Below are positions 1 through 64,000 of a stretch of DNA of 64,000 bases, piece after piece. The number at the start of each line of letters is the position of its first letter. The first letter of the stretch is position 1. The translations under genes were made by a program, and so were the position numbers. The stretch is from assembly GCF_001457415.1 (NCBI RefSeq), contig NZ_LN881720.1:124001-188000 (forward strand), read 5' to 3'. The stretch is from Gorillibacterium timonense (GTDB lineage Bacteria > Bacillota > Bacilli > Paenibacillales > NBRC-103111). A model generated the notes under the pieces. That model made no database searches. It was given only the letters and a program-made list of their open reading frames with translations, and was not told the DNA's origin.

Positions 1-1
1 T

Positions 2-214
2 GTGAACGGCGTTCAGAACGCGGAGCTCAGCAATTGGGTCGATACCCATCAAGCGGTTGTTCGCCAAGGTTATCTCGAACAGTCCAATGTGGATCCCGCG
101 CAATCGATGATTGAGCTGAACACGGCCCTGAGGGCTTACGAAGCCAACCAAAAGATGGTTCAATACTACGACCGCAGCCTGGACAAGGCTGTCAACGAAG
201 TTGGGAAGGTGTAA
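2..214 (+). CDS. flhO: Flagellar rod/hook-basal body protein, C-terminal fragment (FlhO-like)
   Basis: Only the last 70 or so codons are in the window; the true start lies upstream, so this is a partial gene. The visible part carries the C-terminal flagellar rod-protein signature: VRQGYLEQSNVDPAQSMIELN followed by a heptad-like helix ending in a stop at 212-214. Proteins of this family (FlgF/FlgG type) form the distal rod or hook-basal body segment outside the membrane. The next gene, seven bases downstream, is a paralogue with the same C-terminal signature, which matches the flhO-flhP pair of Bacillus. The symbol rests on this pairing rather than on the fragment alone. Confidence 0.85.
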   Translation: MNGVQNAELSNWVDTHQAVVRQGYLEQSNVDPAQSMIELNTALRAYEANQKMVQYYDRSLDKAVNEVGKV

Positions 215-220
215 CGGACG

Positions 221-1093
221 ATGAACGCTTCTCTAATTTCTTCCATGACATCCATGAACGCCCTGCAGCGAAAGCTTGACATTCTGGGCGACAATATGGC
301 AAATTTGTCTACTACAGGGTATAAGCGCAAGGAAGCCAACTTTGCCGATATCTTGATGAATGTCAAACAGCAGCCGCAAGGCTTTCAGCAGAACGGCCGC
401 TTGTCTCCTCTCGGCTACGTGCAGAGCTGGGGCAGCCGCATCAGCCAGGTGCAGTATGACCTCACACAAGGGTCGCTGAAGGAGACGGGAGTAAGCACCG
501 ACCTGAGCGTGGAGGGAGACGCCTTGTTCGAGGTCAACGCGGATGGGCAGACCGCCTACACCCGAGACGGCGCTTTTCAACTGACTGCTCAAGGCACGGA
601 TCCGAACCTCCTCTACCTGACGACGAAGGAAGGCCATGATGTCCAGGGTGTGGATGCTGCGGGCAATCCCATCCCGATCACGGTTCGGGCTGGTTATGAT
701 GTGCATATTGCACCGGACGGCACCGTAACCGAGTATCGCAAGGACGATCCCAATGGCTCTCGAGTAGTGGGTAAGGTCAAGCTGGTGGTTGCCGTCAAAC
801 CGCAATTTCTGGAGCAGATTGGGAATAATCTGTATATCGTTCCCCGGGACATGGACAATGCTGCCGCTCAAATCGTCCGCGACGCGGTCGCCGCTGATTA
901 TGACGCCTCCTCTCCTGATCGGACCGTAGATACCCCGCTTGCGGTGCGTCAGGGCTGGTTGGAGCAGTCCAATGTTTCGATGGCCGATGAAATGGCCGAC
1001 CTTATGCTCGTGCAGAGGGCCTATCAATTGAATGCGCGGGCGCTTACGTCCGCCGACACCATGATGAATCTCGCCAATAACCTCCGAGCTTGA
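221..1093 (+). CDS. flhP: Flagellar hook-basal body protein (FlhP-like)
   Basis: 290 aa, a full-length member of the FlgF/FlgG family. Residues 1-35 hold the rod signature (NALQRKLDILGDNMANLSTTGYKR), the middle is the variable D1-like region, and residues 240-290 hold the C-terminal helix (VRQGWLEQSNVSMADEMADL...QRAYQLNARAL). Such proteins polymerise into the flagellar rod after export by the flagellar type III apparatus. The ATG at 221 is preceded by AAGGTGTAA. The gene follows its paralogue after six bases, so the two are probably co-transcribed. Which rod segment it forms cannot be told from the sequence. Confidence 0.9.
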   Translation: MNASLISSMTSMNALQRKLDILGDNMANLSTTGYKRKEANFADILMNVKQQPQGFQQNGRLSPLGYVQSWGSRISQVQYDLTQGSLKETGVSTDLSVEGDALFEVNADGQTAYTRDGAFQLTAQGTDPNLLYLTTKEGHDVQGVDAAGNPIPITVRAGYDVHIAPDGTVTEYRKDDPNGSRVVGKVKLVVAVKPQFLEQIGNNLYIVPRDMDNAAAQIVRDAVAADYDASSPDRTVDTPLAVRQGWLEQSNVSMADEMADLMLVQRAYQLNARALTSADTMMNLANNLRA

Positions 1094-1134
1094 TTCTTTG
1101 TTGGAACGTGCAGCACCTCGAGAAGGAGGAAGCC

Positions 1135-1425
1135 ATGCCGCTTAACGAAGATGGTCAAGCCTCCGCTGCCAAAAGTCGCGAAGCCGGGCTCAAACCGGCA
1201 TCCGGCAAGAAGGCGGAGCAGCCGACCAAACCGTCTAAATCGTCTAAATCGCGAAAGAAGAAGCGTCTGAAGCTTTGGATACGGATCTCGATTCCTTTCC
1301 TGTGCCTGATTGCCCTGGTTGTCGGAATGGGCGTCGGATATGTCTACATGGGTAAGCAGCCCATGTCGGATATTTGGAAATGGGAAACATGGAGACATGC
1401 CTTTGACCTCATTTTCGCTCCATAA
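1135..1425 (+). CDS. Small single-pass membrane protein, EpuA-like family
   Basis: 96 aa from the ATG at 1135, chosen because AGAAGGAGG lies just upstream; an in-frame upstream extension has no such site. The first 42 residues are a lysine/serine-rich cytoplasmic tail (KSSKSRKKKRLK), followed by one membrane segment (residues about 46-68, IPFLCLIALVVGMGVGYVYM) and a short outer end with the pattern GKQPMSDIWKWETWRHAFDLIF. This arrangement resembles the EpuA family, often labelled an RNA polymerase beta-subunit-like protein in databases; that label should not be read as a function. It is followed at once by a terminator, so it closes the flhO-flhP operon. Confidence 0.75.
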   Translation: MPLNEDGQASAAKSREAGLKPASGKKAEQPTKPSKSSKSRKKKRLKLWIRISIPFLCLIALVVGMGVGYVYMGKQPMSDIWKWETWRHAFDLIFAP

Positions 1426-1431
1426 CCCAAG

Positions 1432-1457
1432 CTCCCTGCTCAAGGGAGTTTTTTTTT
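1432..1457 (+). terminator. Rho-independent terminator after the flhO-flhP operon
   Basis: Stem CTCCCT (1432-1437) and AGGGAG (1443-1448) with a 5-nt loop, followed by nine T residues (1449-1457). It lies 7 bases behind the stop of the small membrane-protein gene. Confidence 0.9.
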
Positions 1458-1514
1458 CGCCATTTCCTAGGTATAATGGGGGGATGGAAATCCTTATATG
1501 AGGAGAGCGGACCT

Positions 1515-2093
1515 TTGACATTACCCAATGTCTTAACTTTGCTGCGTTTTCTGCTGATTCCCGTGTACCTCTATGTCTTCTTGAGCGGGCACGAGCAACC
1601 GGCATTTCTCATCATGCTGCTTGCCGGTCTTACGGATGTGCTCGACGGGCACATTGCCCGTAAACGGCAGCAGGTGACCGAGCTTGGATCGATGCTGGAC
1701 CCGCTTGCGGACAAGCTGATGATGCTAACCGTGGTCTTCTCGCTCCTTTATATCGAGTGGATTCCCTGGCAGGCCGCCGTCGCTGTTGTGTTCCGCGATG
1801 CAGGCATGATTGCAGCGGCTGTGCTGTTCAAGGTGCGGGGTAAGAAAACCGTACCGGCAAACGCCATGGGGAAGCTGACCACCGTATTGTTTTACCTGGC
1901 GATTTTGCTTATCGTCATGAAAGTCAACCACGCGGTTCCGTTTCTCTGGGTTGTCATCGCCTTTTCCTTTTTAACGACCTTGATCTATGCGATTTCCGTC
2001 AAGCGGGTGAATGAGGAAGAGGGGGAAGCGGGCGCCCTGGCGGGGGTGTCCGGATTTGTTCCCGAGAAAGAGGAGCTGCGGCGCAAGTCTTAA
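1515..2093 (+). CDS. CDP-alcohol phosphatidyltransferase, probable phosphatidylglycerophosphate synthase
   Basis: 192 aa. It carries the family motif D-G-x2-A-R-x8-G-x3-D-x3-D as DVLDGHIARKRQQVTELGSM followed by LDPLADK, the metal and CDP-diacylglycerol site. Four to five hydrophobic segments follow, as expected for an integral membrane enzyme that swaps the CMP of CDP-diacylglycerol for glycerol 3-phosphate. The TTG at 1515 is preferred because GGAGAG lies 6-11 bases before it; an ATG at 1476 in frame lacks a ribosome site. Length fits PgsA, but many Bacillales carry a second pgsA-like gene, so the exact acceptor alcohol is uncertain. Confidence 0.85.
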   Translation: MTLPNVLTLLRFLLIPVYLYVFLSGHEQPAFLIMLLAGLTDVLDGHIARKRQQVTELGSMLDPLADKLMMLTVVFSLLYIEWIPWQAAVAVVFRDAGMIAAAVLFKVRGKKTVPANAMGKLTTVLFYLAILLIVMKVNHAVPFLWVVIAFSFLTTLIYAISVKRVNEEEGEAGALAGVSGFVPEKEELRRKS

Positions 2094-2182
2094 GAGACGG
2101 ATGCGTACATAAGGATTACTCCGCCTTTTGAGATCGGGCAGGGCGCTACTTGGAGGACAAGGGGGCCCGGGGCAGAAGTCTC

Positions 2183-2210
2183 TTGCCGAACCGGGGCTTC
2201 CCGCTATAAT
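2183..2210 (+). promoter_or_regulatory. Possible sigma-A promoter for fabZ
   Basis: TTGCCG (2183-2188), a 16-base spacer and a perfect TATAAT (2205-2210). It would leave a leader of about 110 bases before fabZ. The rest of the 2094-2327 gap shows no gene. Confidence 0.45.
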
Positions 2211-2327
2211 CGGAATTCAAGGAAGATCCTCATCGGCGCTTTCTTGGCGCTGGACGTTGCCCGAAGAAACGCGGAACAACAGAAGCAATGACGTACAGCT
2301 TTCATTCGGAAAGGGGACGGCGGCTCG

Positions 2328-2765
2328 ATGTTTAATGCACAACAAATTCAAGAAATCATTCCGCACCGGTATCCTTTTTTACTGGTGGACCGCATTCTCG
2401 AAGTGGAGGAAGGCAAGCGGGCGGTGGGCCTCAAGAATGTGACGGTCAACGAACCGTTCTTCGCCGGCCACTTCCCCGGGTATCCGGTCATGCCGGGCGT
2501 ACTGATTGCGGAAGCGCTCGCCCAGGTCGGAGCGGTCGCTCTGCTTCAGCTCGAAGCCAATAAGAACAAGCTGGGCTTGCTCGCGGGGATCGACAATTTC
2601 CGGTTCCGGGGACAGGTGTTTCCGGGAGACACGCTCACGCTGGAAATGACCGTAACCCGCTTTAAGGGCTCGATCGGCAAAGGGCAAGGCGTTGCCAAGG
2701 TGGGAGACCGCGTCGTCGCCGAAGGTGAGCTCATGTTCGCGCTGGCCGACCGGCCTGCGGAGTAA
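2328..2765 (+). CDS. fabZ: 3-hydroxyacyl-[acyl-carrier-protein] dehydratase FabZ
   Basis: 145 aa, full length for FabZ. The enzyme removes water from 3-hydroxyacyl-ACP in the fatty-acid elongation cycle in the cytoplasm. The hot-dog-fold active site is visible: [12 protein letters not shown] at residues 11-22, the catalytic His48 in [12 protein letters not shown], and Glu62 in [10 protein letters not shown] on the central helix. The start ATG follows AAAGGGGACGGCGGCTCG. It stands between a phospholipid synthase and a sugar mutase, in keeping with the flhOP-fabZ neighbourhood of Bacillus. Confidence 0.96.
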
Positions 2766-2837
2766 GGGAGCAGCGAGCATTCTTAGGAATTCAACTGGAA
2801 TTGCAAAAAAGAAACGGTTGTTTAAGGAGGAAGCAAG

Positions 2838-4535
2838 ATGGCAGGGAATGAACGAGTTAGCGCAGAATACCGCCTTTGGCTGGAAAAAGGCGACGAGGAA
2901 ACGAAACGGGAGCTTGAGCTCATTCAGGATCAAGCGAAGGAAGTGGAAGACCGGTTTTACCGCGATCTTGAATTCGGCACCGGCGGCATGCGCGGTGTTG
3001 TAGGAGCAGGTACGAACCGGATGAATCTTTACACCGTCGGCCGGGCTTCTCAAGGGCTGTCGAACTACTTGCTGCAGGATAAGAGCCGCAGCCATGCGGT
3101 GGTCATTGCTTATGATTCGCGCAACAAATCTCCGGAATTCGCTTTGGAAGCGGCTCTCGTGCTTGCGGCGAACGGAATCACCGCCCATGTGTTTGAAAGC
3201 CTGCGGCCGACGCCGGAGCTGTCGTTTGCGGTCCGGGAAGTCGGCGCATCCGCCGGTATTGTCGTGACAGCGAGCCACAATCCGCCGGAATACAACGGCT
3301 ATAAAGTATACGGTCCGGACGGCGGACAGATGGTAGCGGAAGCGGCCGGCGCCGTCATCTCGGAGATCGGCAAGCTCGACACGTTCACTTCGGTGAACCG
3401 CATCACCCGCAGTGATGCCGAAGCGAAGGGGCTTCTGCATTGGCTCGGCGAAGCCGTGGACCAAAAGTTCATTCATGCCGTTACCTCCGTCAGCCCGAAC
3501 CCGCAAACGGCCAAGGAAATGGGAGACAAGGTCAAGATTGTCTATACCCCGCTGCATGGAGCCGGCAACCTTAGCGTTCGCCGCGCTTTGAAGGAAATCG
3601 GCTTCACCCAGGTGCATGTCGTTCCCGAGCAGGAGCTGCCGGATCCGTTGTTCTCGACGGTGAAGTCGCCGAATCCGGAGGAACGCGCCGCGTTCACGTT
3701 GGCTGTCGAGCTGGCGAAGCAGATCGATGCCGATCTCATCATCGGCACGGACCCCGATTGCGACCGAATGGGCGCCGTGGTTCGTGATGCTTCCGGCGAG
3801 TACAACGTGCTCACCGGTAACCAGTCCGGTGCGATCATGGTGCATTACCTGCTCAGCAGCTTGAAGGACCAGAACAAGATTCCGGCGAATGGCGCCGTCA
3901 TCAAGACGATCGTCACGAGCGAGATGGGCGCGGTCATTGCCCGCAGCTTTGGAGTCGAGGTCATGAACACCCTCACGGGCTTCAAGTACATCGGCGAGAA
4001 AATGACCGAGTTCGATGCCACAGGCAGCCACACCTTCCTGTTTGGCTACGAAGAGAGCTATGGCTATCTGGCCGGCAACTACGCTCGCGACAAAGATGCC
4101 GTTGTCGCCTGCATGCTGATCTCCGAGGCGGCTGCTTACTATAAGAAACAAGGCAAAACCTTGTACGATGTGTTGCTTTCGCTGTACGACGAATACGGCT
4201 TCTTCCTGGAGAAGTTGGAGTCTCGCACGCTGAAGGGCAAGGAAGGCTTGGAAAAGATCCGCGGCATCATGGACGACTGGCGGAAAAACCCGCCGGCTGA
4301 TGTCAATGGCACCCAAGTGGCGGAGGTGTTGGACTACTCCCAGGGCATCCAAGATCTGCCGCGTGAAAACGTGCTGAAATATGTGCTGGCGGACGGATCA
4401 TGGTTCACGCTGCGGCCTTCCGGCACGGAGCCCAAGATCAAAGTGTACTTTGCCGTCAAAGGCGCTACGGCGGATGAATCCCGGGAACGGCTCGCCACCC
4501 TTTCCGAAACGGTTATGGCTCGTGTAGACGCCTAA
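2838..4535 (+). CDS. pgcA: Phospho-sugar mutase (phosphoglucomutase/phosphomannomutase family)
   Basis: 565 aa, typical for the long alpha-D-phosphohexomutases of Firmicutes (PgcA). The phosphorylated catalytic serine is Ser146 in VTASHNPPEYNGY; the magnesium loop is GTDPDCDRMG; the sugar-binding loop is GYEESYGYLAG; and the C-terminal phosphate loop is RPSGTEPKIKVYF. It interconverts glucose 6-phosphate and glucose 1-phosphate, feeding UDP-glucose and wall polymers. Strong site AAGGAGG lies 9 bases before the ATG. The symbol is by family resemblance. The cell-wall genes that follow fit a precursor-supply role. Confidence 0.92.
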   Translation: MAGNERVSAEYRLWLEKGDEETKRELELIQDQAKEVEDRFYRDLEFGTGGMRGVVGAGTNRMNLYTVGRASQGLSNYLLQDKSRSHAVVIAYDSRNKSPEFALEAALVLAANGITAHVFESLRPTPELSFAVREVGASAGIVVTASHNPPEYNGYKVYGPDGGQMVAEAAGAVISEIGKLDTFTSVNRITRSDAEAKGLLHWLGEAVDQKFIHAVTSVSPNPQTAKEMGDKVKIVYTPLHGAGNLSVRRALKEIGFTQVHVVPEQELPDPLFSTVKSPNPEERAAFTLAVELAKQIDADLIIGTDPDCDRMGAVVRDASGEYNVLTGNQSGAIMVHYLLSSLKDQNKIPANGAVIKTIVTSEMGAVIARSFGVEVMNTLTGFKYIGEKMTEFDATGSHTFLFGYEESYGYLAGNYARDKDAVVACMLISEAAAYYKKQGKTLYDVLLSLYDEYGFFLEKLESRTLKGKEGLEKIRGIMDDWRKNPPADVNGTQVAEVLDYSQGIQDLPRENVLKYVLADGSWFTLRPSGTEPKIKVYFAVKGATADESRERLATLSETVMARVDA

Positions 4536-4696
4536 TCTCCGATCGGCCGATTGCGGATAACGAGGTTCGCAGTCGCCGTGGCATACGGTTATCCGCTCTC
4601 CGGGAGCGAACAACGGGTCCTCTTGTGGGGCGGGCGGCTTGCCTGCCGCAAGCGGACCCTTTTGCCGGAAAATGAATGGAACAGGAGTTGGATAGG

Positions 4697-6748
4697 GTGA
4701 AAGGCTACGCGAAATGGAACCGCCTCGCTCTCAAGGGGCTGTGGATACTGGTTGCGCTGGGCCTGTTGGCCTCGCTTCCGCTTGCCTATGCGCGGGTGAA
4801 GACGGAACGTTCAACAAAAAATGTGGAATTCGTCATGGACTACCGCGACTTGCTGGAGATCAGCGCCGTCAAGGATGACCCGCAAGCCTTCGTATCGGCT
4901 CAGCTGGAGGAAATGAAGAAGGCGGGCATCCGCTCCGTCGCCATGTACGAAACGACGCTCAGTGAGCTGCAACTGGCTCGCCGGGTGGATTTGTTCACGG
5001 AAAAGGACGTCTCTCTTCTGGTCGGAAACCTCGCGTCGCCGCGGGAAAACAACACCTATCTCCTGTTCGCTGACGAGGCGACCCGTGCGAAGCTGCAGCC
5101 GGAGCTTGAGTATTGGTTTAGCCGTTACAAGCTGACCACCTCGGTGTGGAATTATCAAGGCAGACCGGGGATGGTCATCAACGCTTCACCCGATGAAGCG
5201 GCCTTGAAGCCGCTCGGTCCCGATCCGATCGCTCTGGAGCAATTGAAGCAGCAGGGCTTCCGGATTGTTTCCCGAATCTCCAACCGGCATCAGCCTTATG
5301 TCCAGGAGGATATGGATAAGATTCTGTCGGCCTATGCGCAGGCCGACGCCCGGACGCTGATCGTGGAAGGGGATTACGTCCCTGGTTACGGAGAAGGCGA
5401 TGACAGCCATATCAAGGATTTTGCCGAGCTGATGGATAAGCATCACATGGGGCTTGCCTCCGTCGAGCTGATCAAGACTCCTGCGGGTCTCGGCACCCTC
5501 GCGGCCAAGCTGCATTACAACGTGCTGCGTGCGCATTCCTTCACCGAAGCGGATGCGGACAAGCTTTCGCCTACCCTTTCTACCGAGCAACTGGATGCAC
5601 GGATCAAGACGGCGTCTGATCGCTTCGTGCTTGCGGTAAAGGACCGGAATATTCGCTTGATCTTCCTGAATGCGCGGGCTTATCGCAATGTCGACAAGGC
5701 GACGATCACCGATCCGCTTGCGCCTCTTTACCGCACTCTTCAGGGCAAGGACGGAGCGATTGCGCGAATCGAAAATGAAGGCTTCCAGACGAATAATGGT
5801 CCCGCAGGGCAGTTCGACTACCAGGAGAGCCCGCTGCATTCCGTTCTCAAGCCGCTTGTTGTGGCCGGGGCTATCGCTCTTGTTACTTTGCTGATCGCAG
5901 TATTTTTCCCGGTGTCCGCTCTTCCGGTCTTTGTGCTCGGCCTTCTGGGTGCCGGCGGCCTCTATTTGCTATCTCCCGTCATGCTGTACAAGCTGCTCGC
6001 GCTCGCGGCGGGAATCAGCTCGGCCAGCCTGGCGATGATCCTCGCCATCAAACGACTGCGCAAGCCTAAGCTTCCGGAAGCGGCAAGCGGCGCTGTGGTG
6101 AACCTGTTTATTCGGACGACGCTCCTGTCGCTCATCGGGGCTGTCTATGTGGTGGGACTGCTCAACCACATCACCTTTAACTTGCTGCTTAACCAATTTA
6201 CCGGCGTCAAAGCTCTCGGCTTTTTGCCGATCGTGGTCGTAGCGTTCTATCTGCTGCTGTTCAGCGAAAGCCTCGGGTCCGACGAGCAGATTCGCAAGCT
6301 GAAGAAAATTCTCGCCTCTCCGATTACCGTGCTGTGGATCGTTGCGGCGGCGTTGCTCGGGGGCGCTCTCCTGTACTACCTTTCCCGTACGGGCAATGAA
6401 GGGCAGGTCAGCGGAGTCGAGATGATCTTCCGCTCCTTCCTCGAAAATGTTCTCGGCGTCCGGCCGCGTACGAAGGAATTCCTCATCGGTCATCCGCTGT
6501 TCATTCTCGGCGCTTATCTGTGGCTTCGTTATCGGAAGCCCGCCGGGTTGTGGATCTTCATGTTCGGGGTTATCGGCCAGGTGGATATGGTCGGCACCTT
6601 CACTCACCTGCATACCCCGATCTACATCTCGGCCATCCGGCTGGGATATGGGCTCTTGTTCGGTGTCGTGATCGGGTTCATCCTCATCGGGTTGTGGAAT
6701 CTTGCGGCAAGGGGTTGGAGAAAATGGGCAGAGCCGTTCATCAGCTAG
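4697..6748 (+). CDS. DUF5693-type polytopic membrane protein
   Basis: 683 aa from the GTG at 4697. This start is preferred over the ATG at 4676 because AGGAG (4683-4687) lies nine bases before the GTG while nothing precedes the ATG. One membrane segment lies near residues 10-30; a soluble domain of about 350 residues follows, then eight or so hydrophobic segments fill the C-terminal half. It matches the uncharacterised DUF5693 proteins found beside csaB in Paenibacillus. The reading frame overlaps csaB by 25 bases, so translation is probably coupled. A role in wall-polymer assembly or export is inferred from position only. Confidence 0.8.
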   Translation: MKGYAKWNRLALKGLWILVALGLLASLPLAYARVKTERSTKNVEFVMDYRDLLEISAVKDDPQAFVSAQLEEMKKAGIRSVAMYETTLSELQLARRVDLFTEKDVSLLVGNLASPRENNTYLLFADEATRAKLQPELEYWFSRYKLTTSVWNYQGRPGMVINASPDEAALKPLGPDPIALEQLKQQGFRIVSRISNRHQPYVQEDMDKILSAYAQADARTLIVEGDYVPGYGEGDDSHIKDFAELMDKHHMGLASVELIKTPAGLGTLAAKLHYNVLRAHSFTEADADKLSPTLSTEQLDARIKTASDRFVLAVKDRNIRLIFLNARAYRNVDKATITDPLAPLYRTLQGKDGAIARIENEGFQTNNGPAGQFDYQESPLHSVLKPLVVAGAIALVTLLIAVFFPVSALPVFVLGLLGAGGLYLLSPVMLYKLLALAAGISSASLAMILAIKRLRKPKLPEAASGAVVNLFIRTTLLSLIGAVYVVGLLNHITFNLLLNQFTGVKALGFLPIVVVAFYLLLFSESLGSDEQIRKLKKILASPITVLWIVAAALLGGALLYYLSRTGNEGQVSGVEMIFRSFLENVLGVRPRTKEFLIGHPLFILGAYLWLRYRKPAGLWIFMFGVIGQVDMVGTFTHLHTPIYISAIRLGYGLLFGVVIGFILIGLWNLAARGWRKWAEPFIS

Positions 6749-7881
6749 TTCTGTCGGGCTATTACGGCTTTCACAACAGCGGCGATGAAGCGGTGCTTCA
6801 GTCCATCCTGCTTGCCCTGGAGGCTGAAGCGAAAAGGGCGGGCATCGCCGTCGAGCCTATCGTCTTGTCGGGTGATCCCGCTTGGACGGAGAAGATGTAC
6901 GGCGTCCGGGCCGTCCACCGGATGAAGCCGGCGGAGGTGCTCTCGGCTGTCCGGAAGGCCGACGGACTCATCAGCGGCGGCGGCAGCCTCCTGCAGGATG
7001 CCACCGGCAAGCTGACGATTCCGTATTATCTCGCGATCCTTAAGCTAGCCCAGTGGCTCGGCAAGCCGACGTTCATCTACTCCCAGGGAATCGGGCCTGT
7101 GGGGCAGAGGGCTTTCTTTGGTCCCATCCGGCGGACGTTCTCCCGCTGCCAGTATGTATCGGTCCGGGACCGGGAATCGGCGGAGCTGCTGAGACGCATG
7201 GGGCTGACCGCCCCCGTCGATATCGTCCCGGACCCGGTCATGGGGCTGCCACTGCGTTCAGCGGCTGAGGATGGCCGGCTCCCGGATAGCGGGACGGCGC
7301 TTGCCGCTGGTTTAAGCGGCGCTTCGCAAGAGCTGGCCCCGGTTATCGGCGTGTCCGTCCGCTTCTGGAACGCCGACCGCTCGGAGCTGGCGGCCATCGC
7401 GGAGGCGCTGAACCGGCTCCGCCGCGAGCGCCGGGTCGAGGTGCGCTTCCTGCCGTTCCATCTGCCGGATGACGAGGAGGCCTCTCGTGAAGTGGTCCGG
7501 CTGATGGGCGCGGAGGACGCGCCGGATGTGCGGATCGCGGACGGGCTCGACCACCCGCAGGCGATGCTCGCGGCGGTCGGCGAATGCAGCCTGCTGATCG
7601 GCATGCGGCTGCATTCGCTGATCTATGCCGCGTCGCAGCATGTGCCGGTGGCCGGCATCTCCTACGATCCGAAGATCGACCAGTTCCTCTCGCGGCTCAA
7701 GCGGACCGCCGTCGCCTCCGTGGACCGGATCGACGCCGCTCTCGTCGCCCGGGAGTCGGCGCTCCTGCTCGATTCCCGAGAAACCTGGACCGCGGCCTCC
7801 CGCCCGTTGATCGATGCACTCAAAAACGAAGCCCACCGTCCGGCCGAGCGGATCGTGGACCTGCTCGTGAAGAAAGGTTGA
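6724..7881 (+). CDS. csaB: Polysaccharide pyruvyl transferase CsaB
   Basis: 385 aa. CsaB transfers pyruvate from phosphoenolpyruvate onto the secondary cell-wall polymer, making the ketal that SLH domains bind. Visible family features: LSGYYGFHNSGDEAVLQSIL at the N-terminus, ISGGGSLLQDATGKLTIPYY, FIYSQGIGPVG, VSVRDRESAELL and the C-terminal GMRLHSLIYAA with its conserved His. The ATG at 6724 lies inside the end of the preceding gene and follows GGTTGGAGAAA. The gene sits four bases before a tagA-like gene and within 3 kb of two SLH proteins, which supports an anchoring role. Confidence 0.95.
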   Translation: MGRAVHQLVLSGYYGFHNSGDEAVLQSILLALEAEAKRAGIAVEPIVLSGDPAWTEKMYGVRAVHRMKPAEVLSAVRKADGLISGGGSLLQDATGKLTIPYYLAILKLAQWLGKPTFIYSQGIGPVGQRAFFGPIRRTFSRCQYVSVRDRESAELLRRMGLTAPVDIVPDPVMGLPLRSAAEDGRLPDSGTALAAGLSGASQELAPVIGVSVRFWNADRSELAAIAEALNRLRRERRVEVRFLPFHLPDDEEASREVVRLMGAEDAPDVRIADGLDHPQAMLAAVGECSLLIGMRLHSLIYAASQHVPVAGISYDPKIDQFLSRLKRTAVASVDRIDAALVARESALLLDSRETWTAASRPLIDALKNEAHRPAERIVDLLVKKG

Positions 7882-7885
7882 GCAT

Positions 7886-8629
7886 ATGAAACCCGGAATT
7901 CCCGCCGTTTCGTTGTACGGTGTACCCTTCAGCAAGTTGAATTTCAAGGAGACGGTGGACCTGCTCGTCCAAACCGTGGAAGCGAAAATGCCCGCGCAGG
8001 TCATCACGGCCAACCCGATCATGGTGATGAAGGCGCTTGAAGATCCGGCCTATATGGCGATGATGCAGAGGGCCGAAGTGATCGTGCCGGACGGCGCCGG
8101 AGTGGTATGGGCAACAGGCTATATCGGCAAGCCGGTAGCGGAGAAGGTCGCCGGAATCGAGCTGATGCACGAGCTTTTTCGCATCGGAGAAGAACGCGGC
8201 TGGAGGGTGTATCTGCTCGGGACCGCTCCCGATACGATCCGCATCGCCGTGGAGAAGCTGCGGGAGCGCTATCCGAAGCTGATCCTGGCCGGCTACCGCG
8301 ACGGATATTTCAAGGCGGATCAGGATCAAGAGGTGCTGTCCGAGATTCAGCAGACGGCTCCCGATCTGCTCTTCGTCGGCCGCGGAGCCGATACGCAAGA
8401 GCCTTGGATCGACCGCTACAAGGAAGAGCTCGGCGTGCCGCTTGTCATGGGAGTCGGGGGGAGCCTCGACATTCTCGCAGGCAAGCTGAAACGGGCTCCG
8501 AAGTGGATGATCAAGCTGCGCTTGGAATGGTTTTACCGGCTCGCGAAGGAGCCGACGCGCTACAAGCGAATGCTGGTATTACCGAAATTTGCCCTAAAAG
8601 TGATGAGAGATAGAGAAAAACTGCAATAA
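7886..8629 (+). CDS. tagA: WecG/TagA/CpsF-family glycosyltransferase (probable ManNAc transferase)
   Basis: 247 aa, the usual length for this family. The enzyme adds N-acetylmannosamine to the undecaprenyl-diphosphate-linked GlcNAc, the second step of linkage-unit synthesis. Family motifs are TANPIMVMKAL, IVPDGAGVVWA with the catalytic-type Asp, LLGTAPDTI, GYRDGYF and the C-terminal RLAKEPTRYKRM. It follows csaB after four bases and ends the operon at a strong terminator. The acceptor is assumed from the family; the polymer might be teichoic-acid-like or a secondary wall polymer. Confidence 0.9.
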   Translation: MKPGIPAVSLYGVPFSKLNFKETVDLLVQTVEAKMPAQVITANPIMVMKALEDPAYMAMMQRAEVIVPDGAGVVWATGYIGKPVAEKVAGIELMHELFRIGEERGWRVYLLGTAPDTIRIAVEKLRERYPKLILAGYRDGYFKADQDQEVLSEIQQTAPDLLFVGRGADTQEPWIDRYKEELGVPLVMGVGGSLDILAGKLKRAPKWMIKLRLEWFYRLAKEPTRYKRMLVLPKFALKVMRDREKLQ

Positions 8630-8639
8630 AAGCAAGAAT

Positions 8640-8667
8640 AACCCGGCAAACCAAGGTTTGCCGGGTT
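8640..8667 (+). terminator. Rho-independent terminator after tagA
   Basis: Perfect 13-bp stem AACCCGGCAAACC (8640-8652) and GGTTTGCCGGGTT (8655-8667) with the two-base spacer AA, followed by ATTTGTT. It closes the csaB-tagA operon. Confidence 0.9.
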
Positions 8668-8749
8668 ATTTGTTAGTTTCGCTGGTTTGTCTATTTGGTT
8701 ACATGTTATTATAGTAGGATAGAAGCTAGTAGTGGCTTGCGTTTTTGGC

Positions 8750-8766
8750 GTGCCCTTACCGGGCAC
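8750..8766 (+). promoter_or_regulatory. Small hairpin in the leader of the tagO-like gene
   Basis: GTGCCC (8750-8755) pairs with GGGCAC (8761-8766) around TTACC. No T tract follows, so it is not an obvious terminator. A possible promoter lies upstream: TTTGTC, 18 bases, TATAGT (8710-8715). Confidence 0.3.
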
Positions 8767-8837
8767 TGACTTGAGTTTGTGAATACCATAACCGGAATCA
8801 TAAAAGATTGGCAGAGAAGTTAAAGGGGTTGACAGAT

Positions 8838-9935
8838 TTGAATTGGTGGATTTACATGATCGGTTTTGCCGCTTCCATGATGCTTTCCGTCCTGCTGACG
8901 CCGCTCATGTCCAAATTTGCAAGAAAAATTGGCGCCGTATCCATCCCCAATCATCGAAGCGTTCATACGAAGCCGATGCCGCTGCTCGGCGGGTTGGCTA
9001 TTTTTCTAGCATTTGTGCTCTCCTATTTCATCGTAAGTCCCGGCATCGTCTATAACGATAAGGACAACGTTGCCATCGGCCTCATTCTAGGCGGTATTGT
9101 CATCGCCCTCACCGGCGCGCTGGACGACAAGTTCGACCTTTCGCCGAAGCTGAAGCTGCTCGGCCAGATCATCGCTGCGGGCATCGCCGTTTCCTTCGGA
9201 CTGGAGATCGACGTGGTCAACATTCCGTTCAGTAGCTCCCTGCCGATCAACGAAGCCTGGATCAGCATCCCGCTGACCGTTCTGTGGATCGTTGGCGTCA
9301 CCAACGCGATCAACCTGATCGACGGGCTCGACGGTTTGTCGGCCGGGGTTTCGAGCATCTCCGCCGCTACCATTCTCGTGGTGGCCGTGCTTATGCCGTA
9401 TTCCAATCCGATGGTCATCCTGCTGTGCCTGCTTCTCATCGGCAGCTCCCTCGGGTTTCTCGTCTTTAACTTCCACCCGGCCAAAATCTTCATGGGCGAC
9501 TCCGGGGCTTTGTTCCTCGGTTACGCTTTGTCCATCTTGTCCATCATGGGTTACAAGCAGGCGACGATCGTATCCTTCCTCGTTCCGATCCTGATTCTCG
9601 GAGTGCCGATTTCGGATACGATGCTGGCGATCGTCCGGCGCAAGCTGAACAACAAGCCGATCACCGTTGCCGACAAGGGCCACCTGCATCACTGCTTGAT
9701 GAACCTGGGCTTCGGCATGCGCAAGACGGTTCTGATCATCTACGGCATCGCCGCCGCCTTCGGCCTGTGTGCCATCCTGATGACGCAGAAGCAGAACTGG
9801 GTGACGGTCATCCTCGTCGTCATCATTCTCTGCGGCCTGGAGCTTGGCGCCGAGTTCATCGGCATCATGGGCAAGAAGAAGAAGCCCGTGATCCACTTCC
9901 TGCAGCGCACCTTCGCCGTAGGAAAATCTAAATAA
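8838..9935 (+). CDS. tagO: Undecaprenyl-phosphate GlcNAc-1-phosphate transferase (MraY/WecA/TagO family)
   Basis: 365 aa from the TTG at 8838, chosen because AAAGGGG lies 9 bases before it; a TTG at 8808 is possible. About eleven membrane segments. Catalytic motifs: NLIDGLDGLSAG on the third cytoplasmic loop, IFMGDSGALFLGY, and the KGHLHHCLMNLG loop that recognises the UDP-sugar. It would move GlcNAc-phosphate onto undecaprenyl phosphate, the first membrane step for secondary wall polymer, supplying the substrate of the upstream TagA-like enzyme. It has its own leader and terminator. Confidence 0.93.
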   Translation: MNWWIYMIGFAASMMLSVLLTPLMSKFARKIGAVSIPNHRSVHTKPMPLLGGLAIFLAFVLSYFIVSPGIVYNDKDNVAIGLILGGIVIALTGALDDKFDLSPKLKLLGQIIAAGIAVSFGLEIDVVNIPFSSSLPINEAWISIPLTVLWIVGVTNAINLIDGLDGLSAGVSSISAATILVVAVLMPYSNPMVILLCLLLIGSSLGFLVFNFHPAKIFMGDSGALFLGYALSILSIMGYKQATIVSFLVPILILGVPISDTMLAIVRRKLNNKPITVADKGHLHHCLMNLGFGMRKTVLIIYGIAAAFGLCAILMTQKQNWVTVILVVIILCGLELGAEFIGIMGKKKKPVIHFLQRTFAVGKSK

Positions 9936-9985
9936 CACTTCAACCAAGGCAGTTGTCCTCAAATTCATCTCTCATGATACCCGGT

Positions 9986-10006
9986 CCCGAGCGGATCGGG
10001 TTTTTT
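9986..10006 (+). terminator. Rho-independent terminator after the tagO-like gene
   Basis: CCCGA (9986-9990), loop GCGGA, TCGGG (9996-10000), then six T residues. The stem is short but GC-rich. Confidence 0.8.
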
Positions 10007-10138
10007 CGTTCGGTCCGGCATTCTGACAAATACCAATTATTTCTACATGTCATTTCGAGCTTGGGGTAAAAAAATCAGAGCTTCCCACCGATAACCAAGA
10101 TATAGATTATTTTCCGGCGAAGCTGCGGCGAAGGAGGA

Positions 10139-10171
10139 GCAGGGGCCCCGCCAGCCGGGTTGCGAACCTGC
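10139..10171 (+). promoter_or_regulatory. GC-rich structured leader before the first SLH protein gene
   Basis: GCAGG (10139-10143) can pair with CCTGC (10167-10171), enclosing CCCG (10147-10150) and CGGG (10156-10159). The ribosome site AAGGAGG follows about 28 bases downstream. No known riboswitch family was recognised. A cis-acting role is possible but unproven. Confidence 0.3.
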
Positions 10172-10214
10172 ACTAACCGCTTCAGGAGATCATGAATCAC
10201 AAGGAGGACTTATC

Positions 10215-13200
10215 TTGGCACACGCAGCAAAAAAATGGTTGAGCGTCGCGCTTGTTTTTTCATTACTCGTTGCTCTCATTCCGGCAAAGGTTAACGCCGC
10301 CGGAGCGTCTATTATGATCACCGGGCTTTACACGACAACGGACAGTCAGGTAAGTCCGGTTACCGGCAAACCGTTGGATGACAGCAGCATTCCACGCTAT
10401 ACCTCCAACCCGATCACCGTCCGAGCCAATGTGACGGGGATCAGTGAGGAACAGATTCAGAACGTCTTTTATGAAATCTATAACCCTGATACGAAGCAGA
10501 CGGTCGTTGAAAAGCTGAACAAGGCGACCTTGAGCGGCAATCAGATTGTCTTTAACAACGTCACGTTGACCGAGGGCTTAAACCGAATCATCATCAAAAT
10601 GGGAACGGACAGCTCCGGCGTAGCTTCCCCTCCGGGCTGGGCCTATTTGACCTCCGTCACAAACATCACGAACCTGATGATTGGGGAAGAGGCGTTTGTG
10701 GACGGCGGCATTTTTCCGAAGAAGCCGATGGAAAATACCACCAACAGCCTGACCATCACGGGTACAGCGCAGAACTCGACCAAGGTCGAGGCAACGGCAC
10801 TGGGAGTGAACGGAACCCAGACCACCAGCTTCCCGGATGGCTTTTTCTCCTTTACCATCAAGAACGACGAGTCCGCTGATGCATCATCGTTTGGCGGATT
10901 TAACCTGAAGGTCGGCGATAACCAAATTTTTATTATCGCGTCCAACACGAGCACCCTGAGTTCTTATCGGATTCAACGCTCGTTCGTTTATGACAACGGC
11001 AAGGCGTTCGCGTTCCACACGTATGTGAAGCCTGGTAAAGGTGCGGATACGGAATATCAATTACTTGCCTCCAGTCCGGTTGTGAACAAAAATACCATCG
11101 ATTTGAAGACAGATATCAAGGTCCCGTTGAGCAGCGGAGCATTGAAATATGATCAGGTTAAGATTTCGGCGGGCGGAGCCGATACTTTAGTGAATCTCTC
11201 CACCCCGGACGGCGTCAACCTGAAGCTGGATGCTGCCCAGTCTACAAGTACCTACAAGGTGTTCAACTACACCAAACAGCTTACTTTATCCACGGATCAT
11301 CGTCAGCTGCAGGACATCGACTTCGAGTTTACCAATACCACCAGTGCGGCGGTAAACCCGTTCAAACAAACGTTCACGATCACCTATGTTGATGCCAACA
11401 GCCCTACAGTGACTTCTGTGGGCATTGGCTCCGATAAGGCGATCTCCAATCTCGACTTCACCCAGATGTCTTCCGTGACCGACGTGACCGAGCTGCCCCG
11501 CAAGCTGCGCATCAACACGGTGAATGCAACGAAGGTGCAGATCAAGATCGATGGGAAAGAAGTCAAAGCAGGAGAAGCTGTCACCTCCAATCAGGTTGAC
11601 TATATGCTCGATGAGATGCTCAACGGACAGCATACGATCACGTTTACCCCATATGATGCTGCTTCGCCCAAAGCGGTGGACAGTGTCACTTACACACTGA
11701 ATATCAACGTAGCACCGTATATCATTCTGACTAACCTCACCAAAGGACAAGTTTTCCAGGATGTGATCACACCGTTTGCCAACAACAAGCTGAACGGGCG
11801 ACTGGTCAATGTGTCTCAGGAAGAAATGAAGAATGTGAAGATTTCCGTCAATGATGACGAGATGGTTACCTTGCAATCCTCCCTGGCGACATCGGGGGGC
11901 AAGTATACGGGGGAATTCTCGTTTGATGTATCGGGCAAGACCTTCCTGAACGGACTCAATACGATTAAATTCGTGATCTACAACGGCGGCGTCGTCGTGA
12001 CGAGGGTGACCTACGAATTCTTCTACTATAAAGATTCCGCACCGACCTTTACGTCGGTCTATCCGGAAAACACGAATACGAACGACTTTATACCCGGTTC
12101 GGTGACCGATACCTATTCCACCCAGCTAGATAATGTCGTAATCAAGGGCCAATTGACCGGAGCGACGAGCATGAAGCTGACGGTTCGCGCCAACAATGCG
12201 GAAGGAGCGCCGGTTTCTCGGTCACAGACGATTACGAACTTGTCTACGAAGGTTATCGGAAGTCCGGAAAGCACCGGAGATTTTGATTGGAATAACGCCA
12301 TTTTCTTTACTACAGCCAAGATTAGCTCGACGACGTTCTCGACCGAGACGATAGCCCTTAGCAAATATGGCGACACGACCTTCGAATTTGAAATCACCAA
12401 CGCCTCGAACATTAAGGTCACCCGTACCTTAACCATTCGTCGCGAGCCGCTCCCCTTCAAAATCACGTTCCCAACACTGATCACGAATGCAAAGAGCGAG
12501 CTGCAGGCGAACATCACGAGCAACTATCAAACGATTGAGATTACCTCTGAGGGAGCTACTCAGCTTTTGTTCGGCAAGGTAGAAGCGAAGAAGGTCTCTC
12601 CAGGCAGCTTCTCCTACGAGGTGCGCAATCTCAAGTCAGGCAAGAACAGCATCAAGTTTACAGTGGTTAAGGGTACGTCAAAGATTAACGGGACGCTCGT
12701 CCTGAACTATGCGGATACACCTGTTGAAGGGGCTCGTTATAAGACGACGCTCGCCAGCAGCTTGAAAATCTTCAACAATCAGATCCAATTGAGCTTTCCG
12801 AAGAATACATTCCTGATGCGGAACGATAATACGACAAAACCGGACCTGTACAGTGAGCGTTCCTTGCTTTTCGGCATTGCGAACGGAACTACCGGCCAAC
12901 TTGTCGACCGGGATACCGACTATTATGCGACCAGCTCGGAGCTGCAAAGCCTGCTTATGGAGCGCACCGGCCGCTTCTTGCCGGCAAGCCCGCTTTATTA
13001 CATGGATGCCGGGTACGCTTGGTCAAAAATGCTGGAGCCATCTCCTGATAATGTGAATAAAGGCGGTGTACTCCCCTTTGCTCCTAGTCTCATAGGAACG
13101 AGGATTGGAGGAGACGGGCCGACATATTTACCCTTTAACAATCGCTCCGCTACCGACAATCTGATAACCAATCAGGTGGGCAAGCTGACCCTTCAGTACG

Positions 13201-13988
13201 ATCCGAATGTGACCTCGTCGGCATGGCGCTATGTAACCGTTATGCACTTCGGCTTCCATGTTAACGAATCGGGGGTCATGTCCAATATTCCAACCTGGAA
13301 AAATATCGGCGGGGTTGTGGATACGGGCAAGAATACCATCACCGTTCCGTTCCAGGAATTTGGCTATTACCGGGTGTTCTATCTGTCGAACAGCTGGCCG
13401 GATGTCATTAATCATCCTTGGGCGCGCAATGAACTGGATGCCTTGTACGCGAAAGGCTACATGTTCAATTTGCAAAATAATGCATTCGTTCCAAGTGAGA
13501 ACATCACTCGAGGCGAATTCGCCCAGCTTCTTGTGAAGATTTTTGACCTGCCGCTCAATTATTCCGGCAAGCTCTCTTTCATCGATGTCAGTCCGAGTCA
13601 GTCAACCGTAAATCGCGATTACCGTTATATTGAGACAGCGGCGCGAGTGGGGATTGTTCGCGGAATCACCGAGACAAGTTTTGCTCCAACTCTATCGATC
13701 ACAAGACAGGATGCGGCGGTAATGATTGCAAGGGCAGGGAAGCTGAAGCTCGCTACCGACCCGGACAAGTCCTTGACCGTGCTGCAAAAAGCGTTCACCG
13801 ATGCAACCAAAATTGATTTCTATGCTCGAACCTCGGTTGAAGCAGTAAATAAAGCGAAGTTCATTACAGGGAAAGCGAATCTTTATGATCCAGGAACGAT
13901 GAGCTTTGATCCGCTAAGCCCATTCACGCGCGCGGAAGCTGCGATGGTAGCCATGCGCGTGCTGAAGCAGCAAAAGAAGGTCCCTTGA
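10215..13988 (+). CDS. Secreted S-layer homology (SLH) protein with C-terminal SLH repeats
   Basis: 1257 aa. TTG start at 10215 follows AAGGAGGACTTATC. The first 30 residues are a signal peptide (KKWLSVALVFSLLVALIPAKVNA-AG). Residues 30 to about 1060 are beta-rich, threonine/asparagine-rich segments resembling Ig-like extracellular modules. Residues about 1067-1250 contain three SLH repeats, seen in NITRGEFAQLLVKIF, SITRQDAAVMIARAG and FTRAEAAMVAMRVL. The SLH end should bind pyruvylated wall polymer made through the upstream csaB, leaving the long N-terminal part exposed. Ligand or activity is unknown. Its base use is less AT-biased at wobble sites than the next S-layer gene, so it is probably a lesser surface component. 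Confidence 0.9.
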   Translation: MAHAAKKWLSVALVFSLLVALIPAKVNAAGASIMITGLYTTTDSQVSPVTGKPLDDSSIPRYTSNPITVRANVTGISEEQIQNVFYEIYNPDTKQTVVEKLNKATLSGNQIVFNNVTLTEGLNRIIIKMGTDSSGVASPPGWAYLTSVTNITNLMIGEEAFVDGGIFPKKPMENTTNSLTITGTAQNSTKVEATALGVNGTQTTSFPDGFFSFTIKNDESADASSFGGFNLKVGDNQIFIIASNTSTLSSYRIQRSFVYDNGKAFAFHTYVKPGKGADTEYQLLASSPVVNKNTIDLKTDIKVPLSSGALKYDQVKISAGGADTLVNLSTPDGVNLKLDAAQSTSTYKVFNYTKQLTLSTDHRQLQDIDFEFTNTTSAAVNPFKQTFTITYVDANSPTVTSVGIGSDKAISNLDFTQMSSVTDVTELPRKLRINTVNATKVQIKIDGKEVKAGEAVTSNQVDYMLDEMLNGQHTITFTPYDAASPKAVDSVTYTLNINVAPYIILTNLTKGQVFQDVITPFANNKLNGRLVNVSQEEMKNVKISVNDDEMVTLQSSLATSGGKYTGEFSFDVSGKTFLNGLNTIKFVIYNGGVVVTRVTYEFFYYKDSAPTFTSVYPENTNTNDFIPGSVTDTYSTQLDNVVIKGQLTGATSMKLTVRANNAEGAPVSRSQTITNLSTKVIGSPESTGDFDWNNAIFFTTAKISSTTFSTETIALSKYGDTTFEFEITNASNIKVTRTLTIRREPLPFKITFPTLITNAKSELQANITSNYQTIEITSEGATQLLFGKVEAKKVSPGSFSYEVRNLKSGKNSIKFTVVKGTSKINGTLVLNYADTPVEGARYKTTLASSLKIFNNQIQLSFPKNTFLMRNDNTTKPDLYSERSLLFGIANGTTGQLVDRDTDYYATSSELQSLLMERTGRFLPASPLYYMDAGYAWSKMLEPSPDNVNKGGVLPFAPSLIGTRIGGDGPTYLPFNNRSATDNLITNQVGKLTLQYDPNVTSSAWRYVTVMHFGFHVNESGVMSNIPTWKNIGGVVDTGKNTITVPFQEFGYYRVFYLSNSWPDVINHPWARNELDALYAKGYMFNLQNNAFVPSENITRGEFAQLLVKIFDLPLNYSGKLSFIDVSPSQSTVNRDYRYIETAARVGIVRGITETSFAPTLSITRQDAAVMIARAGKLKLATDPDKSLTVLQKAFTDATKIDFYARTSVEAVNKAKFITGKANLYDPGTMSFDPLSPFTRAEAAMVAMRVLKQQKKVP

Positions 13989-14006
13989 TTTTGATTTCAA
14001 AGCTGA

Positions 14007-14038
14007 TCAGGCCTTCCTAGTTCGGAAGGCCTGATTTT
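14007..14038 (+). terminator. Rho-independent terminator after the first SLH gene
   Basis: Perfect 11-bp stem TCAGGCCTTCC (14007-14017) and GGAAGGCCTGA (14024-14034), then TTTTAT. Confidence 0.9.
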
Positions 14039-14078
14039 ATGATTTTATAGAATTTCATAGAAAACTTTGATTTTCCGC

Positions 14079-14104
14079 AACTTTTCCCCGTGCTTTGCGT
14101 TTAA
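14079..14104 (+). promoter_or_regulatory. Possible ECF-sigma-type promoter upstream of the S-layer gene
   Basis: AACTT (14079-14083), 16 bases, TTTAA (14100-14104). It resembles two clearer copies at 17201 and 23809 (AACTA/AACTT, 17 bases, TCTAA) and the sequence CGCAAC is shared with the 17201 copy. This copy deviates by one base of spacing and one in the -10. Confidence 0.4.
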
Positions 14105-14186
14105 GTAGTTGATGCAAAAACGGTGCGAGGAACATTGGCGTGACTTGAGACCAATTCTTTCCGATTAGGCTGCTGCAAAAATCCCC

Positions 14187-14216
14187 TTTACGGTGGTTGG
14201 CAAGCCAGTGTATAAT
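14187..14216 (+). promoter_or_regulatory. Sigma-A promoter of the major S-layer gene
   Basis: TTTACG (14187-14192), an 18-base spacer and a perfect TATAAT (14211-14216). Transcription from here gives a leader of about 110 bases to the first ATG (14334) and about 190 to the second (14412). Long leaders are known for S-layer mRNAs of Bacillales. The rest of the 14041-14333 gap holds no gene. Confidence 0.6.
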
Positions 14217-14315
14217 TGGAAAGGTGGCCGCAGAGCCTATTTTTCTATCTCCGTTTGCGAGTTTCTGCTGCTTCTCGGGCAGCAGGCTAACACCATATTC
14301 ACGCTCAACTCTGGG

Positions 14316-14336
14316 AAGGGGGTGAAACACACAATG
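14316..14336 (+). promoter_or_regulatory. Alternative upstream start site of the S-layer gene
   Basis: AAGGGGGTGA (14316-14325), differing at one position from the full anti-16S match AAGGAGGTGA, stands 8 bases before ATG 14334. That ATG is in frame with the S-layer gene and reads MRESSSIFSKNHVQTLTLFQ before the second start at 14412. The second start has AGGAGGAG 11 bases upstream. Both sites look functional. Confidence 0.6.
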
Positions 14337-14411
14337 AGGGAATCGAGCTCAATTTTTTCCAAGAATCACGTACAGACATTGACGCTTTTTCAAGGAGGAG
14401 AAAAAAAGGTT

Positions 14412-17138
14412 ATGAAGAAAGTTTTAACACTTTTCCTTGCCGTCTCTCTGGTTTTCGGCGCATTCGCAGGTATTGCCGGTGCTGCTGAACTGACGACGGT
14501 ACAGAAATACGATGCCATGGCTGAAGCCAATATCTTCAACGGCAACAACGCCAACGGCGACCGCGATCTCGACCAACCGATGACTCGCGCTCAACTGGCT
14601 AAGGTTATCACCCTGACCCTCGGTCTGGATGAAAATGCCGCAGCCGCTAATGCTTACAAAGATATCGTTAGCTACCACTGGGGCAAACCCTTCATCGGTG
14701 CAGTTGTTAAAGCTGGCATCATGAATGGCGTTTCCGCTACGGCGTTCAAACCGAACGACAACATGAAGATCGAAGAACTGGCCAAAGTGCTGGTTGTTGC
14801 TTCCGGTCTTGAGCCGAAGGCCGACGCTACGGTTGACGGTAAGGTTTCCAAATGGGCTGTTGGCTATGTAGCTGCTGCTCTGGATGCTAAACTGATCGCT
14901 TCTGCTTCCGACTACACGGCTAACGCTCTCCGCGCTGCTCTTGTAGACGGTGCTTACACGCTGTATGCTCCGCAAAAATCCCAAGCTATCGTTTCGACGA
15001 AGCAAGTGGGTGCCCGCAAGATCGAAGTAACGTTTGCTAAAGCAGTAGACGCTGCTACCTTCACGCTGGCTACAACTACCGCTCCTGTTGGCCAAAAGGC
15101 TACTGCATGGAACGAAGCTAAGACGGTTGCTACCATTGAAACGAGCAGCGACCTTCAAGCTGTTACGGTTAACGTAACCGCCAAGATCGGTACGGAAGAA
15201 CTGAAGTCCTCCGTTACGACGGTTAAGGCTGTTCTATCCACGATCGAGTTCTCCGGCGAAACCCTGGTACTTGATACCGATACGGGTAACACGGCAACCA
15301 TCGGATACAAAGCCTTCAACCAATTCAAAGAAGACATTAGTGCTACCACGAACCTGACTGCTACCTATTCGGAAGGCACGGCATCTGCTTCCAAGGGAAC
15401 GCTGACGGCTACGAGATCTGCTGCTTTCGCAGCAACGGACATCGGCCGCGTTGCAGTAGTTGGCCTGTATGTAGACAATGTTGTTAAAACCCAAACTGCT
15501 AAGTATGGAGCTCCTGCTTACGTTGCAGAAATCAGCCTCGACGGCGTTGTATACCCTACTGGGGTAACCGAATTGGCTAAAGACAGCACGAAAGACTTCT
15601 TCATCAAGTACACCGCTAAGGACCAATACGGCAATGACTTGTCGAAGAAGGCCGCTTTCACGGGCCAAACGAACTTCATCGTATACACCACCAACCCGAC
15701 CAACTTTGTGGTTGATGTTGTCGCCAAGTCGGACGACAGCAGCAAGGCTGCCCTGAAGATCTCCAAGCACGACTTGGCTGGAACCTTCACGGTTAATGCT
15801 CTGGCTGTTAAGTCGGGCAAGACGGCTACCCTGGCTGTAACGGTTAAGGATGTAGTGAAGGTCGATACCATCAGCCTGACCGCTCCGACGGATGCTTATG
15901 CTAATGAAGCGGTTAAGATTCCGTTCGCCGCAGTTGACCAGAACGGCGTAGCTGTTACGACTTACAGCACGCTGAAGGATGTTACTCTGACTGGTGCACA
16001 ATGGAAAGAAAACTACGCTGATGGCACGGGTTACATCGAGTTTAATTCTCCTGTCAAGGGCTTCGCAGTAGTTAATGCTGTTACGCCTACTTACAAGAAC
16101 TCCTACATCACGGTTAACGTCAAGGACGAATCCGTTCCTACGGTTGTGTCCGGCGTACACACTGACGCTGTTAAATACCTGGCAGTTGGTGCTTCTACTT
16201 CCCTCAAAGAAGCCAAGAAGCAAATTAACGTTCTTGACCAATACGGCCGCACTATCAACCTGAAGGACGACTACCGCGTCAAAGCAGAGGTTGCTGCTGG
16301 TAGCGCTGTTGACTTCAACGGTTCGGTTACGAGCCTGGTGTACAAGAATGATGTTCTCAAGTTGAATGCAGTTAAAGAAGGAACGGCAACGGTTACCTTC
16401 TCTGTAGAGAAGAAGGAAGCTGGGACCTGGAAGACCGTTTCCAACAGCTCCGATGACGTTCAATACACTGTCATTGCACAAGACAAGGTCGTATCTTTCG
16501 ATGTTGCCAAGGTAGAAACCCTCTATGCTGGTAGCGCAAACTCCGCATATGACCGCGATGTAACCATTACGGGTAAAGATGCTAGCGGCAATGTAGTAGC
16601 CATCAAGACGGGCGACTTTGTGAAGGGCGACTACCTGACGAGCAGCAGCACGGTTACGAAGGCTGTAGATGCTGATGGTAACATTAGCCTCCACGCAGTT
16701 GTGAACACGGATGCCACCAAGGCTGACGCTACTTCTGCTCTGGTTCTGACGTTCTCCAACAGCACGACGGTTACTGTTCCGCTGACGGTTTCCTACAAGG
16801 CTGCCGAAGCTCAATCCATCGCAGTTGCCAAAGGTGACGATGCAGTAGCTCTCGATGGCAACGTAGTAATCGTTAATGCAAACTTGGCTAATGGCACGTT
16901 CGATCTGGCCAGCAACAACCTGTTCAAGTTTGAAGTTGTTGACCAATATGGTGCCAAGGTTCTGACCCCGGTTTACTACACGGTAACCAAGGTTGACGGA
17001 CTTACCGCTAACATCGACGCTACTACCAAGCAGTTGACGGTTTCCGGTGCATCTACTGGTGACTCCTTCGTGATCACGGCGGTTACGCACAACGCGAAGA
17101 GCGTTCAACTGACGGTTAAGATCGCTAACGCTAAGTAA
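14412..17138 (+). CDS. Major S-layer protein with N-terminal SLH repeats
   Basis: 908 aa from the ATG at 14412, which begins a classical signal peptide (MKKVLTLFLAVSLVFGAFAG..AGA, residues 1-26). Residues about 27-190 hold SLH repeats, the first two clear (MTRAQLAKVITLTLGL, MKIEELAKVLVVASGL) and the third degenerate. The rest is a series of beta-rich, alanine/threonine/valine-rich domains. Strong recurrent codon preference (GCT, GTT, ACG, AAG) suggests very high expression. A second in-frame ATG at 14334 has an even better ribosome site (AAGGGGGTGA) and would add 26 residues. With csaB upstream, this is the best candidate for the lattice-forming surface protein. Confidence 0.92.
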   Translation: MKKVLTLFLAVSLVFGAFAGIAGAAELTTVQKYDAMAEANIFNGNNANGDRDLDQPMTRAQLAKVITLTLGLDENAAAANAYKDIVSYHWGKPFIGAVVKAGIMNGVSATAFKPNDNMKIEELAKVLVVASGLEPKADATVDGKVSKWAVGYVAAALDAKLIASASDYTANALRAALVDGAYTLYAPQKSQAIVSTKQVGARKIEVTFAKAVDAATFTLATTTAPVGQKATAWNEAKTVATIETSSDLQAVTVNVTAKIGTEELKSSVTTVKAVLSTIEFSGETLVLDTDTGNTATIGYKAFNQFKEDISATTNLTATYSEGTASASKGTLTATRSAAFAATDIGRVAVVGLYVDNVVKTQTAKYGAPAYVAEISLDGVVYPTGVTELAKDSTKDFFIKYTAKDQYGNDLSKKAAFTGQTNFIVYTTNPTNFVVDVVAKSDDSSKAALKISKHDLAGTFTVNALAVKSGKTATLAVTVKDVVKVDTISLTAPTDAYANEAVKIPFAAVDQNGVAVTTYSTLKDVTLTGAQWKENYADGTGYIEFNSPVKGFAVVNAVTPTYKNSYITVNVKDESVPTVVSGVHTDAVKYLAVGASTSLKEAKKQINVLDQYGRTINLKDDYRVKAEVAAGSAVDFNGSVTSLVYKNDVLKLNAVKEGTATVTFSVEKKEAGTWKTVSNSSDDVQYTVIAQDKVVSFDVAKVETLYAGSANSAYDRDVTITGKDASGNVVAIKTGDFVKGDYLTSSSTVTKAVDADGNISLHAVVNTDATKADATSALVLTFSNSTTVTVPLTVSYKAAEAQSIAVAKGDDAVALDGNVVIVNANLANGTFDLASNNLFKFEVVDQYGAKVLTPVYYTVTKVDGLTANIDATTKQLTVSGASTGDSFVITAVTHNAKSVQLTVKIANAK

Positions 17139-17150
17139 TCCTTACCAAGA

Positions 17151-17180
17151 AAGAACCTGACTTCGGTCAGGTTCTTTTTT
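17151..17180 (+). terminator. Strong terminator after the S-layer gene
   Basis: Perfect 11-bp stem AAGAACCTGAC (17151-17161) and GTCAGGTTCTT (17166-17176) capped by a stable TTCG tetraloop, then a T tract. Confidence 0.95.
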
Positions 17181-17200
17181 CATTTTCCCGCCTTTTTCGC

Positions 17201-17227
17201 AACTATTCGTGTAAAGTGAGAGTCTAA
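17201..17227 (+). promoter_or_regulatory. ECF-sigma-type promoter for the small secreted protein gene
   Basis: AACTA (17201-17205), 17 bases, TCTAA (17223-17227), thirty bases before the ATG at 17257. The pattern matches sigma-E/ECF promoters (AACTT..TCTAA) and has the same 17-base spacing as the copy at 23809. Confidence 0.55.
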
Positions 17228-17256
17228 CCTCTTAGAACAACCTTAGGAGGTAAATC

Positions 17257-17733
17257 ATGCAAAAGAAATGGACATATGTGGCTGCTACGGCTCTGCTTGG
17301 CACGGCAGTCTTCATTGGTTCTTCTCTGACAAGCCATACGCAAGCGGACTCGGCTGTGCAACCGGGATCGTCAGATGATCCGGTTGTGACGAAGAGCTAT
17401 GTCGATCAAGCGGTTAAGTCGGCTGGCGGCTCCGGAGGAGGGTCGGTTGGCGTTACCAACGTGAGTGTAAGCGCTGGACAAGTCCTCATCGGGAACTCAG
17501 GTACCGAGTTCATTGTACGGACTGGGACGACGAAAGCATACAGCAAGGACGGAAGCGGAATTCCGGATTTGACCGATGGGAAGGACCTCGCCGATGGAGT
17601 CTCCGTTCCCAAAAATCATTTATTGCTGTTCCCACGGGATGGCCGCGGGATCGCTTCGGTTACCAACAGTATTGTCATGGTAAGAGGAACTTATACGATT
17701 ATGGATAAGAACGGAAACGTAGTCGGACCCTGA
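17257..17733 (+). CDS. Small secreted protein of unknown function
   Basis: 158 aa, not recognised. ATG at 17257 follows TTAGGAGGTAAATC. Residues 1-30 form a signal peptide (KKWTYVAATALLGTAVFIGSSL...QADS). A linker with DDPVVTKSYVDQAVKSAGG and a glycine-rich stretch (GGSGGGS) follows, then a compact beta-rich domain of about 90 residues (VLIGNSGTEFIVRTGTTKAY...GRGIASVTNSIVMVRGTYTI). No anchor, no cysteine. It may be a surface or spore-envelope component; its ECF-type promoter is like those of other envelope genes here. Confidence 0.75.
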   Translation: MQKKWTYVAATALLGTAVFIGSSLTSHTQADSAVQPGSSDDPVVTKSYVDQAVKSAGGSGGGSVGVTNVSVSAGQVLIGNSGTEFIVRTGTTKAYSKDGSGIPDLTDGKDLADGVSVPKNHLLLFPRDGRGIASVTNSIVMVRGTYTIMDKNGNVVGP

Positions 17734-17818
17734 TCCAGGCTGCATATCCAGCATTTATACAGCGTAGCGAACCCTTCGAACGAACAACCTACAGGTAAAC
17801 GTTCAGGAGGTGAGAGCG

Positions 17819-18097
17819 ATGGCGCGAAGCAATAAGAAAGTGGTTCCGGAAGCCAAAAAGGCATTGGATGCCATGAAGTATGAGATTGCTGCTGAACTCG
17901 GACTTCCCGTTGGACAAGCCTATTCAGGTGGAGGAATCGCCGACGCGGAGTTTGCAGGGGAATTAGGTTCAGTATCTTCCGGTGGCTACAAAAAGGATTA
18001 CTGGGGGCATCTGGCTTCCCGGGATAACGGCGCGATGGGCGGCAATATAACCAAGCGGTTGATTGAAAAAGCCGAAGAAGCTCTTTTTACCATCTGA
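17819..18097 (+). CDS. Alpha/beta-type small acid-soluble spore protein
   Basis: 92 aa; start ATG at 17819 with AGGAGGTGA five bases upstream. Both SASP signatures are present: KKALDAMKYEIAAELGLPV near the N-terminus (the germination-protease region, normally centred on ELG) and DYWGHLASRDNGAMGGNITKR with the conserved GxxGGxxTK-like end (GAMGGNITKRLIEKAEE). Such proteins coat DNA in the spore core. Between the two helices lies an insert of about 15 residues (GIADAEFAGELGSVSSGG), making it longer than usual members of 60-75 aa. Expected to be made in the forespore. Confidence 0.9.
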   Translation: MARSNKKVVPEAKKALDAMKYEIAAELGLPVGQAYSGGGIADAEFAGELGSVSSGGYKKDYWGHLASRDNGAMGGNITKRLIEKAEEALFTI

Positions 18098-18130
18098 TCC
18101 TAACCTTAGCTTTATGCAGTTGCAGCTGAA

Positions 18131-18159
18131 TTGACAGGGTTCGTCCATTCAAGTACTAT
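18131..18159 (+). promoter_or_regulatory. Near-consensus sigma-A promoter upstream of metK
   Basis: Perfect TTGACA (18131-18136), ideal 17-base spacer, TACTAT (18154-18159). The expected start is near 18166, only about 15 bases before a terminator hairpin. Confidence 0.75.
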
Positions 18160-18180
18160 ACTGTAAGGAAGGTAATCCCC

Positions 18181-18213
18181 AACCTTTTCCGATCCGGAAA
18201 AGGTTGCTTTTTT
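18181..18213 (+). terminator. Terminator between the SASP gene and metK, possibly an attenuator
   Basis: Perfect 10-bp stem AACCTTTTCC (18181-18190) and GGAAAAGGTT (18196-18205), loop GATCC, then GCTTTTTT. It lies directly downstream of the strong promoter, so it would end most transcripts after about 45 bases. The stretch GGAAGGT just upstream can pair with the 5' arm, giving a possible antiterminator. No S-box sequence is present. Confidence 0.8.
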
Positions 18214-18305
18214 ATCGGTGTACGAGCAGTTGTGTAAGATACATAGCTAATTCCATGGGTATTATAGAAGAAGATCCTGCGCTATTTATGAGGAGGTTTA
18301 AGAAG

Positions 18306-19508
18306 ATGGGGAACAGCGTTAAACGACTTTTCACTTCGGAGTCCGTGACGGAGGGGCATCCGGATAAGATCTGCGATCAAATTTCCGACGCCGTATTGGA
18401 TGCATTTCTAGAGGCGGATCCCAATGCACGTGTCGCCTGCGAAGTATCGGTGGCCACCGGGCTTGTGCTTGTTATTGGCGAAATTACAAGCCGCGCGGAT
18501 TACGTCGACATCTCCGCTATTGTGCGAAATACCATTAAGGATATCGGATACACCCGAGCCAAATATGGCTTTGATTATAAAACCTGTGCAGTTTTGACCT
18601 CTCTTAACGAACAATCCGCAGACATCGCTCAAGGAGTCAATCAGGCTTTGGAAGCTCGCGAAGGGAATATGTCGGACGAGGAGATCGAAGCATTGGGAGC
18701 AGGCGACCAAGGCTTGATGTTCGGGTATGCAACCAATGAAACCCCGGAGCTGATGCCGATGCCGATTGCCTTGGCTCATCGGCTCGCCAGAAGGCTCTCT
18801 GAGGTCCGCAAGGACGAGACCCTGGCCTACCTTCGTCCTGACGGAAAAACGCAAGTAACGGTCGAATATGAAGGGGACAAGCCGGTCCGGGTTGATGCTA
18901 TCGTCGTGTCCACCCAGCATGCTCCCGAAATCTCTCTGGAGCAAATCCAAAAGGATATTAAGGAGCAAGTCATTGCACCGGTCGTGCCTGTGGAATTTTT
19001 GGATGAGGCTACCCAGTATTTTATCAATCCGACAGGCCGGTTTGTGATTGGCGGGCCTCAAGGGGATGCCGGCTTAACCGGGCGCAAGATCATCGTCGAC
19101 ACCTATGGAGGGTACGCCCGCCATGGCGGTGGCGCCTTCTCCGGTAAGGACCCGACGAAGGTGGATCGTTCCGCAGCCTATGCTGCCCGTTATGTGGCGA
19201 AGAATATCGTTGCGGCTGGCTTGGCCGAAAAATGCGAAATTCAGCTTGCTTACGCGATCGGCGTGGCACGTCCCGTTTCGATCAGCGTCGACACATTTGG
19301 CACGGGGAAAGTGAGCGATGAGAAGATCGTTCAAGTCATTCGCGAGAACTTCGACTTGCGTCCGGCTGGTATCATCAAAGAGTTGGGCCTTCGGACGCCG
19401 ATCTACAAGCAGACGGCCGCTTACGGTCACTTTGGCCGCACCGATGTGGATCTCCCTTGGGAGCGTACAGATAAAGCATCCAAGCTTAAGGCGGATGCGC
19501 TCGGTTAA
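18306..19508 (+). CDS. metK: S-adenosylmethionine synthetase
   Basis: 400 aa, full length. The ATG at 18306 follows AGGAGG; upstream in-frame codons look non-coding. Motifs: [19 protein letters not shown] at the N-terminus (methionine/ATP site), [12 protein letters not shown] (residues 116-127), the P-loop-like [19 protein letters not shown], and the C-terminal [10 protein letters not shown]. It makes SAM from methionine and ATP. In many Firmicutes metK is under an S-box riboswitch; none is visible here, and a promoter-terminator pair stands in its place. It has its own terminator downstream. Confidence 0.98.
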
Positions 19509-19587
19509 CAGCAGCTTTTCTCAAGTGGGCATATGATGATTTGCAAGTGAAATCGTATGACAATCGTTTTACATGACATAAAAAAGG

Positions 19588-19614
19588 AACGCCTCCAATG
19601 TGGAGGCGTTTTTG
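19588..19614 (+). terminator. Terminator after metK
   Basis: Perfect 10-bp stem AACGCCTCCA (19588-19597) and TGGAGGCGTT (19601-19610) with an ATG loop, then TTTT. A-rich sequence on the left could let it act also for the convergent gene. Confidence 0.9.
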
Positions 19615-19678
19615 TGTGCAACAAGAAAGGGTAATGCTGGAAGCCATGCGAATTAAGACTTTACGCCGCTCTCTCCGA

Positions 19679-21106
19679 TTAATGGATAGATTCCCTTGAG
19701 ATCAAGACATTCTTGTTGATCGGATTGTAGTTGACGGATAAGCCTAATTGTTCGGAAACAAAGCGAAGAGGGACAAATGTGACCCCCTGTATGACACGGG
19801 GTGCAGTTGCAACTGTGACCTCTTTGCCATCGACTCGCACACGGCGGTCTTGTTCCTTCAAGACAATCGTACTCTTTGAGTTCTGAATGATAATACTCTT
19901 TGAAGCCTGATCCCAGCGCACGGTTAGGCCAAGGGCTTCGCTGACAAGCCGTAGCGGCACCAAGGTTGTACCCTTTTCGACAAAGGGACGTTCGTAGTCA
20001 TCAAAATAATGGATGCCTGTCCGGGTCTGATAGTCCCACGCCTGTTCCGTTTGAAATTGCAGGGTCCACCGTTCGATCTCACCGGGGTAGAAGTGCTTGC
20101 TCAAATCGTAGAACTCTACCTCATAAGTCAAGTTTGCATCCTTCCCGTCTACTGTATGCAGACCGGTTATCGATACCTGGTACAATCCCTCATAGTTCTG
20201 GACCTGATCCAGTCGAAAAATGATCGCATTGGGGACACCATATCCTGATAACTCGACATTTAAATAAAGATCCTTATTCAAGTTGTTGTTCTTGGCATTC
20301 AATGACCATTTTTTTTGAGTCTGAACCTGGGTTACCTGTACCTGAATATCCTGCAGAGAAGGCTGCTTATATTTCTTCGGGTTTAATGTTACGGACCAGG
20401 GATAATTCCCTTGGAACAATTGCTGTGGAAATTCGGCTGCGGGCCAAGCAATAGAGGAGTAATCGACGGCTTCCGTTCGGGAACGATCAAAGACTTGCAT
20501 GGTGCCGTAACTGCCGGCAAGTCCAAATCCGACTTTCTGCAGTCCCGGGTTCAAAATCCAGCGACGATGCCCCACGCGATCCGCATTGCTGCCGGTATCG
20601 GGCATATATCCGTTCAACACATTTTGACTCAAATTGGTCCTGCCACTGGATATATTGCTGGAGGAAGTCGATTCACTTCCCTTTTGATAGAAGGCATCGG
20701 CCATATCTGCTGGTTTCGCCGGGTAGTGAGTTAGGGTATTGTTGGCAGCCAGCAATACGGCTCCATGCTGCGCTAAATCAGTCAAGCCGGCGTCCAATTG
20801 AAGGTCGGCCGGAAGGCCGGCTAATGAACGGGCGAGATTAGCAGCCAGTAGCGCTTGCTCCAGCATGGCCTGACTTACCTTGCCCGTTGTGTAAGGGGCT
20901 TTTATGGAAGGCTCGACATCATAGGGCTTCATATTCTCGCCTAATTCCAGCAAGTGATTCCACATTCGTTTGACTTCATCCCGTTGGGGATATTTCAATC
21001 CTTCGGCACTTGCGGAACCAGGGGTTATCCCATAAACACCCAGCAAGACGAACAGGGCTGTTGCTACAAATAATAAACATCTCTTCACTCTTGTTGCCGA
21101 CAACAC
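19679..21106 (-). CDS. Secreted CAP-domain protein with C-terminal copper-amine-oxidase-like stalk domain
   Basis: 475 aa from the GTG at 21106 (GGAG six bases before); a TTG two codons earlier has the site too close. Residues 1-35 are a signal peptide (CLLFVATALFVLLGVYG...ASA). A CAP/SCP domain follows at roughly 70-200, shown by ANLARSLAGLP, LAQHGAVLLAANNTLTHYP and DRVGHRRWILNPG. A middle beta-rich part leads to a C-terminal domain at about 380-475 with two repeats of the type LVPLRLVSEALGL and FVPLRFVSEQLGL, the Cu-amine-oxidase N-terminal-like module common in Paenibacillus exoproteins. Probably wall-associated. Substrate unknown. Confidence 0.88.
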   Translation of the reverse strand: MLSATRVKRCLLFVATALFVLLGVYGITPGSASAEGLKYPQRDEVKRMWNHLLELGENMKPYDVEPSIKAPYTTGKVSQAMLEQALLAANLARSLAGLPADLQLDAGLTDLAQHGAVLLAANNTLTHYPAKPADMADAFYQKGSESTSSSNISSGRTNLSQNVLNGYMPDTGSNADRVGHRRWILNPGLQKVGFGLAGSYGTMQVFDRSRTEAVDYSSIAWPAAEFPQQLFQGNYPWSVTLNPKKYKQPSLQDIQVQVTQVQTQKKWSLNAKNNNLNKDLYLNVELSGYGVPNAIIFRLDQVQNYEGLYQVSITGLHTVDGKDANLTYEVEFYDLSKHFYPGEIERWTLQFQTEQAWDYQTRTGIHYFDDYERPFVEKGTTLVPLRLVSEALGLTVRWDQASKSIIIQNSKSTIVLKEQDRRVRVDGKEVTVATAPRVIQGVTFVPLRFVSEQLGLSVNYNPINKNVLISRESIH

Positions 21107-21155
21107 GATCAACTCCCAATCCTTTTGCGAGCATGCGGTTTGTATGAGAACGCTC

Positions 21156-21171
21156 CGAAACGATGGTTTCG
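21156..21171. repeat. Short perfect palindrome upstream of the CAP gene
   Basis: CGAAAC (21156-21161), spacer GATG, GTTTCG (21166-21171), about 50 bases before the CAP gene start. It could be an operator or a small RNA hairpin. Confidence 0.35.
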
Positions 21172-21199
21172 CAACGAAAATGCCTATTTAGTAGTAGGA

Positions 21200-21324
21200 G
21201 CGTGTTTGCATACCCGACCTTCGGTCGAATTGACGAGTGATTTCACCTGACTATAGCCACAAATGGCTAATCATCAGGCAACTATCACCTGCTATTCGAC
21301 CGGTTCACGGGTCTGCGAACACGC
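21200..21324. repeat. 125-nt extended imperfect palindrome between two secreted-protein genes
   Basis: Five nested pairs of arms fold the whole segment into one rod: GCGTGTTTGCATACCCG (21200-21216) with 21308-21324 at 15 of 17 positions; GGTCGAAT (21223-21230) with ATTCGACC (21294-21301); GTGAT (21237-21241) with ATCAC (21284-21288); CCTGA (21246-21250) with TCAGG (21274-21278); TAGCCA (21254-21259) with TGGCTA (21264-21269) around a CAAA loop. There is no T tract. It could be a miniature mobile element, a processed intergenic RNA structure, or a bidirectional stop. Confidence 0.75.
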
Positions 21325-21336
21325 CCTAGGAGTCTC

Positions 21337-23673
21337 TTATTTTACCGTTACGTTTACTTTCGCTTTCTTCCCGGCATAGGACACGGTTACAGTGGCCTTC
21401 CCCTTGCCCGTAGCACGGATCAGACCGTCCTTGACCACTACCACGGAGTCTTTGGAGGAAGTCCACAATGCCGGCTTGGATACATCGGTATCCGTTCCGT
21501 CAGCATAGGTGGCGGTAGCAATGACTTGCTTGCGGGCGCCAACGGAAAGGGTAAGGTTGACTTCATCGGTTTGGAGGTATTTCAAGGTGTCTACATCAAC
21601 GGCAACGGTCACGGACTTGGAACCGTATTTGGCGGTAATCGTGGCCTTCCCGTAAGCGATGGCCGAAACGAGGCCGCCTGGGCTTACATCGGCAACCTTA
21701 TACGAGCTCGATGTCCATTCGGCATCCGCCGTTACCGTTTTTTTGCTGCCATCGCTGAAGGTGACGGTCAGGGTCAGTTGGGTGTCATTGCCGGATTTCA
21801 TCGACAAGGAGCGCTTGTTGACCTCGAGCTTTTGAATGACATCAACATCGACGGAGATGGTTGCGGTCTTGCCGCCATACTGGGCTGTAACCGTCGTTGA
21901 ACCGCGGGAATAACCGGTGACCAATCCATCTTCCACATCGGCGATCTTGTTGTTTGCGACTTTCCACTGAGCATCCGATGTAACATCCAGAGTTTTACCG
22001 GCGGAATCGGTGGCGGTCAGCTTGATTTGCTTGCTTTCCTTGGTATTCAGGAAGATTGTCCGGACGTCCGGCGTAAGCTTGCTGGCAAGCGCTACTCCTA
22101 CGGTCATCGTGACGGATTTCGATTGGTATTTGGCCGTAATGGTTGCCGATCCGGAAGCGGAGCTTTGGATCAAACCGCCAGAGGTTACATCCGCAACGGC
22201 CGCAGCCGAAGAGCTCCAAGTGGCTTTTGAAGTGACATCCTCTTCATGCCCATCGGCGAAGGTGGCGATGAGCTTTGCCTGATAGCTTTCGCCAACGCCG
22301 AGAGCGACCGTTTTGCTATCTAATGTCAGCTTACGGGGAACTTCCACATCGACGGATACCGTAGCGGTCTTGCCGCCGTAAGTGGCGGTCAGCTTCGCTT
22401 CGCCTTGCCCGACGGAGTAGACCTTGCCTTGATCGAAATAAGCGATCTCATCCTTGGTCGAAGTCCAAGTGGCTTTCGATGTGACGTCTTCGCTAGTTCC
22501 GTTCAAGTAAGTCGCCTTCAAGGTGATCGCGTAGGTTTCCTTCGCTTTCATGGAAACCGAGTCGCTGCTCACTTCCAGAAAACGTGGGACATCCACGTCA
22601 ACGGCAACGGTGATCTTCTTGGTTCCATAAGAGGCGGTAATCGTCGCCGATCCGGGAGATCCGGCGGTTAACAATCCTTTGGTAACCGAAACGGCATCTT
22701 CGTTGCTGCTGCTCCATACCGCCAGATTCGTGACGTCGGTGGATGTTCCATTCGGATAGGAGGCGGTCAGCTTGAGCTGCTTCTGGTTATCCGCATGCAG
22801 GAACAGCTTTTGCTCGCCGATATCGAGCTTGCTGGTGGCATCGACATCCACCTTGATCGTGGTGCTCTTGCCGCCGTAGGAGGCCGTCAGGGTGGCGGTC
22901 CCCGCCTTATAGCCGGTCACTGTTCCCCGGATGGCGTCAGCGATCGTAGCATCGCTCGTCGACCAATCGGCATCAGCCGCTACGTTGCGGGTGGTTCCAT
23001 CGGGATAGGTGGCAATCAGCTCAAGGGTTGTCTTCTCTTTCAGCAATAGGGAGAGCTGAGAGTCTGCAAGATCGAGGCGCTTCACCAGCTCCACGTCGAC
23101 TGGAATGGTGGTGGTTTGGCTTCCAAGCTTGGCAGTCAAGGTAGCGGAGCCGGAACCGACAGCGGTGACGGACCCGTTTACCACCGTGACGACTTCATCG
23201 TCGCTCGTGCTCCATTCCGCTTTTGCGCTGACTTCTTCCGTGGAGTTGTCACTGTAGGTGGCCGTGAGCTGGACAGTTGCTTTTTCCATGAGGCGGAGAT
23301 CCAGCTTTTGCTTGGATTTGGTCAGGCTCTTCACTTTCTTCGTAACGGTGACTTGAATGGGTTGAGATTGGTTTTTGTAAGCGGCCATGACGATGGCGGT
23401 TCCTTCCGCCTTGGCCGAAATGGTGCCGTTATAGACGGTGGCCACGGACGGGGTATCTGTGGACCAGGTTGAATTCAAGGTTACGATGGCGGTGGATCCG
23501 TCCACATAAACAGCGGTTGAGGAAAGGGTAACGGAATCTCCCACCTCGAGACGAACTTCATTTTTCGAGACGACCAGCTTGGACAGCTCCGCTTCTGCCG
23601 CAAAAATGGAAGAGAAGGGAGCGACACATAAGACGACGGTCAACAACAGGGCGACAAATCTGGAAGCTTTCAA
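21337..23673 (-). CDS. Secreted protein of nine tandem bacterial Ig-like (BIG2) repeats
   Basis: 778 aa. A signal peptide (MKASRFVALLLTVVLCVAPF...FA) is followed by nine repeats of about 83 residues running to the very C-terminus. Each has the pattern LxLTATYxDGTxxDVTSxAxWSSSxxxVAxVxxGxVT..GxATITAxYGGKxxTVxVDV. The repeats are clearly diverged from each other, so this is an old expansion and not a recent duplication. No SLH, LPXTG, transmembrane tail or catalytic domain is seen, so how it is retained is unclear. It could be a structural wall filler or a cell-surface adhesin. It is divergent from the glycosidase gene and co-directional with the CAP gene. Confidence 0.92.
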   Translation of the reverse strand: MKASRFVALLLTVVLCVAPFSSIFAAEAELSKLVVSKNEVRLEVGDSVTLSSTAVYVDGSTAIVTLNSTWSTDTPSVATVYNGTISAKAEGTAIVMAAYKNQSQPIQVTVTKKVKSLTKSKQKLDLRLMEKATVQLTATYSDNSTEEVSAKAEWSTSDDEVVTVVNGSVTAVGSGSATLTAKLGSQTTTIPVDVELVKRLDLADSQLSLLLKEKTTLELIATYPDGTTRNVAADADWSTSDATIADAIRGTVTGYKAGTATLTASYGGKSTTIKVDVDATSKLDIGEQKLFLHADNQKQLKLTASYPNGTSTDVTNLAVWSSSNEDAVSVTKGLLTAGSPGSATITASYGTKKITVAVDVDVPRFLEVSSDSVSMKAKETYAITLKATYLNGTSEDVTSKATWTSTKDEIAYFDQGKVYSVGQGEAKLTATYGGKTATVSVDVEVPRKLTLDSKTVALGVGESYQAKLIATFADGHEEDVTSKATWSSSAAAVADVTSGGLIQSSASGSATITAKYQSKSVTMTVGVALASKLTPDVRTIFLNTKESKQIKLTATDSAGKTLDVTSDAQWKVANNKIADVEDGLVTGYSRGSTTVTAQYGGKTATISVDVDVIQKLEVNKRSLSMKSGNDTQLTLTVTFSDGSKKTVTADAEWTSSSYKVADVSPGGLVSAIAYGKATITAKYGSKSVTVAVDVDTLKYLQTDEVNLTLSVGARKQVIATATYADGTDTDVSKPALWTSSKDSVVVVKDGLIRATGKGKATVTVSYAGKKAKVNVTVK

Positions 23674-23808
23674 AACGTTTCTCCTTTCGTATCCCGATTG
23701 GGGAATCTTCCCTTTATATCGACCATAAGCGGCTCATAGTTTAGGTTAAAGCCATTTTCGTGAAGTCTCTTAGCCGGATAGCGAATCACTTTCCTCTAAA
23801 AAAATCGT

Positions 23809-23835
23809 AACTTTTCCCAGCCTGCGTGAGTCTAA
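23809..23835 (+). promoter_or_regulatory. ECF-sigma-type promoter for the phosphodiester glycosidase gene
   Basis: AACTT (23809-23813), 17 bases, TCTAA (23831-23835), the best match in the window to the ECF/sigma-E pattern. It leaves a leader of about 130 bases. The 23674-23967 gap otherwise holds only the divergent upstream region of the Ig-repeat gene; no small gene was found. Confidence 0.55.
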
Positions 23836-23967
23836 GATAGTAGAAGCGTCGGGAGGCGCGCGCCACTCCGGGATGTTTGCGGGTTATTTGGCATGCGCGG
23901 CCTCTGTTCCGTTGATAGAAAGCAGGACGAAAGAGAAGCGGCGCAAGAAGAGGAGGAAGTGGAATAC

Positions 23968-26658
23968 ATGCTGGGGAACGGCAGCAAGAAGAGATGGACT
24001 TGGAAGCAGGTTGTGAACGCAGGAGTCGCAGTGGCCCTCATGGTACCTACTTTTACGCTATATTCCGGCAGAGCTGAAGCAGCGTCTACCGTAACCGATG
24101 CGGTATTAAAAGGAAACGAGCCGATTACGGCCGGCGCGAATCTACTATCCTATGTAGCGGTTATTCAAAGAGGGACTTCGACGGTGAAAACGAACGTAAA
24201 GGTCGTTCAAGTCGATATGCAGGTTCCCTATGTGCAGCTCGGTGTCATGTCGGGGGAAGGCAATTCCATAACGACAAGCAACAGCGTTCGCGGGATGGCG
24301 GAGGAGACGAGCGCGGTAGCCGGGATCAATGGCGATGTATACAACACCTCCTCCTCGGTGGATCGGGCGCCGATGGGCGGGGTTATTCAAAACGGGGAGA
24401 TTTTGACGTCTCCTTCGCAAATTCAAGGGATGTACAGCTTTGCGGTGACGAAGGACAACAAGCCGGTGATCGATTTGTTTACCTTCCAGGGGTCGGTGAC
24501 CGGTCCTGATGGAGAATCGTATCCGTTGTCTGGACTGAACAAGAACTTCTATGTCTCCGATCCCGGCAAAGTCAATACGATGGTAGACAGCATCCAGCTG
24601 TATACGGACAAATGGGCCAGCACGAACCGGGGTACCGGCAGCGGAACGACGCCCACCGAAGTGCTCGTGCAGAACGGCGTTGTCCAGCAGATTTCCGAGG
24701 GAAAGGCGTTCAACATGGTCCCCCCGAAGGATGGATACATCTTGCGCGCCCATGGAAAAGGAGCCAAGTTCGTGCTTGCGCATCTTTTGCCGGGTGAGCC
24801 GGTTAACGTGCAGACTCAGCTAGTCTCTACGGGAACGAACACGACCTACACGGACGCTGACCTGAAGACGCTGATGGGCGGCCATACCATTCTGGTTGAC
24901 GAGGGCAAGGTCGCGACGTTCTCCCGCGATATCAGCGGAGTCGGCGGCCAGTATTATCGAGCTCGTACGGCCGTCGGCTTTTCTAAGGATCAGCGGTACG
25001 TCTATATGGTTACAGCCGATAAGACGAGCGACAGCGCAGGGATGAGCCTTGCTGAGCTGCAGCAATTCCTCGTCAAGATCGGAGCCTGGAAGGCGCTCAA
25101 CATGGACGGCGGAGGCTCTACCCAGCTCGTCTCCCGGCCGCTCGGCGAAACCGAGCTGGTCGTCGCCAACACGACGGAAAACGGAGATGAGCGCCGCGTC
25201 GTCAACGGGCTGGGCGTCTATACGACAGCGCCGAAGGGCAATGCCCTCAGCATCAGCATTCTTGGCGAGAAGACGGTTTTTCTGAACGAGAAGCTGACGT
25301 ATGAGATCAAGGGCTACGATACGTACTACAATCCGATGGAGTTCGACCAATCGAAGGTGACTTGGAGCAGCTCGGGCAATGTGGGCAGCTTCCAGGGCAA
25401 CACCTTCACCGTGAAGGCGACGGGGACCACCATCATCAAGGCGGTTAGCGGTCAAGCCGCTCATACGATGGATGTGAAGGTGGCGGCCCGCGACGATATC
25501 GCCAGCATGAGCATCGTTCCAACGAGCACGGTGCTGATGAACGGAAGCGAGATCGGGTTATCTGTTCTCGTGAAGCTGAAGGACGGAACGGAACGGACGC
25601 TTCCGGCCAGCTCCTTTAAATGGGAGACGAGTGGGTTCAAAGGACAGGTGAGCGGCAGCTCGCTTAAGGTTACGGATGCCGGAACAAGCGGTGGTCAATT
25701 GATCGCGGGGTATGACGGGTTCCGTACGATTCTGCCGATGGCGAGCGGGACCTCGATGGTGTGGTCCGACTTCAGCAGCGCCGATGTACCGGCAAGCGTT
25801 ATGGTTTATCCGCAGGGAGAATTGACGGCTACCGTGGACAAAGTGGCCGGTCTCGGCGGGCTCCCGGCCGCAAATACGGCCCTCCAGCTGCAATACGACA
25901 TGACGCCGGGAACCTTCGGTGAAGTGACCAAAGCGGCGTATGTCAAATTTGGAACGGAGCCGGACGGGGTTCAAGCCCAAGGCTCTCCGCAGACGCTGTC
26001 GGTGAACGTGCTTGGAGACAACAGCTTGAACATGCTGCGGGCGGAAGTAGTCGATGCGGCGGGGACGCTCACGCGGATCGATCTGGCCGAGCGAATCGAT
26101 TGGACCGGATGGAAGACGCTCACCGCTGATCTGACGAAAGCCAAACCGGTTTATCCGATTAAGCTGAAGCGGATTTATGTGGCCAATCCGGCTGTCGGTC
26201 AGGACGAGCGCGCTCGCACCGGCGCTATTGGAATCGACGATATTACCTTCCAATATAAGGCGAATACTCCGGCTCTCGCGCGCAACAAGGTGACCCTGAC
26301 CCTTGGCAAAACGACCGTGCAAGTGAACGGCAAGACGCTGTCTCTCTCTCCGGCACCTGCCCCTTATACGACAAAGGATGGCCGAACTATGGTTCCTGTG
26401 AGATTTATCACAGAAGCACTCGGCGGAAGCGTCGTCTGGACGAATGCGACCAAGCAGGTCAGCATCCAGCGCGGCAGCCAATTGGCCGATTTGTGGGTTG
26501 GCAACAAGGAGATGATAATCGACGGCAAACGCGTCGTCATCGACTCTCCGGCTGAGCTGAAAGGCGCGACGACTATGGTCCCGCTTCGCGTCCTGTCCGA
26601 AGCGTTCCAGTGGAAAGTGAACTATGACCCGGCAACCAAATCGATCACGCTGGAGTAA
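23968..26658 (+). CDS. Secreted phosphodiester glycosidase (NAGPA domain) with stalk domain
   Basis: 896 aa from the ATG at 23968; AGGAGGAAG precedes it. A signal peptide covers residues about 15-38 (VVNAGVAVALMVPTFTLYSG). The NAGPA-like domain spans roughly 60-440, with INGDVY, GGHTILVDEGK, RARTAVGFSKDQRYVYMV and the diagnostic NMDGGGSTQLV near residue 375. A BIG2-like segment (about 440-520) and a jelly-roll-like region follow. The C-terminal 120 residues are a Cu-amine-oxidase-like stalk module (MVPVRFITEALGGSV, MVPLRVLSEAFQWKV), like that of the nearby CAP protein. It probably cleaves a sugar phosphodiester bond outside the cell; the substrate is unknown. Confidence 0.88.
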   Translation: MLGNGSKKRWTWKQVVNAGVAVALMVPTFTLYSGRAEAASTVTDAVLKGNEPITAGANLLSYVAVIQRGTSTVKTNVKVVQVDMQVPYVQLGVMSGEGNSITTSNSVRGMAEETSAVAGINGDVYNTSSSVDRAPMGGVIQNGEILTSPSQIQGMYSFAVTKDNKPVIDLFTFQGSVTGPDGESYPLSGLNKNFYVSDPGKVNTMVDSIQLYTDKWASTNRGTGSGTTPTEVLVQNGVVQQISEGKAFNMVPPKDGYILRAHGKGAKFVLAHLLPGEPVNVQTQLVSTGTNTTYTDADLKTLMGGHTILVDEGKVATFSRDISGVGGQYYRARTAVGFSKDQRYVYMVTADKTSDSAGMSLAELQQFLVKIGAWKALNMDGGGSTQLVSRPLGETELVVANTTENGDERRVVNGLGVYTTAPKGNALSISILGEKTVFLNEKLTYEIKGYDTYYNPMEFDQSKVTWSSSGNVGSFQGNTFTVKATGTTIIKAVSGQAAHTMDVKVAARDDIASMSIVPTSTVLMNGSEIGLSVLVKLKDGTERTLPASSFKWETSGFKGQVSGSSLKVTDAGTSGGQLIAGYDGFRTILPMASGTSMVWSDFSSADVPASVMVYPQGELTATVDKVAGLGGLPAANTALQLQYDMTPGTFGEVTKAAYVKFGTEPDGVQAQGSPQTLSVNVLGDNSLNMLRAEVVDAAGTLTRIDLAERIDWTGWKTLTADLTKAKPVYPIKLKRIYVANPAVGQDERARTGAIGIDDITFQYKANTPALARNKVTLTLGKTTVQVNGKTLSLSPAPAPYTTKDGRTMVPVRFITEALGGSVVWTNATKQVSIQRGSQLADLWVGNKEMIIDGKRVVIDSPAELKGATTMVPLRVLSEAFQWKVNYDPATKSITLE

Positions 26659-26684
26659 ATTAGTACTAAACGATCAGTACTAAT
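26659..26684. repeat. Inverted repeat between the glycosidase gene and degS
   Basis: ATTAGTACT (26659-26667) and AGTACTAAT (26676-26684), perfect 9-bp arms around 8 bases, overlapping the stop codon region. AT-rich and without a T tract, it may be a weak terminator or an operator for degS. Confidence 0.45.
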
Positions 26685-26754
26685 TATTCACATCAAGCGT
26701 AGCGAAATATGTTACTATATAGGCAAACCTACCGACTGAAGGAGCTTGGCCGCC

Positions 26755-27909
26755 TTGCAAGTGGACGCTATTGACCGCGTAATCAAGAATGCCATCGAAG
26801 TCATGGAAAGCAGCAAATATCAGATCTTCGAAATCTGCGAGAACGTCCGCTCAGAGCGTGATTCCTTGTACAAGGAGCTCCAGCAAGTCATGGAGGAAGC
26901 GAGCGAGGCGATCAAGCAAGTGGATCGATTGGAGCTCGAGTACCGGCGCACCCGAATCCGGCTTACGGAAGTAAGCCGGGATTTTCATAAATTCCGGGAA
27001 GAAGACATCCGGATCGCTTATGAAGCCGCTACTCAGCTGCAGCTGCAGCTCACCATTTTCCGTGAAAAGGAAAACCATCTCAAGCTGAGGCGCAATGATC
27101 TGCAAAAACGGATCAAAAACGTCGACAAGCAGGTGGAGCGGGCCGAAACTCTCGTCTCCCAAATGAATGTGGTACTCGAATATTTGTCGGGCGACCTGAA
27201 TCAGGTTACCCGTATCTTGGAATCTGCCAAAAACCGGCAACTGCTCGGCCTTAAGATCATTCTCGCTCAGGAGGATGAGCGCAAGCGTATTGCCCGGGAA
27301 ATTCACGACGGGCTTGCTCAGACGATGGCGAATGTCGTCCTCCGGACCGAGATTGCCGAGCGGATGCTGGTTAAAAACGAATATGAAATGGTCAGGGAAG
27401 AACTGATCGAATTGAAGGGTCAAGTCCGTGGCGGTCTGGAGGAAGTCCGGAAGATTATCTTTAATCTTCGGCCGATGGCGCTTGACGATCTTGGGCTGGT
27501 TCCCACTCTGCGCAAATTTACCCAGGATTTCGAGGAGAAAACCAAAATCCGTACTCAGCTTGATTTGATCGGGCGGGAGGTTCGTCTGCCATCGGGAATG
27601 GAAGTTGCGATCTATCGGCTCGTTCAGGAAGCTTTCTCCAATTGCTATAAGCATGCGGAAGCTTCCTATATCCAGTTGGAGGTCCAATTCCAGGAGGCCC
27701 AAGTCGTCATCATCGTCCGCGATAATGGCATAGGCTTCAGCACGGACAACATGGAGGCCGTTTATTCCATGGGCGTTCATTTTGGACTTCTCGGGATGCG
27801 GGAGCGTCTGGAGCTATTGGAGGGCAAAATGGACATTGAATCTGCCAAGGGGGTGGGGACCAAAATCATCATGGAGATTCCGCTGAGCGCTAAGAATAGA
27901 GAGGAGTAA
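26755..27909 (+). CDS. degS: Sensor histidine kinase DegS
   Basis: 384 aa, cytoplasmic. TTG start at 26755 has AAGGAG ten bases upstream; a TTG at 26746 is too near the site. Residues 1-155 form the long N-terminal coiled-coil sensor region typical of DegS (VRSERDSLYKELQQVMEEAS...). The H-box with phosphorylated His184 is in RKRIAREIHDGLAQ (HisKA_3 type), and the ATPase domain carries VQEAFSNCYKHA and RDNGIGF. With DegU it controls competence, exoenzymes and flagella in Bacillus. Its neighbour degU begins five bases after it, and competence and flagellar genes lie downstream. Confidence 0.95.
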   Translation: MQVDAIDRVIKNAIEVMESSKYQIFEICENVRSERDSLYKELQQVMEEASEAIKQVDRLELEYRRTRIRLTEVSRDFHKFREEDIRIAYEAATQLQLQLTIFREKENHLKLRRNDLQKRIKNVDKQVERAETLVSQMNVVLEYLSGDLNQVTRILESAKNRQLLGLKIILAQEDERKRIAREIHDGLAQTMANVVLRTEIAERMLVKNEYEMVREELIELKGQVRGGLEEVRKIIFNLRPMALDDLGLVPTLRKFTQDFEEKTKIRTQLDLIGREVRLPSGMEVAIYRLVQEAFSNCYKHAEASYIQLEVQFQEAQVVIIVRDNGIGFSTDNMEAVYSMGVHFGLLGMRERLELLEGKMDIESAKGVGTKIIMEIPLSAKNREE

Positions 27910-27913
27910 AAAG

Positions 27914-28642
27914 ATGTCTATGGCCATGGTCACGAGTAAGACCGTAAAATTGGTTTTGGCTGACGACCACCAGCTTTTTCGGGAAGGCGTCAAGCGGATC
28001 ATCAACATGGAGAACGACCTGGAAGTTGTCGGTGAATGCGGAGACGGCATTCAGGTAATCGAGCTGTGCAATGAACTGAAGCCGGATATCGTGCTCATGG
28101 ACATCAACATGCCGGTGGAGAACGGTGTTGCCGCGACGGAGAAGCTCAAGGAGATTTTTCCGCTGATCAAAATCATCATTCTCTCCATTCACGACGACGA
28201 AAGCTACGTGTTCGAAACGCTGCGCAAGGGCGCATCCGGTTATCTGCTCAAGGATATGGAAGCCGAAGCTCTGATCAATGCGATTCGGTCTGTTGTTGCG
28301 GGTCATGCCTACATTCATCCGAAGGTTACGGGCAAGCTGATCAACCAGCTTCGCCGCATGACGTACCTCGATGAGCGTGGAACGGCTTCAGGCAGTGCCG
28401 ATCAATTAAAGGACGCCGGCGTCCGGTACAACCATACGACGGAAAGCCCGCTCACCAAACGAGAAGCGGAAGTTCTTCGGCTCATGGCGGAAGGCAAGAG
28501 CAATAAGCTGATTGGAGAAAGTCTGTTTATCAGCGAAAAAACCGTGAAGAATCATGTCAGCAGCATCCTGCAAAAGATGGAAGTCGAAGACCGCACGCAA
28601 GCTGTCATCAACTCCATCAAGAATGGCTGGGTGACCTTGTAA
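27914..28642 (+). CDS. degU: Response regulator DegU
   Basis: 242 aa. Receiver domain at residues 10-130 with acidic pocket ADDHQ and the phosphorylated Asp63 in VLMDINMPVENG, and Lys in GYLLKDM. A LuxR/FixJ helix-turn-helix at about 170-235 (LTKREAEVLRLMAEGKSNKLIGE, TVKNHVSSILQKMEVEDRTQ). It carries about 12 extra residues before the receiver fold relative to Bacillus DegU. AGAGGAGTAAAAAG precedes the ATG. It forms an operon with degS and is the regulator for many exoprotein, competence and motility genes. Confidence 0.96.
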   Translation: MSMAMVTSKTVKLVLADDHQLFREGVKRIINMENDLEVVGECGDGIQVIELCNELKPDIVLMDINMPVENGVAATEKLKEIFPLIKIIILSIHDDESYVFETLRKGASGYLLKDMEAEALINAIRSVVAGHAYIHPKVTGKLINQLRRMTYLDERGTASGSADQLKDAGVRYNHTTESPLTKREAEVLRLMAEGKSNKLIGESLFISEKTVKNHVSSILQKMEVEDRTQAVINSIKNGWVTL

Positions 28643-28735
28643 TCCTACCGAAACGGGCCTTCTCTTGCCGGGCAGATGTCAAAGCACTCTGGGCGGCCTC
28701 GCGGCATATACTATCCCACAAGGGAGGGAGCTGCG

Positions 28736-29140
28736 ATGATTGCCGGATTGCTTATGATCCTCGGAGTTTATGGGCTTTGTGCCGTCATCATTCACGCCTT
28801 TTACGCCTATTCCCGGCGTACAGGAGAATCGGAGGAAGTCTACCAGCTTGTGGTCGTCACCCGAAACAGCGCCGCCAAGATCGAGTGGTATCTGTATGCT
28901 TATCTCTTCGTGTCCTGGCTTCGGGGCAGGCAGACGGTGATTACGGTATTCGATGACTCTTCCGAGGATGAAACCGTTTCGATTGTGCGCAAGGTAGCGG
29001 AGGAATGGCCGAATGTTCGTCTGTATGAGTCAATAGAGGGATTAGATCTTTTTCTTGAGGAACATGAATCGCAGCCGCTGCTATTACTCCATCTATTCCG
29101 GATGGACCTCAGTCCCAAGCGTCCGCTTCATCAGTGGTAA
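28736..29140 (+). CDS. Hypothetical membrane-anchored protein between degU and comFA
   Basis: 134 aa from the ATG at 28736, with AGGGAGG just upstream; no known name. One membrane segment lies at residues 2-25 (IAGLLMILGVYGLCAVIIHAFY). The rest is a small soluble domain (VYQLVVVTRNSAAKIEWYL, TVITVFDDSSEDETVSIVRK) whose V-V-T-R-N and D-D-S-S-D-E-T order resembles the nucleotide-binding start of family 2 glycosyltransferases, but it stops at about 120 residues, too short for an enzyme. Translation of comFA may be coupled to its end. Confidence 0.7.
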   Translation: MIAGLLMILGVYGLCAVIIHAFYAYSRRTGESEEVYQLVVVTRNSAAKIEWYLYAYLFVSWLRGRQTVITVFDDSSEDETVSIVRKVAEEWPNVRLYESIEGLDLFLEEHESQPLLLLHLFRMDLSPKRPLHQW

Positions 29141-29184
29141 TCGCTTGCATGTTAACCGGGAAGGGGTGGAGGAAAGTCGCTGAA

Positions 29185-31221
29185 ATGATTACCACCGTAT
29201 ACGCCATTAAGCACCAGGGTTCCTGGCAGTGGCGGGCAACCTTGCACCTTCAACTGGATGCGGCTTATTGGCTGCGAAAACAGGGGGAGGCCATCGCCCT
29301 CATGTGGGCAGGCAAGGCGCTGTCCTGGGGACAGGCCGTCCGGCTTCGAGACCGGCTGACAGCGGAAGGATGGATGCCTCCGAATGAGGAGGACCCGACA
29401 TTCGAATGGGCAAGGAGGGAATTGACGAATCGGGCGATACAGGCCGGCGTGCCGGAGGAGATCGCTCAAACGATGAACCTGCAAAGCATAGCGGGAATTG
29501 GCAAGCAGCCATCCCTTGAACAGGTAGAGATGCTGGATAGTCCGGATGTGCGGCGGTTGGCCGCTGGGATCCGGGGGCGTTCCCTGTTCCGGGATGAGCT
29601 GCTTTCTTTATGCGCGGAACAGGGGATCGATACCGGCAAGGATCGCTGGATATCTCTTGTGCAGGCGGCGGAGCTGCAGGGTTGGCTCCGAATCTGCTGC
29701 GGAGTAGAGGAAGAGCGGCAGAGGGCTCGTAAGCATGCGGGGAGGTGGACACGCATAGCGCGGAGGGGAGAACAGCCGAAATGGCTATGCCGCCGCTGCG
29801 GGGCCGGTCCGGATTTCCTCCGATCGGCTTACTGTCCGCGGTGCGGCGGGCCTTGCGCTTATTGCGAACGCTGCCTCGGCATGGGTCGCTCGCGAATGTG
29901 CGAACCGCTAATCGAGGGGATATCTCCGCCAGTGATGCCCTCAGTTACCGCGGCTTGTCCCACGGATATTGCTCGCACTGCCCGTTCTGCCGTTCCCATT
30001 GCCCCTGCCGCTGCTGCCGAGGTTGATCTGACCTCTCCTGACGCTGTCTCTCCCTCCTCCTCGGGTGATCGTTTCGGTGATGGGCGAGAAGAGGTGCCGA
30101 CGGCAGCCTCCCTTCGGCAGGAATGGGGACTCAGCCCGGCGCAGGCGGAAGCGTCCCGATCCGCTTTGCAGTTTCTGCAGAAGACAAGCTGCAGCGGCTT
30201 TACGGAGACTGCGGTCAATCCCGGGAATGGAACAACCAATGAATTTCTGATCTGGGCGGTGACCGGGGCGGGCAAGACGGAAATGATCTTCCCCCTCGTG
30301 CAGTACGAGCGGCAAGCGGGTCGCCGGGTGCTCATTGCGACTCCTCGCAAGGATGTCGTCCTCGAACTGCTTCCCCGGTTGAGAACGGCGTTTCCCACCG
30401 AGCGCATTGTCGCCCTGTATGGCGGCAGCGAACAGCGCTGGGAGCCGGCCGATCTGATCCTGGCGACGACACATCAGCTTCTCCGCTATTGCGGCGCGTT
30501 CGACTTCGTCATCATTGACGAGATCGACGCGTTCCCCTATGCCGGCGATCCCATGCTGCATTACGCAGCGGCGAGGTCTATGGCGCATGGCGGTCGTCGT
30601 CTGTTCCTCAGCGCTACCCCGCCGAAAGAAATGGAGAAGAGAGCGGATCGGGGAAGACTGGCGCACGCCAAGGTGCCTGTGCGTTACCATGGACATCCGC
30701 TCCCGGTACCCTGGCTCACCCGGATGAAGCCGCTTGCCAAGTGGCTGCGGGGAAGGAGCATTCCCCGCAGCCTCAAGCGATTGATGGACCGTTCGCTCGA
30801 ACGGGGAGCGCTGCTGTTCGTGTTCGTTCCGGAGATCCGGCTAGTCGAGCCGCTGACGGCTCTCTTCCGGAGATGCTATCCGGAACGAACTGTGGAAGGG
30901 ACAAGCTCTCACGATCCGGAGCGGGTGGAGAAGGTGGCGGGCTTTCGGCAGCGCCAGTACGACATTCTCGTGACGACGACGATTCTGGAGCGAGGTGTCA
31001 CGGTTCCAAGGTCGGACGTGTTCGTGCTCGATGCGCATGCGGCTTGGTTCGATGAAGCGGCCCTCGTCCAAATGTCCGGCCGTGCCGGACGCTCGAAGGA
31101 CGACCCCGCCGGGTTCGTGGTATTCGCAGCTGCCTCCGTAACCCGCAACCAGACGGGAGCGGTCCGACAAATCCGGAGGATGAACCGGATCGCTCGCAAA
31201 AAGGGCTATCTATCTCGATAG
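29185..31221 (+). CDS. comFA: Competence DNA-translocating ATPase ComFA
   Basis: 678 aa from the ATG at 29185 (GGAGGAAAG upstream); in-frame GTG 29134 inside the previous gene is possible. A four-cysteine zinc site near residues 210-260 (LCRRCGAGP, YCPRCGG, YCERC) precedes a superfamily 2 helicase core: Walker A in AVTGAGKTEM, DEID box in VIIDEIDAFPY, motif III in LFLSATPP and motif VI in QMSGRAGRSKDDP. It pulls transforming DNA strands through ComEC at the inner membrane. An acidic, serine-rich linker between zinc site and helicase makes it longer than Bacillus ComFA (463 aa). Confidence 0.93.
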   Translation: MITTVYAIKHQGSWQWRATLHLQLDAAYWLRKQGEAIALMWAGKALSWGQAVRLRDRLTAEGWMPPNEEDPTFEWARRELTNRAIQAGVPEEIAQTMNLQSIAGIGKQPSLEQVEMLDSPDVRRLAAGIRGRSLFRDELLSLCAEQGIDTGKDRWISLVQAAELQGWLRICCGVEEERQRARKHAGRWTRIARRGEQPKWLCRRCGAGPDFLRSAYCPRCGGPCAYCERCLGMGRSRMCEPLIEGISPPVMPSVTAACPTDIARTARSAVPIAPAAAAEVDLTSPDAVSPSSSGDRFGDGREEVPTAASLRQEWGLSPAQAEASRSALQFLQKTSCSGFTETAVNPGNGTTNEFLIWAVTGAGKTEMIFPLVQYERQAGRRVLIATPRKDVVLELLPRLRTAFPTERIVALYGGSEQRWEPADLILATTHQLLRYCGAFDFVIIDEIDAFPYAGDPMLHYAAARSMAHGGRRLFLSATPPKEMEKRADRGRLAHAKVPVRYHGHPLPVPWLTRMKPLAKWLRGRSIPRSLKRLMDRSLERGALLFVFVPEIRLVEPLTALFRRCYPERTVEGTSSHDPERVEKVAGFRQRQYDILVTTTILERGVTVPRSDVFVLDAHAAWFDEAALVQMSGRAGRSKDDPAGFVVFAAASVTRNQTGAVRQIRRMNRIARKKGYLSR

Positions 31222-31237
31222 AAGGAGGGACCTCTTA

Positions 31238-32077
31238 ATGGAAGATCGATTCCGTTTACAGGCTAACAGCGCTATCAGCGGGTGGAAGGCGGCAGTTCTT
31301 CAACTGCGTTCCGCTATTCATCGCTTTGCCCAGGAAATATGGGCTCCTCCCCGCGAGGAATGCTTAACCTGCAAGGGACCAACTAAAGGGAATGGCAATC
31401 CCCTCGGCATCTGCTCGACCTGCTTCCAGGCTATCCCCTGGATCACTCGAATCGAATGCCCCGTGTGCGGGCGACCGAATGATTGCCCGGATTGCCGGAG
31501 GGGATATGCCCGCAACTTTCTGCTGAGCCGCAGTGCCGTCCGCTATGATCCGCTCATGAAGGAATGGCTGGCCGCCTTCAAATACCGGGGAGACGAACGA
31601 TATGCCCGGCTTCTTGGAACGATGCTGCATCAAGCTTACGCTTTGCTTCGAAGCAGTCTTCCACAGGAGAATCTGCGTTTCGATTGCATCACGTTTGTGC
31701 CGGTGAGCCGGGAGCGGCTCCTGGAGCGGGGATTCAACCAAGCCGAGCAAGCGGCGCTGCAGCTTGCAAGGCATCTGAGGCTTCCCGTCCTTCCGTTGCT
31801 CCTTCGCACCCACTCCACCGTAAAGCAAAGTATGAAGTCGCGGAACGCGCGCTTCTTTGACCTGCGCGATGCGTTCGCGCCGCATGAAGAAGGTATGGCC
31901 CATCTGATGCAGAAGACGGAGGTGCGGGCGGCTGGTGATCCAAGCACGATGCGGAGTCCTCTAAGAATTTTGCTTGTTGACGATGTTTATACGACGGGGA
32001 GCACCATGCAGGAATGCTCAACCGTCCTCCATAAGAGGCTTGGTGCCGAAGTATATGGACTCACCTGGGCGCGATAA
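31238..32077 (+). CDS. comFC: ComF-family amidophosphoribosyltransferase-like protein
   Basis: 279 aa. The N-terminal cysteine cluster (CLTCKGP, GICSTCF, CPVCGRPNDCPDC) is a zinc-binding unit, and the C-terminal phosphoribosyltransferase fold has FVPVSRERLLERGFNQAE and the PRPP loop ILLVDDVYTTGST. ComFC is needed for full transformation in Bacillus and interacts with ComFA. It stands 16 bases after comFA with AGAAGGAGGGACC before the ATG, so they are in one operon. Its small-molecule substrate is unknown. Confidence 0.93.
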   Translation: MEDRFRLQANSAISGWKAAVLQLRSAIHRFAQEIWAPPREECLTCKGPTKGNGNPLGICSTCFQAIPWITRIECPVCGRPNDCPDCRRGYARNFLLSRSAVRYDPLMKEWLAAFKYRGDERYARLLGTMLHQAYALLRSSLPQENLRFDCITFVPVSRERLLERGFNQAEQAALQLARHLRLPVLPLLLRTHSTVKQSMKSRNARFFDLRDAFAPHEEGMAHLMQKTEVRAAGDPSTMRSPLRILLVDDVYTTGSTMQECSTVLHKRLGAEVYGLTWAR

Positions 32078-32219
32078 TTATGAGGTTGATTCTATACAAC
32101 GGAGCGAGACTCATGTAAACTAGGGGGACAAAGGAGCTAGTGCGGCTGTCGATCAACACGATGGGTTATGTACTGTGACGGGATGATAGAAGAAATTGGT
32201 TATGGAGGAAGTCAGGATC

Positions 32220-32645
32220 ATGAGCCTGAATGTGATGAATTGTACCCGATGCGGCAAGCTTTGCGTTCGAACGGTGAGCGAGATCTGTCCGGCTTGCATG
32301 AAGGAGCTGGAGGTTCAGTATGAATCATGCCTTCATTATTTGAGAGAGAACCGCGGGATTACGCTGCAGGAGCTGAGTGATGCCACGGGCGTATCGGTCA
32401 AACAGATCATCCGGTTTATCCGCGAAGGGCGAATTTCCATGGTGAATGCGCCCAATCTGACGTACCCCTGCGAAGTCTGCGGAACTCCAATCCGTGAGCA
32501 GGCCATTTGCCCTTCCTGCCGCCAAAGGCTGATGAACGATTTCAATCAAGCGCAGCAGGACGAAAAGCGCAAAGACGAAGCCAAGCAGCAGCAAGAAGGA
32601 GTAAGTTATCAGATTAAGGATCGGCTGCGTGAGCGCAACAAATAA
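32220..32645 (+). CDS. yvyF: Flagellar operon zinc-ribbon protein (YvyF family)
   Basis: 141 aa from ATG 32220 with GGAGG 11 bases upstream. Two CxxC pairs lie at each end (NCTRCGKLC, ICPACM; PCEVCGTPI, ICPSCRQR), and between them is a helix-turn-helix-like part (ITLQELSDATGVSVKQIIRFIREGRISM). This is the TIGR03826 flagellar-operon family, which resembles a small MerR/DnaA-like binding domain flanked by zinc ribbons. It is probably a cytoplasmic regulator of flagellar genes. It is followed by a sigma-D-type promoter for flgM. Confidence 0.88.
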   Translation: MSLNVMNCTRCGKLCVRTVSEICPACMKELEVQYESCLHYLRENRGITLQELSDATGVSVKQIIRFIREGRISMVNAPNLTYPCEVCGTPIREQAICPSCRQRLMNDFNQAQQDEKRKDEAKQQQEGVSYQIKDRLRERNK

Positions 32646-32678
32646 CCCGTCTCTTTCAAGGATTCTCTTGATAAAAGC

Positions 32679-32706
32679 TAAATAATTGCGATTCCCTTGC
32701 CGATAA
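32679..32706 (+). promoter_or_regulatory. Sigma-D promoter of flgM
   Basis: TAAA (32679-32682), 16 bases, GCCGATAA (32699-32706); the sigma-D pattern is TAAA-N15-GCCGATAT. The -10 forms the left arm of a near-perfect palindrome that runs to 32729. Confidence 0.7.
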
Positions 32707-32730
32707 TAGGAGTAAACCTATATCGGCAAG
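32697..32730. repeat. Palindrome covering the flgM -10 region
   Basis: TTGCCGATAATAGG (32697-32710) and CCTATATCGGCAA (32717-32729) pair throughout except one base, with loop AGTAAA; GTTCTTTTAT follows. In RNA it would be a terminator-like hairpin for transcripts from yvyF, and in DNA it is an operator-like palindrome on the sigma-D promoter. Confidence 0.6.
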
Positions 32731-32768
32731 TTCTTTTATGAGAGAGTATTGGAATAGAGGTGACAAGA

Positions 32769-33053
32769 ATGAAAATTAATGAACCGTCTCGCATAGGCGG
32801 AGTAAATCCTTACCACAAGCAGCAGGATGGGAAGCTGACCGGTGCAGGCAAGGAGAAGGCGAAGCTGAAGGATCAACTGCAAATTTCTCCGGAGGCCAAG
32901 GAGCTGCAGGAGCTTCAGGCCGCCTCGCAGAAGAACGCTGCGGATCCGGCCCGCCTCGCCAAAGTGGAGGAACTGAAACAGCAAGTCTCCACCGGCACTT
33001 ATCGAGTAGATTCCGGCAAGATCGCCGAAAAGCTGCTGCCCTATCTGAAATAG
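32769..33053 (+). CDS. flgM: Anti-sigma-D factor FlgM
   Basis: 94 aa. MKINEPSRIGGVNPYHKQQD at the N-terminus is the export-prone disordered part; the C-terminal SPEAKELQEL and YRVDSGKIAEKLLPYL helices bind sigma-D. FlgM is secreted by the completed hook, which frees the sigma factor for flagellin and filament genes. AGAGGTGA precedes the ATG at 32769 by four to five bases. It is first of a run flgM-flgN-flgK-flgL behind a sigma-D promoter, making a feedback loop. Confidence 0.95.
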   Translation: MKINEPSRIGGVNPYHKQQDGKLTGAGKEKAKLKDQLQISPEAKELQELQAASQKNAADPARLAKVEELKQQVSTGTYRVDSGKIAEKLLPYLK

Positions 33054-33074
33054 AACGTAACAGGAGGAACGGGA

Positions 33075-33575
33075 ATGTCCATCCAGGCGCTGCGAGAAGA
33101 GATGGAGCAGCTGATTCATCTGCACGATGGCTTGCTTGAGCTATCCGCAGCCAAAACCCAGGTGCTTGTGGAGAACAACGTCGAAGAACTGAATCGGATC
33201 GTGCACAAGGAAGCCAGTCTCGTCCGTCAAGTGACGGAATGCGAGCGCCGCCGGATGGAAGCCATCGATCGTTTTCTCATCTCCAAGGGATTTCACCCGA
33301 CACCGGCGATTACCGTCAGCGAGGTCATTCGGTTGATCTTTCGCATGGAGGACAAGCAGGCGGTTCAGCACCTTCAACAGGGGCTTGCCGATCGACTAGA
33401 GAAGCTAAAGCGGTTGAACGAGCAGAACCGACAGCTGATCGAGCAATCTCTTGGTTACTTGAATCTCTCTCTTGATCTGGTGATTGGCCCCCCGGAGGAT
33501 GATACGGTATACCGCAACCCTCATCAACAGAACGCAGCCGGCTATCGCAACCGGTTTTATGATAACCGCGTGTAG
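33075..33575 (+). CDS. flgN: Flagellar export chaperone FlgN
   Basis: 166 aa, all helical. EEMEQLIHLHDGLLELSAAKTQVLVENNVEELNRIVHKEASLV is the FlgN family pattern, ending with a C-terminal helix LNEQNRQLIEQSLGYLNLSL. It holds FlgK and FlgL monomers for export. Starts with ATG after AGGAGGAACGGGA; it ends 17 bases before flgK. Confidence 0.9.
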   Translation: MSIQALREEMEQLIHLHDGLLELSAAKTQVLVENNVEELNRIVHKEASLVRQVTECERRRMEAIDRFLISKGFHPTPAITVSEVIRLIFRMEDKQAVQHLQQGLADRLEKLKRLNEQNRQLIEQSLGYLNLSLDLVIGPPEDDTVYRNPHQQNAAGYRNRFYDNRV

Positions 33576-33592
33576 GAGAAAGGAAGACTGTC

Positions 33593-35164
33593 ATGAGATC
33601 GACATTCAGCGGGCTTGAAATCGCCAAGCGGAGCTTGTTCGCCCAGCAGACCGCCTTGCAAACGACCGGACACAACATCTCTAACGCCAATACCAAAGGG
33701 TACACTCGCCAAGTCGTTAATTTGGTAGCTTCCCGCCCGCTTGAAGCCGTCGGGATGACGTCGAGCGCGCTTCCCGGGCAGATCGGACAAGGCGTTGAGT
33801 TTGACCACATCAACCGCATCCGGGAAAAGTTCCTGGACAATCAGTTCTATAACGAGAATAAGAACTACGGGGAATGGAGCGTCCGCCAGGATACGCTCGA
33901 GAAACTGGAGACGATCGTGAATGAACCGTCCGACACCAGTATCCGAACCGTCATGGAGAAGTTCTGGAACTCTTGGCAGGAGCTCAGCAAGGCTCCCGAG
34001 AACTTAACCGCTCGTGCGGTCGTCAAGGAGAACGCCTTGGCGCTTACGGATGCATTCAACCATGTATCCAACCAACTAAGCGACCTGAATAGCGACCTGA
34101 CCGAGAACATTACGGTGAAGGCGACGCAGATTGATACGACGCTGAACCAAATCGTCAGCTTGAACAAGGAGATCCGACGGATCGAAGGTCTCGGCAACGA
34201 TGCCAACGATCTTCGTGATCAGCGGGACGTTCTCGTGGACGACCTGTCCAAGATGATCAACGTCACGGTCACCGACACGGCAAACGGCTACAACATCTCG
34301 ATGGGAGGAACCCCCCTCGTCACTGGGATAAACCTGGAGGCAACGGTGGACTCGGACTTTCTTGTGGACGCCTCATCCTCCGGTGAACTGGCTAGCGGTG
34401 AAGTTCGTGGCCTGATTGATTCCCGTGATAAAATTGTCACCAGCTTTCAGAAGCAGCTCGATACGATGGTGAAGACGATGGCGGAAGGCGACGTCAAGGT
34501 CACGCTTCCGGCGGGAACTGTGCTGCGTGGAGGAACCGATCTAAACCCCGGAGCGACCCCCGTTACCTTGAGCGCGGACACCGAGGTTACCGTCAAAGGG
34601 ATCAACGGGCTGCATCAACTCGGCTACACGTTGAACGGCGACATCACCTCGCCGGGAGAGCCCTTTTTCACGCTGAAAGATGGAGCTACGGAATTTAGCG
34701 CGGCGAGTATTACGGTGAATCCTAAGATCGTGAAGAACGTGGAGAATATTGCATCTTCTCTCCGGACTTATTATGACGATGTAGATAAAGCGACAAAGGT
34801 TGTCAAAGGGAATAACGGCTTGGCTCTGTTGATGTCGGGCCTCAGCACGAAGGACTTCAACTTTGACCCCGCCAATACGGGAGACACGGTGTTGAACGGC
34901 GGTACGGTAGATGAGTTTTTCCGGGCCTTCGTTGGGGAAATCGGTGTCCAGTCCCAGGAAGCCCAGCGGCAAGCCAGCAATCAGAAGCTGCTGGTGGACC
35001 AGGTGGATTCCCGCCGCCAGTCGGTGAGCGGTGTATCCCTCGACGAAGAGATGGCCAACATGATCAAGTACCAGCATGCCTACAATGCGGCGGCGCGTGC
35101 GATGACCACCTTTGACGAATGCCTCGACAAAATCATCAACAGCATGGGCGTCGTTGGACGCTGA
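33593..35164 (+). CDS. flgK: Flagellar hook-associated protein 1 FlgK
   Basis: 523 aa. N-terminal MRSTFSGLEIAKRSLFAQQT with HNISNANTKGYTRQ is the HAP1 signature, and the C-terminal end is VSLDEEMANMIKYQHAYNAA. Forms the first ring of the hook-filament junction. Middle region (about 90-430) is the variable exposed domain. AGGAGAAAGGAAG lies upstream. Runs with flgN and flgL. Confidence 0.96.
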   Translation: MRSTFSGLEIAKRSLFAQQTALQTTGHNISNANTKGYTRQVVNLVASRPLEAVGMTSSALPGQIGQGVEFDHINRIREKFLDNQFYNENKNYGEWSVRQDTLEKLETIVNEPSDTSIRTVMEKFWNSWQELSKAPENLTARAVVKENALALTDAFNHVSNQLSDLNSDLTENITVKATQIDTTLNQIVSLNKEIRRIEGLGNDANDLRDQRDVLVDDLSKMINVTVTDTANGYNISMGGTPLVTGINLEATVDSDFLVDASSSGELASGEVRGLIDSRDKIVTSFQKQLDTMVKTMAEGDVKVTLPAGTVLRGGTDLNPGATPVTLSADTEVTVKGINGLHQLGYTLNGDITSPGEPFFTLKDGATEFSAASITVNPKIVKNVENIASSLRTYYDDVDKATKVVKGNNGLALLMSGLSTKDFNFDPANTGDTVLNGGTVDEFFRAFVGEIGVQSQEAQRQASNQKLLVDQVDSRRQSVSGVSLDEEMANMIKYQHAYNAAARAMTTFDECLDKIINSMGVVGR

Positions 35165-35204
35165 CGGATCTGATCATTGACGGATCTCACGGAGGAGGAA
35201 GACC

Positions 35205-36101
35205 ATGCCCGGACGAATAACTCAGAACATGATGAACACCCAGTTGCTGACCAACCTGGGAAGCAACCTGAATCGGATGAACAACCTGCAGAACCAGATG
35301 TCCACCAGCCGCAAAATCAACAAGCCTTCGGACGATCCTGTCGGCCTTAGTTATTCCATGCGGTACCGCAGCGAATTGTCCAATTACGATCAATACGCGA
35401 AGAATGCCGACAACGCAGTCTCCTGGTTGGATTACACCGATACGATGCTGGGACAAGCAGGAAGCGTGCTGCAGCGCATACGTGAACTGACGGTAAATGC
35501 AGCAAATGGAACAAACCCGGAGGACGCCTTGAAGGCGGTCCAAAGCGAAGTGGATCAGCTCTCCAGTCAATTAGTCGATATCGGCAACAGCCAATTTAAC
35601 GGGAAATATGTCTTTAACGGAGAATTGACCGATAAGATCCCTTATTCCACAACGAACCCAGAGGATTCGGTAACGGATTCTGGAGAAATCAAATTCCAAG
35701 TGGGCGCAGGCTCGCAGATTCCGATCAATATCAACGGCAATGCGGTATTTGGAAGTCCAAATCCTGGGGAAAACCTGTTTGGCGTGCTCAAGGATCTGTC
35801 AACAGCACTCTCCACAGGCGATCAGACGAGCGTCTCCTCGCTGCTCGGCAAGCTGGACAGCCGGTTGGAGCAGATGCTCAACGTTCGATCTGATTTGGGA
35901 GCGAAGACCAACCGCGTCGAGCTCGCTCAGGACCGGCTGAATGACATCAGCATTAACCTGCAGAGCCTCCAGTCGAAGACGGAGGATGCGGATATGGCCG
36001 AGGTCATTACCAACCTCAAGACACAGGAAAATGTGTACGAGTCGTCGTTATCCGTCGGCTCCAAGCTGATTCAGCACAGCTTGATCGATTTTCTGAGATA
36101 A
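35205..36101 (+). CDS. flgL: Flagellar hook-associated protein 3 FlgL
   Basis: 298 aa. Flagellin-like ends: MNTQLLTNLGSNLNRMNNLQNQMSTSRKINKPSDDPVGLSYSMRY (N) and SKTEDADMAEVITNLKTQENVYESSLSV (C). HAP3 is the second hook-filament junction layer. The ATG follows GGAGGAGGAAGACC. The gene is followed at 16 bases by a YviE-like gene. Confidence 0.95.
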   Translation: MPGRITQNMMNTQLLTNLGSNLNRMNNLQNQMSTSRKINKPSDDPVGLSYSMRYRSELSNYDQYAKNADNAVSWLDYTDTMLGQAGSVLQRIRELTVNAANGTNPEDALKAVQSEVDQLSSQLVDIGNSQFNGKYVFNGELTDKIPYSTTNPEDSVTDSGEIKFQVGAGSQIPININGNAVFGSPNPGENLFGVLKDLSTALSTGDQTSVSSLLGKLDSRLEQMLNVRSDLGAKTNRVELAQDRLNDISINLQSLQSKTEDADMAEVITNLKTQENVYESSLSVGSKLIQHSLIDFLR

Positions 36102-36116
36102 GTCCGGAGGGGTCCT

Positions 36117-36686
36117 ATGGCCGCCATACCCACCATACAAATCAGGCAGCAATATGCACGGATCGGAATTGATGCCGAACCCGGGTTCATGAAAATCAGC
36201 CAACCGCAAGCGACGGTTGAAATTACGCAAGCACCGGCTGTCGTGTCCATTCACTCAGAACCCGGACGCCTTCAAATTGACCAGAGCCGCGCTTGGGATG
36301 CGCTTGGGGCGAAGAATATTCTCAGCACTTTGGATCGCATCCACTCGGAAGCGCGCAATGTGGGCTGGGATCATGTCGTGCAGATTGTGCAGCAGGGTGA
36401 TCGGCTTGCGGATCTCACGAACCCGGGCAACACCGTTGCGGAGATCGGCAAAGAAGAGGCACTGCGCTTCCGTGAGTTCAACTACTTGACGGAAGCCAGT
36501 TCTGGTAATGTGGCTATGGAATACACTCCCTCACCGCCAGTCATAGATGTTCAGGCTGGAGGAGTGGATATCCGAGTAGATACCCACAAACCTGAAATGG
36601 AATATATCCGCGGCAAGCTGGACATCTATGTGGCCCAGCAGGCGATGTTGACCATCACTCCCCCGCAAATTGATATTCAAGCCTAG
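36117..36686 (+). CDS. yviE: YviE-like protein (DUF6470 family)
   Basis: 189 aa, function unknown. It has two similar beta-rich halves: short alternating strands of the type VEITQAPAVVSIHSEPGRLQID near the N-terminus, an amphipathic helix region with LREFNYLTEASSG, then VIDVQAGGVDIRVDTHKPEMEY and IDIYVAQQAML. This fits the YviE family between flgL and fliW in Bacillus. It may be a filament-assembly accessory; no enzyme motif is seen. The TGA-free gap of 130 bases to fliW has no other gene. Confidence 0.85.
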   Translation: MAAIPTIQIRQQYARIGIDAEPGFMKISQPQATVEITQAPAVVSIHSEPGRLQIDQSRAWDALGAKNILSTLDRIHSEARNVGWDHVVQIVQQGDRLADLTNPGNTVAEIGKEEALRFREFNYLTEASSGNVAMEYTPSPPVIDVQAGGVDIRVDTHKPEMEYIRGKLDIYVAQQAMLTITPPQIDIQA

Positions 36687-36815
36687 AACCATACGATATA
36701 ATCAAGCTATAGATGGACATCTGTAGCTTTTTTCTATTAGAGGGCGCTGGATGCATTCCGGCGAGAGACAATATTTGGCCTATAGAAACCATGAGAAAGA
36801 AAGGGAGTTTTTACG

Positions 36816-37283
36816 ATGGCAAAAGTGCAGATCACGACAGCGGCCTGCGGTGCGGTAGAAGTAGAAGAAAAGGACATTCTGACTTTTCCTCACGGCGTTC
36901 CTGGCTTTGACAACCTCCATCGCTTCATTCTCGTTCAACCTGATCCGGAAATTCCCTTCTCCTATCTTCAGGCTGTAGATGAGCCCGAACTGGCCTTTGT
37001 CGTGGCCAACCCGTTTACCTTCTTTCGAGATTATGAATTCGATCTTTCGGCCGCAGATCAGATCGATCTGGAAGTAGAACGCGAGGATCAGCTGTTGGTT
37101 TTTGTCATTCTTACCATCGGGGATAACCTTCAGGAAGCGACGGCAAATCTGTTCGCGCCGATTGTGATCAATTGGGAACTCAAACAAGGGAAACAGATTG
37201 CTCTCTATGATGCAGCGTATACCACTAAGCACCGTCTCATTCCAGCTGATGCCAAGGATGTTGCAGCTAAAGGAAGGGGCTGA
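36816..37283 (+). CDS. fliW: Flagellar assembly factor FliW
   Basis: 155 aa. Family cores LTFPHGVPGFDNLHRFILVQ and QAVDEPELAFVVANPFTFF are present. FliW binds either flagellin or CsrA; when flagellin is exported, FliW releases flagellin and inhibits CsrA, so flagellin translation resumes. AAAGGGAG precedes the ATG. The gene is four bases before csrA, so both are made together. Confidence 0.95.
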   Translation: MAKVQITTAACGAVEVEEKDILTFPHGVPGFDNLHRFILVQPDPEIPFSYLQAVDEPELAFVVANPFTFFRDYEFDLSAADQIDLEVEREDQLLVFVILTIGDNLQEATANLFAPIVINWELKQGKQIALYDAAYTTKHRLIPADAKDVAAKGRG

Positions 37284-37287
37284 GTAA

Positions 37288-37521
37288 ATGTTGGTGCTGG
37301 CGCGCAAAAAAGGAGAGTCTATTGTGATCGGAGATAACATCGAGATCGTTGTACTGGATACGGAAGGCGATTCCGTTCGGTTGGGGATCTCAGCCCCCAA
37401 GGAAGTACAGATTCACAGGCAAGAGATCTACAAGGCGATCAGGCTGTCAAACGAGGAAGCCTCGAAGAGTGCGATGCATATTAAAAGCCTTGCAGATCTG
37501 CTGAAAAACGGCGAGCAGTAA
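37288..37521 (+). CDS. csrA: Carbon storage regulator CsrA
   Basis: 77 aa, with MLVLARKKGESIVIGDNIEIVV and GISAPKEVQIHRQEIYKAI. The RNA-binding beta strands are intact (L4, R6, and V/H near 40-45). CsrA binds GGA motifs in hag mRNA and blocks translation. A matching hairpin lies in the leader of the next gene, so its target is adjacent. The C-terminal tail of 20 residues matches Bacillus-type CsrA, which is recognised by FliW. Confidence 0.97.
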   Translation: MLVLARKKGESIVIGDNIEIVVLDTEGDSVRLGISAPKEVQIHRQEIYKAIRLSNEEASKSAMHIKSLADLLKNGEQ

Positions 37522-37603
37522 GGGGAAATAGACTCTGCTATGATGAAGGGAATCTCAACAAAAAAAATCTCGAAAAACATCTCAATTTCTTTACTTTTGC
37601 TAT

Positions 37604-37630
37604 TCACTTTTCACGTAGGCCTTTCGATAT
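37604..37630 (+). promoter_or_regulatory. Weak sigma-D-like element before hag
   Basis: TTCGATAT (37623-37630) matches the GCCGATAT -10 at six of eight positions; the -35 region (TCAC, 37604-37607) is poor. Other promoters in the 37522-37731 leader region cannot be excluded. Confidence 0.35.
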
Positions 37631-37683
37631 AGTTAGTATAAGCAATTCCGCAAGGGCGGCCGACCTTAGCGGATAGCTGACTA

Positions 37684-37731
37684 GGGTCCACAAGGACGTG
37701 GACCTCACACCATTACATGGAGGTAATAACG
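37684..37731 (+). promoter_or_regulatory. CsrA-binding sites in the flagellin leader
   Basis: Site 1: a hairpin GTCCAC (37686-37691), loop AAGGAC with GGA exposed (37692-37697), GTGGAC (37698-37703), which fits the CsrA consensus ACARGGAUGU. Site 2: the ribosome site itself, ATGGAGGTAATAACG just before the ATG at 37732, also with GGA. This two-site layout is that of the Bacillus hag leader. Confidence 0.75.
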
Positions 37732-38571
37732 ATGAGAATTAATCACAACATTTCTGCCATCAATACGAACCGTCAACTGGGCATCAACGTTGGCGCCCAA
37801 AGCAAATCCATTGAGAAGCTGTCTTCCGGTCTTCGCATCAACCGTGCTGGCGATGACGCTGCAGGGCTGTCCATCTCCGAAAAAATGCGCGGCCAAATCC
37901 GCGGTTTGGATCAAGCTTCCCGTAACTCGCAAGACGCTATCTCCTTGATTCAAACGGCTGAAGGCGCACTGAATGAAACGCATTCCATCCTTCAACGTCA
38001 ACGCGAGTTGGTTGTTCAAGCCGGTAACAGTGGAACGCTGGAAGATGAAGATCTTACCGCCATTCAAGATGAAATTACGGAATTGAACAATGAGTTGGAT
38101 GGTATCTCCACACGCACCGAGTTCAACGGAAAGAAACTTCTGGATGGTAATTTTGACAACACCTTCCAAATCGGTGCGAATACCGGACAAACCCTCGCTC
38201 TGTCGATCAATGCAACGACTGGTGCAGGAGCTACAGCCGCCTTCAATTCTACTGGTCTTGGTGTTGATGGTATCAATGTAACAACTGTCGGTAATACCGA
38301 CACGGATCTTGCATCAGTTGATGATGCTATTAAAGCCGTATCTGCCGCTCGTTCCAAACTGGGCGCAAATCAAAACCGTCTGGAACACACGATCAAGAAC
38401 CTGGATAATGCTTCCGAGAACCTGACGGCTGCTGAATCGCGCGTTCGTGACGTTGACATGGCTAAGGAAATGATGGAGCAAACGAAACAAGCCATCCTTA
38501 CTCAAGCTTCTCAAGCTATGCTGGCTCAAGCAAACCAACTGCCGCAAGGCGTTCTGCAATTGCTTCGTTAA
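37732..38571 (+). CDS. hag: Flagellin (main, Hag-type)
   Basis: 279 aa, start ATG 37732 after GGAGGTAATAACG. Conserved D0/D1 N-terminus ([42 protein letters not shown]) and C-terminus ([37 protein letters not shown]) flank a short central region of about 80 residues. In B. subtilis Hag is 304 aa, so this is a compact filament protein. It lies behind fliW-csrA and its own hairpin-containing leader. A second larger flagellin lies 8 kb downstream. Confidence 0.96.
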   Translation: MRINHNISAINTNRQLGINVGAQSKSIEKLSSGLRINRAGDDAAGLSISEKMRGQIRGLDQASRNSQDAISLIQTAEGALNETHSILQRQRELVVQAGNSGTLEDEDLTAIQDEITELNNELDGISTRTEFNGKKLLDGNFDNTFQIGANTGQTLALSINATTGAGATAAFNSTGLGVDGINVTTVGNTDTDLASVDDAIKAVSAARSKLGANQNRLEHTIKNLDNASENLTAAESRVRDVDMAKEMMEQTKQAILTQASQAMLAQANQLPQGVLQLLR

Positions 38572-38591
38572 TTCTCTTTCTGCATTACAGC

Positions 38592-38624
38592 AGGGACTCT
38601 AGGTTCTCTAGGGTCCTTTTTTTT
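38592..38624 (+). terminator. Terminator after hag
   Basis: AGGGACTCTAG (38592-38602) with CTAGGGTCCT (38608-38617), one bulge, then eight T residues. It isolates hag from the glycosyltransferase genes. Confidence 0.85.
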
Positions 38625-38686
38625 ACCTTTGATCATAACAGGATAGATTCTTGTAAACTATAGATTCCGAACTGAGGGGAAGAGCA

Positions 38687-40573
38687 TTGAAGACCATATC
38701 CTTATGCATGATTGTCAAGAATGAAGAAGAATACCTTGCTCGGTGCTTGGCTAGTGTTGCTGACTCGGTTCAAGAAATCATTATTGTTGATACGGGGTCA
38801 ATCGATCGGACGGTGGAGATTGCACGGTCTTACCAGGCTAAAATTCTGCTCTATCAGTGGGACGGCGATTTTGCCTCAGCAAGGAATATCGGACTGAAAG
38901 CAGCCACGAGCGACTACATTCTTGTTCTTGACGCGGATGAATATGTGGATGATATGGCGACTTTGCAAGACGATCTTTCCTATTCTGCTGATTGTTATTT
39001 GCTCCCCTTCATCAATCAAATCTCGGGAGGCAGGAGCTATTCTCACACGGCAGTCCGATTATTTCTTAATTCTCCGATTTATCGTTATCAAGAGAAGATT
39101 CATGAGTACGTCCAGTTTCGCCAAGAATCGACTCGGTTAGGAAAGACTTTAATTCACCATGATGGGTATATGCAAGAAATACTTGAAAAAAAAGACAAGA
39201 ACAGACGAAACCTGGATATTCTCGAGGAGTTGGTTAAACAATCTCCCTCGGGATATAACCTCTTTAATTTAGCTCGTCAGTACCAATCGTTAGGCAAACA
39301 TGATGAAGCGATTAATTATTTTGAACAGGCATATGAGAAGTCCAAAGGAGAAACATACCTCTCCCACCTCTTGTTTGGCATGGGGACCTCATTGCATGCA
39401 CTAAAGCAATATGAGGAAGCAATTCAGATTCTTCAAAGTGCCATTACGGTTTTTCCCCGAAACCCTGATTTGCACTATACGTTAGGTGAGGTTTATCTGG
39501 ATGCTGGGTACCATAAGGATGCTGAGTTGTGCTGGGAAAAGTGTTTGTCCCTCGGTGACATTCCAACAGAGGATTACTTTAAATATGCCATTTCTTTTGA
39601 AGGAACAGGAAGCTATTTCCCTGGCATCCAACTATCGGAGTTGTACCTTAAACATAATCAGCCTGTTTTAGCTATGGATTATATAAGTCCAATTTTAGAG
39701 AAGAAGGAGCATTTTCTCAAAGCGGTACCGTTTTATCTTAAAATAGCTAACTATGTCCAAATTCCAATAGATGATCAATATATGTTTATCAACCAATTGT
39801 ACCGTTTAAAAAAGCGGGATGAGCTTTTTGATCTTGTGTCAGTTTTATGGAAGCTGAGACATCAACTGCTTACCAAATATCTTGATGACTACAACATCCA
39901 GTTGCCGAATGACGACTTGGCTGTAGCCAAATTAGTTTCTGGCGAATACGAGAAAGCAACTGAATTATTTCTACAAGCAAGGAATCCTGCACTAAGTGAT
40001 CTCGTCATCTTGGCACTGGCAGTGAAGGATGATGATTGCTTAAGAATGCACAAAGATCAATATAATTTGAGTGACAAGGAATGGAAGGTACTCTTTCAGT
40101 TGGATAAAGAAGTAAGAAATCAAAATAATCCTTTATCTGATTTGCTTGAAGGTCTTTTGTTGGAAGTGTGCGAGAAAGCAATATGGATGAATAAAAATGA
40201 CATTCTGCAAAGAGTGTCAGACATGCTTTGGAAGAGTAATGAGAACATAAAGCTACGCCAATTCAACCTGTTAAACTCATTTGGAAAGAGGGAATTGGCA
40301 TCCGAGATGATATTTGAAATGTATCAAGCAAATTATAGCCCAAGAGTAGCTGCTACCCTTTTGGGTTCTTTGATTAATAAAGGTCTAATCAATGATGCGA
40401 GACCGGTTTTTGAAAAATTGTGCAAGGAAAAGAAAATGGATTATTTCGGTTATTCTAATTGTTATGACTTCTTGATGATGGATGGCAATGAGGCTGAGGC
40501 GAGACAATTAATGAAAGCAATGGCTACACAATTCCCTCATTCATTGTGGGCTTCATCAATGAACCAAGGATAA
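38687..40573 (+). CDS. Family 2 glycosyltransferase with TPR repeats
   Basis: 628 aa from TTG 38687 (AGGGGAAGAG upstream). Residues 1-190 are a GT-A domain: ISLCMIVKNEEEYLARCL, VDTGSIDRTVEI, the metal-binding LVLDADEY and a short catalytic segment (YRYQEKIHEYV). From about 190, helical repeats resembling tetratricopeptides run to the end (e.g. LGKHDEAINYFEQAYEKSKG, YEEAIQILQSAITVFPRNPDLHYTL). GT2-TPR proteins of this type often glycosylate proteins, as with the SunS bacteriocin transferases. Placed directly behind hag, it is a likely flagellin glycosyltransferase; this is inference. Confidence 0.88.
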   Translation: MKTISLCMIVKNEEEYLARCLASVADSVQEIIIVDTGSIDRTVEIARSYQAKILLYQWDGDFASARNIGLKAATSDYILVLDADEYVDDMATLQDDLSYSADCYLLPFINQISGGRSYSHTAVRLFLNSPIYRYQEKIHEYVQFRQESTRLGKTLIHHDGYMQEILEKKDKNRRNLDILEELVKQSPSGYNLFNLARQYQSLGKHDEAINYFEQAYEKSKGETYLSHLLFGMGTSLHALKQYEEAIQILQSAITVFPRNPDLHYTLGEVYLDAGYHKDAELCWEKCLSLGDIPTEDYFKYAISFEGTGSYFPGIQLSELYLKHNQPVLAMDYISPILEKKEHFLKAVPFYLKIANYVQIPIDDQYMFINQLYRLKKRDELFDLVSVLWKLRHQLLTKYLDDYNIQLPNDDLAVAKLVSGEYEKATELFLQARNPALSDLVILALAVKDDDCLRMHKDQYNLSDKEWKVLFQLDKEVRNQNNPLSDLLEGLLLEVCEKAIWMNKNDILQRVSDMLWKSNENIKLRQFNLLNSFGKRELASEMIFEMYQANYSPRVAATLLGSLINKGLINDARPVFEKLCKEKKMDYFGYSNCYDFLMMDGNEAEARQLMKAMATQFPHSLWASSMNQG

Positions 40574-40618
40574 AAAAATTGTGTTGGGATTAAAATTAAT
40601 GAAAGAAGGAATAACCCT

Positions 40619-42508
40619 ATGAAGACTTTTCGAGTGTTGACTGCAAGTCCCATTCGGCAGAGGCCAGTCGTGCTAAATGAATTCCTCTTGTCTTTAAAAA
40701 AGCTTAACCTACCAGGCATTGAGATGGACTTTCTATTTGTTGATGATAATGAAGATGCGATATCTAGTAAACTGTTGTTGGATTTTAAAAGGGATTGTGG
40801 AAATACCCGTATAGTAGTGGGGGAACAAGAAGGTTCTTATTTATGTAATGAGACGACTCATAATTGGAATGAAGAGTTGGTATGGAAAGTTGCAAGATAT
40901 AAAGATATTATGATCGATGATGCCAAGAATAGGGAATACGATTATCTCTTTCTAATAGATTCAGATTTGGTCCTGCATCCAGATACAGTAAAACATTTGA
41001 TTAGAACGGAAAAGGATATAGTATCTACAGTATTTTGGACTAAGTGGCAACCGGATATGCCCGAGCTACCTCAAGTATGGTTGCGTGACCACTATTCACA
41101 AGTACCTATGCGAAGAGGAGAAAATTTGTCCGAGCAAGAACAATTGAGAAGACATTCATCTTTTCTAAAACAATTACGGACTCCTGGAATCTACGAGGTT
41201 GGGGGTCTAGGGGCGTGTACACTCATCAGCAAGAAGGCGCTACACGCAGGAGTTAGTTTTAATGAAATTAAAAATATTTCTTTTTGGGGAGAAGATCGAC
41301 ATTTTTGTATAAGAGCTGCAGCTCTTGGCCTTCCCTTATATGTAGATACACATTATCCGGCTTTTCATATATATAGAGAATCTGATTTAAAAAAACTCCC
41401 TGCGTTTCAACTTGAAATTACTAAGGATCGAATTGCTGAAACATTGTATCTTGGTATCAGCGGGTTAGGCACTTATAACTATTTGTCAGGTTATCAAATA
41501 GATTGGACCACTTTCTTTGAGGGCTATTTAAAAGAGTCATTAGTTCAAACTGCTGTAAGTAATGAAAGTGAGCATCAAAGAAGCAAACTTAATACTAAAT
41601 CCACTATTTCCGAAATTAAATTTCGCTCTATAGATGAGCAAAAAGCTGTTGTGGAATTTGTTTTATCCCAACAAGGAATAAAAAATGACGAGTCCTTTGA
41701 CGAACTACTAGAATGCAGCGCCCAATTAATGCAAAAAGATGACGATTGGTTCATTGTTGAATTTGTAACACATGGGCAAAAGATACAAGAGGAGCCTAAG
41801 ATAAAGAGCGGAAAACCAAAGCTGACTTTATCCATGATAGTAAAAAATGAAGAAGATCATTATCTTAGAGAGGTCCTTACAGAGTGCAGACAATATATTG
41901 ATGAAGCTGTTATCATTGATGATGCAAGCACTGATAACAGTGTCGATATATGTAATGAAGTTTTGCAGGGCATCCCAATTCGAATTATCCGTAACACCGA
42001 AAGTAAATTCTCAAATGAAGTGGAACTGCGAAAACAACAGTGGGAAGAAACTCTCAAGACCAAACCAGACTGGATACTGAATATCGATGCTGATCAGATT
42101 TTTGAGAAGAGATTTAAGGATGAAGTGAAGGAACTAATCGATCAAGATGAAGTAGATGTTTATTATTTTCGATTATATGATTTTTGGTCGATGGATGAAT
42201 ATCGAGAAGATTCCTTTTGGTTTGCTCATAAAACATTTCGCCCCTTCCTATTCAGGTATCGTAAAGATGTTAACTATGTGTGGAAGGAAACAGCTCAACA
42301 TTGTGGGAGTTTTCCTGCAAATATCAATCAATTGCCCTCAGCTAAAAGCATCTTACGATTGAAACATTATGGGTGGGCAAAAGAAGAAGATAGAATCATC
42401 AAGTATAAACGATATCAAAAGCTAGATCCCAATGCGGAATATGGGTGGAAAGAACAGTATGAATCCATATTAGATCCGAAACCAAATCTTGTGAAATGGG
42501 TGGAATAA
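40619..42508 (+). CDS. Glycosyltransferase with two GT-A domains
   Basis: 629 aa. The first domain (residues 1-290) starts MKTFRVLTASPIRQRPVVL and has the metal-binding DYLFLIDSDLVLHPDTVKHL and WGEDRHFCIRAA. A helical linker (about 320-390) leads to a second domain starting PKLTLSMIVKNEEDHYLREVL with DDASTDNSVDI and NIDADQIF. Two transfer domains in one chain suggest building a short glycan in succession. AAAGAAGG stands before the ATG. It follows the GT2-TPR gene after 45 bases and is AT-rich. Probably part of flagellin or surface glycan synthesis. Confidence 0.86.
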   Translation: MKTFRVLTASPIRQRPVVLNEFLLSLKKLNLPGIEMDFLFVDDNEDAISSKLLLDFKRDCGNTRIVVGEQEGSYLCNETTHNWNEELVWKVARYKDIMIDDAKNREYDYLFLIDSDLVLHPDTVKHLIRTEKDIVSTVFWTKWQPDMPELPQVWLRDHYSQVPMRRGENLSEQEQLRRHSSFLKQLRTPGIYEVGGLGACTLISKKALHAGVSFNEIKNISFWGEDRHFCIRAAALGLPLYVDTHYPAFHIYRESDLKKLPAFQLEITKDRIAETLYLGISGLGTYNYLSGYQIDWTTFFEGYLKESLVQTAVSNESEHQRSKLNTKSTISEIKFRSIDEQKAVVEFVLSQQGIKNDESFDELLECSAQLMQKDDDWFIVEFVTHGQKIQEEPKIKSGKPKLTLSMIVKNEEDHYLREVLTECRQYIDEAVIIDDASTDNSVDICNEVLQGIPIRIIRNTESKFSNEVELRKQQWEETLKTKPDWILNIDADQIFEKRFKDEVKELIDQDEVDVYYFRLYDFWSMDEYREDSFWFAHKTFRPFLFRYRKDVNYVWKETAQHCGSFPANINQLPSAKSILRLKHYGWAKEEDRIIKYKRYQKLDPNAEYGWKEQYESILDPKPNLVKWVE

Positions 42509-42663
42509 ACAATGCAGACTATCCCGTGGATACCATTCAAAGTTATGAGATTGAGGCACTGGCCCCGGATGATGCATTAATTGAATTAAAAAAACTAATG
42601 TATAATGATCAGGCAGTGCTCCTTTATCACAATTTTCCTCGCATCTTCCGATATATCCTATAG
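42496..42663 (+). CDS. Possible small protein overlapping the glycosyltransferase end
   Basis: 55 codons starting at ATG 42496, which overlaps the preceding stop by 13 bases. The product would read MGGINNADYPVDTIQSYEIE near the start and end in FPRIFRYIL, with an acidic middle and a hydrophobic end. No good ribosome site is seen, so it would depend on coupling. Its stop lies inside the palindrome before the FliK-like gene. It may also be the remnant of a longer gene. Confidence 0.3.
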   Translation: MGGINNADYPVDTIQSYEIEALAPDDALIELKKLMYNDQAVLLYHNFPRIFRYIL

Positions 42664-42673
42664 AAGATATCGG
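42648..42673. promoter_or_regulatory. Palindromic CCGATA/TATCGG element before the FliK-like gene
   Basis: CCGATA (42648-42653) and TATCGG (42668-42673) with further inner symmetry (ATAT). It immediately precedes the ribosome site GGAGGGATC. CCGATAT is the sigma-D -10; a TAAA -35 is not evident. Confidence 0.45.
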
Positions 42674-42683
42674 AGGGATCGCG

Positions 42684-45182
42684 ATGAAAATCACCAACAG
42701 CCAATCCGGCGCAATGAATGCAGTTAACCAGGATCAACCGTTGGAGCTGCGCAAGGGGGAGACGTATCAGGCGATCGTCAAGGAAAAAAAGAGCGCGAAT
42801 GAGGCCGTTGTCCAAATTCGCGGAAAAGAGGTCTCTGTGAAGACAGATGGCCCCTTTCCCGCTGTTGGGGAAACGGTCTCTTTAACGATACAAGGACAAG
42901 ACGCGGACGGGATCAAGGCGAAAGTAGTCGATTCAGGGAAGACGGGAGCCCAGACGCAAAGCGGGCCGACCGGAACGTCGGTTAGCAGCAGCAGTGAACT
43001 GTACACACAAGACGATGGGCAGATCGCCAAGCTGCTGGCGGATAAAGGAATCCCTCTGACACGAGAGACGGCTGGAGTGATTCGGCAGTTCATGGAGACG
43101 GCTCCCGGAACCGTAGAGGAGAAGCTGGACAGCCTGCGCACGCTCCTGCGCAAGGGGATCGAAGTGACTGACGAGCAGCTGCAGGCGGTCCACCAGGCTT
43201 TGCATGGGGAGCCGCTGACGGCACAGGTCGACAAGCTGCTCACAGCGGCCAAGGCGGGTGGAGCCTCCGATGCCGAGCTTCGCCGACTGGTAAGCGAGCT
43301 GCGCAAGCTGACCGGAGGCAAGTCGGAGTGGGAACCGATCCTGCGTCAGTTGGTGCAGAAGCTGCAAGCAGCTACCGGCGGGCAGACCGGGTCTGCGGCG
43401 GAGACAGCATCCCGGCTGGCAGAGGCGCTGCGGCTCCTGAAGGCGGGACAGAGCAGCAAGGCGATGGAGGCTCTTAACCATCTCCTTCAGAATGGCGGAA
43501 GCGCAGGAGAGAATGCGGCCGGCACCGGCATAGATTCGACTTGGCCGTTCTTTAGCGGCACACAGGAATCGGAGTCGCTCGGGAAATGGCCAGCCTCTTC
43601 CAATTCCCTGTCAGGTCTTCTCGACAGGGTAAACACGGAGTCCAGCCTGAGCAGCGTTGTCTATGAAATCAAGGATCAGCTCCTTGGTTCATCCAAGTAT
43701 CCAGAAGAGAAAGCAGCGAAGTGGGAGCAGACCTTCTCCTCGGTTCGCCGTGAGCAGTTTGCCGGGAGAACGGAAGCAGCAAGGAAGTTGCTTCAAGCAG
43801 CCCTCCAGACGGAATTGGCCGAGGAGCTGAGGAATCAGGACATGACCCCGGTCGACTCCCCTGCCACGGACTTAGATGCCGTTTCGGGAAGTGCGGGAGC
43901 AGCGAGCGCCGCTTCGGCAGAGGCATCCGATTCGCTAACCATGATTGCATCCAGGCTCACCGAATCCATAAGGACCGACAATTATGATCTTAACAGCGAG
44001 CTCGCATCACTCGGCCTCTCTTCAAAGACTTTGATTGTCACTCAAGTGACAGCTCGGCTCAGCCAGGCGGCCAATGAGTTTCGGACGCTGAAGCGGGAAA
44101 TCTCCCGCAACCTGGACAATCTCATGAACTTGACCGTTACCTCGTCCAAGACCGTTCATCCTCAAGCAAAGGCTCTCCTTGAATCCTCCATCGATCTGCT
44201 GGACAAGGCCATATTGAAAAGTGACATCACGATGCTGACGGATATGGGGACAGAAAAACGTTTGCTACAGGCAAGCGGACAACTTGCAGCCGCCCGCAAG
44301 CAGTTGATGAATGGAGACACAGCGGCGGCTCGGGAGATTTTCGACCGGGTGAAGACGAGTCTTGATACCTTGAACTGGAAGCCTACCGATGTAAAGGTTC
44401 GTCATATGCTGATGGGCGAGACAGATGCCAAGACCGCTATCGATACCCACAAGCTATCTGCTGAGTGGGAAAAGCTTGCTTCTTCCATGGGGCGCAACGA
44501 CGGTTCTGCCAGACATCTGTATGAAGGCGTCCGTTCGCTTGGCTTGAACCGTGATAGTGAAGCGGCTCAATGGCTAGCTAATTCGGGGTCGAACTCATCG
44601 GGCCAAGGGCAGCAATCCCGACAGGCTTTTGATCAGAACATCAAGTCCATTCTGTTAAAGCTGGCTCAGGATGACTCTTCCCCCGTTGCGAAGCAAGCGG
44701 AACAAGCGCTTCAGAATCTAACCGGGCAGCAGCTGCTGAATAAGACGGAGACGGGAAGCTCCACGCAAAGCATGATGCTTCAGATTCCCGTCCCTCTCAC
44801 GAATCAAATCGCCCCCGTAAATGTCTTTGTCCAATCCCGCAAGGAAGGGGAAAAGATGGACTGGGAAAATTGCAGCCTGTATTTTGCCTTGGAGACCCAA
44901 AAGCTGGGGAGCTTAGGGATTCAGATCATGGCGAGCGACCGCAATCTGGCGATTACAATGAAGAACGATCGGCAAGACTTCAAGCAGCTCATGGAGCCCT
45001 TGGTCAGTTCCTGCAAGGAGAAGCTGCAGGAGATCGGGTACCGGGTTTCGCAGATTCAGTATTCCCCGCTAACCATCCAAGCGGACACTTTAAAAGCATC
45101 GGAGCGGATAAGATCGAAGCCCATCGAACCTTCCAACCCACCCACGTCGTTTCCCGTGAAAGGATTTGATTTCAAAGTATGA
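42684..45182 (+). CDS. Large FliK-like flagellar hook-length/export protein
   Basis: 832 aa. The N-terminal 90 residues are a beta-rich domain (LRKGETYQAIVKEKKSANEAVVQIRGKEVSV). A long alanine/serine/glutamine-rich, mostly helical middle follows. The last 130 residues (MMLQIPVPLTNQIAPVNVFVQ, LYFALETQKLGSLGIQIMAS, YRVSQIQYSPL) resemble the FliK C-terminal domain that switches the export gate from rod/hook to filament substrates. The TGA is overlapped by a FlhB-like gene, the pairing seen in Bacillus ylqG-ylqH. The family is inferred from weak resemblance, not from a motif. Confidence 0.7.
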   Translation: MKITNSQSGAMNAVNQDQPLELRKGETYQAIVKEKKSANEAVVQIRGKEVSVKTDGPFPAVGETVSLTIQGQDADGIKAKVVDSGKTGAQTQSGPTGTSVSSSSELYTQDDGQIAKLLADKGIPLTRETAGVIRQFMETAPGTVEEKLDSLRTLLRKGIEVTDEQLQAVHQALHGEPLTAQVDKLLTAAKAGGASDAELRRLVSELRKLTGGKSEWEPILRQLVQKLQAATGGQTGSAAETASRLAEALRLLKAGQSSKAMEALNHLLQNGGSAGENAAGTGIDSTWPFFSGTQESESLGKWPASSNSLSGLLDRVNTESSLSSVVYEIKDQLLGSSKYPEEKAAKWEQTFSSVRREQFAGRTEAARKLLQAALQTELAEELRNQDMTPVDSPATDLDAVSGSAGAASAASAEASDSLTMIASRLTESIRTDNYDLNSELASLGLSSKTLIVTQVTARLSQAANEFRTLKREISRNLDNLMNLTVTSSKTVHPQAKALLESSIDLLDKAILKSDITMLTDMGTEKRLLQASGQLAAARKQLMNGDTAAAREIFDRVKTSLDTLNWKPTDVKVRHMLMGETDAKTAIDTHKLSAEWEKLASSMGRNDGSARHLYEGVRSLGLNRDSEAAQWLANSGSNSSGQGQQSRQAFDQNIKSILLKLAQDDSSPVAKQAEQALQNLTGQQLLNKTETGSSTQSMMLQIPVPLTNQIAPVNVFVQSRKEGEKMDWENCSLYFALETQKLGSLGIQIMASDRNLAITMKNDRQDFKQLMEPLVSSCKEKLQEIGYRVSQIQYSPLTIQADTLKASERIRSKPIEPSNPPTSFPVKGFDFKV

Positions 45183-45475
45183 TGTACAAATACTTCAATC
45201 CGAAAGCCAAAAGCAACGCAAGCGGCAAATCAGCGGCAGTTCTGCGTTATGATAGTGGAACGGACAAAGCACCCGTTGTGATCGCCCAGGGGAAGGGACA
45301 TGTGGCCCGACAAATTATCGAGATGGCCAAGATGAATGATATTCCCATGCAGGAAGATCCTCTGCTGGTCGAGAACCTCATCGACATGGATCTTGGAGAG
45401 AATGTACCTCCACAACTATACTCGGTCATCGCCGAGGTTCTGCTCATGATTGAGGATATGGAGAAAAAAGCTTAA
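45179..45475 (+). CDS. FlhB C-terminal-domain-like export switch protein (YlqH type)
   Basis: 98 aa; overlaps the end of the preceding gene by four bases (ATGATG). The chain AAVLRYDSGTDKAPVVIAQGKGHVARQIIEMAKMNDIPMQEDPLLVENLIDMDLGENVPPQLYSVIAEVL equals the cytoplasmic part of FlhB that follows its autocleavage loop; the NPTH motif and the membrane domain are absent. Such FlhX proteins can stand in for the cleaved piece of FlhB. Pairing with a FliK-like protein suggests a substrate-switch partner. Confidence 0.88.
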   Translation: MMYKYFNPKAKSNASGKSAAVLRYDSGTDKAPVVIAQGKGHVARQIIEMAKMNDIPMQEDPLLVENLIDMDLGENVPPQLYSVIAEVLLMIEDMEKKA

Positions 45476-45533
45476 GAAACCTGTTAAATTGTCCGATAAA
45501 GGAAGTAGGAACGACATAACGGGAGGTAGAACT

Positions 45534-45983
45534 GTGGCGACGGACGTGCTAACGGATGAAGGGCTTTATCAGAAGACTCCACAGCAGTTGACAACGATTT
45601 TGTATGAGGCTTGTCTGGAGCGTCTGGATCGCGCAGTCGAGTGCCTTGACCGGAAGGATTATTTAGAGGTTAATCAACTGCTGCAGAAATGCAACGACAT
45701 TTTATATCGCCTAGGAGGCGGTATCAACTATGAAGCGGGTTTGATCGCCGACCAACTCGATGCTTTATACAATTATATGGCCGAGCGGCTCATTCGTGCG
45801 AATGTCCATAAAGACAAAGCGGCGGTGCTTGAAGTACGAAAGCTCCTTGGGATCATCCACGAGGCTTGGACCACTGCATCCCATAAAGGCAAGGACGATC
45901 AGACCGGAATCGCCAAACAACGTGCCCGAGCCTATGATCAGGAAATCCTTTATCCCCAAGGCAATGTAAATTTGAGAGAATAG
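45534..45983 (+). CDS. FliS-like flagellar export chaperone paralogue
   Basis: 149 aa from the GTG at 45534 (GGGAGG upstream). It has a FliS-type helix order: [49 protein letters not shown] and [38 protein letters not shown], with a longer C-terminal tail (about 25 residues more than FliS). Located directly before the second flagellin. The true fliS lies 5 kb downstream, so this may be a dedicated chaperone for that flagellin. Confidence 0.82.
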
Positions 45984-46000
45984 ACGGAGGTATCGACCTT

Positions 46001-47674
46001 ATGCGTATCAACCATAACATTCAAGCGCTCAATGCTTACCGCAACTTGTCTCGAAATTCTACGGACATGTCCAAACATCTGGAACGCCTCTCCTCTGGTC
46101 TCCGCATCAACCGAGCGGCCGATGACGCGGCAGGACTTGCCATCTCCGAGAAGATGCGCTCCCAGATCCGGGGCCTGGACATGGCCGAACGGAACACGAT
46201 GGACGGCATCTCGCTCATTCAGACCGCCGAAGGCGCGCTCGGTACGACCCATGAAATCCTGCAGCGTATGCGGGAACTAGCTGTGCAAGCTTCGAATGGA
46301 ACACTTGAGGAAGCGGACCGTGAGGCGGTTCAGTCCGAGATCGACCAGCTTACGCAGGAGATCGACCGGATCGCTCGAACGACACAATTCAACTCAAAGT
46401 CGCTCTTGCGCGGCACCGCCGATAGCAAAGCGTTCGTATCCAGCGGTTCTACGCCTCTCACCTATGCAGGTAACGGAAGCTGGGAAGGCGTCGTCAGCGC
46501 CGATCCCAGTGCGGCGGGAACGGCTGACCTAACCCTGGCTACTGCTTTTGGCTCGGGAACAGGAGATGCTGAAACGTTTACGGTAAATGGTAAAACCTAC
46601 GAGATTCAGACGGATGCTACTCCGGTCTCTCCAGGTAATATTGCGGTTCCTGTAGCTTGGACTGGTTCGGATGAGGACAAAATCAATAATACGATGACCG
46701 CACTTAAGAATGCTATTCAAGCCAATGATCCTGACCTTGTGGCCAGCATCAAGACATCGGCGGTTGCCGCCGGCTCCAGCGGGGTATTGACTATTCAGAC
46801 GGCTCAACTTGCTACACCAGCCACTGCAAGTGCGATTGATGTAGCTACAACGGCAGGTGGCGCGTCATTCTCTGGAACAAGCTTAAGCGCACCTGCAACC
46901 TCGAGCCTATCCAATACTATCAATCTTGCCTTCAATTCGGTCCCCAAAGAAGGGGATGAGCTGGTGATTGATAATTATAGCTTTATTTTCACCAGTGGCT
47001 CAGTAACTCCGCCAGCTATTGCGATCAATCCCAGTGGCAAGAGTGTGAGCGATATTTTAACGGAAATTGCCGGGAACCTATCTCCAACGACCGACCTGAA
47101 CAGTGTCTCCGTTGTCGGCAATTCCCTTCTCCTTACCACAACATCAACAGATGACGGAACGGCGGGAAGCGGCCTTGAAATCCGAATTACCGACAAGGAT
47201 TTTACAACTAATTCCGGCAAAGATCTGAAAGTGAATATGCAGATTGGAGCTAACTCCGGAGAAAATATGGAAGTCTTGATCGGGGTTATGGATGCAGCTC
47301 GTTTGGGACTCGCCCGCCAAGCGGATCACAAGGGGATCATTAAGGATGCCGGTGTGGATGCTGTTGCAGGACTGGATCTAAGCTCATCCCAGGATGCAGC
47401 AGCTGCGGCACTCGGGGTCATTGATAACTCAATTAAATTGGTTTCGGAAGAACGATCCAAACTTGGTGCTTATCAGAACCGGATGGAACACACGGTTGAC
47501 AACCTTGGCATCGCGAGCGAAAACCTGACTTCCGCCGAATCGCGGATTCGCGACGCGGATATGGCGATGGAGATGTCGACCTTCACGAAGACAAACATCA
47601 TCAACCAAGCTGCGACGGCCATGCTTGCTCAAGCGAACCAGCTCCCTCAAGGGATCCTGCAGTTGCTCAAATAG
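46001..47674 (+). CDS. Second, larger flagellin
   Basis: 557 aa, about twice the length of the hag product. N-terminal D0/D1 ([43 protein letters not shown]) and C-terminal part ([39 protein letters not shown]) are intact. The central 260 residues are threonine/serine/alanine-rich and beta-like, so they would project from the filament. The ATG follows GGAGGTATCGACCTT. A nearby glycosyltransferase island and a FliS-like gene suggest a second glycosylated filament protein. Confidence 0.94.
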
Positions 47675-47692
47675 TCTGATTAAAGAGATCGA

Positions 47693-47727
47693 GGGAAGAG
47701 AGACACCGCCCGTCCTCTTCCCTTTTT
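47693..47727 (+). terminator. Terminator after the second flagellin gene
   Basis: GGGAAGAG (47693-47700) with CTCTTCCC (47715-47722), then TTTTT. Confidence 0.85.
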
Positions 47728-47735
47728 GATGGTTA

Positions 47736-47744
47736 TGGTATAAT
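47736..47744 (+). promoter_or_regulatory. Extended -10 promoter of yaaR
   Basis: TGGTATAAT (47736-47744): TATAAT with the TGn extension, 27 bases before the GTG start of yaaR; no good -35. Confidence 0.5.
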
Positions 47745-47770
47745 GGTAGGCGAAAGGCGGGAGATGAAAC

Positions 47771-48208
47771 GTGGAAGTCCACAAGGTAAGCAGAGCATCT
47801 CTGGATAAAATAAAGCCCCGGCAAGAAGGATTGGGTGAGAGCCTGACCTTCTCCAACTTGATGGCAGATCGACGCACTCAACTGGATACGGACAAGCTGG
47901 ACCGGATGGTTCGAGATATTGAAGATCAGGGCAAGCTGCTCTCGCAGTCTTTGAATGTGGAGGATCTCCGCACTTATAAACAAATGGTAAAAGACTTCAT
48001 GCAGGATGCCGTTAAACATGGGCTTAAACTGGAAGAGCGACGGGGGTTCAATCGGCGCGGCCGCACCAAGGTATACAAGATCGTAACCGAGGTGGATAAG
48101 AAATTGCTCGATCTCACGGATGCCGTTTTGAAGAAGCAGGAGAAAGGTCTGAAGGTGCTCGATCTAGTCGGTGAGATCAAAGGGCTTCTCCTAAACATTT
48201 ACGCATAA
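47771..48208 (+). CDS. yaaR: YaaR family protein
   Basis: 145 aa, DUF327 family, helical. GTG start at 47771 with GGGAGATG upstream. The pattern LDRMVRDIEDQGKLLSQSLNVEDLRTYKQMVKDFMQDAVKHGLKL and GRTKVYKIVTEVDKKLLDLTD is characteristic. Function unknown; in Bacillus yaaR is near genes for replication or signalling. Here it is among late flagellar genes, so it may act in filament assembly. Confidence 0.85.
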   Translation: MEVHKVSRASLDKIKPRQEGLGESLTFSNLMADRRTQLDTDKLDRMVRDIEDQGKLLSQSLNVEDLRTYKQMVKDFMQDAVKHGLKLEERRGFNRRGRTKVYKIVTEVDKKLLDLTDAVLKKQEKGLKVLDLVGEIKGLLLNIYA

Positions 48209-48300
48209 GGGATGCACTCATTCGTTTGTAGAGGCTCTAAATCAGAGTCTCTTTTTCTGGATATATTTTCTCCAATTTATTCATAAATTTGCTCAACCAA

Positions 48301-48329
48301 CCGATAAAAGGAGTAAAGGAAGCTATCGG
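48301..48329. promoter_or_regulatory. Palindromic CCGATA/TATCGG element before flaG
   Basis: CCGATA (48301-48306) and TATCGG (48324-48329), with the -10-like CCGATAA and TAAA at 48284-48287 upstream at a shorter spacing than usual. Followed by TGGAGGAC, the ribosome site of flaG. Confidence 0.45.
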
Positions 48330-48343
48330 ATGGAGGACAGGGT

Positions 48344-48745
48344 ATGACTGCGAACGATCTATCGATTTCTGGGACAGGAGCGGCTGCGCCAGTTGATCGG
48401 GCGGCTTCCGTAAAACCGGTGAAGTTGGATGTACCGGGTGTGAAGCAGGGGAATGCGCCAGTGATTGCAAATGTGAAGCAGTTGAAGCAAGCAGAAGCGC
48501 GCGGGGAACAGGTTCCGGTTAGCGAGGGGCAGCTGATTCGCTCCATCGAGCGGGCGATCAAGGCAATGGAAGGGGCAAACACGCAGCTCGAATTCTCCAT
48601 TCATGGGAAGACCAAACAAATCATGGTCAAGGTGTTGAACAAGGACACAGGCGAGACCATCCGTGAAATTCCACCGGAAAAGACATTGGACTTCGTTGCA
48701 AAGATGTGGGAGATGGCCGGTATTTTGGTTGATGAACGTAGATAA
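48344..48745 (+). CDS. flaG: FlaG protein
   Basis: 133 aa. The C-terminal domain (TQLEFSIHGKTKQIMVKVLNKDTGETIREIPPEKTLDFVAKMWEMAGILVDERR) is the FlaG family hallmark; the N-terminal 60 residues are low complexity. FlaG affects filament length. It begins the flaG-fliD-fliS-fliT run. GGAGGACAGGGT precedes ATG. Confidence 0.9.
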   Translation: MTANDLSISGTGAAAPVDRAASVKPVKLDVPGVKQGNAPVIANVKQLKQAEARGEQVPVSEGQLIRSIERAIKAMEGANTQLEFSIHGKTKQIMVKVLNKDTGETIREIPPEKTLDFVAKMWEMAGILVDERR

Positions 48746-48785
48746 GTAAACTGTACATACACGAATAGACAGGAGGTTGAGATAC

Positions 48786-50318
48786 ATGGTTCAACGAATT
48801 AGTGGTCTGGCGAGCGGTATGGACATTGACAGCATCGTTAGCAAAATGGTTCAGGCTCAGCGAGCGCCGCTTGATAAACTGGTGCAGAAGCGGCAGACTT
48901 TGCAGTGGCAGCGAGAAAACTACCGCGATTTGAATACGAAGATCCTTGATTTTCGCAATAATAAGCTTTCGAATTATAGGATGACGTCAACGTATAGCGC
49001 TACGAAGGTGAGTGTAGGAGGAAACACGGAAGCCATATCGGCTAAAGCGAGCGGGACTGTAACGGGGACGAATATGACAATATCAGTTGGGTCGCTTGCC
49101 ACCGCTTCAACCAATACCAGTTCCACTCAAGTTAGTCTCACGGACATTGCGACTTTAAAAGGGGACGCAAAGCTAACACAAGATTATAAGTTCAAGATCA
49201 ATGGAACCGTGGTAGAAGCAAAGAAAGATGAGACGTTGTCGACCGTGCTTGCCCGCATTTCGAAGGATACGAATGTATCCGCCTTTTATGACGATGTCAC
49301 AAAGAAAGTATCCTTCATAGCCAAAAACACTGGCGAAATGGATTACTTCACTTATCCCGACGCTAGTGATCCGACCAAAAAAGTCGCCACGTCGAAAGTC
49401 AGTCGAATCCAGTTTGAGGATATGGATGGAACCAATTTTCTCAATGGTATTTTAAACGCCTATACGACCAATGGTACAATTGCCAAACAGGCTTCCGTAA
49501 CAATCAATGGCCTGACAACTACCCGTGATTCTAATACCTTTACTGTCAATGGAGTAGAGATCACTTTACTGAAATCCAGCAGCGGGACTCCGTCCACTCT
49601 TACTATGAGCGCGGACACGGACAAGCTTGTCGATACCGTAAAGGCTTTTGTCAATGATTACAATGAGATACTTAAGACGCTTACGGGCACTCTCAATGAG
49701 ACGCGCTATCGCGATTATGCTCCTCTTACGGATGAGCAAAAGAAGGATATGAGCGAAACCCAGATCGAGCAGTGGGAGAAAAAGGCCAAAAGTGGTCTGT
49801 TATATAACGATTCTGTTGTGAGTAGCGCCGTACAGAGTATGCGAAACTCCATCATCTCTACTGTAAATACCGGATCAACTAGCCCTTATCAAACTCTTTC
49901 TTCTATAGGGATTACGACCGGTACTTATCTTGAGAACGGGAAGCTGTATCTGGATGAAGCAAAGCTTCGCAAAGCCCTTGAGGCTGATCCGGATGCCGTC
50001 AAAAACTTGTTTACCCCGAAGACGGAATCGGTAGACGGTGAAAAGAAGCTCGGGGTTGCAGAGCAGATGTACCAAAGCCTCAATAACGTTCAAAAATCGA
50101 TTATGACCAAGATCGGTTACGCTAGCCTTGAGGATTCCACCTCTCAGGATCAGAGTATTATCGGCAAGCAGATTTATAACCTGACTAAGCAGATCAGAGC
50201 GGGCGAAACGAGGATTTCCGATCTGGAGGATCGTTATTACAAGCAATTTACAGCGATGGAAACAGCTATAAACAAGGCGAACAGCCAGAGTACGTACTTA
50301 GCTAACGCCTTTAGTTGA
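48786..50318 (+). CDS. fliD: Flagellar filament cap protein FliD (HAP2)
   Basis: 510 aa. ATG at 48786 after AGGAGGTTGAGATAC; the in-frame TTG at 48777 is too near the site. N-terminal ISGLASGMDIDSIVSKMVQAQRAPLDKL and C-terminal domain with QIYNLTKQIRAGETRISDLEDRYYKQFTAMETAI are family signatures. The protein caps the filament and folds flagellin. Followed by fliS after 46 bases. Confidence 0.95.
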   Translation: MVQRISGLASGMDIDSIVSKMVQAQRAPLDKLVQKRQTLQWQRENYRDLNTKILDFRNNKLSNYRMTSTYSATKVSVGGNTEAISAKASGTVTGTNMTISVGSLATASTNTSSTQVSLTDIATLKGDAKLTQDYKFKINGTVVEAKKDETLSTVLARISKDTNVSAFYDDVTKKVSFIAKNTGEMDYFTYPDASDPTKKVATSKVSRIQFEDMDGTNFLNGILNAYTTNGTIAKQASVTINGLTTTRDSNTFTVNGVEITLLKSSSGTPSTLTMSADTDKLVDTVKAFVNDYNEILKTLTGTLNETRYRDYAPLTDEQKKDMSETQIEQWEKKAKSGLLYNDSVVSSAVQSMRNSIISTVNTGSTSPYQTLSSIGITTGTYLENGKLYLDEAKLRKALEADPDAVKNLFTPKTESVDGEKKLGVAEQMYQSLNNVQKSIMTKIGYASLEDSTSQDQSIIGKQIYNLTKQIRAGETRISDLEDRYYKQFTAMETAINKANSQSTYLANAFS

Positions 50319-50364
50319 TAATTCAAATTTTTGCTAATTATCTATAACCAAGGTGGGACCATCC

Positions 50365-50760
50365 ATGATCCAGTATCAACAGCAGCAAAATCGTTATCTG
50401 GAGACAACCATTGCGACCGCTACCCCTGCCCAGCTTCTGATCATGCTCTGTGATGGGGCAATCCGGTTTACCCGCCTCGCCCTCGAAGCGATGAAGAACA
50501 ACCAACCCCAGGAAGCCAATCGGCAATTTCAAAGGGTACAAAATATCGTAAGTGAATTCATCATCACTGTGGACCGCGAGGCTCTGATCAGCAAAAATCT
50601 CCTTCAACTCTATGACTACTTCAACCGCCGGCTGATCGAGGCGAATGTTTCCAAAGATCCTGCTCCCGCCGAAGAAGTTCTTGGCTACCTCATCGAGCTT
50701 AAGGAAACCTGGATGCAAGCCGCCAAGGCTGCTACTGCCGGTAAGGTGACTCATGAGTGA
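50365..50760 (+). CDS. fliS: Flagellar export chaperone FliS
   Basis: 131 aa, ATG 50365 after AAGGTGGG. The pattern YLETTIATATPAQLLIMLCDGAIRF and LLQLYDYFNRRLIEANVSKD is FliS. It binds the C-terminus of flagellin for export. The stop overlaps the ATG of the FliT-like gene by eight bases. Confidence 0.95.
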   Translation: MIQYQQQQNRYLETTIATATPAQLLIMLCDGAIRFTRLALEAMKNNQPQEANRQFQRVQNIVSEFIITVDREALISKNLLQLYDYFNRRLIEANVSKDPAPAEEVLGYLIELKETWMQAAKAATAGKVTHE

Positions 50761-51088
50761 ACTGCTTGACCGGCTGCTCGAACTGACGGAAGACGCGCTT
50801 GGGCGTTTGGACTTGATGGCATATGAAGAGCTGGAGCAGTGGGTAAATGACCGCGAAGCCCTCATTAGCGAAATCAGGATGCAGCCCCCGGAGAGCTTTC
50901 GTGTAGAGGAGCGGAGGAGAAAGGCGCAGCAGGAGTTGCACTTGGCGGCCGAACTGATTGCTCGAATGGAGGACTTGCGAGAGGAAGCGTCCTCGCATCT
51001 GAACCGGGTGGAAACAGCCCGCGTTCAACGAAGCGCGTATGATGTGACGTACACCCCGGACAGCTTTTTCATCGACAAGAAAAAATGA
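50753..51088 (+). CDS. fliT: Flagellar chaperone FliT-like protein
   Basis: 111 aa, helical (LLDRLLELTEDALGRLDLMAYEELEQWVNDREALISEIR and RRKAQQELHLAAELIARM). Named by its position after fliS in the fliD-fliS-fliT run and its helical pattern; family sequence identity is low. FliT is the chaperone for FliD. The last 20 residues (DVTYTPDSFFIDKKK) are a disordered tail. Confidence 0.8.
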   Translation: MSELLDRLLELTEDALGRLDLMAYEELEQWVNDREALISEIRMQPPESFRVEERRRKAQQELHLAAELIARMEDLREEASSHLNRVETARVQRSAYDVTYTPDSFFIDKKK

Positions 51089-51106
51089 ATACCGACCGCA
51101 TTTGTC

Positions 51107-51150
51107 AAGTCCCATGTTTTGGCTGAGCTTCAGCCAGGCATGGGGCTTTT
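51107..51150 (+). terminator. Terminator after the flaG-fliT operon
   Basis: Outer stem AAGTCCCATG (51107-51116) with CATGGGGCTT (51139-51148) and inner stem TGGCTGA with TCAGCCA (51120-51136), followed by TTC. Compound hairpin. Confidence 0.8.
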
Positions 51151-51199
51151 CTGTGTTTAGCCGGTCGGTACACCTTGAAGTTGACAGCAATTTGCAGAC

Positions 51200-51232
51200 T
51201 TCTCCACAGACTTATCCACAGGATGTGGATAT
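51200..51232. other. Cluster of three DnaA-box-like sequences
   Basis: TTCTCCACA (51200-51208, one mismatch), TTATCCACA (51212-51220, perfect DnaA box) and TGTGGATAT (51224-51232, reverse, one mismatch) lie in 33 bases in the 51089-51487 gap. That gap otherwise holds the flaG-operon terminator and the csp promoter region; no gene was found in it. Confidence 0.55.
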
Positions 51233-51408
51233 TGTGTGCAACTCCTTTCAGGTCAATGAAAACAAGGTTTCATTCCAAGTCGCGGTGTGAAGAACTTGTT
51301 AATTGTCGAATTTTCCGATAACTTGAGAGCCGCGTGCAAAAAATACGGCGCATTTTGTAAGCGATTTAAATACAGGCTGGGAGAGCAGACATGCCCCATT
51401 GGGCACGT

Positions 51409-51438
51409 TTGACAATTCTGTGGCCGCAGTGTTATATT
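51409..51438 (+). promoter_or_regulatory. Sigma-A promoter of the cold-shock gene
   Basis: TTGACA (51409-51414), 17-18 bases, TTATATT (51432-51438). The leader to the ATG is about 45 bases, shorter than in the E. coli cspA case. Confidence 0.75.
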
Positions 51439-51487
51439 CAGAGGGAAGCGGCAGCGCTTTACTTGAAGATGAAGGGAATGTTCGTGC

Positions 51488-51685
51488 ATGCAAGGTCGTG
51501 TAAAATGGTTTAACGCAGAAAAAGGTTACGGTTTCATCGAAACGCAAGAAGGCGGCGACGTATTCGTACACTTCTCCGCAATTCAAACTGATGGCTTCAA
51601 GTCCCTGGACGAAGGCCAACAAGTTGAATTCGATATCGTAGAAGGCGCACGCGGACCGCAAGCCGCTAACGTTGTGAAGCTGTAA
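51488..51685 (+). CDS. cspC: Cold-shock protein (CspB/CspC type)
   Basis: 65 aa, one OB-fold. RNP1 as KGYGFIE and RNP2 as [25 protein letters not shown] is the family start. Binds single-stranded RNA and acts as an RNA chaperone. AAGATGAAGGGAATG lies upstream of the ATG. It has its own promoter and terminator. Which Bacillus paralogue it corresponds to is not certain. Confidence 0.95.
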
Positions 51686-51740
51686 GCAAACGGCTGAGAA
51701 ATCGAGCCGTTCCTACATAGAATGGAATATTCGGCTCCAG

Positions 51741-51773
51741 GAAGCGCTCCGGACTTGCTCCGGGGCGCTTCTT
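51741..51773 (+). terminator. Terminator after the cold-shock gene
   Basis: GAAGCGCTCCGG (51741-51752) with CCGGGGCGCTTC (51760-51771), one wobble pair, then TTG. Confidence 0.8.
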
Positions 51774-51922
51774 GTTGACGCGGGAATAGCGCTCTTCCTG
51801 CCTGGTTACACTTTCGTTGGAAGACAGTGGAAGTTCTGGAGACAAATCAAGGTCCATTTGTAAAAGGATTTTGAAGGTTTCTGGCGAATAGTTTATAATG
51901 TAACCGAGAGGAGGAGTAACCT

Positions 51923-52471
51923 ATGAAATACACGATCCGCGGTGCGAACTTGGAATTGACCGAAGCCTTGAAAGACTACGTTCAAAAGAAATTGAACCGC
52001 CTGGAACGCTACTTTGAAGCTCCCCCCACATCCGATGTAAGCGTAACCCTCAGCGTTGTCCGCGACTTGCAGAATGTCGAGGTCACCATTCCGCTTCCGG
52101 GAGTTCTGCTTCGGGCGGAAGTTAAGGGAAACGACATGTACGCTTCCATCGACCTTGTAACCGAGAAGCTGGAACGGCAAATCCGCAAGCACAAAACCAA
52201 GGCCAATCGCAAGATCCGCCAGGTAAGCGGAATGCGCACCTTCCGGGAGGAGCCGAATACTCCGCAAATGCATGAGGAGGACGAAGAGTTCGAACTCGTC
52301 CGGACCAAGCGCTTCACCTTGAAGCCCATGAATGTGGATGAAGCGATCCTGCAAATGAATCTGGTCGGCCACAGCTTCTTTGTCTTCGCCAACGCCGACT
52401 CGTCCGAGGAGATCAATGTGGTGTACCGCCGCAATGACGGAACCTACGGATTGATCGAACCGGCCCGTTAA
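51923..52471 (+). CDS. hpf: Ribosome hibernation promoting factor (long form)
   Basis: 182 aa. Residues 1-105 form the YfiA-like beta-alpha fold that binds the 30S decoding site (RGANLELTEALKDYVQKKLNRLERYF), residues 125-182 the dimerisation tail (VRTKRFTLKPMNVDEAILQMNLVGHSFFVFANADSSEEINVVYRRNDGTYGLIEP) that joins two 30S units in 100S particles. AGGAGGAGTAACC stands before the ATG. The gene (yvyD in Bacillus) is in its usual spot between fliT and secA. Confidence 0.96.
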   Translation: MKYTIRGANLELTEALKDYVQKKLNRLERYFEAPPTSDVSVTLSVVRDLQNVEVTIPLPGVLLRAEVKGNDMYASIDLVTEKLERQIRKHKTKANRKIRQVSGMRTFREEPNTPQMHEEDEEFELVRTKRFTLKPMNVDEAILQMNLVGHSFFVFANADSSEEINVVYRRNDGTYGLIEPAR

Positions 52472-52482
52472 TGGAAACCACC

Positions 52483-52531
52483 AACCCGCTTTCGCTTTCA
52501 GGAAAATTCCTGAAACGCGAGCGGGTTTTTT
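52483..52531 (+). terminator. Terminator after hpf
   Basis: AACCCGCT (52483-52490) with AGCGGGTT (52520-52527) plus inner TTTCAGGA/TCCTGAAA arms, followed by TTTT. Confidence 0.85.
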
Positions 52532-52803
52532 ACGTATAGAATGGGAATCGAATTTGCGCAGGGCTGGAACGTGCACGCCTTAACTCGGAAGAGTACGGCG
52601 CAGCCGCTTCATCTTGGGCAAATTCTTGCTAGCGGATAGGGAACCTGTTACAATTTCTGTGTACACGCGTTTTTTTTGGAGAGCCCTCCGGGTTTTCTGG
52701 TAACTCGCTTCGGGAAACACGTCAGCCGACAGGCAGACCGGCTGTTTGCCCGTGAGGGATGCGGTGCACAGCCATTTTTGCATTTGTGAAAGGGGTACGT
52801 CCC

Positions 52804-55314
52804 ATGTTGGGAATGGTTAAGAAGATGTTCGGCGATCAGAACGAGCGCGACATCAAGAAGATGATGAAGACGGTGGAACGGATCAATGCGTTAGAGCCGG
52901 AGATCCAAAAGCTCTCCGATGAAGCGCTCCGGGCCAAGACCGAAGAATACAAGAAGCGGCACGCCGACGGGGAATCGCTCGACGATCTCTTGCCGGAAGC
53001 CTTTGCTACCGTGCGGGAAGCTTCCAAGCGTACGATCGAAAAACGGCATTTTGACGTTCAGATGATCGGGGGAATCGTGCTGCATACCGGCAAGATCTCC
53101 GAGATGAAGACCGGGGAAGGGAAAACGCTGGTCGCAACGCTTCCCCTTTATCTGAATGCATTGACGGGCAAGGGCGTACACCTGATTACCGCCAACGATT
53201 ACCTGGCTACCGTCGGTGCCGAGGAAATGGGCAAGATCTACACCTTCCTTGGACTTACCGTCGGGTTGAACCTTCATAATATGGACCATGCGGATAAGCA
53301 AGCGGCTTATGCATGCGACATCACGTACGGAACGAACAATGAATTCGGCTTCGACTATCTGCGCGACAATATGGTGCTTTACAGCGAACAGATGGTGCAG
53401 CGCCCGCTGTACTACGCCATCGTCGACGAAGTCGACTCCATTCTGATCGACGAAGCCCGGACTCCGCTCATCATCTCCGGACAAGCCGCCAAGTCGACCG
53501 AGCTTTATATCGCGGCCGACCGCTTTGTGATCCGACTGAAGCCAGAAACGGACTATACCGTTGATATCAAGCTGAAGAGCGTCATGCTGACCGAAGAAGG
53601 GGTAGCCAAGGCCGAGAAAATGTTCGGCGTGGACAACCTCTACGATCACGCCCATGTTACGCTCAATCATCATATCACCCAAGCCTTGAAGGCCCACGTC
53701 ATCATGCACCGCGACCAGGATTATGTCGTTCAGGATGACGAAGTCATCATCGTCGACGAATTTACCGGCCGCCTCATGACTGGCCGCCGTTACAGCGAAG
53801 GCCTGCATCAGGCGATCGAAGCCAAGGAAGGGCTGAAGGTGCAGAACGAGAGCATGACGCTCGCGACGATCACCTTCCAGAACTATTTCCGCATGTATCG
53901 CAAGCTGGCTGGGATGACCGGTACGGCGAAGACCGAAGAGGAAGAATTCAAGAAAATCTACGGTCTCGATGTCGTCGTTGTGCCCACCAACAAGCCGATG
54001 ATCCGCAAGGATATACCGGACGTCGTCTATAAATCCGTCGGCAGCAAGTTCCGCGCCGTTGTGAATGAAATCGTCGAGCGGCACAAGAACAACCAGCCGG
54101 TGCTAGTCGGTACGGTCTCGATCGAGAACTCGGAGCTGCTGTCTGATATGCTGAAGAAGAAGGGCGTCAAGCACCAGGTGCTGAACGCCAAGTTCCACCG
54201 CGAGGAAGCGGAGATCGTGGCTCTGGCCGGTCAGCCGGGTGCGGTTACCATCGCGACCAACATGGCGGGCCGCGGGACCGACATTTTGCTCGGTCCGGGA
54301 GTGCCGGAGCTCGGCGGTCTGCATATCATAGGCACTGAGCGGCATGAGAGCCGCCGGATTGATAATCAGCTGCGCGGCCGTTCGGGGCGCCAAGGCGACC
54401 CGGGCTCTTCGCAGTTCTACATCTCCCTGGAGGATGAGTTGATGCGCCGGTTCGGCGCGGAGAACATCATGGGGATGATGGAGCGGTTCGGCTTCGAAGA
54501 GGATCAGCCGATCGAGAGCAAGCTGGTATCGCGTGCCATCGAATCCGCTCAGAAGCGCGTAGAAGGCAACAACTTCGACGTCCGGAAGGTCGTCCTCCAA
54601 TACGACGATGTCATGAACCAGCAGCGTAATGTCATCTACAAGCAGCGTCGTGATGTCATCGAGTCGGATAATATCCGCGGAATCGTCGAAGGCATGCTGT
54701 ACCCGGTACTGGAACGGGCGGTGCATTCCCATTGTCCGCAGGAGCAGATCCCGGAAGAATGGGATTATGAAGGCTTGATCAAGTTCATCCACGCCACCTT
54801 CCTGCCGGAAGGCACCCTCACCCGCGACGATCTGTGGGGCAAGGAACCGGAAGAGATGGAAGAGATGCTGAAGGACAAGATCGCCGCCCTGTACAACGAG
54901 CGCGAAGAGCTGATCGGCACCGAGCACATGCGCGAGTTCGAGAAGGTCGTTGTACTGCGTGCAGTCGACAGCAAGTGGATGGATCACATCGACGCCATGG
55001 ATCAGCTGCGCCAAGGCATTCACCTGCGTGCTTACGGCGGTACCGACCCGCTGCGCGAGTATCAGTTTGAAGGCTTCGAAATGTTCAACGAAATGATCGA
55101 GAGCGTGCAGGAAGAAGTTGCGCTCTACATCATGAAAGCGCAGGTCGAAGTCAACAACCTGGAGCGTCAAGCCGTAGCGGAAGGGCAGGCGGTTGACCCG
55201 AGCGGCGAGCCTGCCGAGAAGCGCCCGGCGAAGCGCGACGAGAAGGTAGGCCGTAATGACCTCTGCCCCTGCGGCAGCGGGAAGAAATACAAGCATTGCC
55301 ACGGGCAAGCGTAA
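52804..55314 (+). CDS. secA: Preprotein translocase ATPase SecA
   Basis: 836 aa, full length. ATG 52804 after AAAGGGG. Walker [42 protein letters not shown], and [15 protein letters not shown] of the second motor domain; the C-terminus ends with the zinc site [14 protein letters not shown]. SecA drives secretory proteins, including the SLH proteins above, through SecYEG. The 330-base gap before it contains the hpf terminator; no small gene is evident. Confidence 0.98.
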
Positions 55315-55409
55315 AGCATAAGGTAAACCAAGAGCGCATCGAACAGGAAAGGGAGGCCTCGGCTTTCCTTTCCTTTCATCGCTTAAGGATAAAAAGGAGA
55401 GATCGCGAA

Positions 55410-56538
55410 ATGTTTGATGTAGTAGACGTAAAGCAAGACCTGCGGGAAGTGGCAGGCCGATTACAGAACCTTAGGGGGTCTCTTTGACTTAGATCTCAAA
55501 ACGGAACAGATTGCCGACTTTGAGGAAAAGATGACCGCACCCGACTTCTGGGACGACAATGACCGCGCGCAAAAGCTGATCGCCGAGATGAACGCGGTGA
55601 AATCGGTAGCGGCTGATTTTGAAGCGCTGAATACGGAATACGAGGACCTGGCGACCATGCTGGAGCTGGTGGAGGAAGAGCAGGACGAAAGCATGGTGAA
55701 CGACCTGCGTCAGGGGACGAAGGTGCTGGTTACCAAGCTGGAAGCCTATGAGCTGCAGCTGCTGCTCAACCAGCCATACGATCGGTTGAACGCGATCCTG
55801 GAGCTTCACCCCGGCGCCGGCGGCACCGAGTCCCAGGACTGGGCCGAGCAGTTGCTTCGCATGTACCGCCGCTGGGCGGAGAAACGAGGCTTCAAGGTAG
55901 AGGTGCTCGACTATCTGCCCGGAGATGAAGCGGGTGTAAAGAGCGTCACCCTGTTGATCAAGGGATACAATGCATACGGCTATCTGAAGGTGGAAAAGGG
56001 CGTGCACCGTCTCGTCCGGATTTCTCCCTTCGATGCGTCGGGACGACGGCACACCTCCTTCGTATCGTGCGATGTCGTGCCGGAGATCGACGATACGATC
56101 GACATCGAGATCCGCTCGGAGGATCTCAAGGTCGACACTTATCGTTCCAGCGGCGCGGGCGGCCAGCACATCAACACCACCGACTCGGCCGTGCGGATTA
56201 CGCACATGCCCACGGGCATCGTAGTATCATGCCAAAACGAGCGTTCGCAGATCAAGAACCGCGAGCGCGCGATGACCATGCTGCGCTCCAAGCTGTATGA
56301 GCGCCGCATCGAGGAGCAGAAGAAGGAGCTCGCCGAGATCCGCGGCGTGCAATCCGATATCGCCTGGGGCAGCCAGATCCGCTCCTACGTCTTCCATCCG
56401 TACAGCATGGTGAAGGATCACCGCACCGGCGCGGAGACTGGCAACGTCGGCTCCGTCATGGATGGGGAGATCGATTTCCTGATCGATGCCGCACTTCGCG
56501 GAGAGATGAATAAGAACCCGGATGACGACCGGGAATAA
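55410..56538 (+). CDS. prfB: Peptide chain release factor 2 with programmed +1 frameshift
   Basis: About 375 aa made by joining frame 55410-55484 with 55486-56538. The first 25 codons ([20 protein letters not shown]..) end in the in-frame TGA at 55485-55487; CTT-TGA-C with the upstream AGGGGG (Shine-Dalgarno-like, three bases before) is the conserved frameshift signal that senses RF2 levels. Domain 3 has the GGQ loop ([19 protein letters not shown]). RF2 releases the chain at UGA/UAA. AAGGAGAGATCGCGA precedes the ATG. It is in the usual place after secA. Confidence 0.97.
55473..55488 (+). other. prfB programmed frameshift site
   Basis: AGGGGG (55473-55478) stands three bases before CTT (55482-55484) TGA (55485-55487) C. 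Slippage of one base lets the ribosome read GAC and go on. Confidence 0.95.
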
Positions 56539-56595
56539 ACATGATCGGCTAGCGAATACCGGATAGGCTTCGGTTTCCAGCCTATAAATCAAACG

Positions 56596-56626
56596 AACCC
56601 CCTTGCCTGCGTAGGCAAGGGGGTTT
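56596..56626. terminator. Bidirectional terminator between prfB and the DUF975 gene
   Basis: Perfect 13-bp stem AACCCCCTTGCCT (56596-56608) and AGGCAAGGGGGTT (56613-56625), loop GCGT. It serves prfB and possibly also the convergent gene. Confidence 0.9.
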
Positions 56627-56665
56627 CATTTGTTTTACACCAATTATTCCGAAGGGGCGGCGTCC

Positions 56666-57379
56666 TTATCCAGCGAACGCTTCGCTTGGTTTGTTCTTCT
56701 CGTAGAACACGGCCGTGGTCGTCCCGATGTAGGGCAGCAGCCAGAGCAGGCCGATCCCGAAAGTGAGCATCGCGAGCAGCATCCAACCGAAGAAGGTGAG
56801 CTCCAGGACGAGCAGCTTCCAGGTGAGTCCTTTCATCATGCTCCAGCTGGCCTTGATCGCGCGCCACCCCCGGAGCTCGGGTTTATCCTTAAGCAGAAAG
56901 AGGGTCATGCTGGTCTTCAGCCCCACATAAAGCGAAGGGATCAGAACAAGGACAATGAGAATGAGCAGGAAGGCGCCGGTGTTCTTTTCCACGACAGCGG
57001 CATCGATCTGGCCGTACGGGAGGATGCCATACATCAGGAATAATACGACAAAACCGGGAAGGGTAGCGACGATCACCAGAAGCGATTGAAGGATTCCCGT
57101 CCAGATCACAGAAGTGAAGGATCGGAATCCATCGAACAAATTGGAAAACTGCGGACGATTTCCCCGGGCAATCTCCAGAAAGATCCAGCTCGATCCTACG
57201 GTGAGCAGGAAGGTGATGAGCCAGCTGAGAAGGTCGGTGAGAAAGACCAGGTTGTTGCTGGTGTTCTGCAGCAGCACGGATACAACCGCGCTGAACAGAG
57301 TGATGCCGACGGCAAGTCCCCATTTGCCCTGAAGAGACGCGAATGCCGCTTGCCGGTATTGTTTGGATGACCATTCCAT
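56666..57379 (-). CDS. DUF975 family integral membrane protein
   Basis: 237 aa from ATG 57379 with GAGGTGG upstream; a GTG at 57391 has the site too near. Five to six hydrophobic segments (WGLAVGITLFSAVVSVLL, LLSWLITFLLTVGSSWIFL, SLLVIVATLPGFVVLFLM, AFLLILIVLVLIPSLYVGL, LLVLELTFFGWMLLAMLTFGIGLLWLL). The typical GxxGWxxIKAS(W)xM-type motif (RGWRAIKASWSMMKG) matches DUF975. Function unknown. It stands alone in convergent position to prfB. Confidence 0.85.
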   Translation of the reverse strand: MEWSSKQYRQAAFASLQGKWGLAVGITLFSAVVSVLLQNTSNNLVFLTDLLSWLITFLLTVGSSWIFLEIARGNRPQFSNLFDGFRSFTSVIWTGILQSLLVIVATLPGFVVLFLMYGILPYGQIDAAVVEKNTGAFLLILIVLVLIPSLYVGLKTSMTLFLLKDKPELRGWRAIKASWSMMKGLTWKLLVLELTFFGWMLLAMLTFGIGLLWLLPYIGTTTAVFYEKNKPSEAFAG

Positions 57380-57391
57380 ATAAGATTCCAC

Positions 57392-57792
57392 CTCTGAGGA
57401 GAGCAGCTTCTCGATGCTGCAGAATTCAACTGATGTCTATGGTACGTTTCGCGGAAGAGAGGGTTTCAGGATCGATTCGTCTAGTAGAGCCGCGAACCCC
57501 CATCTTCCTTTCAAGGAGTTACGAGCGATTTTCCGGGCCTGCGTCAAATTCATTTTATGCCTCTTTCGTATCAAGAATGTATCTTCTTTTACCGGGCCTG
57601 ATTATGCCGGGAAAACACGCTAAGAGGTTTCCTCTGGCAAGCAGGCATCTAGTATGCAGTCAGCGTATCTAGTGAAAGATTCTCTTTAAAAAGCGAAAGT
57701 CCTCCTCGTTTCGACAGCATTTTCGGTACCGAGATGATAGAAAGGATAGGAAGTCGGATTTCCGCCGTCCGCATTGGAGAGGAGAGAACGAA
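57392..57792. other. 401-base stretch without a recognisable gene
   Basis: No open frame with coding character, RNA gene or terminator was recognised. The only repeat seen is CCGGGCCTG at 57533-57541 and 57592-57600, in the same direction. It lies between the divergent starts of the DUF975 and protease genes, so it should hold their promoters; none is close to consensus. Confidence 0.6.
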
Positions 57793-58461
57793 ATGAGTGG
57801 TTGGGTGATCCTGATGGTGTTCGCGCCGCTAATGCTGATAGGTGCTGTTCCCCTGAGCATGGCTCGAGTGACCAAGAAGTTGGAGCTTGAACGGCTGCCG
57901 GACCCAGAGCTTCAGGATAAGCTGCAAAGGATTCATGAGCAGATGGAACTCCAGCCGATCGAGATTGGGGTTTGGAAAGCGCCGGAATCGAACCGCAAAG
58001 CGAAGATCTTCTTGACGGGCGGCAGTCCCCGAAGGCTGATCCTCTCCGACGTCTTGTTGGAGCAGGCCTCTGTCGATGAGATTGGCGCGTTAGCTACGCA
58101 TGAGTTCGCTCATTGGAAGCTGGGGCATCTCAAGATCCGAACGGGAGTCATGCTGCTTATTCTTGGAGTGCTTCTTCCCGTTGTCGCGCTTGGCCTTGTG
58201 CCGGCAGAACGGATCGGTTGGCAGGCTCTCCTCACGGCGGCTTTCTTGCTGCTCTATCTGGCGATTCAATTGAAAGGGTTGCGCGGCTGGTTTGAACATG
58301 AGGCGGACCGGTACGTTCTGGGGGCTGGTGTACCTGCCGAGACCTATTTAACGGCCCTTGCGGTTATCGAGCAAGGAAGCGGCCGAAATCCCGATTCCGT
58401 CCGGCCGTCTCTTGCCGCGCGAATGAAGCGAATCCATGAGTGGAAGCCCACATCGGCTTGA
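57793..58461 (+). CDS. M48-like zinc metallopeptidase with membrane segments
   Basis: 222 aa. Zinc motif HEFAHWKLGH (HExxH) at residues about 102-106 and a downstream EHEADRYVLG that supplies the third ligand as in M48 peptidases. An N-terminal membrane segment (1-25) and two near 115-155 put the active site at the membrane face. Shorter than HtpX (about 290 aa). GGAGAGGAGAGAACGAA precedes ATG. Its role is unknown; it may be in envelope protein quality control. Confidence 0.85.
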   Translation: MSGWVILMVFAPLMLIGAVPLSMARVTKKLELERLPDPELQDKLQRIHEQMELQPIEIGVWKAPESNRKAKIFLTGGSPRRLILSDVLLEQASVDEIGALATHEFAHWKLGHLKIRTGVMLLILGVLLPVVALGLVPAERIGWQALLTAAFLLLYLAIQLKGLRGWFEHEADRYVLGAGVPAETYLTALAVIEQGSGRNPDSVRPSLAARMKRIHEWKPTSA

Positions 58462-58532
58462 AAGCACGTCCTGGCGGGAATTATGACGCTAAGGTTCGGG
58501 GTTGCATACCGGACGTCCGCATGTGCGGGCTT

Positions 58533-59312
58533 TCAATTCCCTGCCGGTTTCGATTCCTTGTGGCGCATAAGCTCGGATACCGTGACGAAGCGGTACCCGC
58601 GATTGGAGAGCTCCGGCAGTATCTTTTGCAGAGCCGCTGCCGTCTGGCTCTTTCCCTCGACGTGATCATGGAACAGGATGATGTCGCCATTGCGCGCATT
58701 GGTCAGCACCTTACGGATGATCTTCTCCGTTCCGGGACGGTTCCAATCCTCCGTATCCTGGTGCCAGGACCACAGCACGGTCTTGTAACCGGCCTGCTTC
58801 GCTCCATCCACGACAGCTTGTCCGTAGTAGCCTCCGGGCGGACGAAACAGAACGGGCTTTTGCCCGGTTGCGCGCAGGATCGCTTCATCGGTGCGGGTGA
58901 TCTCGGAGTTCAGAACCTCGCGAGTGATGGGACGGTTGAAATAGCGGTGAGTGTACGTATGGTTGGCGATCTCATGGCCCTCCAACACTTCCCGGGCGGC
59001 GAGCTCCGGGTACTGCTCGACTTTTTTGCCGAGGACGAAAAAGGTGGCCTTCGCCTGATACTGGCTCAGAAGGTCGAGAATCAGCGGAGTTTCCTCGGGA
59101 TCGGGACCGTCGTCGAACGTGAGGGCGATGAGCTTCTCGGTCATCGGAACCTCCCAGACGATATCGCCGCGAGCTTCGTAATAATCGCGTCCTCTGGTTG
59201 GAGTGAAGGATGAGCTTGAAGCGGCAGCCGGGGGGAGGCCCGAGCCGATCAGGAGAAGGACGATGACGATCAAGGTGATACTTGTGTAGACACGAGGCTT
59301 TGCCCATTTCAT
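58533..59312 (-). CDS. Secreted polysaccharide deacetylase
   Basis: 259 aa from ATG 59312 (GGAG 12 bases upstream). Residues 7-32 are a signal or anchor segment (VYTSITLIVIVLLLIGSGLPPAAA). The NodB domain spans about 60-245: TFDDGPDPEETPLI (catalytic Asp and zinc Asp), HEIANHTYTH (His-x3-His), RPPGG, WSWHQDTEDW and LFHDH. It removes acetyl groups from wall glycans; peptidoglycan GlcNAc is the likeliest substrate. Its exact type (PdaA/PdaB-like) cannot be told. Confidence 0.92.
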   Translation of the reverse strand: MKWAKPRVYTSITLIVIVLLLIGSGLPPAAASSSSFTPTRGRDYYEARGDIVWEVPMTEKLIALTFDDGPDPEETPLILDLLSQYQAKATFFVLGKKVEQYPELAAREVLEGHEIANHTYTHRYFNRPITREVLNSEITRTDEAILRATGQKPVLFRPPGGYYGQAVVDGAKQAGYKTVLWSWHQDTEDWNRPGTEKIIRKVLTNARNGDIILFHDHVEGKSQTAAALQKILPELSNRGYRFVTVSELMRHKESKPAGN

Positions 59313-59515
59313 GGGGGATTGACACTCCTTTCGAAAATAGCGGTACCCGTTCCCATGCCGATCGACGCCGGTTCTTGTCCATACGATCAAGGATGACAGA
59401 GTACTAGTTTTCCCATCGCCGCCTCCTGCATGCCTGACGGTAATTTCCAGATTCCCGTTTCCTCTTTAGGCTAAAGCTATCATCGTGTTTTCTACGCGAT
59501 GAGGAGGAACGAGTG

Positions 59516-60307
59516 ATGAACAAGCTCGGCTTGGTTTTGGCGGTCGCAATCGGTTTGGGCTGGAGCCTGAATGCGACGGCGGCTGAAAGGAGAAACGCTC
59601 CCGAAGGCGAAACGCCGGCATCCGGCAAAGCGGCAGCCATTGTGATCGACGACTTCGGCAATGGGATGGACGGGACGGAGCAGATGATGAATTTACCATT
59701 CCCCATTACGGTGGCGGTCATGCCCTTTTTGCCTACGACGGAGAAGGACGCGGAAGAAGCGTATTACAAAGGACATGAAGTGATCGTTCACATGCCCATG
59801 GAGCCGTTTACTGGACGAAAAAGCTGGCTGGGTCCCGGTGCGGTCACATGTGACCTGACGGACGAGCAGATTCGCGAGCGGGTGCGGGCAGCGATCGACA
59901 ATGTTCCGCACGCAGTCGGGATAAGCAATCACATGGGCTCAAAGGCGACGTCAAGCGAACGGGTGATGGAGAATGTTCTCGCCGTTTGCCGGGAGCGGGG
60001 GCTGTATTTTTTGGACAGCCATACGAATTATCGCAGTGTCGTCGGCAAAACAGCTCGGAGAATGGGCGTTCAAAGTACCGACAATCAGCTTTTTCTCGAT
60101 GACGTGAAGGATTCAGCGTTGATTCGCAAACAGCTCCAGCTCTTCGGCAAGCTTGTAGAAGAGCAAGGGACGGGGATTGCCATCGGCCATGTTGGGACAG
60201 GCGGCCAAAAAACAGCGGAAGCGGTAAAGGAAGCTCCCCAGGTGATGCCGGGAGTTCGGTTCCTTCGGATGTCCGAAATGTTGAAGATGCGGGGGCTGGA
60301 GAACTAA
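59516..60307 (+). CDS. Divergent polysaccharide deacetylase family protein
   Basis: 263 aa; ATG 59516 six bases after AGGAGGAA. Signal peptide at residues 1-25 (MNKLGLVLAVAIGLGWSLNATAA). The DUF610-type fold carries AIVIDDFGNGMDG, VAVMPFLP, HMPMEPF, GISNHMGSKAT and FLDSHTNYRSVV, the divergent deacetylase set with metal ligands. Probably acts on extracellular polysaccharide. It is divergent to the NodB-type gene, with which it shares a 200-base intergenic region. Confidence 0.88.
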   Translation: MNKLGLVLAVAIGLGWSLNATAAERRNAPEGETPASGKAAAIVIDDFGNGMDGTEQMMNLPFPITVAVMPFLPTTEKDAEEAYYKGHEVIVHMPMEPFTGRKSWLGPGAVTCDLTDEQIRERVRAAIDNVPHAVGISNHMGSKATSSERVMENVLAVCRERGLYFLDSHTNYRSVVGKTARRMGVQSTDNQLFLDDVKDSALIRKQLQLFGKLVEEQGTGIAIGHVGTGGQKTAEAVKEAPQVMPGVRFLRMSEMLKMRGLEN

Positions 60308-60349
60308 TACATGGAGAACGAAAGCGCGGTCAATTTAAGTCGCGTGGAT

Positions 60350-60593
60350 AGGAGCCAGCGAGAGGCCATCGCCGATCGTTACGGGAAGGGTGCGGAAGCA
60401 ACGGTTTGAGCCGAGCGTACTCGTACGCTGTCAGCCCAGCCCTAATCGTGTGGGTATGAATCGTAGTCATTGGGTAGGGGAAGCTCTACGGAGAGCACGG
60501 TTATTAAGCTGACAACATACTTGGTGATACTGGAGGCTCCCCGGAATTATTAGTGAACAAGGCTCTTCTCCCCGCTATCGGGCGAAGGGCTTT
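60350..60593 (+). ncRNA. Structured leader or small RNA with intrinsic terminator upstream of argC
   Basis: GGAGCCAG (60351-60357 region) can pair with CTGG-AG-GCTCC (60530-60540), closing a domain of about 190 bases with internal hairpins AGCGTAC/GTACGCT (60414-60429) and GCTCT/AGAGC (60483-60496). A terminator follows: AAGGCTCTTCTCCCCG (60559-60574) with CGGGCGAAGGGCTTT (60579-60593). No known riboswitch, T-box antiterminator core, tmRNA, SRP RNA or RNase P sequence was recognised. The boundary is approximate. Confidence 0.45.
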
Positions 60594-60713
60594 ATTCGCT
60601 GTATGCAAACGATTGATGCAGAAGAGCGGAGGGTGCAAGAGAAAGAATGCGGTGAAAATCACTGTTGTATCGCAATATGCGGCTGGGGAGCCGGGTATGA
60701 CTTGAAATATAGC

Positions 60714-60751
60714 ATTGAATTATCATGCATAGAAACGTATAATAATACATA
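60714..60751 (+). promoter_or_regulatory. argC promoter with two ArgR operator boxes
   Basis: Promoter: TTGAAT (60715-60720), 17 bases, TATAAT (60738-60743). Two 18-base ARG boxes, ATTGAATTATCATGCATA (60714-60731) and AACGTATAATAATACATA (60734-60751), each match the pattern TNTGNATWWWWATNCANA at about 16 of 18 positions and are separated by two bases, as in known ArgR operators. They cover the -35 and -10, so ArgR with arginine should repress. Confidence 0.75.
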
Positions 60752-60785
60752 TGTTTTTGCGATCGGATGGGAAGGAGAGAGGATC

Positions 60786-61835
60786 ATGGCGGAAAAAATC
60801 AAGGCTGCCATCGTGGGGGCAACGGGATATGGCGGGGGGGGGCTTGTGCGAATTCTGCTTCGGCACCCGCATGCGGAGCTTTCGGCTGTTGTTTCGTCCT
60901 CCTCGGTCGGAGCGTCGCTTACCGAGAGCTTTCCCCACTTGGCAGGTCTGGCTGAGCTGGAGCTCGGTGCCATTGACCCGGAGCTGATCCGCAAGAAGGC
61001 GGATGTCGTCTTCACGGCTACCCCTCATGGAGTGAGCAGCACGCTTGTTCCGCAGCTTTTGGATGCCGGGCTCAAGGTGATCGACTTGTCCGGGGACTTG
61101 AGGCTGAAGGACGGCGAAGACTATAAGAAGTGGTACGGAAAAGAACCTGCGGCGAATGAATACCTGGAGGAAGCCGTCTATGGGCTTGCCGAGGTAAGCG
61201 GGAAGGAAGTGGAGGGCAAGCGGCTCATTTCCAATCCCGGCTGCTATCCAACGGCCACTCTGCTTGGTTTGATACCAGCGCTTGCCGCTGGCTGGATCGA
61301 TCCCGATTCGATCATCATCGACGCGAAGTCGGGCGTATCCGGGGCTGGGCGCGGCTTTTCGCTTTCTTCGCATTATGCAGAAATCAATGATAACATGAAG
61401 CCATACAAGCTGGGCAAGCACCAGCACACGCCTGAGATCGAACAGGCGCTAAGCCTTTGTGCGGGCCGGGATGTAGCCGTCACCTTTACGACTCATCTCG
61501 CTCCGATGACTCGAGGAATTCTGAGCACCATGTATGCCAAGCTGACGGATGATCGGACGGTTGAGGAATTCATTGCCCAGTACCGCAGCTATTACGAAGG
61601 AAGGCCTTTTGTCCGCATTCGGCCCGCTGGACAGTGGCCGGCGTCGAAGGAGGTGGCCGGGTCCAACTATTGCGATATCGGCTTCTCCGTCGATGAACGG
61701 ACTCATCGCGTGACCATCGTGTCGGTCATCGACAATCTGGTGAAGGGTGCCGCCGGTCAGGCGGTGCAGAATTTAAACCTGATGATGGGCTGGGAAGAGA
61801 CTGCCGGTCTGGAATTCTCGCCGTTGTATCCTTGA
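60786..61835 (+). CDS. argC: N-acetyl-gamma-glutamyl-phosphate reductase
   Basis: 349 aa from ATG 60786 (GGAAGGAGAGGATC before). NADP-binding start GATGYGGGGLVRILLRHPHAE, catalytic Cys in ISNPGCYPTA, then KSGVSGAGRG and HRHTPEIEQ-like KHQHTPEIEQ. It reduces N-acetylglutamyl phosphate to the semialdehyde. A run of nine Gs (60834-60842) in its start codes the GGGG. First gene of argC-argJ-argB-argD. Confidence 0.97.
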   Translation: MAEKIKAAIVGATGYGGGGLVRILLRHPHAELSAVVSSSSVGASLTESFPHLAGLAELELGAIDPELIRKKADVVFTATPHGVSSTLVPQLLDAGLKVIDLSGDLRLKDGEDYKKWYGKEPAANEYLEEAVYGLAEVSGKEVEGKRLISNPGCYPTATLLGLIPALAAGWIDPDSIIIDAKSGVSGAGRGFSLSSHYAEINDNMKPYKLGKHQHTPEIEQALSLCAGRDVAVTFTTHLAPMTRGILSTMYAKLTDDRTVEEFIAQYRSYYEGRPFVRIRPAGQWPASKEVAGSNYCDIGFSVDERTHRVTIVSVIDNLVKGAAGQAVQNLNLMMGWEETAGLEFSPLYP

Positions 61836-61867
61836 ACTCGTGCTGATCGAACAGCGGAATCTATGAA

Positions 61868-63115
61868 ATGATAGGAATGGTGCGAAGCGTTATGAATTCA
61901 TCCTTTGTTGTTCTCCCTGGTGGGACTATCACCACGCCCAAAGGCTTTCAAGCCGGAGGACTGCATGCCGGTCTTAAGAAGACCGAGCGCCGCGACCTCG
62001 GCATTCTCTACTGTGAGGTTCCGGCAGCCGCTGCAGCGGTCTATACCCTGAACGTGTTCCAAGCGGCGCCGCTAAAGGTAACGCGGGACAGCATCGCGGC
62101 AGGGGCTGGCAAGCTCCAGGCGCTGGTCGTCAACAGCGGCAACGCCAACGCCTGCACGGGCGAGCAGGGTGAAGCCGATGCCCGCGCCATGCGGCACCTC
62201 ACCGCCGACGCGCTCAGCATCGCCGAGACATTGGTCGGCGTCGCCTCCACCGGAGTGATCGGCGAGCCTTTGCCGATGGCGAAGGTGGAGCGCGGCATCG
62301 CCGGGCTCCCGGCCGCACTGGCCGCGAACAGCGGCGATGATTTCTGCGAGGCGATCATGACGACCGACCTCGTGCAGAAATCGCTTTGCGTTCGCGTCGA
62401 GACCTCGGCCGGACCCGTTCATATCGCGGGAGCGGCGAAGGGCTCCGGCATGATCCATCCGAATATGGCGACGATGCTCGGCTTCATCACGACGGATGCT
62501 CTGGTGACGAGCGCCGACCTTCAAGGCCTGCTCTCGGAAGCGACGGATGCTTCCTTTAATATGATCACCGTGGACGGCGATACGTCTACCAATGATATGG
62601 TTGTGGCAATGGCGAGCGGACTTGCCGGCGGCAGCGAGCTTCATCCTGGACATCCGGACTGGAAGGCATTTGCCGACGGCTTCGGCTATGTGGCGGAGTA
62701 CTTGGCCAAAGCCATCGCTCGAGATGGCGAAGGCGCGACGAAGCTGGTGGAAGTGCATGTGGCCGGAGCGGTGAACGAAGCGGCGGCGCGGGCCATCGCC
62801 AAGACGGTCGTCGGCTCCAGCCTGGTCAAGTCGGCCTGCTACGGAGCGGACGCCAACTGGGGACGTATCGTGGCGGCTGTCGGCCGGGCCGGTCAGCCGG
62901 TCAATCCCGATACCGTGGATGTCCGCCTGGGAGATTTTCTCGTCCTGGAGGGCTCCCGTCCCGTTCCGTTCGATGATCCGGCGGCTACGGAGTATTTGAA
63001 GGGAACCGAGGTTCAAATCGTGGTCAACCTGCACATGGGCACGGCCAGCGCCACCGCCTGGGGCTGCGATCTGACCTATGAATATGTACGCATCAATGCG
63101 GCGTATCGGACTTAA
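61868..63115 (+). CDS. argJ: Bifunctional ornithine acetyltransferase/N-acetylglutamate synthase
   Basis: 415 aa as given; ATG 61892 gives a 407-aa form starting MNSSFVVLPGG and may be the real start, since no strong ribosome site decides. Contains LQALVVNSGNANACTG, and the self-cleavage site KGSGMIHPNMATMLGF, where the chain is cut before the nucleophile Thr. It moves acetyl from N-acetylornithine to glutamate. The intact C-terminal domain has GADANWGRI and the end YVRINAAYRT. Confidence 0.96.
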   Translation: MIGMVRSVMNSSFVVLPGGTITTPKGFQAGGLHAGLKKTERRDLGILYCEVPAAAAAVYTLNVFQAAPLKVTRDSIAAGAGKLQALVVNSGNANACTGEQGEADARAMRHLTADALSIAETLVGVASTGVIGEPLPMAKVERGIAGLPAALAANSGDDFCEAIMTTDLVQKSLCVRVETSAGPVHIAGAAKGSGMIHPNMATMLGFITTDALVTSADLQGLLSEATDASFNMITVDGDTSTNDMVVAMASGLAGGSELHPGHPDWKAFADGFGYVAEYLAKAIARDGEGATKLVEVHVAGAVNEAAARAIAKTVVGSSLVKSACYGADANWGRIVAAVGRAGQPVNPDTVDVRLGDFLVLEGSRPVPFDDPAATEYLKGTEVQIVVNLHMGTASATAWGCDLTYEYVRINAAYRT

Positions 63116-63135
63116 GCCGGAGGAGGCCTGTTTGG

Positions 63136-63939
63136 ATGGGCGGAACGATGGAACAATCCTTTGTCATCAAATGCGGCGGGAGCACGCTTGCGGCGTTGCC
63201 GGATTCTTTCTATACGGATTTGCGGCTCCTGCTTGAAGAAGGCTGGTCACCGGTCATTGTGCACGGCGGCGGACCGGCGATCAACGAGACCCTGACGAAG
63301 CTGGGGATTGAAAGCCGCTTCGAAGGCGGGCTTCGCGTGACGAGCGAGGAAGTGCTGGACGTGGTGGAGATGGTGCTGTCCGGCAAGATCAACAAGGAGA
63401 TCGTCCGCAGGCTGCAGGCGGCGGGAGCTCCGGCCGTCGGGCTGTCCGGCGTGGACGGCGGTCTGATCGAGGCGGTTCCCGTGGAAAATGCGGACCGGGT
63501 CGGCCTCGTGGGCGATGTCGTCAGCGTCAACGGAACCTTGCTCGGAGGAATCGCCAAGCTCGGCTACATTCCGGTGGTGTCTCCGGTCGGGCTCGACGCG
63601 AATGGAGCGGGGCGCTATAACATCAACGCCGATACCGCTGCGGGCGCGGTCGCTTCGGCGCTCGGTGCAGCCAAGCTGATTGTCGTGACGGACGTGCCGG
63701 GCATTCTAAAAGAAACGGAAAAGGGCAAGCAAGTGATTCCGGAGGCAGCGGAAGCGGATATTCGCGCGATGATCGCTTCGGGCGAAATCTACGGCGGAAT
63801 GATTCCGAAGGTCCAAGCCGCACTCGCCTGCCTAAACGGCAATGTACGCGAGGTCGTCATCGTCGACGGCTCCGTCCCGGATGTTCTGCGACGAACTTTG
63901 CTCGCCGGAGATACCGGAACCCGAATTGTTCGCGACTAA
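63136..63939 (+). CDS. argB: Acetylglutamate kinase
   Basis: 267 aa from ATG 63136 with GGAGGAGG nine bases upstream; the second ATG at 63148 is possible. KCGGSTL and IVHGGGPAINETLTKLGI bind substrate phosphates, NINADTAAGAVASALGAAKLIVVTDVPGI is the Asp/Asn active region, and GGMIPKVQAALACL ends the fold. Phosphorylates N-acetylglutamate. No N-terminal arginine-sensing extension, so it may be insensitive to feedback. Confidence 0.96.
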   Translation: MGGTMEQSFVIKCGGSTLAALPDSFYTDLRLLLEEGWSPVIVHGGGPAINETLTKLGIESRFEGGLRVTSEEVLDVVEMVLSGKINKEIVRRLQAAGAPAVGLSGVDGGLIEAVPVENADRVGLVGDVVSVNGTLLGGIAKLGYIPVVSPVGLDANGAGRYNINADTAAGAVASALGAAKLIVVTDVPGILKETEKGKQVIPEAAEADIRAMIASGEIYGGMIPKVQAALACLNGNVREVVIVDGSVPDVLRRTLLAGDTGTRIVRD

Positions 63940-63966
63940 CAAAAACCATGAAATGGAGTGAGAAGG

Positions 63967-64000
63967 ATGGCTGAACCCGTAAGTGCGCTTTTTAACACGT
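63967..64000 (+). CDS. argD: Start of acetylornithine aminotransferase (truncated by window)
   Basis: Only MAEPVSALFNT is in the window, starting ATG 63967 after GGAGTGAGAAGG. The short N-terminus fits ArgD (SALFNTY..) and the operon order argC-argJ-argB-argD; no more can be seen. Confidence 0.65.
   Translation, partial: MAEPVSALFNT

Follow-up and report, generated by a model that had tools for sequence, protein, structure and literature searches.

Between the main flagellin gene hag and a second export/flagellin block, the DNA of Gorillibacterium timonense analysed here (the window, a stretch of 64,000 nucleotides) carries an AT-rich segment with two intact genes, hereafter GTA and GTB. We read them as a two-gene flagellin-glycosylation cassette placed between hag and flaG, in a slot known for exchangeable genes, and estimate the probability of this reading at about three in four. 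Judged from sequence comparison, the cassette would represent an already described kind, here in a form that appears to pair an enzyme of GmaR architecture, without MogR, with a two-domain transferase. The features of the locus, in window coordinates, are as follows.

37717 to 38571, forward strand: hag, main flagellin, 284 aa (Flagellin_N, E 2e-45; Flagellin_C, E 2e-29); conserved left border.
38592 to 38618, forward strand: terminator-like hairpin behind hag, a 12-pair stem followed by a T run; consensus match only.
38687 to 40573, forward strand: GTA, 628 aa; GT2, TPR and helical C-terminal domain, predicted GmaR architecture.
40619 to 42508, forward strand: GTB, 629 aa; two predicted GT-A domains, residues 1-260 and about 396-629.
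42684 to 45182, forward strand: FliK-like (Flg_hook) protein, 832 aa; Flg_hook, E 7e-07, just under the Pfam cut-off.
45179 to 45475, forward strand: FlhB C-terminal-domain-like protein, 98 aa (Bac_export_2, E 3e-17).
45450 to 45983, forward strand: FliS-like chaperone, start uncertain (FliS, E 2e-26).
46001 to 47674, forward strand: second flagellin, 557 aa (Flagellin_N, E 7e-50), much larger than hag.
48344 to 50318, forward strand: flaG and fliD, forming the conserved right-hand edge of the slot according to gene order in relatives.

A two-changepoint likelihood fit placed the AT-rich segment at positions 38558-42670 (38.2% G+C inside, log-likelihood gain of 113), its right border at 42670 being marked by the FliK-like gene that opens the second block. 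The AT-rich island that a preliminary description, made from the sequence alone, had seen behind hag is thus confirmed, with both ORFs intact; as that description had also stated, no mobile gene was seen, and neither was a tRNA. GTA has 39.7% G+C and 41% GC3, and GTB 37.0% and 31%, compared with genome means of 54.2% and 64.5% calculated for 194 ORFs of at least 250 aa, the sample being drawn from 398 kb of this genome. Lower G+C than that of GTA was found in 4.6% of these ORFs, and lower than that of GTB in 1.5%. The contrast is smaller with the nearest neighbours than with secA, and part of the dip belongs to late flagellar genes, since low GC3 is likewise seen in hag (6th percentile) and fliD (9th percentile).

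GmaR is both a GlcNAc transferase for flagellin and the antirepressor of MogR (PMC9638930), and both the sequence and the AlphaFold2 model of GTA (pLDDT 89.5) indicate that it is an enzyme of the same architecture, with a GT2 domain, TPR and a helical C-terminal domain in that order. The gene starts with TTG, 8 bases downstream of GAGGGG (a candidate ribosome site). Pfam recognised Glycos_transf_2 (E 2e-23) followed by TPRs, in agreement with the earlier assignment of one transferase as GT2 plus TPR, and the D82-A83-D84 motif was invariant in 34 homologues. Of the natural sequences with a solved structure, a GT domain of GmaR matched the N-terminal part best (22ao, E 1e-32; E 2e-56 by profile). 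Listeria GmaR and GTA are 31% identical over residues 4-334 (342 columns, E 2e-41), and profile comparison gave 100% over 383 columns. After residue 385 there is little sequence similarity, and the likeness of the linker/antirepressor part is at the fold level only: the model superposed on the TPR-linker-antirepressor structure of GmaR (7x9r) with Z 21.6 and rmsd 4.4 over 427 of 448 residues, at 15% identity. A Z of 25.7 was obtained with SunS for the GT and first TPR part; high Z values can arise by chance for helical repeats, but both these matches stood well above the other TPR proteins listed.

Assignment of either protein as a SunS peptide S-glycosyltransferase was rejected (TIGR04195 of NCBIfam has a cut-off of 350 bits; GTA scored 94 and GTB 22), as was that of a Maf flagellin glycosyltransferase, the MptE-like family PF01973 of Pfam being unmatched in both. 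Neither protein matched the defence-system models, and comparison of GTA with plasmids and of GTB with phages gave no hit that spanned the greater part of the query.

The genomic setting of GTA homologues is flagellar. GTA was matched at E 1e-50 or better in 81 of the 395 genomes of the order sample, some of them by the N-terminal part alone. All 35 full-length homologues examined were in a flagellar locus, 32 of them directly downstream of a flagellin gene and the remaining three with other genes intervening. This position is shared by GTA homologues across several genera of the order. By contrast, only one of nine loci matching GTA mainly by its N-terminal part was flagellar (Fisher p 5e-8, from genomes that are related and hence not independent).

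The likeness to the Listeria monocytogenes protein (PMC9638930; locus L335) extends to the domain order, the TPR plus C-terminal fold, the flagellar locus and the length (628 aa for GTA, 637 aa for GmaR). GTA lies directly behind flagellin, whereas gmaR in L335 lies two genes upstream of it. We identified the Listeria gene, annotated in its record as a glycosyltransferase, as gmaR from the 637 aa that it encodes (PMC9638930), from agreement with the 7x9r sequence and from its neighbours; it is found amid flagellin and chemotaxis genes on a plasmid-labelled record (L335, NZ_LR134399.1). This record and NZ_CP030101.1, both labelled as Listeria monocytogenes plasmids and both with a gmaR match, look chromosomal, one of them being 2.9 Mb long.

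The fold match to 7x9r also raises the question of whether GTA might be mainly a regulator, a GmaR-like antirepressor whose transferase activity is secondary. We consider this very improbable. Reports of MogR are confined to Listeria and the Bacillus cereus group (PMC7793685), and its DNA-binding family PF12181, matched at E 8e-79 in the Listeria record used as a positive control, was not found in the G. timonense genome nor in 36 other GTA-bearing genomes (37 in total), although another repressor is possible. In addition, GTA has Phe at the position of the MogR-contacting Asn545 of GmaR, the alignment being weak there. The known partner of GmaR is thus removed, and a regulatory role of the C-terminal domain may remain. 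The GmaR architecture of GTA and the missing MogR match in GTA-bearing genomes go beyond what the preliminary description contained; they place GmaR, known as a temperature switch of Listeria, within a wider family behind flagellin genes for which MogR is apparently dispensable. We tentatively suggest, at slightly less than even odds, that the GmaR antirepressor fold is ancestral to a widespread MogR-free family of flagellin glycosyltransferases and that Listeria later recruited it for switching motility genes; the role of the C-terminal domain in Paenibacillus-like bacteria would then be to recognise flagellin or to bind another regulator. As the wider family appears not to need MogR, the order in which enzyme and switch arose becomes testable.

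GTB has a single Glycos_transf_2 match in Pfam (residues 406-549). Its predicted model (mean pLDDT 90.8; pTM 0.60, domain placement being uncertain) shows a second GT-A domain at residues 1-260, so that the earlier designation of this transferase as having two GT-A domains is right; a middle part of helices and beta-strands joins them. Both DXD motifs (residues 114-116 and 490-492) were invariant in 29 homologues. The fold of the N half is best matched by the collagen galactosyltransferase ColGalT1, and by sequence the C half comes nearest to GmaR and SunS. Human ColGalT1 likewise has two GT domains in one chain, but it is about 14% identical to GTB and the two superpose loosely over their full length (rmsd about 19), meaning that only single domains match. 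A full-length relative of GTB (53%) is present in the flagellar locus of another genome (G051), and the arrangement hag-GTA-GTBn was also seen in Anoxybacillus, Cytobacillus depressus, Paenibacillus gallinarum, Saccharibacillus and a Bacillus.

Among 80 loci with GTB homologues (L171-L250), 11 were flagellar, 23 contained collagen-like ORFs, none had both and 46 had neither; collagen-like ORFs were found in 0 of 92 background loci, a set of own-genome samples and flagellar loci that is not a matched control. Since GTB homologues are often in non-flagellar clusters, GTB may have another acceptor. GTA and GTB might then modify some other surface molecule, such as a collagen-like protein of the spore surface or a wall polymer, their place behind hag being incidental, and the ColGalT1-like N half would fit such a role. 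The genome itself offers a parallel at 6191-11987 of locus L152 (G000:C7, about 1622-1628 kb), where a GT2-TPR gene and a fusion gene of GTB-N-like and GT2 parts flank a BclA-type collagen-like protein, mirroring the flagellin arrangement. We nevertheless regard this explanation as improbable, given that collagen-like ORFs and flagellar genes never occurred together in the 80 loci and that every full-length GTA homologue was flagellar. The split looks like the result of transferases being encoded beside their acceptors, and suggests a simple rule by which such enzymes tend to adjoin the genes of the proteins they modify, flagellin or collagen-like. SgtA of Clostridioides difficile, a GT2-TPR enzyme like GTA on the basis of the published description, puts GlcNAc onto Thr of the protein encoded next door; at 358 aa it lacks the extended helical C-terminus of GTA, and its acceptor is the collagen-like BclA3 (PMC7157674).

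We compared the locus with those of relatives from outside the genus, in which genes were called mechanically. The conserved flanks are flgK-flgL-DUF6470-fliW-csrA-hag on one side and flaG-fliD-fliS-raiA on the other. When both borders were seen, the slot between hag and flaG/fliD was empty in 21 of 42 loci, contained only extra flagellins in two and other genes in 19, among them single GT2-TPR genes in some slots and MptE-like (Maf-type) proteins in the three occupied slots that were checked for their identity. The variable slot within conserved flagellar flanks proposed earlier is therefore borne out (19 loci occupied, 23 empty or with flagellins only), the same genes and composition are not shared by all relatives, and the reading as a flagellin-glycosylation cassette is supported both by this variability and by the setting of the GTA homologues. 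In Geobacillus, flagellin glycosylation islands of divergent G+C occupy the same slot (De Maayer and Cowan 2016, PMC5109656). Like the segment described here, they contain glycosyltransferases between the flagellin gene and flaG and are variable in content; unlike them, the present cassette consists of two transferase genes only, with no sugar-biosynthesis, maf or transposase gene, and the FliK/FlhB-like/FliS/flagellin block also lies between it and flaG.

The composition of the cassette points to lateral acquisition, and lateral transfer is supported by composition, by patchy occurrence and by one well-supported disagreement between trees in relatives: the GTA tree united L308 and L311 (98/98), which the flank tree separated. 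No donor was found in the GTA tree, where the G. timonense protein forms a long branch of unsure place. Alternatively, the cassette could be an old, vertically inherited resident, its low G+C being a habit of the gene class or of the slot and no mark of transfer. This is less likely, though it has a real basis in the general deficit of slot genes relative to their flanks (mean -4.6 G+C points, negative in 35 of 42 loci, Wilcoxon p about 1e-6), measured on another set, of 42 loci with occupied slots, which includes loci picked for GTA/GTB homologues and two duplicate pairs, and in the shared position of GTA homologues in several genera. The deficit in the window (-12.8 points; GC3 -25) was, however, the second-largest of the 42, and some homologues match their flanks (54% against 53% in L310, 46% against 47% in L314), showing that low G+C is not obligatory; the union of L308 and L311 also argues against simple inheritance. 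The cassette may have been swapped by recombination, as the preliminary description had supposed.

How the two enzymes might act can be outlined from homology and position, on which the proposal of glycosylation itself depends. GTA would act in the cytoplasm, bind flagellin through its TPR part and put the first sugar on Ser/Thr of the flagellin central region, which in hag has 12 Ser/Thr in 54 residues and is the proposed acceptor; the central region of the second flagellin (77 Ser/Thr in 327 residues) is a possible further one. By analogy with GmaR and SgtA, at about 31% identity, this sugar is probably GlcNAc, taken from UDP-GlcNAc. Ahead of export, the two domains of GTB would then lengthen the glycan by one or two sugars. 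No sugar-nucleotide genes are present in the cassette, which fits the use of housekeeping donors. The hairpin between hag and GTA counts against the cassette reading; no site for a sigma-D-type promoter pattern was found before GTA, and the cassette would have to be reached by read-through past the hairpin or by an unseen promoter.

Several minor observations concern the neighbouring genes. A 54-aa ORF at 42496-42660, in a frame other than that of GTB, overlaps the last bases of this gene and stops just before the FliK-like gene; we considered it as a gene remnant, and found no family and no clear relative for it. The second flagellin, in the same locus as hag, is accompanied by its own FliS-like gene. 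A diverged second copy of the FliK-like and FlhB-C-like pair (42684-45475 in the window) lies elsewhere in the genome, next to the genes for RNase HII and a UPF0102 protein, the loci for such pairs outside the window being L153 (8438-10614) and L197. This second copy resembles ylqG-ylqH of B. subtilis. A similar pair is present in the flagellar locus of Cytobacillus depressus.
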